Shown: positions 1-64,000 of the stretch, piece by piece | How the letters are laid out: each line of letters begins with the position of its first letter | Position numbering within the stretch: position 1 is the first letter of the stretch | Source of the DNA: Pseudonocardiales bacterium | GTDB lineage: Bacteria; Actinomycetota; Actinomycetes; Mycobacteriales; Pseudonocardiaceae | DNA length: 64,000 bases | Direction of reading: 5' to 3' | NCBI GenBank assembly: GCA_019241525.1 | Contig: JAFAWY010000060.1 | Location: 1 to 64,000 of the forward strand | Notes under the pieces: generated by a model | Seen by the model: the letters and a program-made list of their open reading frames with translations, nothing else | Database searches by the model: none | What the model was told of the DNA's origin: nothing | Program-made: the position numbers and the translations under genes

Positions 1-525
1 CCCGGGAACACCCGGAATACAAAGACTCCAGCGTCAATCTAATCAACGGTCTCAACCGAACCATGGAGCGTCGACGTCGACAGGCGACACGCACGCCCAG
101 TCTCATCCCCCGCCAGCGGCCCGCCAAGGGCCATCAAGATCTAATCTGTACTAGCACTGCGCTCATCTTCTTTTTGTCCTTGGCGCGGGACGTCGCGCGG
201 CGCGTTGACGGTCATCGCGGCGTCAGTCCGAGCTAATCGACGCAGGCGCGGTAAATCAAGAGATGCCGTGCAACTCACGGAACTGATCGAGGCCAATGAG
301 ATTCTCATGGGCAGGTGGCAAGGTGCAGCCCCTGTTTGCGAAACTCGGGCAGCAGGGAGTCGAGCCTAGGGCAGGCGTCGTCGTGCTCAGCCCCACGATC
401 GCGACAGAGTCCGCAGGACCGAACTATGCTGCGCTCGAAGGGCCCAAGTAGCCAACAGTTGGAGCTTAAGCGGCGTTGGAAGATTTTGGATCGCGCTCGG
501 CGAAACAGGGAGTAGTCTTCCTAGT
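1..525. other. no gene recognised
   Basis: I see no convincing coding region here. The short open frames lack recognisable motifs and typical actinobacterial codon use. The last part provides the leader of the FkbM-type gene, with an AGGGAG stretch around 506-511. Confidence 0.5.
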
Positions 526-1269
526 GTGTCGTCATTGCTGCGACGGATGCTCGTCAGAAGTCCGTTGGTGCACCGGCAGTTGCGGCATGCGCACTTCGCG
601 CTCAGCTACGCCCGGCACAGAGTCCACGAACAAGAATTTCTCTATTTCAAACGTTTCGCAGGTAGCTCCGGCTTGTTCGTGGATGTCGGTGGCAATACCG
701 GGCAATCCGCTCTCTCGTTCGGAACTCTTTGTCCGCGGCATCGGATAATCTCATTCGAGCCCAATCCTGCTCTCGCCGCTGACCTTCGGTTTGCCCGAAG
801 GCTTCTTGGTCAGCGGTTCGAATTTCATCTAGTCGGACTCTCCGATACATCGACTGATGAAGTGCTAATGGTCCCAAGGTTAGGCGGCGAAGCAATCACT
901 GGCGAAGCGTCGATGTTAGGCATTCGGGGCACTGAATTCGATCGAAAGCATGGGTCAGCTTTCACGATAGACAACATTTCCGTGCGGACAATCACGCTCG
1001 ATAGTCTAGATCTCAGTCCCGACTTCATTAAAATTGATATTCAGGGCTTCGAGATGCGGGCCTTACGCGGGATGCGGAAGACGCTTGTCAAACACCGCCC
1101 GCTTGTTCTTATCGAAAGAACCAGCGACCGCGTCGAGATAACGGAGTTCTTAGGTTCGATGGGCTATACTGCATACCGGTACAACCGCGAGGAGAATGCT
1201 CTGGAACTGATCGAGGACATTGCAACCTTCAGGGAGCTCAACTACTTTGCGGTTTCGGCGCTGTTCTAG
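526..1269 (+). CDS. FkbM-family SAM-dependent methyltransferase
   Basis: This 247-residue protein has the FkbM methyltransferase layout. The SAM-binding glycine motif FVDVGGNTGQ lies at about residues 51-60, the acidic loop FEPNP at 77-81, and the family hallmark IKIDIQGFEM at 168-177. FkbM enzymes O-methylate sugars or small molecules. In this glycan-rich setting a methyl cap on a polysaccharide sugar is the likely role, but that is inference. The start is a GTG with a loosely placed AGGGAG upstream. It stands alone, and the next gene converges from the other strand. The substrate cannot be read from the sequence. Confidence 0.85.
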   Translation: MSSLLRRMLVRSPLVHRQLRHAHFALSYARHRVHEQEFLYFKRFAGSSGLFVDVGGNTGQSALSFGTLCPRHRIISFEPNPALAADLRFARRLLGQRFEFHLVGLSDTSTDEVLMVPRLGGEAITGEASMLGIRGTEFDRKHGSAFTIDNISVRTITLDSLDLSPDFIKIDIQGFEMRALRGMRKTLVKHRPLVLIERTSDRVEITEFLGSMGYTAYRYNREENALELIEDIATFRELNYFAVSALF

Positions 1270-1419
1270 CGACGGGCGATCAGCCGTGCACGCAAAGTGT
1301 AGTGTCTTTTCCAGCCGTCGGCAGTGCAGGACCCGGATGGTCTAGTTAGCTGGAGATGCAAGGCCAGCCGTCCAGGCGCGGACCATGATAAGTGATCCAC
1401 TGCAGTGTCAATCATACCT

Positions 1420-2550
1420 TTAAGTCGAAACCAGAAGATTATAAAACGCTTTACTGCTTTGCTGCCAGTTATAAGTCGCGCGAATTTTTTTCGCCAGTTG
1501 GTCCAAAAAGTCGCGACCTGGCGGATTGGTGAGCATGGTTTCGATTTTGCGGGTAAGTTCTTCACCGTTTGCCGGGTTAAATAAACCGGTTTCGAAAAAG
1601 TCGAAATCTTGCATAGCCGTCGCTGATGAGCAAAGTACTGGGGCGCCATGTATCGCAGCTTCAAGGGGTGGCATACCAAAACCCTCGGCTATAGACGGAT
1701 ACACAAAAATTCGACATGTGCTGTAAAATGCGCTTAAATCTTCGTTTGCAACCTGGTCTATCCAATGGATATATTTTTTTTGATTCGCACTCAAATTCTC
1801 GACGAGTGCACGTAGACTTTTTACTGCAATGGACTTTTTCCCGATAAATACCAAGGATATCTGACGCTTGTATAAGCCCAGCTCTAAGTAGGATTTTAGT
1901 AGCAGTTCATGGTTTTTTCGCGGCTCCACCCTGCTAACGCAAAGTATAAAATTATTAATCCCGTATTTGGTATAAATAAGCTGCGACAAGTCATTTTGTT
2001 TACCGTTCAAATTGACCGGAGTATCGACCCCAATCGGCAACACATGGATATTCTGCGGATCGATGTTATAGTGTTCGGCAATCCGTCCACGTGAGTAATC
2101 AGATATGGTCGTCTTTATATCAGCACTTTTGACGCTTTCTCCAAATAGGATGTGCCTGCTCTTGCGGTATAGCAATGGAAAATATTTCGCATAATCATTG
2201 AAAACAACATCGTACAGTGTTACAATGCACCTGCAGCCATGTCGCCTAGGTGGAATGATATAATGAAAGTGGGCGAAATCGAACCGGTATTTGTCCATGA
2301 GCTGCGGTATTTCTGTGAGGTATCTCAAGACCGCGGGTTGCACTTTCCGGTACTGCAAAATGTGGTCTGACTTTACCTGGGGAAATATCCGCTGTAATTT
2401 CTCGGGGTAGGTTGTGCCAAAATAAATGTCGAGCTGTGGATAGTCTTGCAATAAAGCACTGTACAAACCTTTAATAAACGTATAAACGCCCTGGTACTCG
2501 TTATCCATTGGGTGGGCATCTACAAACAGCTTTAACGTTTTTGTCTGCAT
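1420..2550 (-). CDS. GT4-family glycosyltransferase, AT-rich, probably acquired
   Basis: This 376-residue protein has the two-domain GT-B layout of glycosyltransferase family 4. The C-terminal half has the donor-domain opening FILCVSRVEPRKN at about 201-213 and the E-x7-E loop EGFGMPPLE at 289-297, which binds the nucleotide-sugar diphosphate. No signal peptide or membrane segment is seen, so it should act at the cytoplasmic face. An AAGGAGG sequence precedes the ATG, about 11 nt away. Base composition is much more AT-rich than its neighbours, and it uses many AAA, ATA and TTA codons. That points to transfer from a lower-GC bacterium. The acceptor and donor sugars are unknown. Confidence 0.85.
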   Translation of the reverse strand: MQTKTLKLFVDAHPMDNEYQGVYTFIKGLYSALLQDYPQLDIYFGTTYPEKLQRIFPQVKSDHILQYRKVQPAVLRYLTEIPQLMDKYRFDFAHFHYIIPPRRHGCRCIVTLYDVVFNDYAKYFPLLYRKSRHILFGESVKSADIKTTISDYSRGRIAEHYNIDPQNIHVLPIGVDTPVNLNGKQNDLSQLIYTKYGINNFILCVSRVEPRKNHELLLKSYLELGLYKRQISLVFIGKKSIAVKSLRALVENLSANQKKYIHWIDQVANEDLSAFYSTCRIFVYPSIAEGFGMPPLEAAIHGAPVLCSSATAMQDFDFFETGLFNPANGEELTRKIETMLTNPPGRDFLDQLAKKIRATYNWQQSSKAFYNLLVST

Positions 2551-2956
2551 AAACTCGCATGCCTCCTTCGCTCCGCATCCATAAGTTTACAAGATGCGGC
2601 ACGGTAAGTTTCTCGTTGGTCTCGTAGACCTTTCCTTCATTTCAGAAACTGTCGCAGCCTATTATAACACCATCTACGAATGGTGTCCTCGATGGCAATC
2701 CGGCGATTGCGGGCTAGTTCATGTCTTTTGCGGGTGCGCGTTGCGGTTGGAGTAGACGTCGTGCCAAGAATTAGGAACCAATAGTGACGATTTTGTCAAA
2801 TGAAGGCTTACGGCCTGCGGATTATGGTATTGCCTCTATTTTGATACCGTACCGCATGGCGGGCAAAGGCTATGGCAAACCTAACCCATGTTATCGGCTC
2901 GTCGAGCCTAAGTGGGCGCTGTCGGTTCCTCGCGGACAATCGGCGTGTTTGTCGGG
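2551..2956. other. intergenic stretch, no gene recognised
   Basis: The upstream region of the AT-rich glycosyltransferase gives way to the end of an ISL3 relic. I recognise no gene, RNA or regulatory motif beyond the ribosome-binding site of the glycosyltransferase. Confidence 0.4.
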
Positions 2957-3745
2957 TCAGTTCAACCGTACTCGGCGGTGGTAGTTGTCTCGGTTTCGAA
3001 ACCCGCGGGAGGCGCTTCGACTTGAGTGCTTCAGGCGTTGATGAGATCGGTGGTCAGAAACATATCGATCGTAAGCCAACCAGGTTCGGATGGTCTCCGC
3101 CAGGGTGGCTCGGGATCGCGGCGTCGGCGCACCAGCTGAGAACGTTCACAGCCGCTGTCTGATCTGGTCGCGCTGCCCCGCCCCGAGCTCTGATCGCATA
3201 CAACGCGCGCAGTTGCTCTATGGCACTCCAGGCGATCAAGTTGACCGGTGGTTCGTGGTCGAAGCAGCCGTTGCACATCAGCGCCCATGCCCGCTGTGAC
3301 TGGCGTTCACGGCCGCGTAGCAGCAGACGGCGGTGGCCCCCCGCCGGGTGAGTGCGTGGCCGCCGCGGAACAGTCATGGGTGATGCACTGACGGATGGCG
3401 GTGACCGCCCGGTTGGCGAGCATGATCAGGCGGAAGTGGTCCACTGCGATCCGGGCGTGGGCAGCGCGGCGCGGCATGGCGGTGGCGTAGCCGGCGTGTG
3501 CATCGATCACGATGACCTCGATCGCATTGTTGAACGTGGCACTGCGCTTCAACAGCCATGTCCGGGCCGTATCGCTGGTCCGGCCGTCGCCCTGTCCCAA
3601 CAGCGCCTGGTCGCCGACAGGATCGATGAACCCGGTCTCCCACGGATCACTGTGCTGCCACCGGATTGGGCCCGCAGTACTACCGCCCTCGGGCAACCAC
3701 CGTGATGGGATGGACCGGGTTTCTGCACTGTCTCCGGTCGGGCCC
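2957..3745 (-). pseudogene. decayed ISL3-family transposase (C-terminal two thirds)
   Basis: Reading the minus strand and switching frames recovers an ISL3-type DDE transposase. A stretch resembling ETRSIPSRWLPEGG near 3740-3690 is followed by WLLKRS, IEVIVIDAHAGYATAMPRR and ARIAVDHFRLIMLANRAVTAIRQ (3550-3400), which are typical of the catalytic core. In other frames come EQLRALYAIRARGG, WCADAAIP and the tail GFRNRDNYHRRVRLN, ending at 2957. There are at least two frameshifts and no intact N-terminal zinc-finger part, so it is dead. It marks past insertion activity beside the polysaccharide genes. I did not find terminal inverted repeats. Confidence 0.8.
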
Positions 3746-3869
3746 CATCAACCCACAGCTACCCCGCACTTTTGTGAATTGTGATCAACCTCGGAGCACG
3801 TCTGTAACAGTAAGCAGCCAATTATCGATGCATGGACCGATGAGATCTGTACAGATGATCTGCATTTGA

Positions 3870-4589
3870 GTGCTAAAACAGAGTTCGGGGAAGCAGGTGG
3901 CTCTTGAACGCTACGCTCAGTTCCTACAGCGCTACCTTACGCTATTGTGGGCATGCCTTGTCGTTGTTGTGGTCATGGCGGCGGCATTTCGTGTGAGACT
4001 GCCGTCGTACACGGCGAAATCTACAATTTACATCGGTGGACGACGCGAAAACCCGGTGGCCCCGGCATACGGCGGCTCGCGAACCGCGTTGCTCCCGGCG
4101 CACTCATATCTTCAGCTCGTCAGCAACGTCCAGGTGTCTAGCAAGGTCGTGGCCTGTCTTGGCCCAGGCGAGTTTCCCGAGCTGGTCGAAAAGCGGATCA
4201 CAGCCCAAAACATGCTGGACTCGATCGTGCTCAACGCGGCGGTAACCGAGTCGTCACCCACGGAAGCAGCCAGGATCGCTAACACGGTCCACGACACCTT
4301 CAAGAGCCTCGTCGAGCAGCTTAAGACGATGAGGAACACGGGCGTTGATGTCGGCGAAGAGTTGATGGTACAGCGAGCCACTGCTTCGGCGAAGCCGTCG
4401 TTGTTTAGTTTGCCGAAGACGCTCGCGCTGGGACTCGCGGCCGGGCTTCTGGGCACCGGAGCGGCAACCGCCAGACAGGAAAAGATTCGCGTGCAGGCTT
4501 CTCGAACATCCGCCAACGATATCCCTGCGAACCCTCTGGAGAATTGCGCCAAGGGTACTAGCATCACCCGACGGGCCAGCATTGATTAA
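3870..4589 (+). CDS. Wzz/YveK-like polysaccharide co-polymerase without kinase domain
   Basis: This is a 239-residue membrane protein. A transmembrane segment lies at about residues 23-42, followed by a periplasm-type domain opening with YTAKSTIYIGG, and a second hydrophobic segment at about 185-200. That is the layout of the chain-length determinant (PCP2) family, which sets polymer length in Wzx/Wzy pathways. There is no cytoplasmic BY-kinase domain and no Walker motif. The start is taken as GTG 3870; GTG 3898 is an alternative. It opens a plus-strand glycan gene set, and its end overlaps the longest possible frame of the next glycosyltransferase. Confidence 0.7.
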   Translation: MLKQSSGKQVALERYAQFLQRYLTLLWACLVVVVVMAAAFRVRLPSYTAKSTIYIGGRRENPVAPAYGGSRTALLPAHSYLQLVSNVQVSSKVVACLGPGEFPELVEKRITAQNMLDSIVLNAAVTESSPTEAARIANTVHDTFKSLVEQLKTMRNTGVDVGEELMVQRATASAKPSLFSLPKTLALGLAAGLLGTGAATARQEKIRVQASRTSANDIPANPLENCAKGTSITRRASID

Positions 4590-4608
4590 CGGAGCGACTA
4601 GACGCGTG

Positions 4609-5715
4609 ATGGACTCTGCTCTTGTGTTGAGTGCAACCGACCCTTATGCAGTCAGGCATGGTGGTAATCTTCGCACGTGCGCCATTGCGGAAATTCTCGA
4701 TTCAGTGGCGACCTCGGTCGAAATTTTATTTCCTGGGCGGACGCTGGGAACGGTGGAACTGCAAGGAGTGCACGGAGTGCTGGGTCGCATTCCCTCGCTC
4801 GTCCGTGCGGTCAAGAGGCATTATATTCCGATGCCCACGGCCGCCGGAGCCAGAAACTCTGCGCTTCGGCGAGAAGTTCTAGCCCGCCCAGCTGATCTCG
4901 TCGTGATTTGTGCGTTGTATCATGCCCAGTACGCGCGCCGTAGCCGCGCTCGCCTGTGGCTGGACTATATGGACGTGGGGAGCGAGGTAGGGGCGAGAGA
5001 AGCCGTTCAGCGACACGGCATCGCATCACTCACTGCAAAATTGCAATCTCGTCAACTGAAGTGGAGCGAGAGGCGGGTATCCGCACGGGCGGGGCTGGTC
5101 ACTGCGGCCGGGTGGGCCGACCATCTCTGCTTACGCGAACGGGGCATCAACGCCCACTGGCTCCCCACTCCTCTTCCTGACAACGATTTCAGGATCGTGC
5201 GGTCAAGCGATCCGCGAACGCGGACCACGGCTGGGTTCCTGGCCAGCTTCGACTACTGGCCCAATCAGGACGCCTACCGGATCCTGTGCGAAGAGTGGCT
5301 CCCCCGGTTGCAGCGAAACGGCTATGAGGTTGTGGTGGCCGGGAGGGGCTCCGAAGCGTTAGTAACCCGTCCCTCCGGGATCCAGATCATGGGCACGGTC
5401 GATGACGTCGATGAATTTTATCAGCGAGTGGCCTTTACGCTAGCTCCCATCAGAAAGGGCGGGGGCATGAAGGTCAAGGTTCTTGAGTCCCTCGCACGTG
5501 GCATTCCGGTGGTTGGTACGGCTTTTTCTTTTGAAGGCTTTCCGGATTCGATGCTAAAACTCGTGAGAGTGTGCGCAGAAGACGGGTCGGATCTCGATTC
5601 GATCCTCATCGAACCGATGCCGCTGGTCGACCCGAAATCGGCGGAGCTTAGAAACTACCGTATGAGCAGTGCCCGTCAACGGGTCCTTGATCTGCTGGAC
5701 GAAATTCGTGCGTAG
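4609..5715 (+). CDS. GT4-like glycosyltransferase
   Basis: About 368 residues. The C-terminal half has the GT-B donor-domain pattern: TAGFLASFDYWPNQDAYRIL near the domain start, then VEVVVAGRGSEAL-like, FTLAPIRKGGGMKVKVLES and GIPVVGT. The last block is the family's nucleotide-sugar pocket, here with K-x-GGG-x-K instead of the usual E-x7-E. The frame can be extended to TTG 4582, overlapping the previous gene. I prefer ATG 4609, or the adjacent GTG 4606, because GGAGCG lies about 12 nt upstream. Its place between a chain-length protein and a GT2 enzyme suggests it adds one sugar of the repeat unit. Confidence 0.8.
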   Translation: MDSALVLSATDPYAVRHGGNLRTCAIAEILDSVATSVEILFPGRTLGTVELQGVHGVLGRIPSLVRAVKRHYIPMPTAAGARNSALRREVLARPADLVVICALYHAQYARRSRARLWLDYMDVGSEVGAREAVQRHGIASLTAKLQSRQLKWSERRVSARAGLVTAAGWADHLCLRERGINAHWLPTPLPDNDFRIVRSSDPRTRTTAGFLASFDYWPNQDAYRILCEEWLPRLQRNGYEVVVAGRGSEALVTRPSGIQIMGTVDDVDEFYQRVAFTLAPIRKGGGMKVKVLESLARGIPVVGTAFSFEGFPDSMLKLVRVCAEDGSDLDSILIEPMPLVDPKSAELRNYRMSSARQRVLDLLDEIRA

Positions 5716-5802
5716 CGAAGCTGTTCGTTGGTCTCGCGCTGGCGTGCGGACGCGCACTCCGGGATGCCACGCGTTTGGTAATGATGATACGAGGGATATT
5801 TG

Positions 5803-6723
5803 ATGTCGCTGGGCGCAGTCGTGGTTCATTACTATCGGGAGTCGTCGTTGTCGCGATTGCTGACGAATATCGTCACGGTTCAAGCAATTCGACCGGGAAA
5901 CATCGTCGTCGTAGACAACGGTTCCGACGAGGAGGCGATCAAAGGTGTTCGCCTCGAGCATGACGGAGTCCGGTGGATACAGCTGAATAACCCCGGGTAC
6001 GGTTCGGCCATGAACGCAGGGGTTGCGGCACTGCCTGAAGAAGTCGATGTGCTGGCGCTGTTAACCCATGATGTTGTTCTCGAAGGCAAGTGCCTCCATA
6101 ATCTACGGACCTCGTTGCTCAGCTCCACGTTGAATGGTCTGGTTGGCCCCCTGCTACTCGATCTGTCGAGCCCCGGTACCGTGTGGTCGGCCGGTGGTGC
6201 GGTGTCACCTGTGAGAAAGCTTCCATACCATCTGGACCGTGGGACGACGGAGCGTCCCAATAGTTCCTTGCGAAGAGTTGAATGGATCGACGGCTCCGTG
6301 TGTGTATTGCGGCGTCAAGATTATGCTCGCGTCGGTGGCATGGCTGAGCACTATTTTCTCTACTTCGAAGACGTCGACTTTGGGTGGAAATTCGGGTCGC
6401 GGCTCGGTAAGTACGTTCTCTGCGACACCGGCGCCGTCGCGGGCCAGTCGCCGAGTGGCGCACTAACCCAGTACCTCGCGACTCGTAACCTACTGTGGCT
6501 TTTCAAGGAACATCGTATGACCATCGCCTGGCTGCTGTTTCTCCTGGAAACCATGTTTCGGCTTATCATTGCACCGGTTGCCCGGCCAAGAGGGGCGTTG
6601 TCAAGATGGCGGCTCCGGGCTATGGGATTGGCCGCTGGCCTCCGGTCGCCGTGCGCGAGAGCGACAGCTGTAGAGGAAGTACCGAGCGTCGCTACCATCT
6701 CTTTCGGAACCGACGATCACTGA
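5803..6723 (+). CDS. GT2-family glycosyltransferase (rhamnosyltransferase-like)
   Basis: About 306 residues. The GT-A nucleotide-binding core is visible: VVVHYYRE at the start, NIVVVDNGSD at about residues 34-43, NPGYGSAMNAG, then WIDGSVCVLRRQDY and FLYFEDVDFGWK. The latter is the ED motif typical of WbbL-type rhamnosyltransferases. A hydrophobic stretch around 240-262 may tether it to the membrane. ATG 5803 follows GAGGG with normal spacing and is preferred over TTG 5800. Rhamnosyl transfer is a family-level guess. An rmlD gene elsewhere in this window would supply dTDP-rhamnose. Confidence 0.85.
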   Translation: MSLGAVVVHYYRESSLSRLLTNIVTVQAIRPGNIVVVDNGSDEEAIKGVRLEHDGVRWIQLNNPGYGSAMNAGVAALPEEVDVLALLTHDVVLEGKCLHNLRTSLLSSTLNGLVGPLLLDLSSPGTVWSAGGAVSPVRKLPYHLDRGTTERPNSSLRRVEWIDGSVCVLRRQDYARVGGMAEHYFLYFEDVDFGWKFGSRLGKYVLCDTGAVAGQSPSGALTQYLATRNLLWLFKEHRMTIAWLLFLLETMFRLIIAPVARPRGALSRWRLRAMGLAAGLRSPCARATAVEEVPSVATISFGTDDH

Positions 6724-6810
6724 AATGAGCGGATAGCGCCATTGTCACCCACTGACAAGATTTTTGCGCAGCCGAACTCCGGACGCTTGCGCATGATCGA
6801 TGGAGGTGAG

Positions 6811-8124
6811 ATGTGGAAAAGCGTGATCTCGAGCGTTTGTGTACGTATGATCGTCTTGGGTGCCACCAGTATCGTCGGCTTACTTACCACAAGAGAGGTC
6901 ATCACTGCTTTCGGCGCAGAAGCTTACGCCCAGTATGGCCTTCTGGTGACAATTCCCGCTCTCCTGCCGTTTATTGATTTAGGCATTAGCGCGGCAGTGA
7001 TTAACATCGTCGCACAAGCGCAAGACGGTGAGGATTGCGAGTCGCTTAAACTCGCCTTGCTGTCGTCCAGCCGAATACTCCTCACCTCGAGTGCCGTCAC
7101 GATCGTCGCGGTGGTCTGCATCGGATCGTCCGTAGGATGGCCCGCGTTGCTCGGCGGGGGCTTATCCGGCCAGGGCAGTAATCTGATAGCAACGATCTGC
7201 CTAGTTGTTTTCGCCGCTACGGTCCCGCTCGGACTCGGTGAACGAATCCTTGTCGGACTGCAGAAGAACCAGCTAGTGATCGTGATTTTGGGTATGCGGG
7301 CGCCACTTCTGCTGGCTCTCGTTCTACTGACGAGTCAAGTCTATCCGGGAATCGGGTCGCTCGTACCCCTCTGCTTCTTCATCGCTGAGTTCACGGTTCA
7401 CCTTGCGAGCCTTATCGTCGCTTTGCGTATCCTGGGAGGTCGCATCGCCGGTTTCCGGCGCTTGCTTTTCAACTTGAAGGTAAAAGGAAGTCGAATCATG
7501 GATTCCGGGCTTCCTATGATGATCAATATGGTTGCCGGTTCGATCGGGCTCAACTCGGATCGATTAGTTCTGAGTCATATAGCTGGCGTTAATGATTTAG
7601 CGGACTACACTCTCGCTGCTCAAGTTTTCCTAGCAATTCTGGCCCTTATACATGCAGCAGGGATGACGCTTTGGCCGCTTTTCGCGCGTGCGCGATCGAC
7701 AGGCGACATGGTAAATCCTCTTCGCATCTCTATGCTGCTCGGGCTCGCAGCGTCGTTTTGTTGTCTCCTCGTAGCATCGTTGAGCTCATGGATATTTGGG
7801 ATACTGTCCGACGGTAGAATCTTGGTCGGCGCGAGCTTAATCTTGGCCTTTAGCGTTTTTGTGATCATGTATTCGGTTAACGTTCCCTTGGGTATGTATC
7901 TTACGGATCCGCGGGGTTTGCGATTTCAGGCTTATTGTGTGATTACGGCAATGTGTGTGAATCTGCCGATCAGCATCTGGCTGGCTGGTGAGTGGGGCGC
8001 TGCAGGCCCGATTGCGAGCTCTGCGGCGGTCGTTGGGCTGTTTCAGGTGCTTCCTTACGCCTTTAAAGTGTCGCGCCGAACAGGAGCAGTCATCAAGCAC
8101 GTGCCACGAGAAGATCCTGCTTGA
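6811..8124 (+). CDS. Wzx-like polysaccharide flippase
   Basis: About 437 residues with roughly 12 hydrophobic segments, matching the polysaccharide transport (Wzx/RfbX) family that flips lipid-linked repeat units across the membrane. The N-terminal pattern VLGATSIVGLLTTREVITAFG is the usual first helix and loop. The frame is open from TTG 6742, but ATG 6811 is preceded directly by GGAGGTGAG and starts the protein at the first helix, so I chose it. The 23 upstream residues carry no motif. It sits between a glycosyltransferase and a polymerase-like gene, as expected for a Wzx/Wzy locus. Confidence 0.85.
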   Translation: MWKSVISSVCVRMIVLGATSIVGLLTTREVITAFGAEAYAQYGLLVTIPALLPFIDLGISAAVINIVAQAQDGEDCESLKLALLSSSRILLTSSAVTIVAVVCIGSSVGWPALLGGGLSGQGSNLIATICLVVFAATVPLGLGERILVGLQKNQLVIVILGMRAPLLLALVLLTSQVYPGIGSLVPLCFFIAEFTVHLASLIVALRILGGRIAGFRRLLFNLKVKGSRIMDSGLPMMINMVAGSIGLNSDRLVLSHIAGVNDLADYTLAAQVFLAILALIHAAGMTLWPLFARARSTGDMVNPLRISMLLGLAASFCCLLVASLSSWIFGILSDGRILVGASLILAFSVFVIMYSVNVPLGMYLTDPRGLRFQAYCVITAMCVNLPISIWLAGEWGAAGPIASSAAVVGLFQVLPYAFKVSRRTGAVIKHVPREDPA

Positions 8125-8220
8125 AAGGCCCATTGATGTTCACGGGTCGTATGCCCTCACGCGGGCTGGCTGATGCCTTTGCGTCCACCAGTCTGGTGCG
8201 CGAAAGGATGGAGGGCAGGG

Positions 8221-9537
8221 ATGACGCACCAAGAATCGATCGTGCGCCCTGGTCGAAATCTCACTGAAGGGTGGTGGACCGCGGGGGAGTTGTCCGTCTA
8301 CTTAGCGCTCATCCTCAGCTGTACGGCGTTGCCCGTGACTATCCCGACTTCCTTCACGGTCGGTGGGCTGATATTCCAACTGTACGAGCCCTTTCTGGCT
8401 GTCGCGGCACTGTACGTGCTTGCGATGCGTCGTCCGTCAAAGTACGTGTTCAGACGATTCTTGTTAGTCGCTGCCAGCCTTGGCGTAGGCCTGACAGTCG
8501 GCATCCTGAACGAAAACTCGCTACAAAAAATCTATCAAGACGTGAGGCTTCCGATTATCCTGGCGGTTGGAATTTTGGTTGCGGGTGGAATCGCCAGCAC
8601 TGAGGTTGCGTCGCGCTGCCTGCGTCTGCTGCCTTGGATATTGTGGATCTCCGCGGCAGTAATTGTCCTTGCCTCGACAACTGGACTGGAGATCGGTGGG
8701 CGTGCGGAGTCCGTGATGTCGAGTGAGGGGGGTGACGCGACCAGGCTGCTGTCGCCTACAACGTTTCTGGCGGTAGCCGTGCTGTGCGGATTTGTAGGCA
8801 TCGTTGTGGCACGAAAATTGACACTGAGATCGGCGCTAAAGTACGCGCTACCCGCCCTCGTGATCATTGGGCTGAGCTTTTCGCGGAACCATCTTCTTGC
8901 GCTGGGGGTGTCCCTGGTGTTCACAATCGTGGCGTTGCGGAGCGTAGATGCAATAATTGGGCTGCTCGGACTTCTGGTGACCGTAATTCTTTTCGTCTGT
9001 GTGTGTGTTCTCTTGTTGAGTGCTCTTCCGTCGGACACCTGGCTGAGCGAGCAGGTGACGGCTTACTCGGCGCGTGTCCTAGAGGGGTCGACAGGCAGTT
9101 CTCTCTCGAGCGACGCGTCAGTTGGATACAGGGTGGAAGAGACCTCGCGCATCGTTCCGGTCATCGAGCAGTCGCCCATCGTCGGCCAGGGGATGGGTGC
9201 TGCCTATCAACCCCCGGAAGGACAATCGGGCCAGTTTCTGTACGACCGGGGACCGTATTACGCACACAATTTCTACCTGTGGCTCTTGCTCAAGGCGGGT
9301 GTGGTCGGGCTTACGCTTTTCCTGCTTGCCGTGCTTGGGCCGATATGGCGGGCGCTTCGCACACCGAACAAGGGTCAATTAGTGGCCGGCGCCGGCACCG
9401 CTGCCTTCCTGGCAGTCAACTTTGTTGCTCCGCTTCCACTTGGTACCCCAGAGTCGTTGATCTTAGGCGCCTTGATCGGTCTGTTGGCGGGGTACAGCCG
9501 CGACCGCGCTTTAGGCGAAGAGAGATTGAACAATTGA
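8221..9537 (+). CDS. O-antigen ligase/polymerase (Wzy-like) membrane protein
   Basis: About 438 residues, predicted as a multi-span membrane protein. A large extracytoplasmic loop lies between about residues 278 and 355 and includes VGYRVEETSRI and ...YYAHNFYLWLLLKAGVVGL. The H-N-x-(Y/F) signature followed by a helix is typical of the Wzy_C/WaaL superfamily. The frame can begin at ATG 8173, but ATG 8221 has GGAGGG a few bases upstream and is more likely. It should polymerise flipped repeat units at the outer membrane face. It follows the flippase by about 95 bases. Confidence 0.85.
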   Translation: MTHQESIVRPGRNLTEGWWTAGELSVYLALILSCTALPVTIPTSFTVGGLIFQLYEPFLAVAALYVLAMRRPSKYVFRRFLLVAASLGVGLTVGILNENSLQKIYQDVRLPIILAVGILVAGGIASTEVASRCLRLLPWILWISAAVIVLASTTGLEIGGRAESVMSSEGGDATRLLSPTTFLAVAVLCGFVGIVVARKLTLRSALKYALPALVIIGLSFSRNHLLALGVSLVFTIVALRSVDAIIGLLGLLVTVILFVCVCVLLLSALPSDTWLSEQVTAYSARVLEGSTGSSLSSDASVGYRVEETSRIVPVIEQSPIVGQGMGAAYQPPEGQSGQFLYDRGPYYAHNFYLWLLLKAGVVGLTLFLLAVLGPIWRALRTPNKGQLVAGAGTAAFLAVNFVAPLPLGTPESLILGALIGLLAGYSRDRALGEERLNN

Positions 9538-9829
9538 CGAGCATCGTCCGACGAGCGGGTTTGAACAGGTGAGGGTTGCGAGCTCTAGCTAGCGAGGGAG
9601 GATTTTGTATGACTCCGTAAACCACCGTGGCTTGAACGGTTGAAGCAGCCGAAATTTTACGGCGTGCGAGGCGGAAGCAACGTATTTATAACGTCGATGC
9701 ATAGTGATCAACTTTGCGTCAAGGCGCAGCAGGCTGCGGGAGAGGACGAGAAACCTCAGAGATAGATACCGGATCTATAGTCACCACCCGGCGGCGGACG
9801 GGGAGGATTTTTAGAACGGACGGAGAAGC
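9538..9829. other. intergenic stretch before glycosyltransferase
   Basis: A 292-base gap with no recognisable gene. It ends with GGACGGAGAAGC, the ribosome-binding region of the next gene. A promoter may lie here, but I cannot place one securely. Confidence 0.4.
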
Positions 9830-10936
9830 ATGCGTATTCATATTATCGGGACCCGAGGCTATCCGAGTACCTATGGAGGATTTGAGACGCTTGTACGCCA
9901 CCTCGCTCCGTACTTGGTCGGCCATGGTCATACGGTCACCGTTTTCGACCGCGACCATGGTCGCCGCGCCAGCGGCCATCGTGCCCGGTCGATTGATGGC
10001 GTCCGGGTGTACTCCAGTCGAGGTTTCGAGGGGGTCCGGTCGTCGACGCTGAGCCATGGTTTGACGAGCAGCGTGGTGGCAGCGAAGGAACGGCCCGACG
10101 TCGTCTTGGCAATGAACGTGGCGAATGGGTTTTTCCTACCCATTTTACGGGCCAGACGTGTGCCGGTGGTGTTTAACGTGGACGGCATCGAGTGGGAGCG
10201 TGATAAATGGAGCCCGTTGGGTAAATTCGTCTTTTTCACCGCTGCTCGCGCCACGGCGCGCTGGGCCGATGCGCTAATCGCCGACTCGCTTGCCATCGCC
10301 GAGCGGTGGCGGCAGGATTTTGGCCGCACAAGTACGTTTGTGCCCTACGGTGGCGACCCTCGGACGGAGCGGCCGAACTCTGACCGAGTCGTCGAGCTAG
10401 GCTTGAAGCCCGGGCAGTACGTGTTGATTGTGGCGCGGCTCGTGCCTGAAAACAACGTCACAACCATGTTGGACGCGGCCAAGGCGTCCGGCGCGCCCAC
10501 GGTCGTTGTGGGCTCGGGTGGCGGCACGGCGCTGGAGAAATCGGTCTTTGCTCAGCATGATCCGCCACGCGTGCTAACGCTCGGCCATGTCGCGGATCAG
10601 GGCCTACTAGCCGCCCTCTGGGCGCATTGTGGTGTGTACCTGCATGGACATTCGGTAGGTGGAACTAACCCGGCACTGGTCCAGGCTTTAGGTCTTGGCG
10701 CGCCAGTCCTTGCCTACGGCACGGTTTTCAATCGCGAGGTACTCGTTCGGGAGGAAATGCTCGTATCACTCGATATTGAGTCGATCGTTAGCCGGATCCA
10801 CGAGTTGCTCAGCTCAGATGCGCTGCGCACGTCATTCGCCGAGTGGGGACGGTCGCGTGTTGCGGAGATGTATAACTGGGAGGCGGTATGCGCCCGATAT
10901 GAGGCGGTCCTGCGCGGCATAGCACGGTTGGAATGA
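9830..10936 (+). CDS. GT4-family glycosyltransferase with DUF1972-type N-terminus
   Basis: This 368-residue protein opens with HIIGTRGYPSTYGGFETLVR. That is the hallmark of DUF1972/rhamnosyltransferase-type GT4 enzymes, in which the GG-F-E loop shapes the acceptor site. The C-terminal domain starts at YVLIVARLVPENN and includes VYLHGHSVGGTNPALVQAL, where the usual E-G-F-G is replaced by H-S-V-G-G-T-N-P, a variant common in this subfamily. GGAGAAGC just before the ATG supports the start. It is the last plus-strand gene of the left Wzx/Wzy set and probably adds a repeat-unit sugar in the cytoplasm. Confidence 0.88.
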   Translation: MRIHIIGTRGYPSTYGGFETLVRHLAPYLVGHGHTVTVFDRDHGRRASGHRARSIDGVRVYSSRGFEGVRSSTLSHGLTSSVVAAKERPDVVLAMNVANGFFLPILRARRVPVVFNVDGIEWERDKWSPLGKFVFFTAARATARWADALIADSLAIAERWRQDFGRTSTFVPYGGDPRTERPNSDRVVELGLKPGQYVLIVARLVPENNVTTMLDAAKASGAPTVVVGSGGGTALEKSVFAQHDPPRVLTLGHVADQGLLAALWAHCGVYLHGHSVGGTNPALVQALGLGAPVLAYGTVFNREVLVREEMLVSLDIESIVSRIHELLSSDALRTSFAEWGRSRVAEMYNWEAVCARYEAVLRGIARLE

Positions 10937-11049
10937 TTCTAGATATAATGCCCGGCTGCACGTGGATCGCCGTCGTCGGCAACGCCCCAACCGACAGTCC
11001 GCGAGGATACCGCAGTATCAAGCACGGAACCCAAGCATGGCATTTCGGG

Positions 11050-12195
11050 TCACCGAGCCGCTCCTGGCTTGGTAACTTGCCCATGGGGGTCGTCCAACCC
11101 ATCCGCTTCGGCTCGGACCGACGACATCAGGATCTCCATGCGCGGCTTTGGCGTCCGCACATAGGGCAGGCGTTTGTGCAGCTGCCTTGTGATGGGCCGC
11201 TCCACGAAGCGGTAGATGAAGGAGGCGACGACTGCCACCGCGACAACGCAGAGGACCACCGAGACGGTTGCGTTGGTCAGTCCGAGGACAGCCAGTGCGG
11301 TCGGAACTATGGGCGCGCACAACGGGTGGAACAGGTACAGCGAATACGAGGCGTCTCCTCCGAAGGTGAGGACCCTCGGCAGGTGGCCAGACAAGAGCGG
11401 CTCAGCGACAACGACCGCCAGCACGAGTGCCACAACGGCGGGGTGTCGCAGCAGGTCAAGCCAGACACTGAAGGTCCCATGTCTGACAGCGTTCACGATG
11501 TGAATGAAGGCGGCCAGTCCGGCTACGTAGGCAAGTCCTACGAGGTATCGGGCCTGGTGGCCGCGCATGACGTAGGCGGCGATCATCATTCCGGCAAGGA
11601 AGTACAGCACCTGAGCGTCGAGGTAGACCAGGGCCGGCGGCCATGAGTTGCCTCGGAAGATGTTGCCTACAGCTAGAGCGGAGAGAACGATGCCGCAGAA
11701 CGTCAGCGTATTCGCACGCACAAGCAAGCTGATCGCGAAGATGGTGTAGAACGCCATCTCGAAGAGGAGGGTCCACCCGACACCCAGCAGCGGCTCGACG
11801 TTACCGTCCACGTTCCGGGTCGGGAGGAAGAAGTACGACATCAGCACTTTTGAGCTGAGGGTCGCATGTAGCACCGCCGCCGGGATAGCCAGCAGTGTGA
11901 GAAGTTTGACTGTCGTCGCAATCCAGTAGATCGGCACGATTCGCGTGATGCGCCGCATGGCGAAGTACTTCCAGCCGTTCGGCATCCCAACGAGGCTGCG
12001 GGTGGAGGCCATCATCACGAAGCCGCTGATGACGAAGAAGATGTCTACGCCAATGGCGCCGAACCGCCACACGCCCAGGCCCGGGTTTAGACGCTCGGTC
12101 GTGTAGAGGGTGGCGTGCGTGACGACGACGAGCAGAGCAGCTACCAGTCGAAGCACTTGAATGCCGTCGTATCTGTTGGTGCTGCTTGTCCGCAT
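11050..12195 (-). CDS. acyltransferase 3 family membrane O-acyltransferase
   Basis: About 381 residues and roughly ten hydrophobic segments. The N-terminus RYDGIQVLRLVAALLVVVTHA carries the R-x10-H pattern of acyltransferase family 3, and FFVISGFVMM follows in the third segment. Such proteins O-acetylate or O-acylate exported polysaccharides. ATG 12195 was chosen over the longer frame from 12234 because AAGGA lies about 5 nt upstream. It converges on the preceding glycosyltransferase with about 110 bases between them. Decoration of the product of the left gene set is likely but not shown. Confidence 0.88.
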   Translation of the reverse strand: MRTSSTNRYDGIQVLRLVAALLVVVTHATLYTTERLNPGLGVWRFGAIGVDIFFVISGFVMMASTRSLVGMPNGWKYFAMRRITRIVPIYWIATTVKLLTLLAIPAAVLHATLSSKVLMSYFFLPTRNVDGNVEPLLGVGWTLLFEMAFYTIFAISLLVRANTLTFCGIVLSALAVGNIFRGNSWPPALVYLDAQVLYFLAGMMIAAYVMRGHQARYLVGLAYVAGLAAFIHIVNAVRHGTFSVWLDLLRHPAVVALVLAVVVAEPLLSGHLPRVLTFGGDASYSLYLFHPLCAPIVPTALAVLGLTNATVSVVLCVVAVAVVASFIYRFVERPITRQLHKRLPYVRTPKPRMEILMSSVRAEADGLDDPHGQVTKPGAAR

Positions 12196-13011
12196 GAGGT
12201 CCTTCGTCCTGAGTGTCCACCTTCTCGCAAACACTCAGGTCTCGCGCGGGCAAGGCGCAGAGTTACACCGGCAACGGTGACCGTCATTTCTGATGACCAC
12301 TCCCGCTCAGAGGCGACTGCTCTAAGATCCACGGAGATGGGCTTATGTCTCTGCTCGTACGGACACATCAGGCAGCGATCGTCAGGACGGCGACCAGCCA
12401 CCGCTGACTCCGCAGGCTGCCTGTCGCAGTGATCAGGCGGTTCGCAGAATATGTCGCTCCGATCTTCCCCGCAGTTGACGCAGTACGCCCAGCCGAAGAT
12501 CATGTCGGTGTGCACGCATCCGTGGTAAGCGAGAGGTGTGGGCTCCACGGGAAGCCTTGGTCGTGTCTCGCGAAGGCAGGCGCACCGGACAGTTGCAGGA
12601 CTGCTACAGGAGTGCCTTGGAGTGGAGACCGTCGCGCCATCCCGTAGACAGTGAGATGGCATATGGGCGGCACCGCGCGCTAGGGGTGTGACCCTCCGTC
12701 GACTGACGCGATGTCCTCGTCTTGGCCAGGATGGGTCGACCTCGGCGCGGGCGGTGTCGTCTGCGTGGGCGGCCGGTCGGCGAGGCACCCTATCAGCGAG
12801 CCAACCCATGGCGCGGCAAGGAAGCACTGCGAACCTGTGCCGACCAATCCCTAGACGCTACGAGACTGCAGACCTCGCACGTCTTCGGTGATCTAACAAC
12901 TCAGGAGCCTGTGCGATAGGCGCATTACTGTCTTGTCCGTTGCGCCCGATCGCAACGCGCTGACCCATCCGGTGTGAGCAGAATAAGGTGCAGCGATGTC
13001 CAGCATGACCG
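12196..13011. other. long intergenic stretch, no gene recognised
   Basis: About 800 bases separate the acyltransferase from the IS110 relic. A long minus-strand frame (12141-12827) exists, but it has no motif and overlaps the acyltransferase start, so I do not call it a gene. Decayed mobile DNA is possible. Confidence 0.4.
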
Positions 13012-13320
13012 ATGAGCGGGGTTGTCGTTGGTGGCGTCGATACGCATAGCCAGACCTATCACGCCGCGGTGATTGACCATCTGGGGTGGGAGATCAGTGA
13101 CTGCGAGTCCCGGCGACCGTGGCGGGCTATGCGGCCCCAGCTGGGTGGCTGCGGGGGTTCGGTGAGTCGTCCTGGTCGGAGTGGAAGGACCCGCTCCTAC
13201 GGCGCCGGGCTGGCCGGGCATCTGCGTCAGGGGGTCGGTGGTGGAGGTCGACCGCCCGGTCGGCGGGCGGGTTCGCCACGTAAGGCAAATCCAACCCGAT
13301 TGGCGCTTATGCCGCTGCGA
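13012..13320 (+). pseudogene. IS110-family transposase N-terminal relic
   Basis: The translation begins VVVGGVDTHSQTYHAAVID, the N-terminal D-T-H catalytic segment of IS110-type (DEDD) transposases. After frameshifts, GSYGAGLAGHLRQG and VVEVDRPVGGRVRH appear, matching the segment that usually reads G(S/A)YGAxLARxL then VxEVDRPDRRxRR. It then stops resembling a transposase. It is a broken N-terminal fragment with several frameshifts. Confidence 0.75.
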
Positions 13321-13354
13321 GGACTGCATTTGTTTGACGGTGTTCCGACCGGGA

Positions 13355-13449
13355 GGTCATACGCTGCTTGGTCACAGTTTGACCACATTACGATGAACAT
13401 CTACGCCCACGTGCTTGATGAGTCCACGCGTCGGTTGGCAGCGCGATAG
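13355..13449 (+). pseudogene. tyrosine recombinase (phage-type integrase) C-terminal relic
   Basis: Joining two frames gives GGHTLLGHS followed by FDHITMNIYAHVLDESTRRL. This is the end of a tyrosine recombinase: the L-L-G-H-S box and the catalytic tyrosine in N-x-Y-x-H-V. Only about 30 residues survive, with a frameshift near 13375. It ends about 80 bases from the 3' end of tRNA-Gln and points toward it. That is the usual place for the integrase of a tRNA-targeting island. Confidence 0.7.
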
Positions 13450-13530
13450 ACAGCACTGTTCAGCGAGAACTGATGTCAACTGTGGATGTCAGAGCTGGGG
13501 CAGTGATCTCTGCACCATCCTGAGTTGCTG

Positions 13531-13601
13531 CTCCGCCGCCAGGATTCGAACCTGGACTATCGGAACCAAAATCCGAGGTGCTGCCTTTACACTACGGCGG
13601 A
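13531..13601 (-). tRNA. tRNA-Gln (anticodon TTG)
   Basis: Read on the minus strand, a 71-base cloverleaf folds cleanly. The acceptor stem is TCCGCCG with CGGCGGA, the D arm GTGT/GCAC, the anticodon stem TCGGA/TCCGA with loop TTTTGGT (anticodon TTG), and the T arm CCAGG/CCTGG with loop TTCGAAT. The discriminator base is G, and CCA is not encoded. It is flanked on its 3' side by a recombinase relic and probably served as an integration site. Confidence 0.95.
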
Positions 13602-13868
13602 AAGCGGGCACAGGACCACGCACATGGTGGCATGCGCACTGGATTGGGGTCAGCGCGGGCCTCCCTAGAAGGCATGCCGGCGCGGCCTGACGACACGCGG
13701 ACACCCGCCACTAGCCTGGCGTGTCGTGACTGGCGACGGGTCAATAACCTACGGTTGCTCTAGTTAGCCCACGAGCGCCCCCTGTGGTTCTGCTGCGGGG
13801 TGTGAGCATGATGGCACCGCTGCGGCGTGGCAGCCGGCCGCGTCTGCCGACCTGAGGAGCACCGGCCG

Positions 13869-14813
13869 ATGACGCGTAGCGTGCAAACCGACTCGCAGCG
13901 TGCGCAGCCCGAGCCGGTTGTGTCGGGTCGACGCGCATTAGGCCCGCACATTCTTGTGTATGCCTTCGTCATCGCCCCCATGCTGGCTTTGCTCGTCGCG
14001 GTGCCCATCGCCTGGGGGTGGGGGCTGAGCTGGGTCGACGTCGTCTTGTTCGTGATCACATATACCGTCAGCCTGCTCGGGGTGACGGTCGGTTATCACC
14101 GTCATTTCACGCACGGTTCGTTCAAGGCCAAGCGATGGTTGCGAGTCAGCTTGGCGGTGTTGGGTAGCACCGCGATGCAGGGCCCGCTGCTGCACTGGGT
14201 AGCCGATCACCGGCGGCATCACGCATTCTCCGACAAGGAGGGTGACCCGCATTCCCCATGGCTCTTCGGCACCTCCCCGGTTGCAGTGGCCAGGGGTTTC
14301 TGGCATGCCCATATGGGCTGGTTGTTCAACCGCGACCTGACCAACCCGCGCCGGTTCGTCCCCGACCTGCTGGCGGACAAGACAATGGTTCGGGTCAGCA
14401 AGTTGTTCTGGCTGTGGACGGCAATCTGGCTGGTGTTGCCTGGGATCGTCGGCGGGTTGGTGACCTGGTCCTGGTGGGCCGTGCTGACCGGACTGTTCTG
14501 GGCCGGGTTCGTGCGGGTGTCATTCCTGCATCACGTCACCTGGGCGGTAAACTCCATCTGCCACATGATCGGTGACCGACCGTTCAAGTCGCGTGACAAA
14601 GCTGCGAACTTCTGGCCGATGGCGATCTTGTCCGGAGGAGAATCCTGGCACAACTTGCACCACGCCGATCCGACGTCGGCGCGACACGGCGTCCTCCCGG
14701 GGCAGATCGACATCTCTGCCCGAGTGATCTGGGTGTTCGAGAAGCTTGGCTGGGTATGGAACGTCCGCTGGCCGACCCCGCAGCGGCTCGCAAAAATAAC
14801 TGCGCCGCTCTAA
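13869..14813 (+). CDS. acyl-CoA (delta-9 type) fatty acid desaturase
   Basis: About 314 residues with the three histidine boxes of membrane di-iron desaturases: HRHFTH at about 79-84, HRRHH at about 116-120, and HNLHH near 260. Hydrophobic segments flank the boxes in the stearoyl-CoA desaturase pattern. The enzyme introduces a cis double bond into a fatty acyl chain, using oxygen and an electron donor. ATG 13869 follows GAGGAG by about 9 bases and is preferred over the upstream GTG 13827. It stands alone to the right of tRNA-Gln and looks like backbone rather than island DNA. Confidence 0.93.
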   Translation: MTRSVQTDSQRAQPEPVVSGRRALGPHILVYAFVIAPMLALLVAVPIAWGWGLSWVDVVLFVITYTVSLLGVTVGYHRHFTHGSFKAKRWLRVSLAVLGSTAMQGPLLHWVADHRRHHAFSDKEGDPHSPWLFGTSPVAVARGFWHAHMGWLFNRDLTNPRRFVPDLLADKTMVRVSKLFWLWTAIWLVLPGIVGGLVTWSWWAVLTGLFWAGFVRVSFLHHVTWAVNSICHMIGDRPFKSRDKAANFWPMAILSGGESWHNLHHADPTSARHGVLPGQIDISARVIWVFEKLGWVWNVRWPTPQRLAKITAPL

Positions 14814-14819
14814 CGCCAT

Positions 14820-15068
14820 TGCGCAGGTATCGATGAGAGTCCCAGCGTTGAGGCCCCGGCAGCGGCTAACACAACTCCGCGGGACCAGTCAGTAGCCGGG
14901 CGCGCAATTGGGTGCTCGCCTGGGTGCGCGTCCTGCCGTGCTGCGGCGGGTCACCCGCAATGCCCGGATCGCCTCAATCCGTCCGTCGATATTTTCGGGA
15001 TGGCGGCGACGTGGCCTGACAGCGTCGCCAGTGCCGTGGCATAAGCATCGATCGGATCGCCCGGCTTA
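14820..15068. other. intergenic stretch
   Basis: No gene is recognised between the desaturase and the IS3 relic. Further decayed insertion-sequence DNA is possible. Confidence 0.35.
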
Positions 15069-15475
15069 AGTGGACCGTCGCCGGCAAGGAGCTGGAGATC
15101 GATGCGCTGCGGGAGATCGCGAAGGGAAACTGGTGAGCCCTTGGCGGCGCCGCCGCCGGGTTGTGACCATCCTGCAACAACGGCGCGGTCTTTCGCAGCG
15201 ACGGACGTGCCAGATCACCGGCCAGCACCGCTTTACCCAGCGTCATCCGCTAGCCGAGCCGGATGCTGACCGGGATTTGCGCACGCGGCTGCGCCAGTTT
15301 GCCGGTAACCATCCGCGGTGGGGCTACCGGCGGGCGCACGCCGTGCTCGGGCGAGGGGGGCTTTGCGGTCAACCGGAAGAAGATCCAACGGCTCTGGTGG
15401 GACGAGGGCCTGCACGTGCGCGCCAAACGGCGCCAGCGCCAGCGCCTGGGCGCGTCTGTCCGGAGCGCCGAGCGC
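15069..15475 (+). pseudogene. IS3-family relic (orfA tail and orfB head)
   Basis: Bases 15069-15136 encode KWTVAGKELEIDALREIAKG, then NW and a stop. That is the C-terminal leucine-zipper end of an IS3 OrfA. An overlapping frame continues with VTILQQRRGLSQRRTCQITG, RLRQFAGNHPRWGYRRAHAV and, after a frameshift, FAVNRKKIQRLWWDEGLHVR. This is the N-terminal region of OrfB upstream of the DDE core. The catalytic domain is missing, and an IS110 fragment abuts the end. Confidence 0.78.
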
Positions 15476-15489
15476 ACGGATCAAGTGTG

Positions 15490-15775
15490 TGCGCTGTGGA
15501 TACCCCTTACTGCGCAGGTACCGGCTCAGCGCTGCGCCGTAGGCGCCGGTGCTCTCCACTCCACCCGCATCAACATCTCGAAGCTGGCCAGCCAGAGCAG
15601 CAGAGCGCGATGGCCGCGCGGCGTGGTGGAGAACTCCCGATCCGCCAGCTGCCGACTGATCTCATCAACTACCGCAAGATGGTGCGTGTTGCTGTGCGTA
15701 TCCACATTACGGTGATCTTCCGAGCATCTGTTGCCGTCCTGGCACGCCGTCTTTTCCCTGCGCCGAGAGAATCGG
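15490..15775 (-). pseudogene. IS110-family transposase N-terminal relic (second copy)
   Basis: The minus strand reads NVDTHSNTHHLAVVDEISRQ, then REFSTTPRGHRALLLWLASF. After a frameshift it reads ESTGAYGAALSRYLRSKGY, which is the N-terminal third of an IS110 transposase. It ends abruptly against the IS3 relic, suggesting one element inserted into the other before both decayed. It differs clearly in sequence from the IS110 relic near 13.0 kb. Confidence 0.75.
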
Positions 15776-16395
15776 CAGCACCGGTCGGTGGGCAGACAAG
15801 ACAGTGACAGGGCGTCCGACACAGGCTTGTATTAGGCACAACCCTCTACGGCCGCGTGCGCCAAGCATCGAGTCAGCCCCACCCCAATGCGCCGACGCAC
15901 GGCAGGTCAAGCCACCAAGCACGATCACGCCAGGAAGGCCGCCTACCATCATCAAACCGGCCCGGAATTCATGAAGTTCATCTTCCTGGCGGTGCGAACT
16001 GAAATGCATAGAACGGTAAGCGTGTTGGGGGAATCTTCATGCTCCCGCAAGCCAGTCCCTGTCTTGGTGTAACACGCGTCAGGCTACGTACGATGAGCGG
16101 TAGAGGGGGCGCGAACCAAGGGTAGGCGTCCGATGCGGTTGACGAACTGCCGCCAGATGCGCCAGTGAGGCGAATGGTATTGTGGTGAGGTCGGCGTTGG
16201 CCCGGCGCTGCGTGTGGCGTAGAAGATTCAGCGCGTGGTCCAGTTTCCTGCTCAGCCAGTGTTCATCGGGGGCGGGAGGTGACCGGATTGACTGTTACGC
16301 GGCTATGCGCTTGTCGAGGACTCCCATCAATTACGTGCACTGCTGCTAGTAGTTGCTGTCGCCGCGCATTGCCGATCGCGACAAGGATGACAAAC
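15776..16395. other. intergenic stretch, no gene recognised
   Basis: About 600 bases with no supportable coding region. The last part is the leader of the MycE-like methyltransferase, with AAGGATG just before its ATG. Confidence 0.4.
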
Positions 16396-17250
16396 ATGAC
16401 CAGCCCGTTGCGCCGAGCGCTCGCGATATTGAATCTGCGTGCATCAAAGAAGTGGCCGTTTATTACGCGGCGTTTTCCCTATCGTTCAGTTGGCCGGATG
16501 CAGAGAGCTATAGGTCCAAGCCTAAGCGCTTCAGCAAGTTTGACCATGACCGAGACGGCCTTACCGGATGGCGACCTCTACGACATTTTTAAATCGACAA
16601 CCGGGGTCCACAAGTGGTTACACTATTTACCCATCTACGAAACGACATTAGGCCCGCTTCGGTGCCGTCCAATACGCATGCTCGAGATTGGTGTCTCCTG
16701 CGGAGGCTCCCTGGAGATGTGGCGACGTTACCTACATCCTGGCAGCGTTGTAGTTGGTATCGACATAGACCCTAGTTGTAGCCGCTTTGACGACCCCTCG
16801 CGAGATATTCACGTACGCATTGGAGCGCAGCAGGATCTTACCTTTCTGCGAGACATTGCGAATGAACTGGGACCGTTCGACGTGATCCTGGACGACGGCA
16901 GTCATGTTGCCTCACACATGGCAGAAAGCTTTCGATTCCTATTTCTTGTTTCGCTCGCGCCTGGTGGCATTTATATGGCGGAGGACCTCCATGCCAACTA
17001 TTGGACAGATTACCGCGACAGCAAAATGTCCTTTGTGGATCTCGTCAAGTGGCTCATCGACGCCATGCATGCTCACTACTTGCAAATCTCCTCTGCTTGC
17101 GAGTTGGAGGTGGACGCAGAAAACGGCCGCACCGACGTCGCAGTCCCTGTGGCGACTCTTCTGCTTGAAAAATTAGAGGTCTACGATTCGATGGTGGTAA
17201 TTCACCGAGCGCGGCAACATAAAGAGTTGCCGCGGAGCGTGCGACGCTGA
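16396..17250 (+). CDS. MycE/macrocin-type SAM-dependent sugar O-methyltransferase
   Basis: About 284 residues. The SAM-binding motif LEIGVSCGGSLEMWRRY is followed by VVGIDIDPS and FDVILDDGSHVASHMAESF. The D-D-G-S-H element and the later MAEDLHANYW match metal-dependent sugar O-methyltransferases of the MycE/macrocin type, where the acidic residues and histidine bind magnesium. The frame is open from GTG 16279, but ATG 16396 has AAGGATG upstream and is preferred. It probably methylates a sugar hydroxyl on a surface glycan. Decayed insertion sequences lie to its left and a second methyltransferase to its right. Confidence 0.8.
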   Translation: MTSPLRRALAILNLRASKKWPFITRRFPYRSVGRMQRAIGPSLSASASLTMTETALPDGDLYDIFKSTTGVHKWLHYLPIYETTLGPLRCRPIRMLEIGVSCGGSLEMWRRYLHPGSVVVGIDIDPSCSRFDDPSRDIHVRIGAQQDLTFLRDIANELGPFDVILDDGSHVASHMAESFRFLFLVSLAPGGIYMAEDLHANYWTDYRDSKMSFVDLVKWLIDAMHAHYLQISSACELEVDAENGRTDVAVPVATLLLEKLEVYDSMVVIHRARQHKELPRSVRR

Positions 17251-17723
17251 AGCGATCGTCGCAGGCGCGCGCGGCGCCAGACACGCTGGGCTTGACAAAG
17301 TCCTATCGGCGTAGGACTCTTCCCGGACTTCTAGCCTGCTATCGCGGAGAGCTCACGAACGATTTTATCCCGTATGACGTAACAATCAGTAACGTCTTGG
17401 TCGTAGGTAGATTACCTCCGGGGTCATTCCGCCGGCGTGTTCACCGGTTCTCTGTCGCAATTGGCGACTGGATCTGCGCAAACGCTAACGCTGGCCTGCG
17501 CACCGCGATATCATGAGAGCATTACACGCATGCTGTGCCGATCCAGGCATCTGGTGAGCACCTGGGGAGACGCGCATGAGCTTATGAATACGGTTCCCGC
17601 GTCGAGCGAGTCTAGAATTAGCTTGTTCTGACGGCCCTAGAAATGGTTGAAAATGGACATACGTAGTTATAAGCCTCCGATCTGCCGGCTTTTTCCCATC
17701 GACGCCTGCCGTGAGGTTAGCAA
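17251..17723. other. intergenic stretch, no gene recognised
   Basis: About 470 bases between two methyltransferase genes, with no supportable gene. The distance argues against tight co-transcription. Confidence 0.4.
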
Positions 17724-18587
17724 ATGAGGGCAATGTTGCGACGGATCAAATCGGCTTATACGGTTTTGCGCTACCCGCTCTGGGTGCCTCCTGGACACTA
17801 TTATTCGCCCCTGGCCGATAAGGCAGACGTGTCACGCGCGATAAGTCAAATTGATACCAATGAAGAGCCAATTGCTATCGAGCTTAACGGTACGGATCAG
17901 CGCGGGCTGGCGGAGCTGCTTGCGCAACACTGGTCAGAGGTGCCTACCGTACCTGATCCTCAATGGCGGTACAACCCTCATAATCTGTGGTTTGGCTTGG
18001 CGGATGCCGCTGTGTATTATTCTATTCTATGTCACTTCCGACCGAGCCGCGTGGTGGAGGTTGGCTCAGGTTTCTCATCGGCCATTGCCTTGGACGCTGC
18101 CGAACGTTGCTTGCCTGATCTTAAATTAACTTTTATCGAGCCGGATCCCCGGCGCCTACTTGGCGTGTTAAAAAAATCGGACGAGCCTCGCTGCCAGTTG
18201 TTGAAAAGCCCTGTTCAAGATGTTCCGCTTGGCGTGTACGACGAACTTTCATCGGGTGATATTGTTTTTATCGATTCCACGCATGTATCGAAGCCCGGCA
18301 GTGACGTCAATTGGCTACTGTTCGAAGTATTGCCTCGCTTGCGACCAGGGGTGCATGTACATTTTCATGATCTATTTTGGCCATTCGAATATCCCAAAGA
18401 ATGGATACTTGAGCGTAGAGGCTGGACCGAGGCTTACATGGTGCGCGCCTTCCTTTCTTACAATAAAACCTTTAAGATCGAACTGTTCACGTCTTGGCTT
18501 TGGGGTGTTGCGCCTGAGCTTGTGAAAAAGGCACTTCCGGCTGCGGTTGATGCGCAACCGGGCAGTCTATGGATAAGAAAATGTTGA
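17724..18587 (+). CDS. class I SAM-dependent methyltransferase
   Basis: A 287-residue protein. VVEVGSGFSSAIALDA at about residues 111-126 is the SAM-binding loop, LTFIEPDP follows as the acidic loop, and GDIVFIDSTHVSKPGSDVNW resembles the metal-binding part of Methyltransf_24-type enzymes. GAGG lies 8 bases before the ATG. Composition is more AT-rich than the surrounding backbone, and the gene is isolated, so it may have been acquired. A role in methylating a surface glycan or related molecule is a guess from the neighbourhood. Confidence 0.75.
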   Translation: MRAMLRRIKSAYTVLRYPLWVPPGHYYSPLADKADVSRAISQIDTNEEPIAIELNGTDQRGLAELLAQHWSEVPTVPDPQWRYNPHNLWFGLADAAVYYSILCHFRPSRVVEVGSGFSSAIALDAAERCLPDLKLTFIEPDPRRLLGVLKKSDEPRCQLLKSPVQDVPLGVYDELSSGDIVFIDSTHVSKPGSDVNWLLFEVLPRLRPGVHVHFHDLFWPFEYPKEWILERRGWTEAYMVRAFLSYNKTFKIELFTSWLWGVAPELVKKALPAAVDAQPGSLWIRKC

Positions 18588-19502
18588 ATTTCCCTGCCGC
18601 CGGCTCGCTTGTGTCAAATTAATGAGCTTGTCCAACAAGGGCGTGGAAGGGTATTTCGGCTCCAATGTTGGCTTAGCAGTAGATGCGTTCCGGGAGGTAG
18701 TGGACCCATATCACCTGCCCGGTAACGAGACCAGCTGAGATGTAGTTTGTCATGGCACGTGACCCCGATTTGGCCATGATGGAGCCACTCGGCGTGGTGT
18801 TCCGGTTTCTGGTTGAACGGTGGTTTTGGTCGCTGCATGGCTTACTGGCAGATGTCTGTAATTGAAGTGAAAGAGATCCAGCGGCTTCGCTCGCCGTGTG
18901 AGGTAACTGGCCGGAGCGCGTCACAAGACGCTGCGCGCGCTGACGAAGTCGCCCGCCGCAATCGCCAAGCCATCTGAGCTGCGCGCCGGCGCGGCGCCCC
19001 CAGGCAGGATTACGCGCTGCTGTGTGGTTACCCCTAACTGTTGCCCAAGGCGGTGTCGCGGCGCCGGACGACGTCACTGCGGTGAGCGGGACAACGAGCT
19101 TGGCTGCCCAGTGGCGTAATACGCCTAGGAGCTACGCTCGCAGCGTGGCAAGGACGTCTGATCGACTAAGCCGCTTCGCGTACTCACCACGTGCGGGGTT
19201 GGCGCTTGACCAGACGTTACCTCATACTGTAGCGGAATGAAGACGTTCTGTTGCTGCATGCACCCTGAGCTATATGCTTACACCATATGGGTGAAAGACT
19301 CCGGTGTTACAGTTGCCGAGTAACGACAGGCAGTGGGCAATAGATATACGCACTGTGGGGAGGGGCGAACCCACTGTTCGAGAGGGTGAGTACGGCTCGC
19401 AGTTGGCCGTCTAGGTTAGCTGGAGGTGCTCACTCTCTGTGTGTGTTTCGCTACAGTCCGTTGTCGTAAGACATCTCGAGTGACGGCAGGGGGCCCGTCT
19501 CG
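18588..19502. other. long intergenic stretch upstream of the second glycan operon
   Basis: About 900 bases. Short open frames on both strands show no recognisable family. The right end must hold the promoter of the Gfo/Idh/MocA-led operon, but I cannot place -35 and -10 boxes with confidence. Confidence 0.4.
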
Positions 19503-20636
19503 ATGAAGTTCGTTGCAACTACCACCCAACCAGCAGCCAACTCCGCGCGCCGTGAATCCGGGAACATCACAACCTTCGATCCCGACGTCCGCGTGGCGGT
19601 AGTGGGCTACGGCTACTGGGGCTCGAAGCACATGCGCGTACTCAGCAGCATGCCTGGTGTCCAGGTCACCATTGTCGACCAAGATGCCGAGCGGATCGCA
19701 GAGGCTCAGAGAGCCTATCCAGCAGCAGAGGCAGCACGCCATCTCGATGAGGTGATCGGGCGAGTCGACGCTGTTGTGGTCGCGACCCCGCCATCTGCGC
19801 ATGCCCTGGTCGCGCTACAAGCACTACGAAACGGGCGGCACGCGCTGGTGGAAAAGCCACTGGCCACGACCGTCGAAGATGCCCAATCGATGGTGGATGC
19901 GGCGGCAGCCAATGGTGTGCACCTGATGGCCGGTCACACCTTCGAATACAACGCCGCGGTCTGGAAGCTCAAGGAACTCATCGACGCCGGTGAGCTCGGC
20001 CGCATCCTCTACATCGATGCAGCCCGGCTGAGCCTGGGTAAGTACCAGCGTGACTGCAACGTCATCTGGGACCTCGCTCCGCACGACATCTCGATTGCCT
20101 CGTTCCTGCTCGACGAGGTTCCCCGGACGACCTGGGTATGGGCCAAACGGCATGTCGGAAACCGTCACGCCGACGTGGCTTACCTTCGCTTGGATTTCGA
20201 GAAAGCTGCCACGCACGCGTTTGTGCATGTGAGCTGGCTGGATCCGTGCAAGGTCCGGCGGGTCACGGTTGTGGGCGACCGCAAGATGGCCGTCTACGAC
20301 GATATGTCTGACAATGAGCGTATCCGTGTATATGATATCGGCGTCGACCCGGCTGATCCCGATGACCACGGCGAATCGCACGCCATGCCGGTTTCCTACC
20401 GCACTGGCGATATTGTTTCGCCATTCATCCAGTTCAATGAGCCGCTGCTGGTGCAAGACAGCCACTTCATCGAATGCATCCGTACCGGGGCCAAGCCGAA
20501 CACTTCGGGCGAGCGTGGCCTCGACATCGTTCGAGTCTTGGCCGCTACCGACGTTGCGGAAGCCACCGGCCGCCCCGCTTTCGTCGGCAGCATCCACCCT
20601 GCTGGTGCAGAGCGCAGGCGCGAGGTGGCGTCATGA
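19503..20636 (+). CDS. Gfo/Idh/MocA-family NAD-dependent sugar dehydrogenase
   Basis: A 377-residue protein. A Rossmann motif VRVAVVGYGYWGSKHMRVL begins near residue 30. The E-K-P catalytic block VEKPLATTVEDA is near 118-129, and H-T-F-E-Y and WDLAPHDISI follow. It resembles nucleotide-sugar dehydrogenases that make a 3-keto sugar, as in the WbpB and related aminosugar pathways. The next gene is a DegT aminotransferase overlapping by four bases, so the pair probably makes an amino sugar by oxidation then transamination. About 28 N-terminal residues precede the fold; a later start is possible. Confidence 0.88.
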   Translation: MKFVATTTQPAANSARRESGNITTFDPDVRVAVVGYGYWGSKHMRVLSSMPGVQVTIVDQDAERIAEAQRAYPAAEAARHLDEVIGRVDAVVVATPPSAHALVALQALRNGRHALVEKPLATTVEDAQSMVDAAAANGVHLMAGHTFEYNAAVWKLKELIDAGELGRILYIDAARLSLGKYQRDCNVIWDLAPHDISIASFLLDEVPRTTWVWAKRHVGNRHADVAYLRLDFEKAATHAFVHVSWLDPCKVRRVTVVGDRKMAVYDDMSDNERIRVYDIGVDPADPDDHGESHAMPVSYRTGDIVSPFIQFNEPLLVQDSHFIECIRTGAKPNTSGERGLDIVRVLAATDVAEATGRPAFVGSIHPAGAERRREVAS

Positions 20637-21769
20637 CGACCACCCGTGACAGCGTCACTGTCCCGATCCCTTTCTTGGACCTCCACGGCGTCAACAACGG
20701 GCTGCGCGAGGAGTACGACCTGGCTTGGAAGACCGTGCTAGACCACGGTCATTTTGTCGGCGGCCCCGAAGTCGAGCGCTTTGAGCGCGAATTCGCGGCC
20801 TACTGCGGAACGAAGGCCTGCATCGGGGTGGCCAACGGAACCGACGCCCTGGAACTGATCCTGCGCGGTCTGGGAATCGGGGCCGGCGACGAGGTGATCA
20901 TCCCGACGAACACCTTTATCGCGACGGCTGAAGCGGTGTGCGCCACCGGTGCTCGCCCCAGGTTCGTCGATGTCTGTGCCGACACCCTGCTGATCGATCC
21001 CGCGGCCGTGCAAGCCGCGATTAACAGCTCGACGGCAGCGATCATCCCCGTGCACCTGTACGGCCAGATGGTGGATCCGGAGCCGATCTCGGCTATCGCC
21101 GCAGCGCATGGGCTGGCTCTCATCGAAGACGCCGCGCAAGCCCACGGTGCCCGGTACAACGGCATCACTGCCGGCAGTATGGGTATCGCGGCCGGGTTTA
21201 GCTTCTATCCCGGCAAGAACCTCGGCGCACTGGGGGACGGGGGCGCGGTGGTCACCAGCGACCTCGCTCTGGCCGAGACCATCCGCAGCATGGCCAATCA
21301 CGGACGCTGTGCCGCGGACCGTTACCGCCACGACCTATCAGGGCGCAACAGCCGGCTGGACACGCTGCAAGCCGCGCTGCTGTCGGCCAAACTGCCCGGG
21401 CTGGACGCCGGCAACGCGCGACGTGCTACGGCGATGGCGGCCTACCGCGAGATGTTGCCGGCGAACTGCCGGCCGGTGTCAGTGCAAGCCAACGCCCAAC
21501 CCGTGTACCACCTGGCGGTCATCGAGGTCGACGATCGCGCTGCTGTCGGTGATGCGCTCAGCGCGGCCGGCATCGGGTGGGGCGTGCATTACCCGATCCC
21601 GTGCCACCAGCAACCTGCCCTGGCGGCATTCCATGAGTCGCTGGGGGCCAGCGAAAAACTACCGGTCGCCGAACGCGCGGCCAGTCGGATTGTGTCCCTT
21701 CCCATGTCCCCGACCCTGAGCGTTGAGCAGGTTGCGCGGGTCTGTGATGTGCTCGGAGGTGTGCTGTGA
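20633..21769 (+). CDS. DegT/DnrJ/EryC1/StrS-family PLP sugar aminotransferase
   Basis: About 378 residues. ANGTDALELIL binds the PLP phosphate, PTNTFIATAEA follows, IEDAAQAHGARYNG holds the PLP-ring aspartate, and FSFYPGKNLGALGDGGAV contains the Schiff-base lysine. The C-terminal HYPIPCHQQPA is also typical. The enzyme transaminates a keto sugar nucleotide. ATG 20633 overlaps the previous stop in an ATGA arrangement, so translation is coupled. An upstream extension to 20474 is only an open-frame artefact inside the dehydrogenase gene. With the dehydrogenase it would supply an amino sugar for the repeat unit. Confidence 0.93.
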   Translation: MTTTRDSVTVPIPFLDLHGVNNGLREEYDLAWKTVLDHGHFVGGPEVERFEREFAAYCGTKACIGVANGTDALELILRGLGIGAGDEVIIPTNTFIATAEAVCATGARPRFVDVCADTLLIDPAAVQAAINSSTAAIIPVHLYGQMVDPEPISAIAAAHGLALIEDAAQAHGARYNGITAGSMGIAAGFSFYPGKNLGALGDGGAVVTSDLALAETIRSMANHGRCAADRYRHDLSGRNSRLDTLQAALLSAKLPGLDAGNARRATAMAAYREMLPANCRPVSVQANAQPVYHLAVIEVDDRAAVGDALSAAGIGWGVHYPIPCHQQPALAAFHESLGASEKLPVAERAASRIVSLPMSPTLSVEQVARVCDVLGGVL

Positions 21770-22686
21770 CGGACATGTCCAAGGTCTTCCAGTACGGGGG
21801 TGGCGACTCGAACGGACGTTCGGTGGGCCCCAAAGAGCAACTGCCGAAGACGCCGGAGATCGGTGACGTGCCACCGCAGCGTTCGGGGAGCCAGTTCGAC
21901 ATCCCCGCCGAGGAGTCAAGTGCGGGCCCAATAACGACGCGACTGGTCCTGCTGGCGTTGACGATCATCCTGCTGGGTACCGCTGCCGGGCTTGCCGCGG
22001 CCCTGGTCTTGCCGAAGACCTACGGCGCCCGCGCGGAGGTGCTCTACGCCGTCGGGCAGGAGCAGCAAAGCGGGGATCCGCTCAAGCAGGGTCGCGACCT
22101 GTCCACCCAGCTGGTCTACCTGAAGAGCCGTGCCGTGCTCGGGCCGGTGGCGACGAAGGAAGGCCGGCAGTTCAAGGACCTGGACAAGACTGTCACCGTG
22201 CAGGTCCTGGACAACAGCAACGTCATCGAAGTCGAAGCCGACGGTCCGACGAAGCTGGCCGCGTTGCAGACGCTGCAATCGGTGATGGACGGCTACATGA
22301 CGTTGATCGGCCAGCCCACGGGAGTATCCCGCAACCTTGACACCCAGCTTGCCGACGCTAAGCAGAACACCGCGCAGCTCCAAACACGGCTGCAGCAGCT
22401 GACCACTGCGGTGACGGCGGGAACCGCCACCCAAGCTGCGCTCAACGATGCGCGAGTGCAACTGACTGCATCCTTGGACCGCGAGAAGGCGATTCAGGCC
22501 CGCATCGATGAGCTGAACCTCACCGGTCAAAACGGGCCCGACGCGCAGCTGCTGACACCTCCGTACTCGTTGCCGGATCCCGTGTTCCCGCAGCCGCTGA
22601 TCGCGGCTGGCACCGGCGCACTGGTCGGCGTGATTGTGGCCGGCGTGCTGGTGGCAATGAGTGTCCGGCGCCGGACGAGGCCGTGA
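21766..22686 (+). CDS. Wzz/YveK-like polysaccharide co-polymerase without kinase domain
   Basis: A 306-residue protein. A long Gly/Pro-containing cytoplasmic N-terminus precedes a transmembrane helix at about 57-80. An extracytoplasmic domain with a coiled-coil region at about 187-258 follows, then PPYSLPDPVFPQPL just before a second helix. The Pro-rich motif before the last helix is the chain-length determinant signature. There is no kinase domain. GTG 21766 overlaps the aminotransferase stop (GTGA), with GGAGG 6 bases upstream. It should set chain length together with the flippase and polymerase that follow. Confidence 0.85.
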   Translation: MTDMSKVFQYGGGDSNGRSVGPKEQLPKTPEIGDVPPQRSGSQFDIPAEESSAGPITTRLVLLALTIILLGTAAGLAAALVLPKTYGARAEVLYAVGQEQQSGDPLKQGRDLSTQLVYLKSRAVLGPVATKEGRQFKDLDKTVTVQVLDNSNVIEVEADGPTKLAALQTLQSVMDGYMTLIGQPTGVSRNLDTQLADAKQNTAQLQTRLQQLTTAVTAGTATQAALNDARVQLTASLDREKAIQARIDELNLTGQNGPDAQLLTPPYSLPDPVFPQPLIAAGTGALVGVIVAGVLVAMSVRRRTRP

Positions 22687-22696
22687 GGCCCGGGTT

Positions 22697-24310
22697 GTGG
22701 CTGCCCCAACGGTGACAGCGCTCGACGACCTCAGAGCTCCGACCACCACGGTTCGGAACTCAGCCACTGTTGCCGGCTGGACGCTGGTCAGCAGGCTCAC
22801 GGGGTTGCTGCGCGTCGTGGTGATCGGGGCGGTACTCGGGCCGACCTTCTTCGCCAACGCCTTCCAGACCGGCTATGTCGTACCGAACATGGTGTTCACG
22901 ATGATCGCCGGGCCGGTGCTGGGAATGGTGGTGGTCCCCGGACTGGTCCACGCCGTCGGTGCCGGCGGCGTGGTACGGGGCCGGGAGGTGCTGGGCCGGG
23001 TGACGGGATGGCTGCTGGCCGTCTCGGCTGCGGTGGTCGGGTTGTTGCTGATCCTGTCGCCAGCAGTTGCCTGGACGCTCACGTTCGGGATCTCGGACCC
23101 GGCTATGCAGGATCGAGGCCTGTGGATCACCACTTCGTTGATCCTGCTTGTCGCGCCGCAGGTTCCGTTGTACATCCTGCTGCACCTGGGCATGGCCGCT
23201 CAGCAGGCCCGCGGTCGCTTTGCGCTGGCGGCGGGCGCGCAAGTGGTGGAGAACGGCGTCCTGATCCTGACGGTGCTCTTCGCTGGTTGGTACTACGGGA
23301 CCGGCCTGGAGTTCGCCCAGGTATCGGTCGGGCTGGTCCTGACGCTAGGCCTCGGCAGCACCGTGGCCGTCGCACTGCATGCGGCGCTGCAACTGTTCGG
23401 CACCGCGCGGGTGGGATTGCTGAGCTGGCCATCGATGCGCTGGCGGCATGACCCGGAGACCCGCGAGATGACCCGCAGGTTGATGCGCTCGGTGGGGGTA
23501 GCGGCCTGGCCGACCGCGGCGATGTACGTGCTGCTCGCGCTGGCCGGCACGGTGCCGGGCGGCACCTTCGTGGTGCAGCTGTCCTACTCCGTGTTCTTCG
23601 CGCTGTCCTATGTCAGTGCCCGGGCGGTGTCGATGGCGGCCCTGCCCGGGCTAGCCGACGCCGCGCATCGCGAGGACGGCGTCACCTTTGCTTCGGGGTG
23701 GCGGGAGGGCCTGTCCTACGCGGTGATCGCCAGCCTGCCGCTGCTCGTGTTGCTCGCCGTGCTGTCGGGACCAACGGCGAATCTGCTGGCCAACGGTGAG
23801 CTCAGGCATGCGAATCTGATCGGGCCTCTCGCCGCCTGCCTCGCGGTGGTGGCGGTGGCCCAACTGGTTGGTGGGGTGCATGACATCGGCCGCCGGGCCC
23901 TGTTTGCCAGGCTCGACGACCTCATCCCGAGGCGCGCCAGCGAGGTGGCGTTCGGCGTGATCGTCGTGGCCGCGGGAGTGGCACTGTTGTTTCCCACCGA
24001 CTCCACCCGCCTGGTGTGGCTGGTCGCGGCCATCCTGGCCGGTGAGCTGGCTGCTGCGGGCACGGTGTTGACCCGGGTGCGGCGCGCGATCTATCCGGAA
24101 CGATTTGTGGATGTCCGCGGGCTGATTGCTGCGCTGGTCGCCACGGTCGCACTGCTTCCGGTGGCTGCAGCAATGTGGTGGATTCAACAAGGTGATCACG
24201 GAGATCAGCTCGTCGATCTCGCAATTCTCGGCCTGGGCGGTGTGGTTGCGCTCGGGGTCTATGTCCTGGTGCTGCGTGTCGCGGTGCGACGGATAGGTGG
24301 TGGGTCATGA
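22697..24310 (+). CDS. MurJ/MviN-family lipid flippase (Wzx role likely)
   Basis: About 537 residues and some 14 hydrophobic segments. The N-terminal block SRLTGLLRVVVIGAVLGP, then ANAFQTGYVVPNMVF, is the MurJ/MviN signature. The gene lies between a chain-length protein and a polymerase, so it probably flips the lipid-linked repeat unit rather than acting as the housekeeping lipid II flippase. The frame is open from GTG 22661, inside the previous gene. I chose GTG 22697 because GAGG lies about 9 bases upstream, but the upstream start cannot be excluded. Confidence 0.85.
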   Translation: MAAPTVTALDDLRAPTTTVRNSATVAGWTLVSRLTGLLRVVVIGAVLGPTFFANAFQTGYVVPNMVFTMIAGPVLGMVVVPGLVHAVGAGGVVRGREVLGRVTGWLLAVSAAVVGLLLILSPAVAWTLTFGISDPAMQDRGLWITTSLILLVAPQVPLYILLHLGMAAQQARGRFALAAGAQVVENGVLILTVLFAGWYYGTGLEFAQVSVGLVLTLGLGSTVAVALHAALQLFGTARVGLLSWPSMRWRHDPETREMTRRLMRSVGVAAWPTAAMYVLLALAGTVPGGTFVVQLSYSVFFALSYVSARAVSMAALPGLADAAHREDGVTFASGWREGLSYAVIASLPLLVLLAVLSGPTANLLANGELRHANLIGPLAACLAVVAVAQLVGGVHDIGRRALFARLDDLIPRRASEVAFGVIVVAAGVALLFPTDSTRLVWLVAAILAGELAAAGTVLTRVRRAIYPERFVDVRGLIAALVATVALLPVAAAMWWIQQGDHGDQLVDLAILGLGGVVALGVYVLVLRVAVRRIGGGS

Positions 24311-25785
24311 CACAAACCCTCCCGCCGGGTTCTAGTTCGTCTCCCGCCCCTGGGGGGGCTGGCTCGGCTCCCGCTGTCGGCGGGTATCCACCTACCCCGG
24401 TGGTGAGCCGCTGGTTGGGGCTGGGAGCCGCCGGTTGCGCGGTGGTCGGTGGCATCCTCGCGGTCGCCGCTGGCCCGCTCATCGCGCTGGCCGCAATAGG
24501 GGTGCTGGTGCTGGTGGGGGTATTCGCTGCGGCCGTCTACCGGCCGATCTTTGCGACATACGCCTACCTCGGCACCCTGCCGCTCATCGCGGGAATCGAC
24601 CGCGGGCATCTGATTCCCCTGGTGCGGCCCAACGAAGCGCTCCTGGTGGTGCTGCTTGCCGGAGCACTGACCGGTGCTTACTTACAGTGGTGCCGGGGTG
24701 AACGGATACCGCTCCATCTCCATCAGCTCGATATTCCACTCGGCATCTTTCTGCTGGCCTCGACGGCCTGGCCACTGCTATCGATGTTGTTGCGTGGCCA
24801 GACGCTGACGAGTACCGATCTCGCTGCGGTGCTGCCGGTCTGCAAGCTCGTCGCCATCTACCTGCTGGTGCGTTTCACCGTCAGTACCGACACCCAGCTG
24901 GTGCGCTGCTTCCGGCTGATTATCTGGCCGGGCGCAGTCGTCGCAGTGATCGCAATTCTGCAAACTCTGCACTTCGGTCCGGTTGTCTCGATGCTGCAGG
25001 CGGTGTGGGTGCCGGACAGCAACTCGGCCGCACTCGCTGAGCGGGGAACAACTACCCTGGCCTCGCCGATCGCCACCGGCGACTACATCATCATCTGCCT
25101 GACTTTGATCGTTTGCTGCGGAATCCGGGGCTTGCTGGAGCGCTGGGAACGGTTGGGGTTGGGACTGGTGCTAGGTGCGGGTGTGCTCGCCACCGGACAG
25201 TTCTCCACCTGGATCTCGGCTGTGGTGGCGGCTGCGCTGATCCTGTGGCGGTTCAGTGGGGTGCGCCACAGTTCGCTGCGGTTTGCGTGGTTGGTACCGG
25301 TGGCGCTCGCGATCGGTGCGCCGGCGTTGATCGGCCGGTTGCAGGGGTTCAGTGAATTCGGCGTGCCGCGCAGTTGGATCGGACGCTGGAGCAATCTGTC
25401 GAACTTCTACCTGCCGCGGTTTGGGTTCATCAATGTCCTGATGGGCGTCTCGCCCGACTCGGTGCTGGAGGCACCCGAGAGATGGCGCGACGTCATCTAC
25501 CTGGAAAGCGGCTACCTGGAACTGCTGTGGGTTGGCGGGATTCCGCTGCTGGCCGCATTCGTCTGGCTGTCGGTCGTGGTGCTGCGCCGCGCGCGCGAGC
25601 TCATGGACGCGCCAGATAACCAACGGAGCGCCCTTGGCGCTGCTGCTTCGGCGTTGTGGGTGTGCTGGTGGTTTGTGCTCATTCTGACCGTCCTCGATCC
25701 GCATCTCACGCTGCGGGGCACCGGGGACCTTCTGTTCATGCTCATCGGAATCACCGCGGGGAGGCTAAGTGTCCAGCGGCGTTGA
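24307..25785 (+). CDS. O-antigen ligase/polymerase (Wzy-like) membrane protein
   Basis: A 492-residue protein with a Pro/Ser-rich N-terminus and about 11-12 hydrophobic segments. A large loop towards the C-terminus contains SPDSVLEAPERWRDVIYLESGYLELLW, in which the conserved acidic/tyrosine cluster precedes the next helix. This is the Wzy/WaaL superfamily topology. ATG 24307 overlaps the flippase stop (ATGA). It probably polymerises the repeat units flipped by the upstream protein. Confidence 0.85.
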   Translation: MTQTLPPGSSSSPAPGGAGSAPAVGGYPPTPVVSRWLGLGAAGCAVVGGILAVAAGPLIALAAIGVLVLVGVFAAAVYRPIFATYAYLGTLPLIAGIDRGHLIPLVRPNEALLVVLLAGALTGAYLQWCRGERIPLHLHQLDIPLGIFLLASTAWPLLSMLLRGQTLTSTDLAAVLPVCKLVAIYLLVRFTVSTDTQLVRCFRLIIWPGAVVAVIAILQTLHFGPVVSMLQAVWVPDSNSAALAERGTTTLASPIATGDYIIICLTLIVCCGIRGLLERWERLGLGLVLGAGVLATGQFSTWISAVVAAALILWRFSGVRHSSLRFAWLVPVALAIGAPALIGRLQGFSEFGVPRSWIGRWSNLSNFYLPRFGFINVLMGVSPDSVLEAPERWRDVIYLESGYLELLWVGGIPLLAAFVWLSVVVLRRARELMDAPDNQRSALGAAASALWVCWWFVLILTVLDPHLTLRGTGDLLFMLIGITAGRLSVQRR

Positions 25786-26425
25786 ACAGACACGGTTACC
25801 CGCTCGATGGGAACCGATTGCCCGGCGAGCCGTTGATCTGACGGTTGTGGTGACCGCATTGCTGGTGCTTGCGATCCCCATGCTGCTGATCGCGATGGCC
25901 GTCCGATGGAACAGTCCTGGCCCGGCGTTTTACCGCCAGCAGCGGATAGGCCGGGGTGGCAGACCGTTCACGATGTACAAGTTCCGCACCATGCGAGTGG
26001 GAGGCTCCGATGCGAAGCACCGCGAGCTCATTGCCCGCGAGCTGCGGGGCGAAGACACATCAGTGAACGGTAGCTGGAAGATCGATTGTGATCCGCGAGT
26101 CACCCGGGTTGGCAGCTTTTTGCGTCGCACCAGCCTCGACGAGCTGCCTCAGCTGATCAATGTATTGCGGGGGCAGATGTCATTGGTGGGTCCCCGGCCT
26201 TGCTTGGATTGGGAAGCGGAGATGTTCCCGGCCCGGTTCGCCGAGCGCTTCGACGTCCCGCCGGGACTCACCGGGCTTTGGCAGGTTAGTGGCCGCAGCA
26301 CGATGGGTACTTTGGAGATGCTCGAACTCGATCTCGCTTACGTGCGTGGATGGAGTTTTTGGAGCGATCTGGGGATTTTGCTGCGTACCGTCCCGGCAGT
26401 GTTAAAGGGGCACGGCGCGCGCTAA
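25769..26425 (+). CDS. priming sugar transferase (polyprenyl-phosphate glycosyl-1-phosphate transferase)
   Basis: A 218-residue protein of the bacterial sugar transferase family (WcaJ/WbaP catalytic domain). One membrane helix lies at about 22-44, then GPAFYRQQRIGRGGRPFTMYKFRTMR. The catalytic D-E-L-P-Q block [12 protein letters not shown], the phosphate-binding LVGPRP and the C-terminal GLTGLWQVSGRS follow. It lacks the extra N-terminal membrane domain of full-length homologues. It starts repeat-unit assembly by moving a sugar-1-phosphate to undecaprenyl phosphate. The start GTG 25769 follows GGGGAGG and overlaps the polymerase gene by 17 bases. Confidence 0.94.
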   Translation: MSSGVEQTRLPARWEPIARRAVDLTVVVTALLVLAIPMLLIAMAVRWNSPGPAFYRQQRIGRGGRPFTMYKFRTMRVGGSDAKHRELIARELRGEDTSVNGSWKIDCDPRVTRVGSFLRRTSLDELPQLINVLRGQMSLVGPRPCLDWEAEMFPARFAERFDVPPGLTGLWQVSGRSTMGTLEMLELDLAYVRGWSFWSDLGILLRTVPAVLKGHGAR

Positions 26426-26453
26426 CGATTGGGTTGAAAGCTGGGGGGCAGCC

Positions 26454-27047
26454 ATGACCGCAGTCGCTACGGCAAATTTCGCGATTCCGCGACTTACCCG
26501 TCGGGCCCGGGGCGCCCTGCTGACGGCGCATGTCGCGGTGTCGGTGGGGTGGCTTGGTCTCGACGGTGCGCTCGTCGCGCTGGAAGTGACTGGCCTGAGC
26601 ACCGGTGACGCCGGCGAGCGGGCCGGGATAGCCGCGGCAATGGCGGCGCTTGTGGTCTGGGTGCTGATTCCCGTGGTGTCCGCTTCGCTGATCAGCGGGC
26701 TGGTGCTGGCGCTGTCCACCCCCTGGGGCTTGGTGCGGTACTGGTGGGTCATCTTCAAGTGCGGTATCGCCGCGGTGTTGACTGCCACTGGGTTGGGGTT
26801 GATGTTGCCTCACCTGCATCAGATCATCCTGGGGGAGGCAGAGCCGGTCGGCGTCCAGTTGCTGATCGGCAGGGCGATCGCGCTGGCGCTGTTGTTGGCC
26901 GCGACCGGGGTATCGGTGGTCAAGCCGTGGGGTAAGACCCCGCACGGGCGGTCGGTGCGCGAGCATCGGCATCCGGTCAGCAGAAGTAGCGGTACAGCAG
27001 CGCGCCAGCCTGCTTCGTCACGTCATCCGGAACCGATTCACCGGTGA
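26454..27047 (+). CDS. small integral membrane protein of unknown function
   Basis: A 197-residue protein with four to five hydrophobic segments. LLTAHVAVSVGWLGLDGALVALE opens the first, and WGLVRYWWVIFKCGIAAVLT lies in the middle. The histidines in the first and fourth segments and the W-x-x-x-K pattern recall a group of uncharacterised actinobacterial membrane proteins, and I cannot name a function. GGGGGG lies just before the ATG. It follows the priming transferase by 28 bases, so it may be co-transcribed. Its last 70 bases overlap the end of the convergent acetyltransferase gene. Confidence 0.65.
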   Translation: MTAVATANFAIPRLTRRARGALLTAHVAVSVGWLGLDGALVALEVTGLSTGDAGERAGIAAAMAALVVWVLIPVVSASLISGLVLALSTPWGLVRYWWVIFKCGIAAVLTATGLGLMLPHLHQIILGEAEPVGVQLLIGRAIALALLLAATGVSVVKPWGKTPHGRSVREHRHPVSRSSGTAARQPASSRHPEPIHR

Positions 27048-28056
27048 GCAGATCGGTCAGCCCACCAAGCATCGCGCCCGCCTGCGGGTTGTTGCGGGCC
27101 TGCTCCCCGCCGGCCCGCAGGGTCACGATCCGCCGCTGCTCGGTGGCCCACTTGTCCTTGTAGGCGATCAACCCTGGCTGGTCGAGGTCGGACAACCCCC
27201 AATCGACCAGCGCGGCGTTGTGCGTTACTCCCCAGCGGATCCCGGCCCAGAAGATCGCGTCGTTCGGTCGCTTACCGAGGAATTCCTGGCGGGAGGCACC
27301 GAACTTGTAATACAGCGTGTTCGCCCAGGCGAGAAACACTGCACCGGCGATCAGTTCGTCTCCGGCGTAGGCGAGCATGGTGACGATCGCGTCGTTGGCC
27401 GCAAAGGCGTCCCAGATACGGTCAAACAGCTCGACGGGCTGGGCCAGTAGCTTGTATTTGCGTTTACGGAGCAGAACGTGCAAGTCATGGAAGTGGTACA
27501 CGGCGTCTCGGTCGGTGCGCGCCTCGACCCGGACGCCTTCGCGCTCGGAGATGGTGATGTTTCGGCGGGCGTGCTGAGACAGCCGCTGCCGGATCTCATC
27601 GATACCGGCGTCCAGCGGGGTACCGTGCCATGCCGCCGCATTGACCTGGCTAAAGCGGGAATCGGTGACCGGCACTGCGGTGTCGAAGCAGCGCAGCGTC
27701 AACGGTGCGGCCCTGGTGAGAACGCCATCGGCGAGGGCTTTGAAGTCAGCGGGATCATCGGTCAGCGGCTCCGCCCGGTCGGAGAACGGCAGGCTCGACA
27801 ACCGGTCGCCGCGGATGTCGCTGATCGGCACCCACGCCAGACCGGCGCGCGGTTGCCCGTCCCAATCAAGGCGGATACTGGCAGCAGGAGTGAACCCATA
27901 CGTGCCACATACCGCGTCGATCCACGGGGGCGAGGTGAACACACTGCCATGCGTGCCCAATGCCAGTTCACGCCACCGCGGATCATGGCGCGGATCGACA
28001 CTGACACTGTCCGCCTGCACCCCATTCACGCCGCTGACGGTACCTCGCCCCTCCAT
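26977..28056 (-). CDS. FemAB/BioF2-type GNAT acyltransferase
   Basis: About 359 residues. SSLPFSDRAEPL, the HARRNI segment, AYAGDELIAGAVFL and YYKFGASRQEFLGKRPND define a double-GNAT fold of the FemAB-like/Acetyltransf_6 class found in exopolysaccharide loci. Such proteins move an acyl or aminoacyl group to an amino sugar or peptide. The start is uncertain: the frame is open far upstream, but anything beyond about 28150 runs into the divergent gene. ATG 28077, ATG 28056 and GTG 28029 are all possible. It is divergent from the neighbouring glycosyltransferase. Confidence 0.8.
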   Translation of the reverse strand: MEGRGTVSGVNGVQADSVSVDPRHDPRWRELALGTHGSVFTSPPWIDAVCGTYGFTPAASIRLDWDGQPRAGLAWVPISDIRGDRLSSLPFSDRAEPLTDDPADFKALADGVLTRAAPLTLRCFDTAVPVTDSRFSQVNAAAWHGTPLDAGIDEIRQRLSQHARRNITISEREGVRVEARTDRDAVYHFHDLHVLLRKRKYKLLAQPVELFDRIWDAFAANDAIVTMLAYAGDELIAGAVFLAWANTLYYKFGASRQEFLGKRPNDAIFWAGIRWGVTHNAALVDWGLSDLDQPGLIAYKDKWATEQRRIVTLRAGGEQARNNPQAGAMLGGLTDLLTGESVPDDVTKQAGALLYRYFC

Positions 28057-28222
28057 TCCCGTGTGTCGTGCTCTCATGCCCGGCGTGTCGTGCTGCTGTG
28101 CACATTCAGGCTCAAGTTGAGGTCGGATATGTCCGGCGAGATAGCCCAGCGTAGGGTAAATGTGACGCAGAGGATCCGGTTCGTCGCACTCAGTGCCCGA
28201 AGGTGAACAGGGGTAATCCACG

Positions 28223-29197
28223 ATGACCACGCTGTTTGTCGCCACGACAGGTGGGCACCTGACGCAGCTCGACAGCTTGGCGAGCCGCATCCCGACCAAC
28301 GGCGCTGCGGTGTGGATCACCCATGCCAACGAGCAGAGCCGCTCACTGCTGGTGGATCGGGACGTGGAGTTCGTGCCCTACGTGGGGGTGCGCAGCGTGC
28401 CGGATGTGCTGCGATGCATTCCCAACGCACGCCGGTTGCTGGCCAGCCGAAAGGTGACCAGAGCGGTGTCGACAGGGTCGGGGATCGCGTTGGGGTACCT
28501 GCCCTACCTGGCCGCCCACGGCGTGGAGTGCCATTACATCGAAAGCGCGACGCGCGTCAGCGGGCCATCGGTGACCGGACGGGTCCTGCAGTGGATCCCT
28601 AAAGTCCGTACTTACACCCAGTACCAGAGCTGGGCAGATGAGCGCTGGCGGTATGCCGGCAGCGTGTTTGACGGCTATGAATCCGCTGCCGTAGCGCGGG
28701 AACCTGACGCCGTGGTCCGGGTCGTGGTGACGGTGGGCGCGGCGACTGAGTACCCGTTCCGCCGGTTGATCGAGCACCTGGTGCCGCTGCTGGCCCCGGA
28801 AGGCGAATTGGCGCGGACAATTGGGCTTCCGGTAGAGGTGCTGTGGCAGACCGCGGACACCCCGGTAGATGATCTGCCCATTGAGGCGATGCCAGCGCTC
28901 CCGGCAGCTGAGTTGGGTGCTGCACAGGCCAAGGCAGACATCGTCATCAGCCACGCCGGCACCGGTTCGGCGCTGGCCGCGCTCAACGCTGGGCGCTACC
29001 CGATCCTGGCTGTCCGGGATCCGGCCCGAGGTGAGCAGGTGGACGACCACCAGCACCAGCTGGCTACGGAGCTGGCCCGACGAGGCCTGGCCATGCACCG
29101 CGACGCCCAAGCCATCACCGTCGAGGACATGCTGGAGGTCCTGGGTATGTCGGTGCAACGCGCGGAATCACCTCCGCCGTTTGCGTTGCATTCCTAG
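28223..29197 (+). CDS. glycosyltransferase with fused Alg14-like and Alg13-like halves
   Basis: A 324-residue protein. The N-terminus LFVATTGGHLTQLDSLASRI is the Alg14/EpsF-type acceptor domain. The C-terminal half has DIVISHAGTGSALAALNAGRYPI and DDHQHQLATEL, the Alg13/MurG-type UDP-sugar-binding domain with its H-A-G-T-G loop. It probably transfers a UDP-linked HexNAc to a lipid-linked sugar on the cytoplasmic face. It is divergent from the FemAB-like gene, and the two may share a control region at 28057-28222. Confidence 0.88.
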   Translation: MTTLFVATTGGHLTQLDSLASRIPTNGAAVWITHANEQSRSLLVDRDVEFVPYVGVRSVPDVLRCIPNARRLLASRKVTRAVSTGSGIALGYLPYLAAHGVECHYIESATRVSGPSVTGRVLQWIPKVRTYTQYQSWADERWRYAGSVFDGYESAAVAREPDAVVRVVVTVGAATEYPFRRLIEHLVPLLAPEGELARTIGLPVEVLWQTADTPVDDLPIEAMPALPAAELGAAQAKADIVISHAGTGSALAALNAGRYPILAVRDPARGEQVDDHQHQLATELARRGLAMHRDAQAITVEDMLEVLGMSVQRAESPPPFALHS

Positions 29198-29736
29198 TGC
29201 CGAGCCGTGCGCGTACCGCCATGCTGAGGCAAAGCCACTGTGCAGGTCGCAAGCGTTGCCATTCATAGGTGATCTTTTCGAACGAGCAATCTGTCACGGT
29301 GTGGCAGGATCCTAATAGGGCGCTGACAATGTACAAAGACGGCCTTGCAAGCAATTCTGGGAATCGCCGCGTCAGCCAGTCTAGATCTTACCGTCCGGCG
29401 CTATCTGCTTACTGACTGTCCCAGACACGCTCTTCGATGGCGATCGGCTCCCTAACCTTGTAAAGCTAATTGTTCCAATGAATGTCACTATATGAATTGA
29501 TTCTGCTCCGTATTGTGACAGTCGCGAATTTCGTAACATTCTTGTTAGGGCCACCGATTCTCCGATAGGACCACTCCATGGGTGGCCAACCAGAGGTCAA
29601 TGGCGTCACTTTGGGTCACCTTTGTATGGCGGTGTGAAGGTGGGGCAGTAGATCGTGATCTTGGCGCGGTCACCAGGGAGACAAGGCGCACTTCGGTCAG
29701 TCGGACAGGCAACGAGGTCGGGGCGGTGACACGCTA
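29198..29736. other. control region upstream of the sigma-factor operon
   Basis: About 540 bases without a gene. The right part (about 29495-29690) is repeated, with decay, at 35759-35935, and a short piece recurs at 37301-37353. See the repeat entries. Confidence 0.5.
29495..29690 (+). repeat. upstream element, copy A (before the sigma-factor gene)
   Basis: This stretch includes TAGGACCACTCCATGGGTG and then GGCGTCACTTTGGGTCACCT, followed by a GATCGTGATCTTGG-like block. The same order of blocks occurs at 35759-35935 (copy B), and the first block recurs at 37301-37353 (copy C). It lies immediately before the 161-residue gene and the sigma gene, so it may carry their promoter. Confidence 0.7.
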
Positions 29737-30222
29737 GTGCGCGCCCTGCGGCAGTGCGCTGACCTCGCTGCGGCTGCCGGGAACGCCAGTCCGATCAGCA
29801 AGGTCGCTGACCTCGCCGTCATTTGGCAAGACGGTGCCCCGTTCGATGCGCTAGGCGCGATAGACAAGGATGTCACTAGCTTTCCAGCGGCCTCGAACGT
29901 GTCAGCTGAGCAGCATGTTGAGCTGATGCTGATCTTGGGGGTGAACCCCGGGCCCTTCCGGGACGTGGCTCCCGCAATGATCTGGACTTTGGACTGCCTG
30001 CGGTTGGCCGACGATGTGTACCCGGTCCGACCCGACCGTGAGTGGCTGCGCGGTCATACAGCTCCAAACCGCAGGAAAGAGTTCGAGAACCGCTCCCGCC
30101 AGGCTTCCACCGACTCAGCACCTGCCAACCCAGCGGGATGGACCACGCAGAGGATCCAGCCTGAACAACCGGCGAAATATGCCGATCCTCAAGTTGACCA
30201 AAGAATGGAGCTTGGCCGATGA
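29737..30222 (+). CDS. hypothetical protein coupled to the sigma factor
   Basis: A 161-residue frame with no family I recognise. It has no membrane segment or signal peptide. The middle is moderately hydrophobic (VELMLILGVNPGPF, APAMIWTLDCL) and the C-terminus is polar. Its stop overlaps the sigma-factor start in an ATGA arrangement, which suggests a real, coupled gene. The gene is missing from the decayed duplicate of this locus near 36 kb. It could be a regulator of the sigma factor or a relic; the sequence does not decide. Confidence 0.4.
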   Translation: MRALRQCADLAAAAGNASPISKVADLAVIWQDGAPFDALGAIDKDVTSFPAASNVSAEQHVELMLILGVNPGPFRDVAPAMIWTLDCLRLADDVYPVRPDREWLRGHTAPNRRKEFENRSRQASTDSAPANPAGWTTQRIQPEQPAKYADPQVDQRMELGR

Positions 30223-30962
30223 GGGGAACTAACGCGGTCAGTAACGGCATAGCTACCAGCGCCGAACCGGAGTTTCCCGATTACCGCCGCGCCTCGCCTC
30301 CGGAAGCTGGCGGCATGGCACCTGGGGAACTCGCCGAGGCAATGCAATCGCGGCTGTCCAGTCGGGACGAGGCAGAAGCGACACTAAACCATCTCGTGGC
30401 ACAAGCCACTCGCGGCGACCAGCGAGCCACCCACGAATTACTGGCGACGGTGCGCGCCATGGTTTTGCCCTATTGCCGGTCTCGGTTGGGCCGTCAACAG
30501 AGCATCGTCGGCTCAGCGGAGGATGTGGCGCAAGACGTATGTTTGGCCGTGCTCACCGCGTTGGATCGATACCAGGTCAGAGGGCTGTCGTTTAGAGCGT
30601 TTGTCTACGGCATTGCTGCACATAAGGTGATCGATTCGTTCCGAGCGGCAGTGCGGGACAGGTCTCAGCTGATGGCCGACGTCGATGACACTGTGGCCGA
30701 CCACGACGGCCCTGAAGAGCGGGTGCTGCAAGCCGAGCAATCAGAGCGGTTGGGTCGGCTGCTCGATGTGCTCTCGGATCGACAGCGCGAGACTCTCGTG
30801 CTTCGCGTAGGGATGGGGCTGAGCGCGGTGGAAACCGCCGCGGTAGTCCAATCCACCCCAGGCGCGGTCCGAGTGCTCCAGCACCGCGCACTGGTCCGTT
30901 TGCGTCACGCGCTGATGAACAACGAATTGGGTGGGGCCGACAGTGCGGCAGCAGCGGGGTGA
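30219..30962 (+). CDS. ECF-type sigma factor, SigD/ShbA-like
   Basis: A 247-residue sigma-70 family protein. Region 2 includes EDVAQDVCLAVLTALDRYQ and FRAFVYGIAAHKVIDSFRAA, whose helices contact core polymerase and the -10 element. Region 4 includes LSDRQRETLVLRVGMGLSAVETA and STPGAVRVLQHRALVRLR, the -35-binding helix-turn-helix. The wording closely matches the SigD/ShbA group of actinobacterial sigma factors. About 55 N-terminal residues have no motif, so a later start is possible. No anti-sigma gene follows, unlike the usual sigD arrangement. A second, broken copy lies at 36060-36480. Confidence 0.9.
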   Translation: MRGTNAVSNGIATSAEPEFPDYRRASPPEAGGMAPGELAEAMQSRLSSRDEAEATLNHLVAQATRGDQRATHELLATVRAMVLPYCRSRLGRQQSIVGSAEDVAQDVCLAVLTALDRYQVRGLSFRAFVYGIAAHKVIDSFRAAVRDRSQLMADVDDTVADHDGPEERVLQAEQSERLGRLLDVLSDRQRETLVLRVGMGLSAVETAAVVQSTPGAVRVLQHRALVRLRHALMNNELGGADSAAAAG

Positions 30963-31325
30963 ACCGCCTACCTCGCAGACAGCACGGTCTCCGTCTATAG
31001 ACAATGGTTACAACCCTCCTGATGAGGTCCTGAACCTCGAAGTCAGAGCATGTCGGCACCGACGAATTACCTCTTGGAGTTGCTGCAGCAGATGCGTGGA
31101 CGGTCGTAGATGCACGCGAGGAGGCAGGGAGCCCCGTATCGCTGTGCACGCGTGGCCCGCCGGGTTACGAGCGCATCCAAGGCGTTACAGCACTAGGTGC
31201 GTAGGGCGGGACATCGATACTGGTTATCGGCGGGATCACCGACAGTGATGCGGACCAAATCGGCTTCCGGCAGTCCAGGTGGGCAACCCAGGCCTCTATG
31301 GAGAAAGCTAAACCCGGAGGTGACA
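30963..31325. other. intergenic stretch between sigma factor and rmlD
   Basis: About 360 bases with no supportable gene. It ends with GGAGG five bases before the rmlD start. In the decayed duplicate this stretch and the first half of rmlD are deleted. Confidence 0.45.
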
Positions 31326-32189
31326 GTGCGAGCGGCGATTCTCGGTGCCGGCGGTCAGCTCGGCCGCGCGTTATCGCTTTGCCTCCCTGGAGCAGTTTTG
31401 CTGCATCTCTCAGACGTCGACATCGCTGATGTGGCGGCTACCTCCCGGTTCAACTGGTCGCAATTCGATCTAGTCATCAACACGGCTGCCTACACGGCGG
31501 TTGACAAGGCGGAGACACCGGAGGGACGCATAGCCGCTTGGCAGGTCAATGCTGTTGGTGTGGCAAATCTGGTGCGAGCGGTGCGTGACCGTAACCTCAC
31601 CTTCGTGCACATCTCCAGTGAGTATGTCTTCGACGGTCGTGCTCTAGGACCCATTCCTGAGGATGCGCCCTTTTCTCCACTAAGCGCCTACGGAGCGTCG
31701 AAAGCAGCTGGTGACGTCGCCGCCACGCTCTGCGCGTCCTACTACATCGTCCGGACCACCTGGGTGATCGGTGAGGGAGCCAACTTCGTTCGCACCATGC
31801 TCGACCTTGCGGCAGGAGGAGCTACTCCTACTGTGGTTGCCGACCAGGTCGGCCGCCCGACTTTCGCTGAAGATTTAGCCTCGGGGATCATCGCCCTCAC
31901 GACTTCACATCCGGAATTCGGCACATACAACATTACGAACACCGGCGATCCGGCATCGTGGGCAGACGTCGCGCGGGCCACCTTCGAGTTGGCGGGTCGA
32001 TCACCAGACGATGTCGCCGACACCACAACCGCCGCCTACTTTGCGGCCCGACCGGATGCCGCGCGCAGGCCGCTCAACAGTCTCCTCGACCTCCGCAAGG
32101 CCGCCGAGGCTGGGGTGCATCTTCCGCCATGGCGAGAAAGCTTGGCCGCCTACGTCAGAAAGAAGCGTTCGGCAGGGGATGCAGGATGA
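31326..32189 (+). CDS. rmlD: dTDP-4-dehydrorhamnose reductase
   Basis: About 287 residues of the RmlD/SDR fold. The NADPH loop AAILGAGGQLGRAL is at the start, NTAAYTAVDKAE is the family signature, ISSEYVFDG holds the catalytic serine region, and YGASKAAGD is the Y-x3-K pair. RPLNSLLDLRKA ends the substrate domain. It makes dTDP-L-rhamnose, the last step of the Rml pathway; rmlA, rmlB and rmlC are not in the window. GTG 31326 has GGAGG 5 bases upstream and is preferred over the open frame from 31197. Its C-terminal half is duplicated as a relic at 36483-36875. Confidence 0.92.
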   Translation: MRAAILGAGGQLGRALSLCLPGAVLLHLSDVDIADVAATSRFNWSQFDLVINTAAYTAVDKAETPEGRIAAWQVNAVGVANLVRAVRDRNLTFVHISSEYVFDGRALGPIPEDAPFSPLSAYGASKAAGDVAATLCASYYIVRTTWVIGEGANFVRTMLDLAAGGATPTVVADQVGRPTFAEDLASGIIALTTSHPEFGTYNITNTGDPASWADVARATFELAGRSPDDVADTTTAAYFAARPDAARRPLNSLLDLRKAAEAGVHLPPWRESLAAYVRKKRSAGDAG

Positions 32190-32808
32190 TCAGTGCCTCG
32201 CATCACCTCGGGGGTCAAGCGGATCTCGAAATGATCTACTTGCCTAAGCGACAGCGATGAGAGCCAGGCCAGGTCGCGAAAATGGTCTATTTGCCAAATG
32301 TGGGCATGCGCTACGGGGACATCGAAACTGTACCTAGGGCTTTGCTCATGATTGGGTCATCGATGTGATTCGTAGTCTTGTTCAGGGTCGTAGTGTCGCT
32401 CGGCATCTGCGTGTAGGTATATCCAAATACGGGCGGCCGCTAGAGTATAAGCCTGCCCATCGCAAGGCCGTCGAAGCTGAGACTGTCTCGTAAAGGGCGA
32501 GTCTTAGTCCGGTGCTTCTTGCCGGCGACGACGAAGCAAGCGCATGCGAGAGGAAAGCCAACTGCGAGATTTTGGACGTTAAATGCGCTTTGTCCGTTTA
32601 CTGCACACGTTTGGTGCGCTTAGCGTGTCTGTTTGGGCATGCATGCGTAATACATCACGGACAAAATGGTCTCTGATGTCCAGAGAGTTAACGATTACGA
32701 CGGAAGAACCGATACATGAACGACGCTGACCGTGTCAGACCGCAGATGTAGAGATCTCATTGGCTGTAGAGATCTCAACGGATTTCAGCACCGAGAGGAC
32801 TGCGTATC
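32190..32808. other. long intergenic stretch, no gene recognised
   Basis: About 620 bases. Two related short runs, near 32233 and 32283 (ATGATCTACTTGCC and ATGGTCTATTTGCC), may be remains of mobile DNA. No gene can be supported. Confidence 0.4.
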
Positions 32809-34185
32809 GTGTATGCGACCGTGGATGCTGCTTACCGGTTTCTGTACGCCAACGCTGAACTCGGAAAGCTTTGCACTCAAGCAGTAAGTGCGCTATCCGC
32901 AGATGAGGCCGTGCGCGCGGCCCTGCTTTGCCACCTTGCGGCGCCGAGCACCCCCGCACAGCAGCTTGCCAGCGCCAGCGGGACCGATCTGGATGCCGTG
33001 CGAGCCACCTACCACCACTGCCGAACGAGTCAGCTCGTTTCGCAGCTCATCGGATCGTCGTTTTATCCACACCGGCTCCGCTGCGCCTTTGCTGCTGCAA
33101 CCGTACAGGAATGGCAGCGAGTCCCAGACCGGCCCATGCGGATACAAGCCCGCGAACCCGTGCTCTCCGAAACGGTCGAGATCCACCCAACCCGCGGCAC
33201 TTGCAACTACCGCTGCGCAATGTGCCTCTGGTCGGACCAGAAAATCCTGACGTATGCGACCAAGCAGTTGGACAGCGCGGGGTTGATGACGGGTTCGGAG
33301 TGGTGCCGGGTGCTGGCTGAGCTGCACGATCAAGGTGTGCGGCGCCTCGTCGTCTCAGGCGGTGGAGAGGCATTGCTCAACCCGCAGTTGCCGGCGATCA
33401 TCACCTTGGCAGCTGATCTGGGTCTCCAGATCCATATCTACACCACCGGGTTTAACATCCGGCCTGGCACGGCATTATTCTCGGCGCTCCTGCGCACGAA
33501 TCGTATTCGGTTGAGCATCCACTCGCCCGAACCCGCCACCTACGACTGCATCGCAGGCACCCGACCACGACAGCAAGCGCTCATGCGCGTCAGACGCAAC
33601 CTTGCGGCGATCCTTGCCGAACGTGGCGAATCACTTAAGGTCGGAATCGGTTTCGTCATCCAGTCGTGCAACTATCAACAGCTTGAGATGATGGTCGACT
33701 TTGCTGAAGATGCTGGCGCGGACTGGCTTGACCTTCGCAAGGATGAAGTTGAGGTCACCGAGGGGCTCAGCGGCGACCAGGTCGCGACGGTGCGCGATCA
33801 GTTGCACCGCATCCGACTGAGGCCACCGGCACGTACACGCATAGACATCGGCGACGAACTCGTGGCTATCGCCAATGGCCAGACACTCGACCGCACCCGC
33901 TCCACAGAATGCCTCGCCCGATACTTCCGGCCTACCATCGGCGCCTACGGGCACCTCACGCCGTGCGACCTAAAGGCTGAACCCCGATTCTCTGATACCG
34001 GGTTCAATCTAGGCTCGGTGAAGAAATCCAAAATTATAGACGTGGTCTCGGCATCATCCGGGCGACGCATCCCCGACGAGTGCGCGCAATGCATGCCCAG
34101 CTCGCGCACTGGCAACTTGATTGTCCACAAACTTCTCACCGACCTGCAAACCGGTGTGGGCCTTGATGAACAACCGTTTGTCTAA
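32809..34185 (+). CDS. radical SAM enzyme with N-terminal helical domain and SPASM-like C-terminus
   Basis: A 458-residue protein. Residues 1 to about 110 form a helical domain resembling the N-terminal dimerisation/winged-helix part of some methyltransferases. The radical SAM cluster motif C-x3-C-x2-C is in TRGTCNYRCAMCLWSD near residues 130-145. SGGGEALLNP is the SAM-binding G-G-E motif, and RLSIHSPEP and GFVIQSCNY are further barrel motifs. C-terminal cysteines (CLARYF, TPCDLK, CAQCMPS) could bind an auxiliary iron-sulfur cluster. Substrate unknown. Neighbours rmlD and gmd suggest sugar chemistry, but peptide modification is equally possible. No precursor peptide was recognised nearby. Confidence 0.85.
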   Translation: MYATVDAAYRFLYANAELGKLCTQAVSALSADEAVRAALLCHLAAPSTPAQQLASASGTDLDAVRATYHHCRTSQLVSQLIGSSFYPHRLRCAFAAATVQEWQRVPDRPMRIQAREPVLSETVEIHPTRGTCNYRCAMCLWSDQKILTYATKQLDSAGLMTGSEWCRVLAELHDQGVRRLVVSGGGEALLNPQLPAIITLAADLGLQIHIYTTGFNIRPGTALFSALLRTNRIRLSIHSPEPATYDCIAGTRPRQQALMRVRRNLAAILAERGESLKVGIGFVIQSCNYQQLEMMVDFAEDAGADWLDLRKDEVEVTEGLSGDQVATVRDQLHRIRLRPPARTRIDIGDELVAIANGQTLDRTRSTECLARYFRPTIGAYGHLTPCDLKAEPRFSDTGFNLGSVKKSKIIDVVSASSGRRIPDECAQCMPSSRTGNLIVHKLLTDLQTGVGLDEQPFV

Positions 34186-34514
34186 TGCTCCTGTGCTGCA
34201 CCGACCACCATCCAAAAGAGCGAGGCCGTAGCCTATCAGCTTCTGATGCTGCTGCCTCCAACTGACCCGCTTCGGGCTGACCGGGCCATCTCAGACTAAT
34301 TCCGGCGCCGCATTACGGTCCCAGGACGGCACTCGCCGAGGTAGACAGGCGCTCAACCTAATCAAGTTCGTCTCTTACAGCGGCACATCACCCCGAGACA
34401 TGAAGCTGGTAATTGGCAACGGCGGAGATCGTGGTCGGTCGCTTTTCGCGTGCTCAGCTACCGAGGCGCCAACATGTTAGCCCCTCAGCGGGGCAGAATC
34501 CTATGTTCCCCGCT
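34186..34514. other. intergenic stretch between converging genes
   Basis: About 330 bases between the converging radical SAM gene and gmd. I found no gene and no convincing terminator hairpin with a T-run. Confidence 0.4.
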
Positions 34515-35528
34515 TCAGCGCAATTTGCTGCGCTCAAGCTCCAGGTCCGCGTCGACCATCATCTCAATTAGCTCACGGAAGCCGACTTTTGGTTTCCAGC
34601 CAAGCTCTTTCCAGGCGCGAGATGCATCCCCGACCAGCACATCGACCTCCGCGGGCCGAAAGAAACGCGGGTCTTGACGTACATAGGCTTGCCAATTCTC
34701 AATATTGATGCGACTAAAAGCAATGTCAAGCAGCTCCCAAATCGAGTGGGTCTCTCCGGTGGCAATAACGTAGTCGTGTAGCTCTTCTTGTTGGAGCATA
34801 AGCCACATCGCCTCGACGTAGTCACCTGCAAAACCCCAGTCGCGGCGGACATCGAGGTTGCCGAGCGCAACGTGGTCTTGTAACCCGAGGGCGATACGGG
34901 CCACGGCGTTACTCACTTTACGGGTGACGAACTCAAAGCCTCGTCGCGGACTCTCGTGGTTGAACAGAATTCCAGAACATGCCAAAGCGCCATATGATTC
35001 ACGGTAATTGATTGTAATGTAATGCCCGAATGTCTTGGCCACGCCGTACGGTGAACGAGGATGGAAGGCGGTCGTTTCGCTCTGTGGGGTCTCACGGACC
35101 TTGCCGAACATCTCGGAGCTTGACGCCTGGTAGAAGCGCACTTTAGACATGTCACCCTGGGTATGAATCCGAGCTGCCTCCAGCATGCGCAGCACGCCCA
35201 TCGCTGTGATCTCTCCGGTGAGCTCCGCCTGTTTCCAAGACAGGCCTACGAAACTGATTGCACCAAGGTTGTAGATCTCGTTCGGCTGGGCGATCTCCAT
35301 TGCCCCGATGAGACTGGATAAGTCACGAAGGTCGCCCTCAAGGAGCTGGATGGAAGGGATGATTTGTTCTACCATGGCGATCTTAGGATTACTCTGTCCT
35401 CGCACGAGGCCGAAGATTTCGTAACCCTTAGTGGCGAGTAACTGGCCAAGGTACAGACCGTCCTGGCCGGTGATGCCCGTGATCAAAGCCCGCTTGGCGG
35501 GGATGCATTGCTCAGACTGCGAATACAT
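34515..35528 (-). CDS. gmd: GDP-mannose 4,6-dehydratase
   Basis: A 337-residue protein of the extended SDR family. [19 protein letters not shown] is the NAD(P) loop in its Gmd form, [12 protein letters not shown] follows, SSSEMFG contains the catalytic acid/base region, YGVAKTFGH is the Y-x3-K pair, and [16 protein letters not shown] and [20 protein letters not shown] are Gmd signatures. It converts GDP-D-mannose to GDP-4-keto-6-deoxymannose, the precursor of GDP-fucose, GDP-rhamnose or GDP-perosamine. No partner reductase or aminotransferase is adjacent. Base composition is lower in GC than in the neighbouring operons, suggesting separate acquisition. Confidence 0.95.
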
Positions 35529-35758
35529 AGCTCATAGCATACTGCTTGCGTTGACCCGAGAGTGTTTCAAATCTTTGGCACTTTTGCATACTTGCGATAT
35601 TGTCCACGTGCATGTAAGGGGACAAGTGATCATAGAAGCCATGTCGATTCGCGGAGGCTCCGGTCGGCGGTGTCCGGGAGGTACGATCTGCTTACAGACG
35701 GTCCTGATCGCGTTACGCGCACTGCCCCTGCTACGTCGTAATGGTCACGGCGCGAACA

Positions 35759-35935
35759 GATCCTGCTGTATATCATGACAGTTGTCAACTTCATAACATC
35801 GTCCACATCCGCTCCGATCCGCCAGTAGGATGACTCAGCTGAATGACTGGTCGACGGCAATGACGTCGCTTTGGGTCACCTTTTTATAGCGGCGTGATAT
35901 GATGCGATGAATCGTGGATCTTGGGTGCGGTCATA
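35759..35935 (+). repeat. upstream element, copy B (before the broken sigma copy)
   Basis: This aligns with copy A: the TGACAGT and TAACAT blocks, then GACGTCGCTTTGGGTCACCT, TATAGCGGCGTGA, and GTGGATCTTGGGTGCGGTCA near 35930. Substitutions are frequent, but block order and spacing are kept. It leads into the sigma-factor relic as copy A leads into the intact gene. Confidence 0.7.
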
Positions 35936-36059
35936 TGAACGCGCTACCAGTGTCACTGCCGCGATTAACAATATGTTTACACGGCTCCTCGACGGCACCC
36001 GCGCCATGCTCTGGGGCGAGGACTATCGATGCTATGCTGAGCGCGTAAACGTATACCGA

Positions 36060-36482
36060 TCCGAGGTTACGGTGAATCGGCTCAGTCAGGATGTGGCGCA
36101 AGACGTTTGTTTGGCCGTGCTGACCGCGCTGGACCGTTACCAGCTCTCAAGGGCCTGTCGTTCACAGCGTTCGTTTGTGGCATTGGCTGCGCGGGAACGT
36201 GTAGTGGACGAACTGTGCCGGCATAAGGTAATGAAATCTTTCCGGTCTGCGGTGCGCGATCGGTCCTGCCAGTGGTGCGGCGAGCTGAGCAATCCGAACG
36301 GATGGGCAGGCTGCTGGCCGTATTGTCTGATCGGCAGCGCGAGACTCTGGTGCTCCGTGGAGATAGGATTGAGCGCTGCGGAAAACGCCGAGGTTGTCCA
36401 ATCCGTCTCGGTGCGGTACTAGTTCTCTAACGCCGCGTACTCGCTCGTCTGCGCGATGCGCTAATGAGTGACGAGTTAAGTG
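36060..36482 (+). pseudogene. broken duplicate of the SigD/ShbA-like sigma factor
   Basis: SQDVAQDVCLAVLTALDRYQ matches region 2 of the sigma factor at 30219-30962 almost exactly. The following segment carries an insertion, so the helix around the HKV motif is disrupted. Downstream, in shifted frames, DRQRETLVL and LSAAENAEVVQS match region 4, and LRDALMSDEL matches the C-terminus. Most of the N-terminal third is missing. Frameshifts and an internal stop make it non-functional. Confidence 0.85.
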
Positions 36483-36875
36483 ACCGCGATTTCGTTCGTA
36501 CCAGGCTGGGCTCGGTCGCGGGCGGAGCTACTTCCTCCTGTGGTTGCTGACCAGATCGGCCGAGCGACTTCCGCTAAAGATTTGGCTTCGGGAATCATCG
36601 TCCTTACCACCACAGGAGCTGAATTCGGCACTCACAACATCACCAACAGTGATGATCCGGCATCGTGGGTGGATGTCGCGACTACCTTTGAGTTGGCGGC
36701 TCGGTCGCAACACGATGTCGCCGACACCACAACCGCCGCGTACTTCGCGGCCCGATCGGATGCCGCGCGCAGGCCGCTGAACAGTGTCCTCCGCCTCCGC
36801 AAGGCCGACGCTGGGGTGTACCTACCGCCATGACGCGAGAGCTTGGCCGCCTACGTCAGAAGGGAACTTTCTGCT
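36483..36875 (+). pseudogene. rmlD: broken duplicate of the C-terminal half of rmlD
   Basis: VVADQIGRATSAKDLASGII, NITNSDDPASWVDV and TAAYFAARSDAARRPLNSVL are close copies of the matching parts of rmlD at 31326-32189. The N-terminal NADPH-binding half is absent: the sequence joins directly to the end of the sigma relic near 36483. An early stop (TGA near 36832) falls within the region matching the rmlD C-terminal helix, and matching sequence continues to about 36875. Confidence 0.85.
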
Positions 36876-36888
36876 GATCTCCCAGCGC

Positions 36889-37098
36889 TTAGGTCTTGCT
36901 GCGTTTGCGCCACCTGCGTGCTCTTGGTAGCGGTTTGGAGCAGTCATGTGGCCCAGTTTCCGCCGGTGGCTTGGGTTCCAACCGCCTCGGGTGCTGGTGG
37001 TTACGCAGCCTGATCACCCGGGCCACGATCAGGGCCATCACGACCGACAGCAGGATCCAGGTGAGGATCACGATCCCGACCACCGCGGTAGTGCCCAT
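36889..37098 (-). CDS. small single-span membrane protein
   Basis: A 69-residue frame. The N-terminus TAVVGIVILTWILLSVVMAL, continuing with IVARVIRLR, is a clear single transmembrane helix with a positive inner edge. A basic, Pro-rich cytoplasmic tail follows. GGGAG lies 5 bases before the ATG, which supports translation. Similar tiny one-helix proteins are common in actinobacteria without known function. It lies between the decayed duplicate and a priming transferase on the other strand. Confidence 0.5.
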   Translation of the reverse strand: MGTTAVVGIVILTWILLSVVMALIVARVIRLRNHQHPRRLEPKPPAETGPHDCSKPLPRARRWRKRSKT

Positions 37099-37300
37099 CC
37101 CAGCTCCCAGCGGAATAACGTGCCGACGATCGCTGCACGTCTGGGCAGCTGCGACCCTAGGTTATTGTACGCTCTACGTAGGCTCGGTATCACGCTGGGT
37201 GCAGTGCACTAAGTCAATTTCTTTCGGACTATTTGGGTCGTGCTTATGCGCCGACTGAGCTTGTACCCGTAACGGAGCCAGCTTTCACTGCGACTTCACC

Positions 37301-37353
37301 TAGGACCACTCATGGGTGTCACTGAATCGACCGAGGGCGTTGCGTAGGGTCAC
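37301..37353 (+). repeat. upstream element, copy C (before the priming transferase)
   Basis: TAGGACCACTCATGGGTG matches copy A (29573 onwards) with a single one-base deletion. After a similar distance come GGCGT and GGGTCACCC, matching the second block. It ends just upstream of ATG 37362, so it may contribute that gene's promoter. Confidence 0.6.
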
Positions 37354-37361
37354 CCACTCGG

Positions 37362-38942
37362 ATGGCTGAGCGAATGCGAGCGAAACTCATGGGCTTTGCG
37401 CCTGACAGTCAGGGCAAAAACCTCGATCTTGTTCAATCTAGCCAGAATGGTCATCATGCATCGGCGGCGAGAGCAGTGAATTGTCCGCCCGAGAATGTCA
37501 GGCGTACCGCCAACGGCCGCGCGCGGCTATCACAGATCGCAGTCGGGCGCTCACGCTGGGAGATACGGTATGCCCAATTGGCGGCTGTCTCGGACCTCCT
37601 GGGAATGGCTGCCTCACTCGGATTGCACAAATGGTGGGGCACCGCACTGGGGTATGACCACGCACGTGTGGTATTCGGCTTGGCTGTCATGGCGCTCACG
37701 GTGGTCTCCCTGAGCCTATCGGGGACGTGGGATCCTTCTATTCAGGGTCAAGGATCACAAGAGTTCAGCCGGCTAGGGCGAGCCCTGATTACCCTTGCGG
37801 TGGTTACCGGACTGATTGGCCTTGCGCTGAAATTGCCCCAGGTGCGCCCCTATGTATTCGGTGTCATACCGGTGGCGCTCGCGTTGGCGGTAGTGAGTCG
37901 ATTTATCCTGCGCAAGTTCTTACATCGGGGCCGCCGCAACGGTGCGTATATGCACGCGGTGCTTGCGGTTGGCACCGAGGAGGCAGTGGCCAAGCTTATC
38001 GTGCGAACCCGGCAGGCGCCCCATCACGGATGGACTGTGGCCGGCGCCTGCACACCGTCGGGAACCGGCGCCAACGGGTCCCCGGAAATCCTCGGCGTAC
38101 CGGTGGTTGGCGACTTGGATTCAGTGCCAGAGGTAATAGGCAATGGCGGCTACCGTGTGGTTTCCGTTGCCCAGATACCCGGATGGAGTTCGAAGCGGCT
38201 ACATCATCTCGCCTGGGATCTGGAGGGCACCGGCACTGAGTTAGTGGTTGATCCTGGCTTGATGGAGATCGCCGGGCCGCGCTTGCATGTCGCTGCGATC
38301 GACGGCCTACCGCTGCTACGGCTCACCGAGCCGACATTCACAGGAGTGCCCCGCGCCGTTAAGGGAATGATCGACCGGCTAGCAGCCGCCCTGTTGCTCG
38401 TGGTGATAGCCCCTATGATGATCGCATTGGCAATCGTGGTTTGTAGCGACGGAGGACCGCCTTTCTACCGCCAGAACCGGATCGGTAAGGCCGGCGCACC
38501 TTTTCGAATGATCAAATTTAGATCCATGGTAGTGGGTGCAGATCAACTCCAGTCCGAACTAGTGGACAGTAACCAGGGCGCAGGTCCACTTTTCAAGCTG
38601 CATCAGGACCCACGGGTGACCCGAGTGGGCAGATTCCTGCGAAGGCACTCACTCGACGAGCTTCCCCAGCTCTTCAACGTTCTTTCTGGGTCGATGTCGC
38701 TGGTGGGCCCACGGCCGCCACTACCTCATGAAGTAGCCTGCTACTCCAGAGACGCGCAGCGCAAATTACTGGTGAAACCGGGCATTACCGGGCTGTGGCA
38801 GATCAGCGGCCGTAGTGACCTGTCATGGGAAGAATCAGTCCGACTGGATCTGCGCTACGTGGAAAATTGGTCCTTAGCGCTGGACGCTTTGATCATTTGG
38901 AAGACTATCGGTGCGGTCATGCACGGCAACGGAGCTTACTGA
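37362..38942 (+). CDS. full-length priming glycosyl-1-phosphate transferase (WbaP/CpsE type)
   Basis: A 526-residue protein. Four hydrophobic segments lie at about 70-190, then a CoA-binding-like domain ([26 protein letters not shown]). The catalytic sugar transferase domain follows: membrane helix near 340-360, [20 protein letters not shown], the [14 protein letters not shown] block, [19 protein letters not shown] and the C-terminal end HGNGAY. It loads the first sugar phosphate on undecaprenyl phosphate. Unlike the shorter enzyme at 25769 it has the whole N-terminal membrane and regulatory part. It stands alone; it may serve the left gene set, which has no primer of its own. Confidence 0.94.
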
Positions 38943-38963
38943 TCGACGATTCTTCAGTAAGCC

Positions 38964-38986
38964 ATCCCCAGCGGGGTTGTCTTTTG
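38964..38986 (+). terminator. possible weak intrinsic terminator
   Basis: CCCCAGCGGGG forms a four-pair GC stem with a three-base loop, followed by TTGTCTTTT. It lies 22 bases after the priming transferase stop. The stem is short, so this is tentative. Confidence 0.3.
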
Positions 38987-39193
38987 CTGGTCCTGTAAGC
39001 GAAACTAGGCACCGCTCCGCAATTTCGTGTGCAGGTGCCAGGTTTCCACGTGGCCGGGCAGGTCATCATTAGTGATGAGTGGGCTAGCGTGACTTGCTCA
39101 AGCACATTCTCGAAGGCTGGTACGAACGGCCATCCAGACCGTGATCAGCGAGGGGGCAGCGCCGTGATAGCGGAGGTCCCGGAAGCTGCTCTG

Positions 39194-40408
39194 TCACCCG
39201 GTTGGTGCGACTCTCAGGACCTGATCGTTGTCGCCATTGCTGGTGGTGACATACAGCGCGCCGTCGCCCCCCACGCGCACGGCACGCAGCCGGCCGTAGT
39301 TGCCGTCAAGCTGCGGCAGCTGGCCTACTTCCGTCACCGCACCGATCGGGTCAACCCTCATCAGCAGCAACTTGGTGCCCTTGAGCGCGGCGACCGCGAG
39401 CAGACCCTGCATGCTGCCCCACTGGGCTCCAGTGATGAACGCGGCCCCGCAGATCGCTTCAGTGTCCCGGCCGGAGCTCCATACCGCGGGCACCGCGTCG
39501 GGAAAGCGCTGCTGGTCGGTCATCGGCACGCTCTCGTCGTAGCTGGTTTGCGTGCCACCTCGAGATGGGTCCCAGCCGTAGTTGGCTCCAGCACGCAGCA
39601 AGTTGATCTCGTCGTTGACGTCCGGGCCGTGCTCCGTACCGAGCAGCCGGCCCGTTCCGGGCTCCACCGTCACGCCCTGCACGTTGCGGTTGCCGTAGGT
39701 GAACACCAGCCGTTCGGCAGCGTTAGGTGAACCGGCGAAAGGGTTGCCGGGCGCGGGACCCCCGGTGCCCAGGTCGATGCGCAGCACCTTGCCACCGAGC
39801 TGAGTGCGGTCCTGAGACACCGCGGCCATCGCGGAATCTCCGGTACCGACGTAGAGGTAGCCGTCCGGGCCCAGGGTCGGGCGACACCCGGAGTGCCGGC
39901 CAGAGGGATTCAGGGTGAGGCCGGCGACCAACGGGTCAGCCACCCGGCGGGCGCGCGCACCGTCCGCTGACAGCTCCCACGTCACCAGCCGGACGTCCAC
40001 CGGCTGGCCCCGATGCTGATAGGTCTGGCAGGTGGTGAACCGGCGACTGTCCGTGAAATCAGGATGCACCACCAGCCCCATCAGGCCGCCTTCTCCTCTG
40101 ACGTACACATCATCGAGGTCAGCCGCGACTTCGGTAATCCGCGCACCGGGCCTGGTGGACGACAGCAGCTTGATCCGCGCCGGACGCTCAGTGACCAGTG
40201 CCGCACCGCTGGGCAGGAACCCGATATCCCACGCGTGCTCCAGCCCGGCAGCCACCACGCCCACCCGGATGTCCGGGGCCGCCGGGTTCGGCGACGGCCC
40301 AGCGCGACCACCGGTCGGCACTCCGGAACCGACGGGGGCGCTCGGACCGCCGTTCGAGCAGCCAACGATCAGCCCGAACAGCACTAGCAATGCCGGCAAG
40401 CGAGGCAT
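39194..40408 (-). CDS. PQQ-type soluble glucose/sorbosone dehydrogenase-like lipoprotein
   Basis: A 404-residue protein. The signal peptide ends in LIVGCSN, a lipobox that places it on the outer face of the membrane. The body is a six-bladed GDSH propeller: AWDIGFLPSGAALVTERPAR, GEGGLMGLVVHPDF, NPSGRHSGCRPTLGPDGYLYVGTGD, GKVLRIDLGTG, FTYGNRNVQGV and LGTEHGPDVNDEINLL. These are the blocks that bind PQQ and calcium in soluble aldose dehydrogenases. It may oxidise an exposed sugar end. The start codon overlaps the previous stop by one base, so it is the last gene of the minus-strand operon. Confidence 0.9.
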   Translation of the reverse strand: MPRLPALLVLFGLIVGCSNGGPSAPVGSGVPTGGRAGPSPNPAAPDIRVGVVAAGLEHAWDIGFLPSGAALVTERPARIKLLSSTRPGARITEVAADLDDVYVRGEGGLMGLVVHPDFTDSRRFTTCQTYQHRGQPVDVRLVTWELSADGARARRVADPLVAGLTLNPSGRHSGCRPTLGPDGYLYVGTGDSAMAAVSQDRTQLGGKVLRIDLGTGGPAPGNPFAGSPNAAERLVFTYGNRNVQGVTVEPGTGRLLGTEHGPDVNDEINLLRAGANYGWDPSRGGTQTSYDESVPMTDQQRFPDAVPAVWSSGRDTEAICGAAFITGAQWGSMQGLLAVAALKGTKLLLMRVDPIGAVTEVGQLPQLDGNYGRLRAVRVGGDGALYVTTSNGDNDQVLRVAPTG

Positions 40409-41079
40409 CAGCTGGAATCAGCTACCGGTCGCAAACCCGCGGCGCGGGCGACGCTGACCGCCTCCAAGCGGCTGCGCACGCCCAGTTTGGTGAGGATGCT
40501 GCGCACGTGCGTGCGGACCGTACTCATCGACACCACTGACTCCACAGCGATCTGGCTGACCGGCTTGCCGTCCACCATACGCAGCAGTACCTCGCGCTCA
40601 CGGTGGCTGAGGACATCGAGCCGGGCGCTGCAGTCGCGGGCGCGCTGTACGTCGTCGCGCAGCTCCCGCAACACCACGCCGAGCTGTTCCGGCGGGTAGA
40701 AGGCGTGACCGAGCGGCACCCCACGCAACACTTCCAGCAGATGCTCCAGGGAGCTCTCCTTGGACACCCACGCCGACGCGCCGGCCCGGGCCGCGGCCAC
40801 GGCGTGGTCGCTGTGGTGGCTTGCGGTCAGCACCACCAGCCGGGCCGGGGGCCAGGCAGCCTGTAGTTTGCGCAGCAACCCCCCCGTGGCAACCGCCGCG
40901 GATCCGATTTCGGTGGTGATCACATCCGGGCGCTGGGTGCGGACGACGTCCATCAGGCGCGGATCGTCCGGACTGGTGCTCCCGACCACCCACAGATCGT
41001 CCACACTCGACAACCGGACAGTCAGCGCATCGGTCAACATCGCGTGACTGTCGATGAGGAGAATCCGCAGGAACGGCAC
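40408..41079 (-). CDS. LuxR/NarL-type response regulator lacking the phospho-Asp (Glu instead)
   Basis: A 223-residue protein. The receiver fold is clear: RILLIDS (residues 5-11), PDVITTEIG (51-59), LVVLTAS (81-87) and AWVSKES (103-109). Where the phosphorylated aspartate should be, residue 57 is Glu. The conserved Thr (85) and Lys (107) are present. The C-terminal LuxR helix-turn-helix (LSHREREVLLRMVDGKPVSQ, MSTVRTHVRSILTKLGVRSR) is intact. GTG 41079 is the start that best fits the fold. It overlaps the lipoprotein gene by one base and follows the GT2 gene by 74 bases. It probably regulates the operon by a non-phosphorylation route. Confidence 0.88.
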   Translation of the reverse strand: MPFLRILLIDSHAMLTDALTVRLSSVDDLWVVGSTSPDDPRLMDVVRTQRPDVITTEIGSAAVATGGLLRKLQAAWPPARLVVLTASHHSDHAVAAARAGASAWVSKESSLEHLLEVLRGVPLGHAFYPPEQLGVVLRELRDDVQRARDCSARLDVLSHREREVLLRMVDGKPVSQIAVESVVSMSTVRTHVRSILTKLGVRSRLEAVSVARAAGLRPVADSS

Positions 41080-41153
41080 GGGATCTACTGTGCCCGGCGC
41101 TATTTCGCCGCGGCAACACCCGATCTTTGTAACATTGTTACCCGATCCGGCTG

Positions 41154-42512
41154 TCACTCCACCCACTCCACCGACTTCGGGGCCGGGGCGGTCACCGCCG
41201 CCGATACGGCCACCCGTCCAGCAAGCGCCGGGCGTTCCAGGACGGTCCGCCGGGCCGGGCTGGTCCACCTGCCTGTCGAGCTCAGCCAAGCCTTCGGGAA
41301 CACGTACAGCGCCACTGCAGCATCGAGCACCCGCAGGAACGGGAAGAAAATCCACAACGCCACGAAGCGCAGCTTGCGTTCGATCACCGCGACCAGGCAG
41401 GTCAGCGCGAGATCGGCACCGGTCACCGCCAGCAACAGCACCCGCAGGTTCATGTGCTCGGCCACATCGGTGTGCACCGTCGCCAGTCCAGGCCAGCTGA
41501 GTGCCTCGGGATAGACCGCGGGCACGGCCAGCATGACGACCAGCAATGGCAGCAGCACGAAGAACATGCTGCTGGTCAGCAGTTCCAGCAGCAGCACCGT
41601 GAGCATCGCACTGAACAGGGTCAACCGTGGCGGATGGCGGCGCACCGTCTGCCACAGCCCCAATCCCCAGCGCTTGATCTGGCGGATGTAGTCGCGCAGA
41701 TTGTCGGGATCCTGGGTCACCGCGACGGCACCCAGCGTGAACGCCACCTTTCCCAGCCGCTTGGCATAGACCTCGAACGTCATATTGAAGTCCTCGATCA
41801 CCAACCCGGGCGGGTTCATCTCGATATACGGCAGCACCGATGTGCGGTACATGCTGGCGAACCCTGGCACGATATGCGTCGCATTGGTGAACCGCCAGGT
41901 CTGGCCGTATTTCAGCAAGCGCTGGCTGATCGCATAAATGCGCTGCCGGTGGCATACCAGCACCTTGCCGATCAACGACAGACCACGCTCGTGCCGGGTG
42001 CGTACCGCGCCGGCCACCGCGACCACTTTGGGGTCGTCAAAAAACGGCAGGGCAGCGTCGAAATATCCCGGCTGGATCGCGGTGTCGGCATCGAGCAGCA
42101 GCACCGCGCGGAACCGATCGACCAGGTCGAAACGGTCGATCGCCTCCTCCAGAGCACCCGCTTTGCCGACATTGGTACGGGTGGAGATGACGTTGACCCC
42201 GGCTTGCTGCGCCAGTTCCACGGTCCGGTCGGTAGAGCCGTCCGAAACGACGTGGATGTTACAGCGGGGAACCAGCGCCGCGATTGCCTCGATACTGTCT
42301 TTGATCACCAGCTCTTCGTTATGGGCCGGAATCAGTACCGCCACATCCTGTACGGTGATCGAGGGCTCAACGCCATACCCGCGTTGTTGCAGCTTTTTCC
42401 GCAGGCTCCTTTTTCGCCAGGTCTCTTCGATCAGCCGCGCCAGGCCAATCGCTGCCCACACGGTGAAATTGACCCCGAATACGATGAGCGCAATAGGCCA
42501 CCAGGACATCAC
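41154..42512 (-). CDS. processive membrane GT2 glycosyltransferase (IcaA/PgaC-like synthase)
   Basis: A 452-residue protein. Membrane helices lie at about 5-24, then a GT-A domain with VLIPAHNEE (59-67), VVSDGSTD (88-95), LLLDADTA (138-145), the acid pair in VIEDFNMTFE (238-247), and the processive Q-x-x-R-W motif in QIKRW (278-282). Further helices follow at about 298-400. This is the synthase-type layout that both polymerises and exports a beta-linked polysaccharide. A poly-GlcNAc-like product is suggested by the deacetylase and GH18 genes in the same operon. It overlaps the GH18 gene by four bases (ATGA). Confidence 0.93.
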   Translation of the reverse strand: MMSWWPIALIVFGVNFTVWAAIGLARLIEETWRKRSLRKKLQQRGYGVEPSITVQDVAVLIPAHNEELVIKDSIEAIAALVPRCNIHVVSDGSTDRTVELAQQAGVNVISTRTNVGKAGALEEAIDRFDLVDRFRAVLLLDADTAIQPGYFDAALPFFDDPKVVAVAGAVRTRHERGLSLIGKVLVCHRQRIYAISQRLLKYGQTWRFTNATHIVPGFASMYRTSVLPYIEMNPPGLVIEDFNMTFEVYAKRLGKVAFTLGAVAVTQDPDNLRDYIRQIKRWGLGLWQTVRRHPPRLTLFSAMLTVLLLELLTSSMFFVLLPLLVVMLAVPAVYPEALSWPGLATVHTDVAEHMNLRVLLLAVTGADLALTCLVAVIERKLRFVALWIFFPFLRVLDAAVALYVFPKAWLSSTGRWTSPARRTVLERPALAGRVAVSAAVTAPAPKSVEWVE

Positions 42513-43678
42513 CGGGACGTCCCTTCACCACTTGACGTTGGGTGCAACGGGATGATCTTGCGCACGGTCGCCCAGGTCCGGTCGTCCTCAGAGCTGATCA
42601 TCCACAGGTAAACCCCGCGGATGCCGGCGGCCTTGGCGGCCTGGAGCTTGAGCGCGGTGCTGTCGGCGTTTTCGAACCAGACTTCGTGCTGCCGCCCTTG
42701 CTCGTCGGTGTACTTGAACGACGGTGACTCGCTGAGGCGGTCGTACTGCACGGTGGCGTGATATTTACTGGTGCGTCCATAGGATTGGATCCAGGTGACC
42801 ACCTCGCCTTTGCCGTCTACCCAGTCGTAGCCGGACAGCGGCACACCGAGCACGATCTTGTCCGCGGGCATCTGGCTTTTGGCGTAGGTCAGCACGTCGC
42901 GGACCCAGGGCATCGGCGCGACCGGTCCCGGTGGTGACTCCGACCAGTGGTAGTCGTAGGCCATCAGCCGGACCTCGTCGGCCGCCGCACCGATGGCCGC
43001 GTAGTCCTGCCCGGCGTTGCGCTGGTCCTCACCGGCGTCGCTGGTCTTGGCGAACAAGGCAACCGTCAGGACCTTGCCCTTGTCGTGCAAGGCGCTGGCC
43101 AGGTCGGTGATGAACGAGGTGAACACTTGCCGGTCAGTGGCCGGGAGGTCTTCGTAGTCGATGTCGATCCCGGCGTAGTTCTCCCGCTGTACCAGCGCGA
43201 CGATGTCGTTGATGTGCCGGCTCATCGCGGCGGGATCGTGCAGGATGTCCGCGAGTGGTTCGTAGGCCCACTGGCCGTTGGTCCGGTTCGCGATCGACGG
43301 GACCACCGGGATGCCCAGCTTGCGTAGCCGGTCCATACCGTCCCGGGTCTGGGCGGTCACCTCGGGTGCTTGCGCAACGATCCGGCCGTTACGGGCCAGC
43401 CCGTAGATCCACGGGGATACCTCATTGAACGTCCCTGGATTGGTCGCCAGGATGTTCGGGCCTTCGGTCAGGTTCCAGAACGGCAGGGAGGCCACCACCA
43501 GGGTGGCGGGTTTGTCTCCGGAACCCAGCATCCGCGGCACTGTGACCAGCAACGCCACCGCGCCGAGGAACAGCACGATGAGGAACGCCGATCCGCCCAG
43601 CAAGCGCAACCTCAGGGAGCGCCGCCCTCCCGGGCTGGGGACGTCCGGGCGGCGTGGCTCGATGCTGGTCTTGGTCAT
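42509..43678 (-). CDS. membrane-anchored GH18-family glycoside hydrolase
   Basis: A 389-residue protein. A short cytoplasmic part and a membrane helix at about 29-49 anchor an extracytoplasmic GH18 barrel. The catalytic D-x-D-x-E lies in GIDIDYEDL (residues 170-178), with the acid at Glu176. VRLMAYDYHWSES and GVPLSGYDWV are further barrel motifs, and GVYLWMISSED ends the barrel, as in YaaH/SleL-like spore and wall hydrolases. It may trim or release the polymer made by the GT2 synthase. Its stop and start overlap both neighbours by one to four bases. Confidence 0.9.
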   Translation of the reverse strand: MTKTSIEPRRPDVPSPGGRRSLRLRLLGGSAFLIVLFLGAVALLVTVPRMLGSGDKPATLVVASLPFWNLTEGPNILATNPGTFNEVSPWIYGLARNGRIVAQAPEVTAQTRDGMDRLRKLGIPVVPSIANRTNGQWAYEPLADILHDPAAMSRHINDIVALVQRENYAGIDIDYEDLPATDRQVFTSFITDLASALHDKGKVLTVALFAKTSDAGEDQRNAGQDYAAIGAAADEVRLMAYDYHWSESPPGPVAPMPWVRDVLTYAKSQMPADKIVLGVPLSGYDWVDGKGEVVTWIQSYGRTSKYHATVQYDRLSESPSFKYTDEQGRQHEVWFENADSTALKLQAAKAAGIRGVYLWMISSEDDRTWATVRKIIPLHPTSSGEGTSR

Positions 43679-44664
43679 CAGCCCACCACTGCGGGGCTCA
43701 GTCCAGGCCGGCTACGTTCCGCGATCACCGACCGCAAGATGTCATCGAGTGTGCGGGTCGGCCGGAAACCGATCAGCTCGCGAGCCCGGGAACAATCCGG
43801 CACCCGGCGTTGCAGGTCCTCGTATCCCGGACCGATGCCTTCCTCGTAGGACATCTGCACGATGCCGCTGGCCGAACCGGTCAGCGCCAGTACGCGGTGG
43901 GCCAGCTCGCGGATGGACACCTGCTCGGAGCTGCCGACGTTGACCGCGGTGCCATACGCCTCGGGGTGTTCCACGAGCGCGACCAGCGCGGGGACGACGT
44001 CCAGCACGTGGCAGAAGCAGCGCACTTGCTCGCCGGTCCCGAACACCGTCAGCGGCTCGCCGGCCAAGGCCTGGGTCACGAACCGGGGGATCACCATGCC
44101 GTAGCGCCCACTTTGGCGGGGCCCCACCGTGTTGAACAGCCGCACGATCACCGCGCGCAGGCCGAGCTCGGTGACATAGGCGCGGGTGAGGCTCTCGTCG
44201 ACAGCCTTCGCCTCGGAGTACGACCAGCGGTGCAGCAGCGGCGAACCGATCACCCGGTCGTCGTCTTCGCGCAACCCGATCTTGGTGTTCTTCCCGTAGA
44301 TCTCGCTGCTGGACGCGATGAGCACCCGGGCTTCGTGCCGGTGCGCCGCGGCCAGGACGTGCTCGGTGCCGTGGATGTTGGTGCGCAGGCTGGCCAGCGT
44401 GCGATCCCGGATGACGAACGAACCCACGGCCGCGGCGAGGTGGAAGATCGTGTCGACCTGGCCGGCGAGCGTGTCGACCAGTTCCTCGTCGAGCACCGAA
44501 CCGGAGACGTAGCGCAGCCGGGGATGGTCGCTGACTGCAGACAGGTTGTCCAGCGAGCCGGTGGCCAGGTTGTCCAGCGCGACGACCTCATGGCCGCCGG
44601 CCAGCAGGTGTTCCGCCAGGTGCGAGCCGATGAAGCCGGCCCCGCCGGTGATCAGTGCTTTCAT
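43678..44664 (-). CDS. NAD-dependent nucleotide-sugar epimerase/dehydratase
   Basis: A 328-residue extended SDR. KALITGGAGFIGSHLAEHLL is the NAD loop, HLAAAVGSF follows, IASSSEIYGK has the catalytic serine region, and WSYSEAKAVDE is the Y-x3-K pair. FNTVGPRQSGRYGMVIPRFV and VFGTGEQVRCFCHVLDVV are typical of the UDP-glucuronate decarboxylase and UDP-glucose 4-epimerase group. With a nucleotide-sugar dehydrogenase in the same operon, a UDP-xylose-type or epimerised uronic acid product is possible. The exact reaction cannot be read from the sequence. Confidence 0.88.
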   Translation of the reverse strand: MKALITGGAGFIGSHLAEHLLAGGHEVVALDNLATGSLDNLSAVSDHPRLRYVSGSVLDEELVDTLAGQVDTIFHLAAAVGSFVIRDRTLASLRTNIHGTEHVLAAAHRHEARVLIASSSEIYGKNTKIGLREDDDRVIGSPLLHRWSYSEAKAVDESLTRAYVTELGLRAVIVRLFNTVGPRQSGRYGMVIPRFVTQALAGEPLTVFGTGEQVRCFCHVLDVVPALVALVEHPEAYGTAVNVGSSEQVSIRELAHRVLALTGSASGIVQMSYEEGIGPGYEDLQRRVPDCSRARELIGFRPTRTLDDILRSVIAERSRPGLSPAVVG

Positions 44665-45803
44665 CAGTTTCCTCCTACCGGGTTGGCCAGCACGCGGCCG
44701 TTGTGCCGGGCGCGGCTGCGGGCAGCCATCAGCCGCTCGTAGAGGTCGTCGATGCGGCGGGTGACCGCCTCGATGCCGTACTGCTCGCGGATAGCCGGAA
44801 CGCCCTGGCGCGGCCGGCGACCTTGAGCGATCTCCGCCGCGATCTCCCGGCGCATCTCCTCGACCTCACCGGGGATCTGGCGGGCGCGGTCGGTCTCGAT
44901 GCCCTCCAGCGCCGGGCAGGTCGTGTACAGCGCTGGTATCCCGTTGGCCAGCGCCTCCAGCACCGACAGCCCGAAGGTCTCCTGCTCCGAGGCCGCGATG
45001 AACAGATCCAGCGACGAGAGCATGGCGGCCACGTCGTGCCGCTCCCCGGCGAAGGTGACCAGCTCCGCGACGCCCTGGCGAGCCGCCTCGGCCTCCAGAT
45101 CAGGCCGGATCTGCCCGTCACCGACGATCAACAGCCGGTGCTGGTCGTCGAGCAACGGTGCTGCGGCCCTGATCACCAGGTCAAAGCGCTTGATCGGGTC
45201 GAGCCGGCCCAGCACGCCGACGACGAAGGCGTCGCGAGGCAAGTCGAACTCGGCGCGGATGGTGTCCCGCGCGGTGGCGTCGAAGGCCACCCGGTCGAAG
45301 TCCAGACCATTGGGGATGGTCTCGATCTTGCGGGCCGGTACGCCCCATTTGGTCAACCGGTGCGCCACCGCGTCGGAGACCGCGATGGTGGCGTCCGAGC
45401 ACAGGTCTGTGCCCAGGTATAGGGCGCGCACCCCGAGGGTCATCCGGCGCCGTTCCAGGTGTGTCTCGCCGATGGAGTGCTCGGTGGTCACCACCACTGG
45501 TGTGCCGGCCAGCCGGGCCGCGATCCGCCCGTAGACGCAGGAGCGATACAGGTGGGTGTGCACCACGTCGTACCGGCCGGCTCGGATCAGCCTGGTCAGC
45601 CGTCCTAATGCGGGCAGCTCGGTGTTGCTGGTCATGCCCAGGTCGCGCACCCGCCCGCCGTCTCCGACGATCATGTCGGCGACCGGGCCGGGGTTGTACA
45701 GCGTCACGACGTCGGACTGATGGCGGGTGTGTTGCAGGATCGAGCGCAGCTGCAGCTCGGCTCCTCCCACGCCCAACCCGGTGATCACGTGAAGAACTCT
45801 CAC
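44664..45803 (-). CDS. GT4-family glycosyltransferase
   Basis: About 379 residues. The N-terminus VRVLHVITGLGVGGAELQLR carries the GG-A-E acceptor-domain loop of GT4 enzymes. The donor domain has VVGVLGRLDPIKRFDLVI, LLIVGDGQIRPDLE and the E-x7-E motif in ASEQETFGLSVLEALANGIP. GTG 45803 was chosen over the longer frame because GGGGGGAAG precedes it and it overlaps the previous stop as GTGA. It adds a sugar to the lipid-linked intermediate on the inner face. Confidence 0.92.
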   Translation of the reverse strand: MRVLHVITGLGVGGAELQLRSILQHTRHQSDVVTLYNPGPVADMIVGDGGRVRDLGMTSNTELPALGRLTRLIRAGRYDVVHTHLYRSCVYGRIAARLAGTPVVVTTEHSIGETHLERRRMTLGVRALYLGTDLCSDATIAVSDAVAHRLTKWGVPARKIETIPNGLDFDRVAFDATARDTIRAEFDLPRDAFVVGVLGRLDPIKRFDLVIRAAAPLLDDQHRLLIVGDGQIRPDLEAEAARQGVAELVTFAGERHDVAAMLSSLDLFIAASEQETFGLSVLEALANGIPALYTTCPALEGIETDRARQIPGEVEEMRREIAAEIAQGRRPRQGVPAIREQYGIEAVTRRIDDLYERLMAARSRARHNGRVLANPVGGN

Positions 45804-47158
45804 TTTCTTCCCCCCAGAAAAGGCGTAGTTGTCGTGCCCAGGGTGCGGACCAAGATCACCGCATCCATCCACGGTGACCAGTGCTCGATGTAGAAGTTGT
45901 CCAGCCGGCTGCGCTGGGCGATGCAGGTGTCGCCGTGCAGCCCGTTGACCTGGGCCCAGCCGGTGAGTCCGGACCGCATTCGATGCCGGTCGGCATACCG
46001 TGGGATCTGCTGCGCGAAGCGCGCCGCGAAATACGGCCGCTCGGGCCGTGGTCCCACCAGGGACATGTCACCGCGCAGCACGTTGAACAATTGAGGAAGC
46101 TCGTCGAGATGCGTGGTGCGCAACCACCGACCCAACCGGGTGGTCTGCTCAGGCAGCACCACCCAGCGGGTGTCCGGATCCGGGTGGTCGACCATCGAGC
46201 GCAGCTTGAGCAGCTCCATTGTCTTGCCGCCCTGGGTCACCCGGGTTTGTCGGAACAGCGCGGGCCCGCGGCCGTCCAGGCGGACCGCAAGCGCCAGCGT
46301 GAGCAGCACCGGGGCCAGGGCGACCAGCAACGCTGCTGCACCGACGACGTCGAAGGTGGCCTTGGCGGCCATGCCGAGCCGGCTGTGTCCCAGCCGGCGC
46401 AGCGGGATGAGCGGGATGTCTCCCAACTCGTCGAGGTAACCGCGGGGGAGTGCGGCACCGAGCTCGAAAAGCCGCGGCACCACGCACACGTCCACCGGCA
46501 GCTCCCGGCAGGCCCGCAGCAGCGGCACCAGGTCAACGTCCCGACCGGCCGGGAAGCACACGATGATCCGCTGGATGCCGTGCTGCGCGATCACCCCGGG
46601 CAGCTCGGCCGGCTCGCCGAGCACTGGTAGGTCCGCTGGTTCCGACGGGGGCCGGCTGTCCACGAATCCCTGTGGGGTCAGCCCGAGTTCCGGGTGGTCG
46701 CGCAGCAGCTGCGCGACCCGGACCGCGGTGGCGCCGGTGCCGACGACGAGCGTGGGTTCGTGCCACCGTCCCCGCCGGTGAGCGACTCTCAGCGCGGTGC
46801 ACACGCCCATGCGCACCGCGACCAGCACCACCACGCAGCTCAGCACCAGCGCCAGCCCAGGACCAGCGCCCACCCACGGCAGCAGCCCAACCAGCGGCAG
46901 CGCCGCAACCGCCACGGTGCGCGGCAGCTGGTCAGCCACCCGCCGGCAAATCCGCAGCCGGTGTTGCCCGTCGGCGACCAGCAATACCAGTACCGCGCAG
47001 GCGTACGCGCTCGCTCCCCACCTCAACCCGGTGGTCATCAGACACGCGGCGGTGAGACCAGCGACATCCGCCAGCGGCAGGATGGCCGGCAGCAGCGCTG
47101 CGGGCGCAAGCCGGCGGAGCCGCCAGCCGAGGCAGGGGGCGAGCAGCGAGGTCGTCAC
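45800..47158 (-). CDS. priming glycosyl-1-phosphate transferase
   Basis: A 452-residue protein. Several hydrophobic segments lie in the first 110 residues, a nucleotide-fold domain (EPTLVVGTGATAVRVAQLLR, IIVCFPAGRDVD) follows, and then the catalytic sugar transferase domain. In the last part are [63 protein letters not shown] and YIEHWSPWMD. The G-W-A-Q-V-N-G form is the CpsE/EpsL-like variant. It is the third priming enzyme in this window and belongs to the minus-strand operon, overlapping the next gene by four bases. Confidence 0.93.
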   Translation of the reverse strand: MTTSLLAPCLGWRLRRLAPAALLPAILPLADVAGLTAACLMTTGLRWGASAYACAVLVLLVADGQHRLRICRRVADQLPRTVAVAALPLVGLLPWVGAGPGLALVLSCVVVLVAVRMGVCTALRVAHRRGRWHEPTLVVGTGATAVRVAQLLRDHPELGLTPQGFVDSRPPSEPADLPVLGEPAELPGVIAQHGIQRIIVCFPAGRDVDLVPLLRACRELPVDVCVVPRLFELGAALPRGYLDELGDIPLIPLRRLGHSRLGMAAKATFDVVGAAALLVALAPVLLTLALAVRLDGRGPALFRQTRVTQGGKTMELLKLRSMVDHPDPDTRWVVLPEQTTRLGRWLRTTHLDELPQLFNVLRGDMSLVGPRPERPYFAARFAQQIPRYADRHRMRSGLTGWAQVNGLHGDTCIAQRSRLDNFYIEHWSPWMDAVILVRTLGTTTTPFLGGRK

Positions 47159-48408
47159 CCGCGGGCTCCGACGGCGGCACGCGGCTTCGGCATGGTGGTG
47201 GTCAGTGCCCGGGTGACCGTCCGTGCGGCGTAGTCGGAACCGCAGACAAATCGCATGACTGGGCCGAAGGTGGGTGCTACCGCGGGACCGATGAAGTACA
47301 GGCCCGGCACCGTGGATTGGAAGTCTGGTCCGACGTCGGGAGTGCTGGCCAGGGTTCGCACCTTGGCCCGCAGGCCGTCGTCCAGGAAGGTCAGCCGTTC
47401 CAGGTTGGCGCGGTAACCGGTGGCGGACAGCACATGATCAACGGTGATCTCCCTGGTGGTCGCGTCGGCGGCGCGCAAGCCGAGCCGTACGGCGCCATCC
47501 TCGGCTGCCGCCCACCGCACCGTGTGGCCGAGCAGCGTGCGGAACTTGCCCTCCACCCGAGGGCGCAGCCACGGCGCACCGGCCGGCCCGAGCGCGGTCC
47601 GGGCGGTGTGGATCCGCCGGGCGGCCGGCAGATGCCGGTACAGGTGCGGCTGGGTGGAGTAGAACCAGGTGCCCCATCCGGAACCGAGGGTGGCCTCGGG
47701 CTCGCGCAGCTTCCGCAGCAGTGACCGCTGCGCGGGCAGCGGTTCGCCGTTCCACATCAGCTTCGAGGTGCGGGCGATCACGGTGACGCGGGCGCCGGAT
47801 TCGTGCAGCAGCGCGGCGGATTCCAGGGCGGACTGCCCGGCGCCGACGACGGCGACCTCGCGGCCGGCGAACACGCCAAGGTTGTCGTGCGCGCTGGGAT
47901 GGGTGCACACCCGCGCCGGCAGCTCAGCCAGGGTGGCGGGCATGTACGGGAAATGCTGCACCCCGGTGGCCACGACGACCGTGCGGGCCCGGGCCACGGT
48001 GCCGTCGGACAGGCTCAACACATATTGCTCGCCTGCCGGGGTCAGATCCCTGGTGACGTCGAGGACCATCAGCTCTTCCAGGTTCGGTACCTCGGCGCGG
48101 CGGAACCACTCCCCGTAGGCCACGAACGTCTCCAGCGACACCGGTAGCCCGTAGTCGGCATACTCCCGGCCGGTGGACGCGCAGAACGCGCGCAAGGTGT
48201 GCCGGCCGGCAGGATCGGACAGGTTGGACGCGAATCCCTGCGACTTGAGGTACATGCCGGCCGGCATCGCCTCTCGCCACAACTGCATCGGCAGCCCGAA
48301 CTGGCGGAATGGCACGCCCGCGGCGCCCAGGTGCGCGCCGAGCGACAGGCCGTACGGGCCGGCGCCCACGATCGCAACGTCAACTGGATCTTCAATGCCG
48401 TGTGTCAT
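47155..48408 (-). CDS. FAD-dependent oxidoreductase (flavin monooxygenase-like)
   Basis: About 417 residues. A first FAD-binding Rossmann motif VDVAIVGAGPYGLSLGAHLG is at the N-terminus. A second, NAD(P)H-binding type motif REVAVVGAGQSALESAALLH lies near the middle. VVVATGVQHFPYMP and VLSATGYRANL are the conserved A-T-G blocks of two-dinucleotide-domain flavin monooxygenases. It most resembles N- or Baeyer-Villiger-type oxygenases, but the substrate is unknown. ATG 48408 follows GGAGG by about 8 bases and overlaps the ATP-grasp stop as ATGA. It sits with an ATP-grasp ligase in a glycan operon, hinting at a modified amino acid or amino sugar. Confidence 0.82.
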   Translation of the reverse strand: MTHGIEDPVDVAIVGAGPYGLSLGAHLGAAGVPFRQFGLPMQLWREAMPAGMYLKSQGFASNLSDPAGRHTLRAFCASTGREYADYGLPVSLETFVAYGEWFRRAEVPNLEELMVLDVTRDLTPAGEQYVLSLSDGTVARARTVVVATGVQHFPYMPATLAELPARVCTHPSAHDNLGVFAGREVAVVGAGQSALESAALLHESGARVTVIARTSKLMWNGEPLPAQRSLLRKLREPEATLGSGWGTWFYSTQPHLYRHLPAARRIHTARTALGPAGAPWLRPRVEGKFRTLLGHTVRWAAAEDGAVRLGLRAADATTREITVDHVLSATGYRANLERLTFLDDGLRAKVRTLASTPDVGPDFQSTVPGLYFIGPAVAPTFGPVMRFVCGSDYAARTVTRALTTTMPKPRAAVGARG

Positions 48409-49673
48409 GCCAGGGTCCTCCGTGCCGGTAGTGGTGTGGTGATGGGTCGGCGAGTGCCACGCCGGGCCAGTGGGCGGGTGAGGGCCCGCCATCCCATGCG
48501 CAGGCACATCAACCCAAACGGTGCAAGATCGTCTCGAGCGAACCAGGCCAGCTCGTCAGCCCGGCGCAGTGAGGCCACCCAGGACTTCAGATCCAGACCG
48601 AGGCGCCGGTAGGCCAGCGCCGCAATCGGGTCGTAGTTCTCCACCAGGAAGCTGCGGCCCAGGTGGGGGGACCCGAGCGGGATCTGCCGGCCGGTCAGGT
48701 CCAGATGCGCCGCGACCACCACGTCGACGCCCGCGCTGTCAGAAAACAGCCGGAACTGCGCACCCAGCCGGGGGTTGAAGTCCAGCAGCTTGTAGGTGCC
48801 CGTGCGGGGGTCGAACCGGTAATCGAGGTCGACGATGCCCCGGAAGCCCACGCACGCGAGCAGCTCGCTGGCCTGCTCGTGCAGGGCAGGGTTGTCCACC
48901 CAGCGACCGAGGCTGGTCAGCCCGGCCTGTGCCGGATAGGAGCGCTCCTTGCTCCCGACAAAACCGGGCCGGCAGCGTGACTGGGTGTCGCAGTAGGCGT
49001 GAAAGAAGTAATCCCACCCCTTGACGTACTCCTGCAGCATCAACGCACCGCTGCCGGACTCCTCGCACGCCCGCCAGATCTGGGTGAGGTCGTCGTGGGT
49101 GCGGATGACCGTGGTGCTGCGCAGTTTCTTGGCACCTTTGGACTGCCACGGCGTGGCCAGCTTGGCCACCAGCGGGAAGCCGCTCTGCTCGGCGAAACGC
49201 CGGGCGTCGCGCAGAGTGCCGGGTAGTGCGGCGGCCGCACAGGGCACGCCCAGCTCGCGGCACCGCTGGTACAGCGTGTACTTGCCAGCCAGCTGGCGCG
49301 GCAGGCCGGCGGGAGGATCGGAGAACAGAAAATATTGACGTAGGTCGCTGCCATGCTCGGCGAGGAAGATGGCGCCGGCGTCGTCGGTGGGGATGAGCAC
49401 CGACCGGCGGCCGATCCGCTTGGCGAGCGTGACCAGCCCGGTGCGCACCCGGTGGACATCGTCAGGTTCCGGCCGCCAGATCCACCGCCCCCGCAGGTAG
49501 CGCGACCGCGCCGCGGGTGCCAGCGGGTCCTCGTGCACGCCATATACCGGCACGCCCAGGCGTCCCAGGCTGCGGATCGCGCCGAGCCCGCCATGGTGCA
49601 TGACGTTGTGGTCGAGCTTGAGAATGACTGCCGGTGTGTTGGTGTCCAGCGTTGGACGCGGGTGATGAGGCAT
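48405..49673 (-). CDS. ATP-grasp carboxylate-amine ligase-like protein
   Basis: A 422-residue ATP-grasp protein. AVILKLDHNVMHHGGLGAIRSLGRLGVPV begins the N-terminal domain. KYTLYQRCRELGVPCAA and PLVAKLATPWQ form the ATP-binding lobe, LMLQEYVKGWDYFFH follows, and IVDLDYRFDPRTGTYKLLDFNPRLGAQF contains the magnesium-binding D-x-N-P-R cluster. ATP-grasp ligases join a carboxylate to an amine through an acyl phosphate. It may attach an amino acid to a glycan amino sugar or uronic acid, but this is inference. It lies 14 bases downstream of the sugar-dehydrogenase gene. Confidence 0.85.
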   Translation of the reverse strand: MPHHPRPTLDTNTPAVILKLDHNVMHHGGLGAIRSLGRLGVPVYGVHEDPLAPAARSRYLRGRWIWRPEPDDVHRVRTGLVTLAKRIGRRSVLIPTDDAGAIFLAEHGSDLRQYFLFSDPPAGLPRQLAGKYTLYQRCRELGVPCAAAALPGTLRDARRFAEQSGFPLVAKLATPWQSKGAKKLRSTTVIRTHDDLTQIWRACEESGSGALMLQEYVKGWDYFFHAYCDTQSRCRPGFVGSKERSYPAQAGLTSLGRWVDNPALHEQASELLACVGFRGIVDLDYRFDPRTGTYKLLDFNPRLGAQFRLFSDSAGVDVVVAAHLDLTGRQIPLGSPHLGRSFLVENYDPIAALAYRRLGLDLKSWVASLRRADELAWFARDDLAPFGLMCLRMGWRALTRPLARRGTRRPITTPLPARRTLA

Positions 49674-49687
49674 CGACGTTTCCGTCC

Positions 49688-51058
49688 TCAGACCACGCTG
49701 CGATGGGGGACGGCGTCGAACAGGTAGGTCGCGTCGAGTACCTGGGGACAGTCCTCGACCCAGCGGTAATCCGTGGCCGGGTGCACCACCTGGATGATCG
49801 CCAGGTCCCAGGCGGCGCCGCTGGGCACGGGGGTGTTACTCAGCACGCGGCCCTGGCGCGTCGTCATGGTCGGCACCAGCGGGTCGTAATAGGCGACCTC
49901 GGCGCCACGCTCGATCAGCCAGTCGATCAGCAGCAGCGCCGGAGCTTCCCGCACATCGCTGACGCCGGCCTTGTAGCTGACCCCGACCACGATCACCTTG
50001 GCGCCGTCCAGCGAACGGCCTGCAGCGGTGAGCACCTCGGCGGCGCGCTCAACGACGCGGGCTGGTCGCGCGTGGATGGACTGCATCGCCTGCTTGAGCA
50101 GTGGGGTAGGCGCCATGGCATCGCGTAGCTGCCACAGCAGGTAGTGCGGGTCGCACGGGATGCAGTGCCCACCGACTCCCGGGCCGGGGAACGCGGCGAG
50201 GAAACCGTAGGGCTTGGTCCCGGCCGCCAGGGTCACCTCGATCGGGTCCAGCCCCAGGGTGGCGCACACATCACCGAACTCGTTGGCCAGCGCCAGGGTG
50301 ACCGCGCGGAAGATGTTCTCGTACAGCTTGGTCAGCTCGGCCGCCTCCGGGGAACTCACCAGGTAGACCGTGTCGGTCATCGCGCCGATCACCCGCGCGG
50401 CCTGCAGGCTGCAGTTTCTCGACACCCCGCCCACCACCCGGGGTGTCTCGCGCTGGACATGGTCGGGATTGCCGGGATCGATGCGCTCCGGGCTGAATGC
50501 GACGTAGACGTCGGTGCCCACGGTTAGGCCGCGCTGGTGCAGCGGTTCGACCAGCAGCTGGCGGGTGGTGCCCACGAAACTGGTCGACGTGAGGATGATC
50601 GTCTGTCCCGGATGGGCGTGCGCCACGACGGTCTGGCACGCGCTGCGCAGGGCGACGAGATCCGGGACATGGTCCTCGTCCACCGGGGTGGGCACGCAGA
50701 TGATCACCGCGTTGGCCGTGGACAGTGCACTGGCGTCAGTGGTCAGCTGGAAGCTGGTGTCGTTGCGTGCCTTGTCCAGCAGCGCTCGGTCCGACTCACA
50801 GAGATCAACCTCTCCGGACTTGATATCGCGCAGGCGGTCCTCGCTGATGTCGTAGCCGGTGATCTCAGCGGCCCCGCCGAGCAGAGCCAACGCCGTGGGC
50901 AGTCCGACGTATCCGAGGCCCACGATCGCGACTGCTCCCAGCTTTGGTCGCCCGGTTCCGGTGCCCGGCTGTGCCTCCGGTGGGCTAAAAGGAACGAGAC
51001 GTCGCTCGTAGAGCCGCTCACGTCCATTGATTGCAAGCGAAAGCCGCTGCTGCGCCAC
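49688..51058 (-). CDS. UDP-sugar 6-dehydrogenase (UDP-GlcNAc/ManNAc/Glc type)
   Basis: A 456-residue protein of the UDP-glucose/GDP-mannose dehydrogenase family. GAVAIVGLGYVGLPTALAL is the NAD loop, VICVPTPVDEDHVPDL the C-terminal edge of the first domain, and FPGPGVGGHCIPCDPHY contains the catalytic cysteine. KVIVVGVSYKAGVSDVREAPALLL opens the last domain. It oxidises a nucleotide sugar at C6 to a uronic acid. WecC-like UDP-N-acetyl sugar dehydrogenases are the closest match in wording, so an amino-sugar uronate is plausible. The unusual N-terminal 40 residues suggest a later start is possible. Confidence 0.92.
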   Translation of the reverse strand: MAQQRLSLAINGRERLYERRLVPFSPPEAQPGTGTGRPKLGAVAIVGLGYVGLPTALALLGGAAEITGYDISEDRLRDIKSGEVDLCESDRALLDKARNDTSFQLTTDASALSTANAVIICVPTPVDEDHVPDLVALRSACQTVVAHAHPGQTIILTSTSFVGTTRQLLVEPLHQRGLTVGTDVYVAFSPERIDPGNPDHVQRETPRVVGGVSRNCSLQAARVIGAMTDTVYLVSSPEAAELTKLYENIFRAVTLALANEFGDVCATLGLDPIEVTLAAGTKPYGFLAAFPGPGVGGHCIPCDPHYLLWQLRDAMAPTPLLKQAMQSIHARPARVVERAAEVLTAAGRSLDGAKVIVVGVSYKAGVSDVREAPALLLIDWLIERGAEVAYYDPLVPTMTTRQGRVLSNTPVPSGAAWDLAIIQVVHPATDYRWVEDCPQVLDATYLFDAVPHRSVV

Positions 51059-51212
51059 TGTGTCCCCCGACCTGTGCTCTGTCCGCTACCGACAGTCGCA
51101 TCAGGCCGCCATGCGAGCCTCCGTCATAGGCGGTAGGTCACCTACGTCGTTCGACGGATCACGGTGTGTCGTGCGGGAAGTCGCCGGAACCGGGTGCGGT
51201 CACCAGCGCGCG

Positions 51213-51272
51213 CAGTCTGGATGCAGACTGCTGTTTTTTGGGCCTCAGAAACAGCAGTCTGCATCCAGACTG
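51213..51272. repeat. 60-base nested perfect palindrome
   Basis: Bases 51213-51236 and 51249-51272 are perfect inverted copies of each other (24 pairs) around a 12-base loop. Each arm also folds on itself: CAGTCTG, then GATG, then CAGACTG. The right arm encodes the last residues of the adjoining glycosyltransferase, whose stop is in the loop. Downstream on the coding strand there is no T-run, so it does not look like a standard intrinsic terminator. Confidence 0.85.
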
Positions 51273-52387
51273 CTGAAGGCTCGGCTGCGCGTGGGCAGTT
51301 CAGCGGTGACGGCGGCAAGTTGGTCGTGGGTGCGCCGGACATCGAATGCGCACGCGGCCTGGGCTGCGGCATGTCCTTCAGCGGCCCGCAGCTGTGGCTC
51401 GGCCAGGCGCCGAGCCACAGCACTGGCCAGGGCATTGGCGTCGCCAGCCGGGACCCGGACACCAACCCCGGTGCTGACCGCTTCGGCCAGGCCGGGGATG
51501 TCCGCGACCACCACGCAACACCCGCTGGCCAGCGCCTCCAGCAGGGTCAGTGACAAGCCTTCCCAGCGCGAAGGCAGCACCACCACGTCGGCTGCCGCAT
51601 ACCAGGGCCGCGGATCGGTGACCGGCGCAAGGAAATGCACGCCGGGCAGCGCACGGGCGCGCAACCTGGGCAGCGCCTCACCGTCGCCCACGATGCACAG
51701 CTGCGCTGCCGGGCATCGGGACCGCACCTGAGGCCACGCGGCGAGCAGCAGGTCCTGGCCCTTCTGCCGGGTGACCCGGCCCAGGCACACTGCCAGCGGC
51801 GCGTCCCGATCGACGCCCAGTCGCTGCCGGGCAGCGACCCGGGCCTGCGCGTCGCACGGCTTGAAGGCGGCCAGGTCCACCCCGTTGCGGATGACCAGGT
51901 GGCGGTTACCCACGCCCCGGTGGCGGGCATGAGCGGCCTCTCCCTCACCGACACAGACGAGCAGGTCCGTCCATCGGGCGGCGAGACGTTCCCAGGCCAG
52001 CGCGCCGCGCGCGGTGACACCCCGGGCGGCCAGCCAGGACCAGCCGTGAGGTTGGAACACCGTGGGACGGCGCCCGCGTACGGCGAGCCGTCCCGCCAAA
52101 CCCGCCTTTGCCGAATGCAGGTGCACCACGTCGGGCCACACCGTGCTGATCAGTTGGCGTAGCTGGCGGGTCTCAGGCACCGTGCCGAGGCTGGGCGCGC
52201 GGGTCGCAGGCCAGTGCAACCTCGGTATGCCGCGCGCGGCCAAGGCAGCGGCGAGCTGACCCCCGGGTGGGCACGCCACGGCAACCCGCCATCCCCGGGC
52301 GAGCTGATCAGCGGCCACCCCGACGACATAGGTGGCGACCCCGGCCTCGGTGGGCTGGGCCGCGTGCAACACGCTGAGTCCCGTCAT
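51245..52387 (-). CDS. GT4-family glycosyltransferase
   Basis: About 380 residues. The N-terminus MTGLSVLHAAQPTEAGVATY starts the acceptor domain and PDVVHLHSAKAGLAGRL follows. The donor domain has LAVCLGRVTRQKGQDLLLAA, LCIVGDGEALPRL and VVLPSRWEGLSLTLLEALASG, with the E-x7-E motif. ATG 52387 was chosen over the 52432 frame because it overlaps the deacetylase stop as TGATG. The last nine residues are encoded by one arm of the 60-base palindrome, which may mean that the element captured the gene end. Confidence 0.9.
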   Translation of the reverse strand: MTGLSVLHAAQPTEAGVATYVVGVAADQLARGWRVAVACPPGGQLAAALAARGIPRLHWPATRAPSLGTVPETRQLRQLISTVWPDVVHLHSAKAGLAGRLAVRGRRPTVFQPHGWSWLAARGVTARGALAWERLAARWTDLLVCVGEGEAAHARHRGVGNRHLVIRNGVDLAAFKPCDAQARVAARQRLGVDRDAPLAVCLGRVTRQKGQDLLLAAWPQVRSRCPAAQLCIVGDGEALPRLRARALPGVHFLAPVTDPRPWYAAADVVVLPSRWEGLSLTLLEALASGCCVVVADIPGLAEAVSTGVGVRVPAGDANALASAVARRLAEPQLRAAEGHAAAQAACAFDVRRTHDQLAAVTAELPTRSRAFSSLDADCCF

Positions 52388-53157
52388 CAGTGCGAATAGC
52401 GCAAACATTCTCGGTAGCGCCGCCGGTACCACTTGGCGCGCAACCGAAGCGGGCCGTCTCGATCACCCACGTAGATGCGCGGCAGTGCATGCACGCTGGT
52501 CAGCGGCGAGCGCCAGATGGCGCAACCGTACTGGTAGCCGGCAGCGCGTACAGCAGCCACAGCCAGCGCGTTGAGGTGCCCGTACGGGTAGCAGAAACCG
52601 ACGATCCGCTCTCCGGTCAGATCCTCCAAGATGGTTCGGCTCTCCGAAACCTCACCAATGAGATCGCAGGGTGAAGTCAGGGACGTCAGGGAAACATGCC
52701 TTCTGGAATGCGAACCGATCTCCATCCCGAGCTGCGCCACGTGACGGATCTGGTCAACGGTCATCAGGGGTTTGCGCGGTCCGGCTGCATCCCACTTGTT
52801 CGATTCGCCCAGCAGGTCGGCGATCACGAACACCGTCGCGGTGAAACCAAAGCGGGCCAGCGCGGGCAACACGTGCTCGATGAAGTCGGCGTAGCCGTCG
52901 TCGAAGGTGAGCCCGACCAGACCCCGGTCGACGCCGGCACGCCGGGCCGCTAGCAGCTCCCGCATCGAGGTGCCCCGCAATCCGCGCCGATGCAGCCAAC
53001 GCAGCTGCTGGGTAAACCGGGCGGGGTGCACGGTGACCAGGTACGGATCATGTTCGTACGGGGCCACCGAGTGATACATCAACACCGGCGGCAGCGGACC
53101 GTCCCCGTACTGGTTCGGGAACTTGTCCGGGCGGATGTGCGGGATCGCTTCGCTCAT
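52387..53157 (-). CDS. NodB-type polysaccharide deacetylase
   Basis: About 256 residues. VLMYHSVAP begins the NodB fold, VGLTFDDGYADFIEHVLP carries the D-D metal-binding pair, MEIGSHSRRHVSLTSL the H-x3-H pair, and VGFCYPYGHLN the R/Y-P-Y-G block. It removes N- or O-acetyl groups from polysaccharide using a divalent metal. No signal peptide is evident, so its location is unclear. ATG 53157 starts at the fold; the open frame from 53406 runs through the upstream regulator region in a non-coding sense. It is one of the first enzymes of the operon, consistent with a deacetylated GlcNAc-type polymer. Confidence 0.9.
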   Translation of the reverse strand: MSEAIPHIRPDKFPNQYGDGPLPPVLMYHSVAPYEHDPYLVTVHPARFTQQLRWLHRRGLRGTSMRELLAARRAGVDRGLVGLTFDDGYADFIEHVLPALARFGFTATVFVIADLLGESNKWDAAGPRKPLMTVDQIRHVAQLGMEIGSHSRRHVSLTSLTSPCDLIGEVSESRTILEDLTGERIVGFCYPYGHLNALAVAAVRAAGYQYGCAIWRSPLTSVHALPRIYVGDRDGPLRLRAKWYRRRYRECLRYSH

Positions 53158-53171
53158 GGCGTGAGCCGACG

Positions 53172-53936
53172 CTACGGTCCGGCCCGTAAGAGGGGCTCCT
53201 GCGCCGGGATGGCGATCGGTACGTTCGTTGCAGGAGGCAGGAACTGGCGTTCCTGGCGCAGCGCCTCGCGTGCCATCGCCACGGCCTCGAGCCGGCTGTG
53301 CACGCCCAGCTTCGCGAAGATCTTGTTCGCGTGGGTTCGCACGGTGTGTGCCGATACCCCGAGCTCGGCGGCGATCTCGGCCGCGCCGCGGCCCCGCGCG
53401 AGGCACACCAGGACGTCGCGCTCCCGAGGGGTGAGCACCTCCAGCGGTCCGTCACGGCGCTGCGCGCGCCCGACATCGGCCCGCAATTCTTCGAGCACGC
53501 GGCCTAGCTGTTCGGGAGGGAAGCAGGCCTGTCCTTGGCTGGCGCAGCGCAGCGCCTGGGTGAGAACGTCGATGGAGGACTCTTTCGAGACCCAGCCATC
53601 AGCCCCCGCCCGCGCTGCCTCGACCGCCTGGTCAGGATCCCGGCTGGCGGTGAGTACCACAAATCGGGCCGGGGGCCAGGCGGCGCGGAACGTGGCGAGC
53701 AGCGCGGTGGCAGCGCGGGCTTGGGCGACCTCGATGGTGATGACATCTGGGCGCAGCGCGGCGGCGAGCCCTCCGGGGTCGGGATCGCGCATCGTGCAGT
53801 GCCCGACTACCACGATGTCGGGTTCCGTCGAGAGCTTGGCCGCGAGCGCCTCGATGAGCATCTGCTGGTCGTCGACCAGCAATACTCGCACCGGGATCAC
53901 ACCGCGCACCGTGCTTAGCGGCTTGGTCCCTACCAC
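53172..53936 (-). CDS. LuxR/NarL-type response regulator lacking the phospho-Asp (Glu instead)
   Basis: A 254-residue protein. The receiver domain keeps the acid pair VLLVDDQ (18-24), VVLTAS with Thr96 and GWVSKES with Lys118. At the phosphorylation site PDVITIEVA, residue 69 is Glu rather than Asp. The LuxR-type helix-turn-helix (LTPRERDVLVCLARGRG, SAHTVRTHANKIFAKLGVHS) is intact. It is very like the regulator at 40408-41079, notably AWPPAR, VVLTAS and VSKESS, so the two look like paralogues. It lies 14 bases upstream of the deacetylase gene and two bases after another regulator. Confidence 0.9.
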   Translation of the reverse strand: MVGTKPLSTVRGVIPVRVLLVDDQQMLIEALAAKLSTEPDIVVVGHCTMRDPDPGGLAAALRPDVITIEVAQARAATALLATFRAAWPPARFVVLTASRDPDQAVEAARAGADGWVSKESSIDVLTQALRCASQGQACFPPEQLGRVLEELRADVGRAQRRDGPLEVLTPRERDVLVCLARGRGAAEIAAELGVSAHTVRTHANKIFAKLGVHSRLEAVAMAREALRQERQFLPPATNVPIAIPAQEPLLRAGP

Positions 53937-53938
53937 GG

Positions 53939-54661
53939 CTACCCCGTTCTCGTGCGGCTCTCCGCGCCATGCTGGTCGTGGTCGACGAGGTCGTAGCGCA
54001 CTGCGAAGGTGGCAGCCTCGAGCCGGGAGTGCACCCCGAGTTTGGTCAGCAGTGCCTGCACGTGACTTCGTACGGTCGTGGTCGATACGCCGAGCCGCAG
54101 TGTCATGGCGGGGGTGTCGAGCCCTTCAACGAGCAGTGCCAGGCATTCTCGCTCCCGAGCGGTGAGGTGAGCGGCCAGCCGGCGAGCCTCGGAGACGTCG
54201 GATCGTGCCGAACTTGCGCGGGGTGCGTCCAGGACCACCGCGCCGTCCATAATCCGCTCCAGCGTGTGCACCAATTTGCGGACACCACAAGTCTTGTGCA
54301 GGTAACCAGCAGCGCCCAATCGCACGGCCTGGCGCATCGCTTCGGCATCGCGGTCTTCGGCAAGGATGAGTGCCCGGGTCGCCGGACTCACCGCACTAAT
54401 ACGGCTGATCGCGCTGACGCCGTCACCATCGGAAAATCGTCGGGCTAGTAAGCACACAGTGGGCTGGTGATGACGCGTCGCCTCGATTGTTCCGGCCAGG
54501 CTTCGGGCCACCGCCGGTACCCGGAATCCGTGGCTGGTCAGTACCGGTACCAGCGACTCCACAAACACCGTGTGATCGTCGCCGAGTACAATACTTTTTG
54601 TGTCGGGTCGACCGGATTGTCCGGATCCGCACGTCCCCCCGGCGGCCGTCAATATCCCCAC
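53939..54661 (-). CDS. LuxR/NarL-type response regulator with no acid at the phospho-Asp site
   Basis: A 240-residue protein. The receiver keeps the acid pair SIVLGDDH (23-30) and Lys123 in YLHKTC. At the phospho-acceptor position the sequence PTVCLLARRFSDGDG has Ala73 where Asp is normal, and the conserved Thr is Ala101. The C-terminal LuxR domain (LTARERECLALLVEGLD, STTTVRSHVQALLTKLGVHS) is complete. It is the first gene of the minus-strand operon, transcribed away from mfd. It cannot be phosphorylated at the normal site, so it probably works constitutively or by another signal. Confidence 0.9.
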   Translation of the reverse strand: MGILTAAGGTCGSGQSGRPDTKSIVLGDDHTVFVESLVPVLTSHGFRVPAVARSLAGTIEATRHHQPTVCLLARRFSDGDGVSAISRISAVSPATRALILAEDRDAEAMRQAVRLGAAGYLHKTCGVRKLVHTLERIMDGAVVLDAPRASSARSDVSEARRLAAHLTARERECLALLVEGLDTPAMTLRLGVSTTTVRSHVQALLTKLGVHSRLEAATFAVRYDLVDHDQHGAESRTRTG

Positions 54662-54952
54662 CCCACAATTAACCTATTTCTGGTCGGATAATCTAGCGTC
54701 ACGAATCAAGCGGCAAATAAAACGATTGCCGAATTGAGCATACAACGCTACGTTGCTGCACGATTACCGATATCGCCCGGCGCCAGCACGTAATATGCTC
54801 TTCAAGAACTACCAACCCGGCGTGTCGCTGCCGCAAACCGCTACCAACCCTGCGTGATCGGACGACGAGGCCGGTCGGTATCGTGGTAGGCAGGACTCCG
54901 CCAGTTATCGCGTCGACGTACCGGTAGGAGTCGTTCTGCGTCAAGGACGTTC
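54662..54952. promoter_or_regulatory. shared divergent control region
   Basis: This 291-base stretch must carry the promoters of both the minus-strand operon and mfd. It is visibly more AT-rich near 54660-54720. I cannot place the boxes with confidence. The mfd ribosome-binding site AAGGA is at 54943-54947. Confidence 0.5.
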
Positions 54953-57900
54953 GTGCTCGAAAGGTCCACCACGGTGCCTGTAGCGACCGCGCTACCAACC
55001 ACATCTGCTCACCTGTCCGGCTTGCTCGAAGCGGTATTGCCGGAGCCCTCACTCCGAGAACTGCTCGATCGGGCCAGCGCACCCGAGCTGGAGCTGCAAG
55101 GCCCCACCGCCACCCGCCCGCTGGTGGTCGCTGCGCTGGCCCACGCCGGGCATCCCGTGCTGGCCGTCACCGCCACTGACCGGGAAGCCGGTGAGCTCAG
55201 CACCGAGCTGGCCGACATCCTGGGCCCGGCAGTGGTCGCGGAGCTGCCCTCGTGGGAGACGTTGCCGCACGAGCGGCTGTCTCCCCGGCCTGACACGGTG
55301 GGCCGCCGGCTGGCGATACTGCGGCGGCTGGCCCACCCCGAAGAGGACGCTGCCGACGCCGCTCCCCTGCAGGTAGTGGTCACCAGCGTGCGCTCATTGA
55401 TCCAGCCCATGATTGCCGGCCTGGGCGAGATCGCGCCGGTGCGCCTTCGCGTCGGTCAGGAGCATGACTTCGACGGCGTGCTGGCCCGGCTGGCCGATCT
55501 CGCCTACAGCAGGGTGGACATGGTCGATCGGCGCGGCGAGTTCGCCGTCCGCGGTGGCATCATCGACATCTTCCCACCCACCGCTGACCACCCGCTGCGG
55601 GTGGAATTCTGGGGCGACGAGGTCTCCGAGATCCGCTCGTTCGCCGTCGCCGATCAGCGCACGCTGGCATCCGCCGACGAGCTGATCGCCCCACCGTGCC
55701 GGGAACTGCTGCTGACCGACGAGGTCAGGGCCGCCGCAGCAGATCTCATCGCGCAGGCCCCATCCGGGACGGTCAAGCAGCTGCTGGAGAAGGTGTCCTC
55801 CGGCATTCCGGCTGAAGGGATGGAATCGCTCATCCCGGTGCTGGCCGGGCAGCAGCTGTCCTTGCTGACCGACGCGATGCCACCCGGGACCCACGTGCTG
55901 CTTGCGGACCCGGAGCGGATCCGCACCCGCGCCGCCGACCTCGTGCGCACCGGGCAGGAGTTCCTGGAGGCGTCCTGGATGGTGGCCGCCGGCGGGGGAG
56001 CTGCCCCGGTCGACGTAGCTGCGCTGGATCTGTCCGCCTCGGCTTACCGTGACCTGGGTGAGGTCGCCGAGCACGCCCGCAGGACCGGGCTGGCCTGGTG
56101 GACCCTGACCCCGCTGACCACCGAGGCGCGCGGCGCGCTGCGGCTGCAGATCATTCCCGCCCAGGCCTACCACGGCGACGTGACGCGGGCCTTCACCGAC
56201 CTGCGCGCACATACTGCCGCCGGTGGCGCCGCGGTCCTGGTGGTGCCCGGCACCGGCACCGCCCAGCGCGCCTGCGAGCAGTTACGTGACGCCGACGTCC
56301 CCGCGGTGCACGCCGCTGCCGGGCTGGCCGAGCCTCCGTCAGCGGGCACCGTCACCGTGCTGCGAGGCACGCTGGAGGATGGCTTCGCCGTTCCTGCGCT
56401 GGGCCTGGCGGTGCTCACCGAAAGTGACATCACCGGGGTGCGGGGTGGCACCGCCAGCCGGGACATGTCGAAGATGCCGGTGCGCCGACGCAACGCGGTG
56501 GACCCACTGGCGCTACGCAGTGGCGATTACGTAGTGCACGAGCAGCACGGCATCGGCCGGTTCCTGGAGATGGTCAAGCGCACCGTCCACGGCTCCACCC
56601 GCGAATACCTGCTGGTGGAGTACGCGCCCAGCAAGCGCGGCCAACCGGGAGACCGCCTGTACATCCCGACCGACCAGCTCGACCAGGTCACCCGTTACGT
56701 CGGTGGTGAGCTGCCCACGCTGAACAAGCTCGGCGGCTCGGACTGGGCTAAGACCAAGGGCCGGGCCCGCAAGGCTGTCAAGGAGATCGCGGCTGAGCTG
56801 GTGCAGCTGTATGCAGCCCGGCAGGCTTCTCCCGGGCACGCGTTCGGTCCGGACACCCCGTGGCAGGCTGAGCTGGAAGACGCCTTTCCTTACACCGAAA
56901 CCCCTGATCAGCTCGCCGCGATCGACGAGGTCAAGGCCGATATGCAGCGCGGCGTGCCGATGGACCGGGTGGTCTGCGGTGACGTCGGCTACGGCAAGAC
57001 CGAGATCGCCGTGCGGGCCGCCTTCAAGGCGGTGCAGGACGGCAAGCAGGTAGCTGTGCTGGTGCCCACCACCTTGCTCGCCCAGCAGCACCTGCAGACC
57101 TTCGCCGACCGGATGCACTCCTACCCGGTCACTGTTCGCGGGCTGTCTCGATTCACCAACCCGGCCGACGCGGCCGAGGTGCTACGTGGGCTGGCCGACG
57201 GCGCGGTGGACATCGTCATCGGCACGCATCGCCTGCTGCAGCCCGGGGTGCGCTGGAAAGACCTCGGCTTGGTGGTGGTCGATGAGGAGCAGCGGTTCGG
57301 CGTCGAGCACAAGGAACACATCAAGGCGCTGCGCACCGCCGTCGACGTGCTGACCATGTCGGCGACCCCGATCCCGCGGACTCTGGAGATGTCACTGGCC
57401 GGCATCCGGGAGATGTCCACCATCCTCACCCCCCCTGAGGACCGCCACCCGGTGTTGACCTACGTAGGGGTCTACGACGACAAGCAGGTCGCCGCCGCGA
57501 TCCGCCGCGAGTTGCTGCGCGACGGGCAGGTGTTCTACGTACACAACCGGGTGTCGTCGATCGAGAAGGCGGCCCGGCGGCTCCGCGAGCTGGTGCCCGA
57601 GGCGCGGATCGCGGTGGCGCACGGGCAGATGAACGAAGACCAGCTCGAGCGCACCGTCGCCGGGTTCTGGCAACGCCAGTACGACGTGCTGGTGTGCACC
57701 ACCATCGTCGAGACCGGGCTGGACATTTCCAACGCCAACACGTTGATCGTGGAGCGTGGTGATCTGCTCGGGTTGGCTCAGCTGCACCAGTTGCGCGGGC
57801 GAGTCGGGCGCGGCCGGGAACGCGGGTATGCCTATTTCCTGTACCAGCCCGAGACGCCGTTGACGGAGACGGCACATGACCGGTTGTCCACCATCGCGCA

Positions 57901-58564
57901 ACACGCTGAGCTGGGTGCCGGCATGGCAGTGGCAATGAAGGACCTGGAGATCCGCGGCGCGGGCAACATCCTGGGCGGCGAGCAGTCCGGGCACATCGCC
58001 GGGGTGGGTTTTGACCTCTACATCCGGCTGGTCGGGGAGGCCGTGGAGGCGTTTCGCACCGCGGCCGGGGCAGCACCGTCCGATGGTGCCGCTGAGCTCA
58101 CTCCGGTGCGGGTCGAGCTACCAGTGGACGCGCACCTGCCGCACGACTACATCCCGGGTGAGCGGCTGCGCCTGGAGGCCTACCGCAAGATCGCAGAGGC
58201 GGTCGACGGTGCCGCATTGACTGCGATCACCGACGAGTTACGAGATCGCTACGGCGCCCTGCCACCGCCGGTGGTCACCTTGCTCGACGTTGCGCGGTTC
58301 CGCCAAGTGTGTCGCGCGCACGGGGTATCGGAAGTCACCGTCCAGGGCTCCCGGTTGCGCTTCGCGCCTGTCACGCTGCGTGACTCCCAGCTCGTGCGGC
58401 TGGGGCGGCTTTATCCCCAGGCCACGTACAAGTCAACGGTCACCACGCTGTCCGTGCCGCTACCCAGCAGTGCCAGCGGTATCGGCGCGCCGCCGTTGCG
58501 GGACCGCGAACTGCTCGACTGGTGCACCTCGCTGGTCACCAGCGTGCTTGCCCCAGTCGGCTGA
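54953..58564 (+). CDS. mfd: transcription-repair coupling factor
   Basis: A 1203-residue protein, normal for actinobacterial Mfd. The N-terminal part is UvrB-like ([41 protein letters not shown]). The RNA-polymerase-interacting domain begins near [20 protein letters not shown], and the motor has [15 protein letters not shown] (Walker A, about residue 676), [15 protein letters not shown] (about 775) and [23 protein letters not shown]-like and [16 protein letters not shown] are later motor motifs, and the TRCF domain ends the protein. It removes stalled RNA polymerase and recruits UvrA. GTG 54953 follows AAGGA by 5 bases. This is chromosomal backbone. Confidence 0.98.
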
Positions 58565-58945
58565 GTTCACACTGCTTGAAGTACGGCTGCGGCCCGACCA
58601 CAACGTTCGCCGACGTCTGACCGTTAGCGGCTACCTGGTCTAGTCGATGGCGCAGGAAAAGGGCCCCGGGGTCTGCGCCGCGACTTTTCATCTGAATTTC
58701 ATTCCAAGTTTCATTTAGCTTGTCATTGTGCGATGCTAACTCGTACGGAAGGTATGTGTTTTGTCGCGCACCGATGAACAGGTTGCTCCATCAGGGTAGA
58801 CCGTTTTCCTCGCGGTTACTTTTGTTGGTGAGGCACGATTTCAGGGAAGGCGCCCGCCTGGTTCACGCAGTCATGGTGTTATGGTTTTCCGCTGCGAGCG
58901 GAGGATGGTGGATGACAGACAGTGCAGATCGAAGGAATCTTTACG
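58565..58945. other. intergenic stretch with AT-rich centre
   Basis: About 380 bases between mfd and the collagen-like lipoprotein. The centre (58680-58750) is AT-rich and may carry a promoter. A possible 78-residue frame across 58720-58956 has no motif and is not called. Confidence 0.4.
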
Positions 58946-59383
58946 ATGTCGCGTAACAAAATGCGGGAGCTTAAACGCCGGTCGCCAACAACAAAAATCA
59001 TCACAGTGTTTGCTGCGGTCGTGGCTGCTGTGACCGTGTCTGCGGGCTGCCAAGGTGAATCCGTCTCTCCGGCCAACCAGCAACAAGATCCACCGAGCCA
59101 AACCGGTGAGCCTGGCCAACCCGGTGCGCCTGGCCAACCCGGTGCGCCTGGCCAACCCGGTCAGCCTGGAAGCCCAGGCCAACCCGGTCAGCCTGGAAGC
59201 CCTGGCCAACCTGGCCAACCGGGAGGTGACGGGGGCGCAGGCGGCAACGGCGGCGCTGGTGGTGACGGGGGCGCAGGCGGCGCCGGAGGCGCTGGTGGCA
59301 ACGGCGGCGCTGGTGGTGACGGGGGCGCAGGCGGCAACGGGGGCGCAGGCGGCAACGGGGGCACAGGCGGCAACGGTTCTTGA
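58946..59383 (+). CDS. secreted lipoprotein with collagen-like and Gly-rich repeats
   Basis: About 145 residues. A basic N-terminus and hydrophobic core lead to the lipobox VSAGCQG, so it should be lipid-anchored outside the cell. Then come collagen-like Gly-x-y triplets (GEPGQPGAPGQPGAPGQP and GSPGQPGQP units) for about 40 residues. A Gly-Gly-x repeat region of GGAGG and GGNGG units runs to the end. ATG 58946 follows AAGGA by about 10 bases. The repeats are surface-type and probably change length easily. The next gene encodes another Gly-rich secreted protein. Confidence 0.85.
   Translation: MSRNKMRELKRRSPTTKIITVFAAVVAAVTVSAGCQGESVSPANQQQDPPSQTGEPGQPGAPGQPGAPGQPGQPGSPGQPGQPGSPGQPGQPGGDGGAGGNGGAGGDGGAGGAGGAGGNGGAGGDGGAGGNGGAGGNGGTGGNGS
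59110..59219 (+). repeat. in-frame tandem repeats of collagen-like triplets
   Basis: An 18-base unit close to CCTGGCCAACCCGGTGCG repeats about three times, then a 27-base unit ending in GGAAGC repeats. All are in frame, so copy-number changes would alter protein length without frameshift. Confidence 0.85.
59226..59377 (+). repeat. in-frame tandem Gly-rich repeats
   Basis: Units such as GGTGACGGGGGCGCAGGCGG and GGCAACGGCGGCGCTGGT recur with minor changes, encoding alternate GGDGG, GGAGG and GGNGG blocks. Confidence 0.8.
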
Positions 59384-59443
59384 TCATCAAATTGGCGGCG
59401 ACTTTCATCGACCCCAGCCATCGCCCTTGAAGGAATGATCATC

Positions 59444-60217
59444 ATGACACGCGCTGTCGCTCGTACGCTGCTGACCAGCCTCACGGGTGGGTTGCTTGCT
59501 CTGTCGGCGCTGCCCGCCAACGCTGCCACCAACGGCAACGGAGGCTCCCCGGGTCAAGGCGGCCAGCACGGCTTTTGCTGCCGTACAGGCAGCTGGCGCT
59601 ACGACAGCAATTTCCTCAACAACATGGGCGTCCTTCGTCTAATTGGCGGTAGCGGTGGCACTGGAGGTGCCGGCGGCAACGGGGCTCGAGGCGGATTTCC
59701 CCACGGTAATGGAGGTAGTGGCGGAAACGGTGGCAACGGTGGGCGGGGAGGGACTGGCCTGATCATCGGCGGCGCCGGCGGAGCCGGTGGCAATGGTGGG
59801 ATCGGTGGATTTCCGGGAGGTACTAGCAGCTTGCCGGGCCTCGGAGGAAATGGTGGGAATGGTGGCAACGGCGGGTTCGGGGAAATCATTGGTGGCACCG
59901 GAGGAAATGGTGGTGCCGGCGGTGGCCCCAACGGCAACGGTGGCAATGGTGGAAACGGCGGCAACGGCGGGATCATCGGCGGCGCCGGAGGCAATGGTGG
60001 CGCCGCTGGCGGACCAGGCGGCATGGCTGGCAACGGTGGCAACGGCGGTGACGGCGGTCTTATCGGTGGGATCGGAGGTTTACCCGGTGGCCCTACCGGT
60101 ACCGGCGGCAACGGCGGAAACGGTGGCCTGGTGGGAGGGCCGGGCCTGTGCGGCGGCACCGGCGGCCAAGGTGGCCTGATCAATGGGCCAACCGTGCCGT
60201 GCGGACCGGGTCGCTGA
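59444..60217 (+). CDS. secreted PGRS-like glycine-rich protein
   Basis: About 257 residues. A signal peptide (basic N-terminus, hydrophobic core, ALPANAATNG at the likely cleavage) leads into a mature protein made of Gly-Gly-x repeats: GGNGGNGG, GGAGGNGG and IIGGAGG. Cysteines at HGFCCRTG, GLCGG and VPCGPG mark the N- and C-terminal parts. The repeat style resembles the PGRS part of mycobacterial PE_PGRS proteins, but no PE domain is present. ATG 59444 fits AAGGA at 59430-59434; ATG 59435 abuts it and is less likely. It may have a surface or matrix role. Confidence 0.85.
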   Translation: MTRAVARTLLTSLTGGLLALSALPANAATNGNGGSPGQGGQHGFCCRTGSWRYDSNFLNNMGVLRLIGGSGGTGGAGGNGARGGFPHGNGGSGGNGGNGGRGGTGLIIGGAGGAGGNGGIGGFPGGTSSLPGLGGNGGNGGNGGFGEIIGGTGGNGGAGGGPNGNGGNGGNGGNGGIIGGAGGNGGAAGGPGGMAGNGGNGGDGGLIGGIGGLPGGPTGTGGNGGNGGLVGGPGLCGGTGGQGGLINGPTVPCGPGR

Positions 60218-60344
60218 GAACTAAAACCTACTCGAACGTCTCGATTTACCGGCCTCGCTCAGTGGATGACGATGTCGAGCAGGGAGTACGGTCGTCCGGC
60301 TTGAACAAGTAGCGGTTTCGAGCCTAAGGGGACGGCTGGTTGTC

Positions 60345-60839
60345 GTGCGGCGGAGTGCAGCGCTCGTGCTGGGATTGCTCGCGGCCGGCTGCGGCGCCGG
60401 ATCTACCCCCGCGGTGAGCGATTCCCGTCAGATCGATATGTGCACGCTTTTGTCCGATGCCGAGCTAAGCCAGCTCGGCATCACGCCAAGCACCCGCACG
60501 CCGGTGGACCGTGCTGGTTCGGTTGGCTGCGAGTGGACGGGCACACCGTTCGCCCTGAGCCTCGAACGGGATTCGCAGCCCCTGGCCTCCTACCGGGCTC
60601 GCCCACGTCCGGCCTTCATCAACTACACGGACAACATGGTGAACGGCCGTCGCGGAGCACGGTTCAGGGTCGATCGCGGCGGCACGGATTGCGAGCAGCT
60701 GATGGATGGCGGACCAGTGTCGCTGGTCGTGAGTGTGGCTCCCGCGACCATGGGCAATGCGCGGCCGGTCGATTCGTGCGCCGAGGCACTGCGGATCGCT
60801 GAAATCATCGAGCCTCGACTACCGAAGGCGGGTGGCTGA
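60345..60839 (+). CDS. DUF3558-family lipoprotein
   Basis: A 164-residue protein. The signal peptide ends at the lipobox LLAAGCGAG. The body begins with the family's D-x-C-x-L-L pattern (QIDMCTLLSDAELSQLG), continues with GSVGCEWTG, and ends with a SCAEALRIAEII helix. DUF3558 lipoproteins are actinobacterial exported proteins of unknown role, often near type VII secretion or cell-wall genes. Four cysteines remain after processing besides the lipid-bearing one and could form two disulfides. GTG 60345 is the assumed start. Confidence 0.88.
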   Translation: MRRSAALVLGLLAAGCGAGSTPAVSDSRQIDMCTLLSDAELSQLGITPSTRTPVDRAGSVGCEWTGTPFALSLERDSQPLASYRARPRPAFINYTDNMVNGRRGARFRVDRGGTDCEQLMDGGPVSLVVSVAPATMGNARPVDSCAEALRIAEIIEPRLPKAGG

Positions 60840-60873
60840 GCCATCCCCAGATGTCGATGGCCACGAGGGTGAC

Positions 60874-61677
60874 TTAGCCGGCGGACCGAGGAAGTGCACG
60901 GGAGATAGCCGACGCCTGGGTGTGCTGCTCGGCGGCCAGGGCGCCTTGAAGCATCTGGAAAACCTCACCGAGGTGGCCGACCAACGGCAGCAGGGCGCAG
61001 ATCGTCTTGTGCAGCTTGAGAAGCAGCTGCGCGATCTCAGCGGCCTGCTTGGCGATCGCCACCGTGGCCTGCTCGGCCACCACCGGCGTCGCGACACCCA
61101 CGGTGGCCGCCGCTTCAGTGAGCCACGCGATCAGGTTGCCGACGAGTTGGGCGATCCATTCCCGGATTTTGTCCCGAACCGCAGTGACGACCTGGCCGCT
61201 CAGCGTGATGGCTGCTCTGATGGCGTCGGCCGCGATCGCCATAGCTTCAAACAAATAGCCGGTGTCAGTGGCACGGCGCCGGTAGGCGTCGGCGGCCGCG
61301 CCCTGCCAGCTGGGCAGATCGCCGGACACCGCCAGCGCATAGTCGCGCCGTGTGGCGGCCACCGCACCAGCAATGTTGCCCCAAGTCTGGGCATGCGCAG
61401 TGATCGCATCAGAGTTACCGGCCAGCCAGTCCAGCGGCTTGGACAGCGCATCGACATGCTCGAAGAGCCAGTCCACCCCCTAGCCCAGCAACGCACCTGC
61501 CGGGTTGTCTAGGTAGTTGACGTAATCCACGCCCGCCGACAACGCATCGATCCCGGCGTCGACCCACTCACCGCTGCTGAGCGCCTTGCCGCACTCGTGG
61601 GCCGATTCGAGTATCCCGATCCCGGGGTAGGGCGTGTTGTCGTGTTCTTCTTCGGCGATGAGTGAATTGCCTGACAT
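60874..61677 (-). pseudogene. WXG/ESX-type secretion-associated protein interrupted by an amber codon
   Basis: Two adjacent frames, 61480-61677 (65 residues, ending NPAGALLG) and 60874-61476 (200 residues, starting VDWLFEHVDALSKPLDWLAG), are in the same reading frame with only TAG and GGG between them. Together they give about 266 codons and match a common actinobacterial arrangement: a short N-terminal lead (GIGILESA), then a helical WXG100-like part with SWQGAAADAYRRR, then hydrophobic helices (LVGNLIAWLTEAAATVGVATPV). Related proteins usually have Tyr at the TAG position, so a Tyr-to-amber change is likely. It could be dead, split or read through. It directly follows the EspC-like gene. 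Confidence 0.7.
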
Positions 61678-62001
61678 CTACCGCACCTCTGTGCCATGGC
61701 TGGCGCGCTGCAATGCCAGATCGTTAGCTTCATCGACGGCTGCGTAGTCCCGCGCGGTTGCCCGGATCCCACCCGCGGCGGTGTTCAGCCGCTTCGCGCA
61801 CGCCGCCAGTGCCAGCGCACCCAGCTCTTGCAGCGGATTGAGCATCGCCGGCAGGTCCACGCAGAGCAGCCCGTAGGCGTCCGAAGGCAGACCCATCTGG
61901 TGACCTGCAGCGGCCGCTTGCGCCACCTGATCGGCGATGCGGTCGACCGTCCCAGCGTGCTTGGCGAGCGACTCGGTGAGTACTTCATAGCAATCGGCCA
62001 T
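61678..62001 (-). CDS. EspC-like type VII secretion target
   Basis: A 107-residue helical protein with no signal peptide. The helix-turn-helix layout is typical of the ESX/EspC group: the N-terminal helix YEVLTESLAKHAGTVDRIADQVAQA, a GLPSDAYG-type turn, and a second helix ending RDYAAVDEAND. Its stop touches the start of the interrupted gene, and the YbaB-like gene is 9 bases upstream. No secretion-system ATPase or membrane component is in the window, so secretion would need a system elsewhere. Confidence 0.75.
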   Translation of the reverse strand: MADCYEVLTESLAKHAGTVDRIADQVAQAAAAGHQMGLPSDAYGLLCVDLPAMLNPLQELGALALAACAKRLNTAAGGIRATARDYAAVDEANDLALQRASHGTEVR

Positions 62002-62010
62002 CGGTGCTCC

Positions 62011-62541
62011 TCAGCTCAGGTAACCGCGGTCGGCGAAGTACTCCTCGTCCACCTGCTGGTCTGTTGCCCGGCGGGGTGCGCGGCGTGCGACAGTGCGAGG
62101 TAGCAGGTTGTCGTCTTCGATGGCGCCCAATCCCAGCACCCCGGGATCTGACGTGCCGCTGGACTGGCTCAGATCCTCACCAAAGCGATCCCGGTAACTG
62201 GCCACCACCTCATCGACGAGTCGCGGCTCATCCCCCACGGTGGTCTGCATGGCGTGGTGGACCTTCACGGCCAACTGTTGCTGGGCTCGGCGCAGGCAGG
62301 TCATCACCTGCGCGGCGAGTTCCGGCGGTCTGATCTCGCGGATCTTGTCGGTGAAGGACAGGTCGGTGAGCACCCCGCGGGAGTCCACTGCGACGCGTAC
62401 GGCACCATCCGGCGAGGACGCCCACGCCTCGATTTGATCGACCTGCGCTCGCATGACCGCGACTTGAGCAGCCTTGTCGGCGAATCCCTGCGCCCAGTCC
62501 GACATGCTGCGCTGCATGTGGTGGGGATCGGGGTCAAACAT
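62011..62541 (-). CDS. YbaB/EbfC-like protein of a type VII secretion-type cluster
   Basis: About 176 residues. The central segment PDGAVRVAVDSRGVLTDLSF, then ELAAQVMTCLRRAQQQLAVK, is the YbaB/EbfC fold. In this family it binds DNA; in ESX-type neighbourhoods homologues are of unknown role. The C-terminal 70 residues are polar and variable. ATG 62541 follows GGAGGG and is preferred over the long frame from 62661. It is the first gene of a three-gene minus-strand cluster. Confidence 0.8.
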   Translation of the reverse strand: MFDPDPHHMQRSMSDWAQGFADKAAQVAVMRAQVDQIEAWASSPDGAVRVAVDSRGVLTDLSFTDKIREIRPPELAAQVMTCLRRAQQQLAVKVHHAMQTTVGDEPRLVDEVVASYRDRFGEDLSQSSGTSDPGVLGLGAIEDDNLLPRTVARRAPRRATDQQVDEEYFADRGYLS

Positions 62542-62711
62542 TGGGCCCTCCTGGAGGCTGGGCGCAAGAGGCCGGTCTGCCCCGGCCGGACGAGGAGGGT
62601 AGGCGATAGCGTGTAGCGTCGGGCATGCCGGGGCGCGGCTGGGCCTGACACGCGCGGGCAATGTGCCGGGTATCTGAAGCGCGCCGCACGCAGCATGAGA
62701 AAGTAGCGTCC

Positions 62712-63674
62712 GTGCAAAGCGTCCTGCGTACCATTTGCGCGTCCCGCCCCGCTGCCCTGGGAATTGTCGGGGCGGTCGCCGCAGGATTGCTGGTCAGCGG
62801 CTGCGGCTCCAGCCGGATCGGCGTCGCGGCGTTCGTCGACGGTACCGAGATCTCGCAGGATCAGGTGCACCAACAGCTCGTCAATGTGCTTGACAAGGAG
62901 GGTCCACAGGCACGCGCCGAGCTCGTGGCTGCTCATCAGCTCGACGACGTGACCCGAAAGATCGTCACCCTACGAATCCGGCACCAGCTGCTGGACATCG
63001 CCGTGCGGCGGGCGGGTGTGACCGTCGACCAGGCTCAGGTCAACCGTCTGATCAAAGAGGTCGGCGGGGCCCAAGCCGCATCCAAGGGCACTATCTACGA
63101 CGCCAACACCTACCGGGAGCGCGCTACGGACAAGTTGCTCATGGTCGCCCTCGGCCGGTCCGCGTTGCGCAACAGTGCGGTCACCGTCGACTACACCACC
63201 GCCGACACCCGCACCGCGGCCAAAAGGCGCGTGGACGAGCTGTCGCAGGCGGGGTCCAAGCGAGCCCGCCAGTTGATCGACGCTGACGTGCGCGCCGGGA
63301 GGGACGCCGAGCTGGAAAAGCGGATCGTCGCCGCGGATGACCCGGTCTTTGCCACCACTCCGGCGTTCGGTGTCGCTGAAAACACCGTGGTCGCTTTCCA
63401 GCTCGAGGACACCAAACCTTGGGTGATCATGGTGGTCAAGAACCGCGCTGACCGAGGCGTCCAGCCATCCGATCATGCGCCGCCGATGGACCAGATCGAT
63501 CCTGCGATCCTGGAAGCAATCGGCTTGCGGCAGCTGGCTCGAGTGGCCGATGAGGTGGGAGTACGGCTCAACCCCCGCTACGGCATGTGGGATCCGGTGA
63601 CCCTCCAGGTTGTCTCTGACGAGAACGAGACCGGCGGCTTCGAGGCCCCGCTGCGTGCCGTCCCGCTCACGTGA
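62712..63674 (+). CDS. SurA-like peptidyl-prolyl isomerase/chaperone lipoprotein
   Basis: About 320 residues. The signal peptide ends in LLVSGCGSS, a lipobox. The body starts with IGVAAFVDGTEISQDQVHQ, the SurA N-terminal strand and helix, and continues as a long helical chaperone domain. I see no full parvulin active-site block. Its place between mfd and mazG is conserved in many actinobacteria. GTG 62712 (VQSVLRT) follows GAGAAAG, and the longer frame from 62661 is unlikely. Its stop overlaps the mazG start by four bases (GTGA), so the two are coupled. Confidence 0.85.
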   Translation: MQSVLRTICASRPAALGIVGAVAAGLLVSGCGSSRIGVAAFVDGTEISQDQVHQQLVNVLDKEGPQARAELVAAHQLDDVTRKIVTLRIRHQLLDIAVRRAGVTVDQAQVNRLIKEVGGAQAASKGTIYDANTYRERATDKLLMVALGRSALRNSAVTVDYTTADTRTAAKRRVDELSQAGSKRARQLIDADVRAGRDAELEKRIVAADDPVFATTPAFGVAENTVVAFQLEDTKPWVIMVVKNRADRGVQPSDHAPPMDQIDPAILEAIGLRQLARVADEVGVRLNPRYGMWDPVTLQVVSDENETGGFEAPLRAVPLT

Positions 63675-64000
63675 TCGGCCCTGCCGTCGTCACGCTGTCG
63701 CATCGGCTCGGTGCGGTGCTGCCGGCGGCGGCCGCATGCCGCTTACGGGAGGGGGCGCCCGTTTACGCCGATACCGACATGCCCGCCGAACTGGCGAAGC
63801 TGTGCGGAGCGCTTGCTGTTGGAGAGGCGGTGCAGGGGCTGCTGCTCACCATGGACGCCGGCACCGGGGCGGCGGCGCGCTGGGTCGCTGCTGGCGCCAC
63901 GGTGTTGGTGACCCCAGAGCCGGCTGGTGCGGCGTTGCTGGACGCGGTGGCGGTGATGGACCGCCTGCGTTCGCCGGGAGGCTGCCCGTGGGACGCCGAG
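63671..64000 (+). CDS. mazG: nucleoside triphosphate pyrophosphohydrolase, truncated by window end
   Basis: The first 110 codons. The N-terminal ~90 residues form the extra domain seen in mycobacterial-type MazG. The window cuts the gene in LRSPGGCPWDAE, the start of the pyrophosphohydrolase domain (the C-P-W-D motif). MazG hydrolyses NTPs and dNTPs, including damaged nucleotides. GTG 63671 overlaps the preceding stop as GTGA. The mfd to mazG neighbourhood is conserved. Confidence 0.93.
   Translation, partial: MIGPAVVTLSHRLGAVLPAAAACRLREGAPVYADTDMPAELAKLCGALAVGEAVQGLLLTMDAGTGAAARWVAAGATVLVTPEPAGAALLDAVAVMDRLRSPGGCPWDAE

Follow-up and report, generated by a model that had tools for sequence, protein, structure and literature searches.

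Bacterial exopolysaccharides are usually classed as synthase-dependent or Wzx/Wzy-dependent. The 64,000-nucleotide stretch of a Pseudonocardiales contig analysed here (the window) contains an operon with genes of both kinds, which raises the question of what sort of polymer such a combination makes. An earlier note on this DNA had likened the operon to poly-GlcNAc systems and had proposed that it unites a synthase pathway with a lipid-linked one. The explanation that we favour, with moderate confidence, is that the operon merges two polysaccharide modules that exist independently in other bacteria, a core that makes a polymer and a cassette that makes a decorated lipid-linked sugar.

The operon runs on the minus strand from the NodB start codon (ATG) to the end of GT2, in the order given in Table 1. 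Pfam bears out each family named earlier (NodB, two GT4s, dehydrogenase, PGT, epimerase, GH18 and GT2), and the operon further includes an ATP-grasp ligase, an FAD oxidoreductase and bordering LuxR-type response regulators on both sides, which were missing from the earlier list. Overlaps of 1 or 4 bases, noted before for most junctions, are present at seven of them (NodB/GT4a, ATP-grasp/FAD, FAD/PGT, PGT/GT4b, GT4b/SDR, SDR/GH18 and GH18/GT2), with larger gaps of about 186 bases between GT4a and UgdH and of 14 bases between UgdH and ATP-grasp. A search of related genomes for the same gene order recovered the block in Saccharopolyspora, Actinopolyspora, Actinomycetospora and others; this conservation demonstrates that the arrangement is not due to chance and confirms that the operon is genuine.

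Table 1. Features of the operon and of its surroundings in the window, in the direction of transcription of the operon.
Feature	Position	Strand	Basis
RR1, LuxR-type response regulator, receiver + GerE	53939–54661	−	Pfam; motif
RR2, LuxR-type response regulator	53172–53936	−	Pfam; motif
Operon, NodB to GT2	41154–53157	−	
NodB-type deacetylase, cassette	52387–53157	−	Pfam PF01522; TFDDG and HSRRH motifs
GT4a glycosyltransferase, variable accessory gene	51245–52387	−	Pfam; synteny
UgdH, nucleotide-sugar 6-dehydrogenase, UDP-HexNAc type (predicted), core	49688–51058	−	Pfam PF03721/00984/03720; NCBIfam TIGR03026; nearest solved structures; motif
ATPg, ATP-grasp ligase, cassette	48405–49673	−	Pfam PF02786; conserved residues; AlphaFold
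FAD-dependent oxidoreductase / monooxygenase-like, cassette	47155–48408	−	Pfam PF13738, PF07992, PF13434; alignment
PGT, polyprenyl-phosphate sugar-1-phosphate transferase, cassette	45800–47158	−	PF02397 with CoA_binding_3; TIGR03025 above cut-off
GT4b glycosyltransferase, cassette	44664–45803	−	Pfam; orthologue in stand-alone cassette L139
EPI, extended SDR, UDP-uronate decarboxylase / epimerase-like, core	43678–44664	−	PF01370; nearest solved structures; motif
GH18 hydrolase, one N-terminal TM anchor, core	42509–43678	−	PF00704; DIDYE motif
GT2, membrane-embedded synthase with QxxRW, core	41154–42512	−	PF13641; motifs; AlphaFold
RR3, LuxR-type response regulator directly 3′ of GT2	about 40408–41079 (start codon uncertain)	−	Pfam
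Wzy candidate	24307–25785	+	
Wzx	22661–24310	+	
Wzy candidate	8173–9537	+	

The two-module structure emerges from a comparison of 80 related loci, 63 of which were long and were used for gene counts. UgdH, the SDR (EPI) and GT2 occur together in 57 of these 63 as a core module, UgdH–SDR–(GH18)–GT2, and the UgdH–EPI–GT2 trio recurs in Mesorhizobium and in one CPR genome, Ca. Zambryskibacteria. The cassette of ATP-grasp, FAD oxidoreductase, PGT and GT4b is all-or-none, complete in 26 long loci and wholly absent from 37, although these counts are not independent events because the GT2 tree indicates that the cassette was gained roughly once. NodB is found in 22 of the 26 cassette loci versus none of the 37 that lack the cassette. 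The loci of near relatives and of Actinomycetospora are the only ones with GT4a in this position.

The modules also occur apart. The cassette was not found genome-wide in any of the 11 core-only genomes tested, where the sole match had an E-value of 1.7e-25 as opposed to 1e-210 or better in cassette genomes. A probable Streptomyces (L139) has the cassette without the core, adjoining Wzx (MurJ), Wzy, a Wzz-like gene and a GNAT; its orthologue of GT4b (∼48% identical) adjoins NodB, and a search there for GT2 returned only distant GT2s. The secreted deacetylase and the secreted family of unassigned function seen at core-only loci have no match in the window's genome, which is weak evidence. Because core and cassette dissociate in both directions, we rejected a single co-adapted ten-gene system. 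That two pathways share one operon is thus upheld, but the division between them is not the one first drawn. The co-occurrence counts and stand-alone modules place UgdH and the SDR, formerly assigned to lipid-linked assembly, with the synthase, and place NodB, formerly grouped with GT2, in the lipid-linked set. The earlier note had named as grounds against its proposal that the GT2, GH18 and deacetylase genes lie apart from the rest in relatives; there, NodB is separated from GT2 and GH18, and these two mostly stay together.

GT2 has DGS, DAD, IED and QIKRW motifs, TM segments after the GT domain and, in its AlphaFold model, C-terminal helices, and so combines the DxD, ED, QxxRW and TM features of processive membrane GT2 synthases. 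The model most closely matches hyaluronan synthase (HAS), in a ranking biased by the library since no PgaC was among the solved proteins returned. By sequence GT2 is not a clear member of the HAS family: a phmmer search of the PDB with the single sequence gave no match, a profile matched at only 40 bits, and identity in the fold alignment of the model is 15–18%.

UgdH and EPI point to a dedicated sugar supply. UgdH shares with the WecC/Cap5O-type UDP-HexNAc 6-dehydrogenases both the GGHC-P motif (GGHCIP in 65 of 66 orthologues) and its nearest solved relatives, the UDP-ManNAc dehydrogenases 4r16 and Cap5O. It scores above the TIGR03026 cut-off and does not reach the WecC equivalog threshold; the substrate class predicted from its sequence is UDP-HexNAc. 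The nearest solved proteins to EPI are UDP-glucuronate decarboxylases, its Y-x-x-x-K and Arg align with the human UXS1 active site, and its STSE[IV]YG-type motif (Glu in 80 of 81 orthologues) is that of UDP-xylose synthase, although decarboxylase, epimerase and dehydratase activities cannot be told apart by the STSE motif alone. GH18, which scores above the PF00704 cut-off, has a single N-terminal TM segment at residue 29 and the catalytic D-x-D-x-E motif (DIDYE), kept in most orthologues; its nearest solved proteins are YdhD and YaaH/SleL. In the cassette, NodB has no signal peptide and no TM segment, its orthologues have similar N-termini, and the lack of a signal peptide suggests that it is cytoplasmic. 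ATPg retains the conserved K, E and N-P-R positions, and its AlphaFold model resembles ATP-grasp folds.

The substrates, the composition of the polymer and the cooperation of the modules we infer as follows. In the core, UgdH would oxidize UDP-HexNAc to UDP-HexNAc-uronate, which the SDR would convert by decarboxylation to a pentose or by C4 epimerization. GT2 would polymerize the resulting sugar, possibly with UDP-GlcNAc, and extrude the chain, and the anchored GH18 would trim or release it outside the cell. In the cassette, the PGT would place a sugar-1-phosphate on undecaprenyl phosphate for extension by GT4b, NodB would free an amine in the cytoplasm, and the ATP-grasp/FAD pair would modify the lipid-linked sugar, plausibly through ligation of a carboxylate to the freed amine. 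Because the operon encodes no Wzx or Wzy (nor Wzz), the lipid-linked unit would most simply prime, anchor or cap the chain that GT2 makes; alternatively, it could be flipped and polymerized by Wzx/Wzy encoded elsewhere. A more specific version, which we offer as a tentative possibility, is a hybrid route in which GT2 replaces Wzx/Wzy, extending and secreting a chain containing HexNAc-uronate or XylNAc on the decorated undecaprenyl-linked starter built by the cassette. Such a route would bring lipid-linked assembly and synthase-dependent polymerization together in a single polymer.

The operon could instead serve a single Wzx/Wzy-type pathway, in which all the glycosyltransferases, including a non-processive GT2, build one lipid-linked repeat containing the UgdH/EPI sugar, for flipping and polymerization by a Wzx and a Wzy from other loci. 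The probable Streptomyces cluster, where the cassette accompanies Wzx and Wzy, shares with this operon a PF02397 PGT, GT4, signal-less NodB, ATP-grasp and FAD genes. The window has Wzx and Wzy candidates on the other strand, in its relatives L028–L032 a Wzx/Wzy/PGT block directly downstream of the operon makes flipping in trans possible, and Actinopolyspora has a Wzy cluster elsewhere in its genome. However, the block in L028–L032 has its own PGT. In Saccharopolyspora and Actinopolyspora, no Wzx or Wzy was seen in the vicinity of the operon; beyond the window's own group, no flippase- or Wzy-like multi-TM gene was recognized within 10 kb of cassette-bearing loci, apart from two frames in L054 and L060. 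Here, unlike in Wzx/Wzy clusters, a GT2 core stands in place of Wzx, Wzy and Wzz, the QxxRW motif, C-terminal TM helices and modelled fold of GT2 suggest a processive synthase, and GT2 occurs in core-only loci where neither this PGT nor the GT4s have an orthologue nearby. We therefore regard a single Wzx/Wzy-type pathway as unlikely. The second MurJ of two Actinopolyspora-like genomes, considered as a missing flippase, was rejected; by eye it adjoins MurT/GatD-like genes and not an EPS cluster, and the Wzy of these genomes belongs to a different cluster that has a PGT of its own.

Less likely again is a teichuronic-acid-like cell-wall glycopolymer, not a released exopolysaccharide; GT2 would lengthen a lipid-linked linkage unit supplied by the cassette, and the product would become bound to peptidoglycan. 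An LCP-family gene adjoins the cassette in L139, GH18 is of a YdhD/SleL type known from peptidoglycan-acting enzymes, and the polymer would be anionic if the uronate is retained, but the operon has no LCP gene and core-only loci have no linkage-unit genes.

The remaining reading, that GT2, NodB and GH18 are the functional trio of a partially deacetylated poly-GlcNAc and that the other genes form a second, lipid-linked pathway using UgdH and EPI, is the least likely, and we rejected the assignment on family scores and module structure. There is a general resemblance to pgaABCD, icaADBC and Streptomyces matAB in the GT2 with DAD and QxxRW, the CE4/NodB deacetylase and the glycoside hydrolase. 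PgaC/IcaA is the highest-scoring curated family for GT2, the best NCBIfam matches of NodB are PgaB-like, and the GH18 mechanism needs an N-acetyl sugar. However, GT2 scores only 84 bits against the PgaC/IcaA model (TIGR03937, cut-off 422), which puts it outside the family, and is about 25% identical to E. coli PgaC and S. hominis IcaA. NodB, which falls far below the PgaB/IcaB cut-offs, is not an exported CE4 deacetylase of that type and tracks the other module, whereas MatB is a fusion of a GT2 with an extracellular CE4 domain (PMC5972031). The hydrolase is a GH18 and not GH153 or GH20, with no detectable similarity to the PgaB hydrolase; PgaD, IcaD and IcaC are missing from the operon ORFs; and UgdH and EPI accompany GT2 in other phyla. 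Since the operon merges a synthase that has its own sugar-making enzymes with a lipid-carrier set, the system resembles poly-GlcNAc systems but is probably not one, and a polymer that contains a uronate or pentose derived from HexNAc is likelier.

Other known systems match in part. HAS and GT2 heteropolymer synthases that use UDP-uronate, such as that of the type 3 pneumococcal capsule, are likewise membrane GT2s encoded with a nucleotide-sugar dehydrogenase, but identity is about 16–18%, the dehydrogenase here is apparently of the UDP-HexNAc rather than the UDP-glucose type, and there are an additional SDR and GH18. Vi antigen TviB/TviC also pairs a UDP-HexNAc dehydrogenase with an SDR; this SDR, however, is nearer UDP-xylose synthase than TviC, and the polymerase is a GT2 whereas TviE is a GT4. 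The Caulobacter holdfast (Hfs) system combines a PGT (HfsE) with a deacetylase (HfsH) whose likely substrate is a GlcNAc precursor carried on lipid. Matches to the HfsE and HfsH models are weak and far below cut-offs, there is no HfsC/HfsF-type polymerase or flippase, and unlike Hfs this operon has the GT2 core.

The literature searched contains no account of this operon, and the genus names searched and GH18 are absent from a 2020 survey of synthase-dependent EPS operons (PMC7112194). GT2 represents an apparently uncharacterized family of synthases that, in several phyla, is linked to its own nucleotide-sugar pathway. The operon fuses an intact synthase-type module with the lipid-linked half of the Wzx/Wzy type, and the loci with core only, cassette only or both provide a natural strain set for asking whether a synthase can use a lipid-linked primer.

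Some variation was seen among the loci. A GT2 homologue in genome G132 (L025) was left out because its ED motif is degenerate. Cassette gene order is altered and its content unchanged in L036, L064 and L071, and ATPg and FAD form a single ORF in L035 and L052, a fusion seen in Actinomycetospora. By motif inspection, RR1 has no Asp at the phosphoacceptor position and RR2 has Glu in its place. RR1 homologues border many related loci, and the position of RR3 after GT2 is kept in most cassette-bearing ones.

The ten biosynthetic genes of the operon occupy 53157 to 41154 on the minus strand, with LuxR-type response regulators on either side (RR1 and RR2 upstream, RR3 downstream). Pfam and NCBIfam recovered every enzyme class named in the earlier note, together with an ATP-grasp ligase (ATPg) and an FAD-dependent oxidoreductase (FAD) that were absent from it. 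At seven junctions neighbouring genes share 1 or 4 bases; the non-overlapping junctions lie between the glycosyltransferase GT4a and the UDP-sugar dehydrogenase UgdH (about 186 bases) and between UgdH and ATPg (14 bases). The phosphoacceptor Asp is replaced in all three regulators, by Ala in RR1 and Glu in RR2 and RR3, and RR3 orthologues carry either Asp (n = 16) or Glu (n = 10) at this position.

Coordinates of features in the window
Feature	Position	Strand	Remark
LuxR-type response regulators	53172-54661 (upstream), about 40408-41079 (downstream)		bracket the biosynthetic genes
ATP-grasp ligase	48405-49673	minus	absent from earlier note
FAD-dependent oxidoreductase	47155-48408	minus	absent from earlier note
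Wzx/Wzy-type cluster	19503-29197	plus	Wzz-like, MurJ-type flippase, Wzy-like 9-TM protein, own priming transferase, DegT, GT28

The block is retained in two further genomes of the same family. A GT2-alignment scan of named genomes yielded 80 loci, and the order NodB-UgdH-ATPg-FAD-PGT-GT4b-EPI-GH18-GT2-RR3 (PGT, priming transferase; EPI, an SDR protein) recurs nearly identically, complete or mostly so, in Saccharopolyspora, Actinopolyspora, Halopolyspora, Actinomycetospora and several MAGs. Outside close relatives and Actinomycetospora, GT4a is missing from its place, and it is therefore an accessory gene.

Counts over the 63 loci longer than 20 kb divide these genes into a core and a cassette. 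UgdH and EPI lie near GT2 in 57 loci and GH18 is present in 38; ATPg, FAD, PGT and GT4b are complete in 26, wholly missing from 37 and never mixed. The cassette NodB accompanies 22 of the 26 and none of the 37; in the other four the sequence begins <3 kb upstream of UgdH, and NodB may just have been cut off. The midpoint-rooted GT2 tree, on which L033 was scored cassette-less in error, indicates about one cassette gain, nested among core-only lineages, so the all-or-none counts mostly reflect joint inheritance rather than 26 independent events. Cassette gene order is altered in L036, L064 and L071 with full content kept, and ATPg and FAD are fused in Actinomycetospora into one open frame of 826-845 residues (L035:2770-5247, L052:2617-5151), indicating that the two enzymes are functionally tied.

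Each module also occurs alone. Core-only loci are found in Amycolatopsis, Modestobacter, Arthrobacter, Cryobacterium, Mycobacterium and others, and none of the 11 core-only genomes searched has an ATPg orthologue. Most core-only loci bear a different NodB, which is secreted and may have a carbohydrate-binding domain. A secreted family of ~310 residues without a Pfam match (L093:4305-5234, minus strand; homologues in 31 loci) goes with this form and is present in most of its loci. The Arthrobacter loci lack GH18 and encode a protein without a Pfam match (L094:115-1293, minus strand) whose FDFDLEG motif recalls GH18. A third form, with EPI, a PIG-L deacetylase, GT2, GH18 and sometimes WbqC (L079, L087, L099, L103, L105), is hosted by Jiangellaceae, Haloechinothrix and a gammaproteobacterial MAG. 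A genome-wide search gave strong ATPg matches in nine sampled genomes, all from a single genus, probably Streptomyces, with cassette genes at six loci (42-54% identical to their window counterparts in L139) intermixed with a MurJ-type Wzx, Wzy, a Wzz-like protein, GNAT and a GH26-like secreted enzyme. Close GT2 homologues were not found in these genomes, where the only matches (E about 1e-20 to 1e-28) lay mostly in far longer frames. Chaplin-like genes and a gene of the LCP family lie next to the L139 cassette (14-16.3 kb), suggesting that it functions at the aerial or cell surface.

Two pathways thus share one operon, as the earlier note held, but it had allotted genes to the wrong ones, grouping NodB with GT2 and GH18 as a poly-GlcNAc-like trio and UgdH and EPI with the lipid-linked set. 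The poly-GlcNAc label did not survive membership tests, and a curated cut-off rules out GT2 as PgaC/IcaA. GT2 shows the motifs of processive synthases; the best match to its AlphaFold model is hyaluronan synthase, followed by cellulose and chitin synthases. The solved proteins closest to UgdH, whose GGHCIP active-site motif is present in 65 of 66 orthologues, are UDP-ManNAc oxidisers; those closest to EPI, which retains the STSE-YG Glu in 80 of 81, are UDP-glucuronate decarboxylases. Such families suggest conversion of UDP-HexNAc to UDP-HexNAc-uronate and then to a pentose (such as XylNAc) or an epimer, and, judged from sequence, this is probably the core route. A Mesorhizobium plasmid carries the UgdH-EPI-GT2 trio too (37, 32 and 43% identity, respectively), as does a Ca. 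Zambryskibacteria genome, so that the three probably serve a common pathway. The GH18 protein carries a TM anchor, keeps its DIDYE motif intact and resembles YdhD and YaaH/SleL.

In the cassette, PGT and GT4b are ordinary enzymes of lipid-linked type. No signal peptide was found in NodB or its orthologues, so its likely substrate, from sequence features, is lipid-linked HexNAc in the cytoplasm, as has also been suggested for HfsH-type enzymes. The ATPg model fits ligase folds, with ATP-binding positions conserved; most simply, an amide would be formed on the amine freed by NodB. Our preferred reading is that the lipid-linked unit would serve as a primer, anchor or cap. The main rival is that a Wzx/Wzy system acts on this unit in trans, and in L028-L032 (sister MAGs, the closest relatives of the window) the counterpart of the window's 19.5-29.2 kb block immediately follows the operon on its downstream side. 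For cassette-bearing loci that fall outside the window's own group, a multi-TM gene resembling a flippase or polymerase was not recognised within 10 kb, with two possible exceptions: a frame with 11 TM segments in L054 and one with 6 in L060 that covers the PGT. Window positions 1-19000 hold another polysaccharide cluster, which includes Wzy_C (8173-9537) and a glycosyltransferase; its G+C content, mostly 52-64% against 65-72% for the operon, suggests that it was perhaps acquired.
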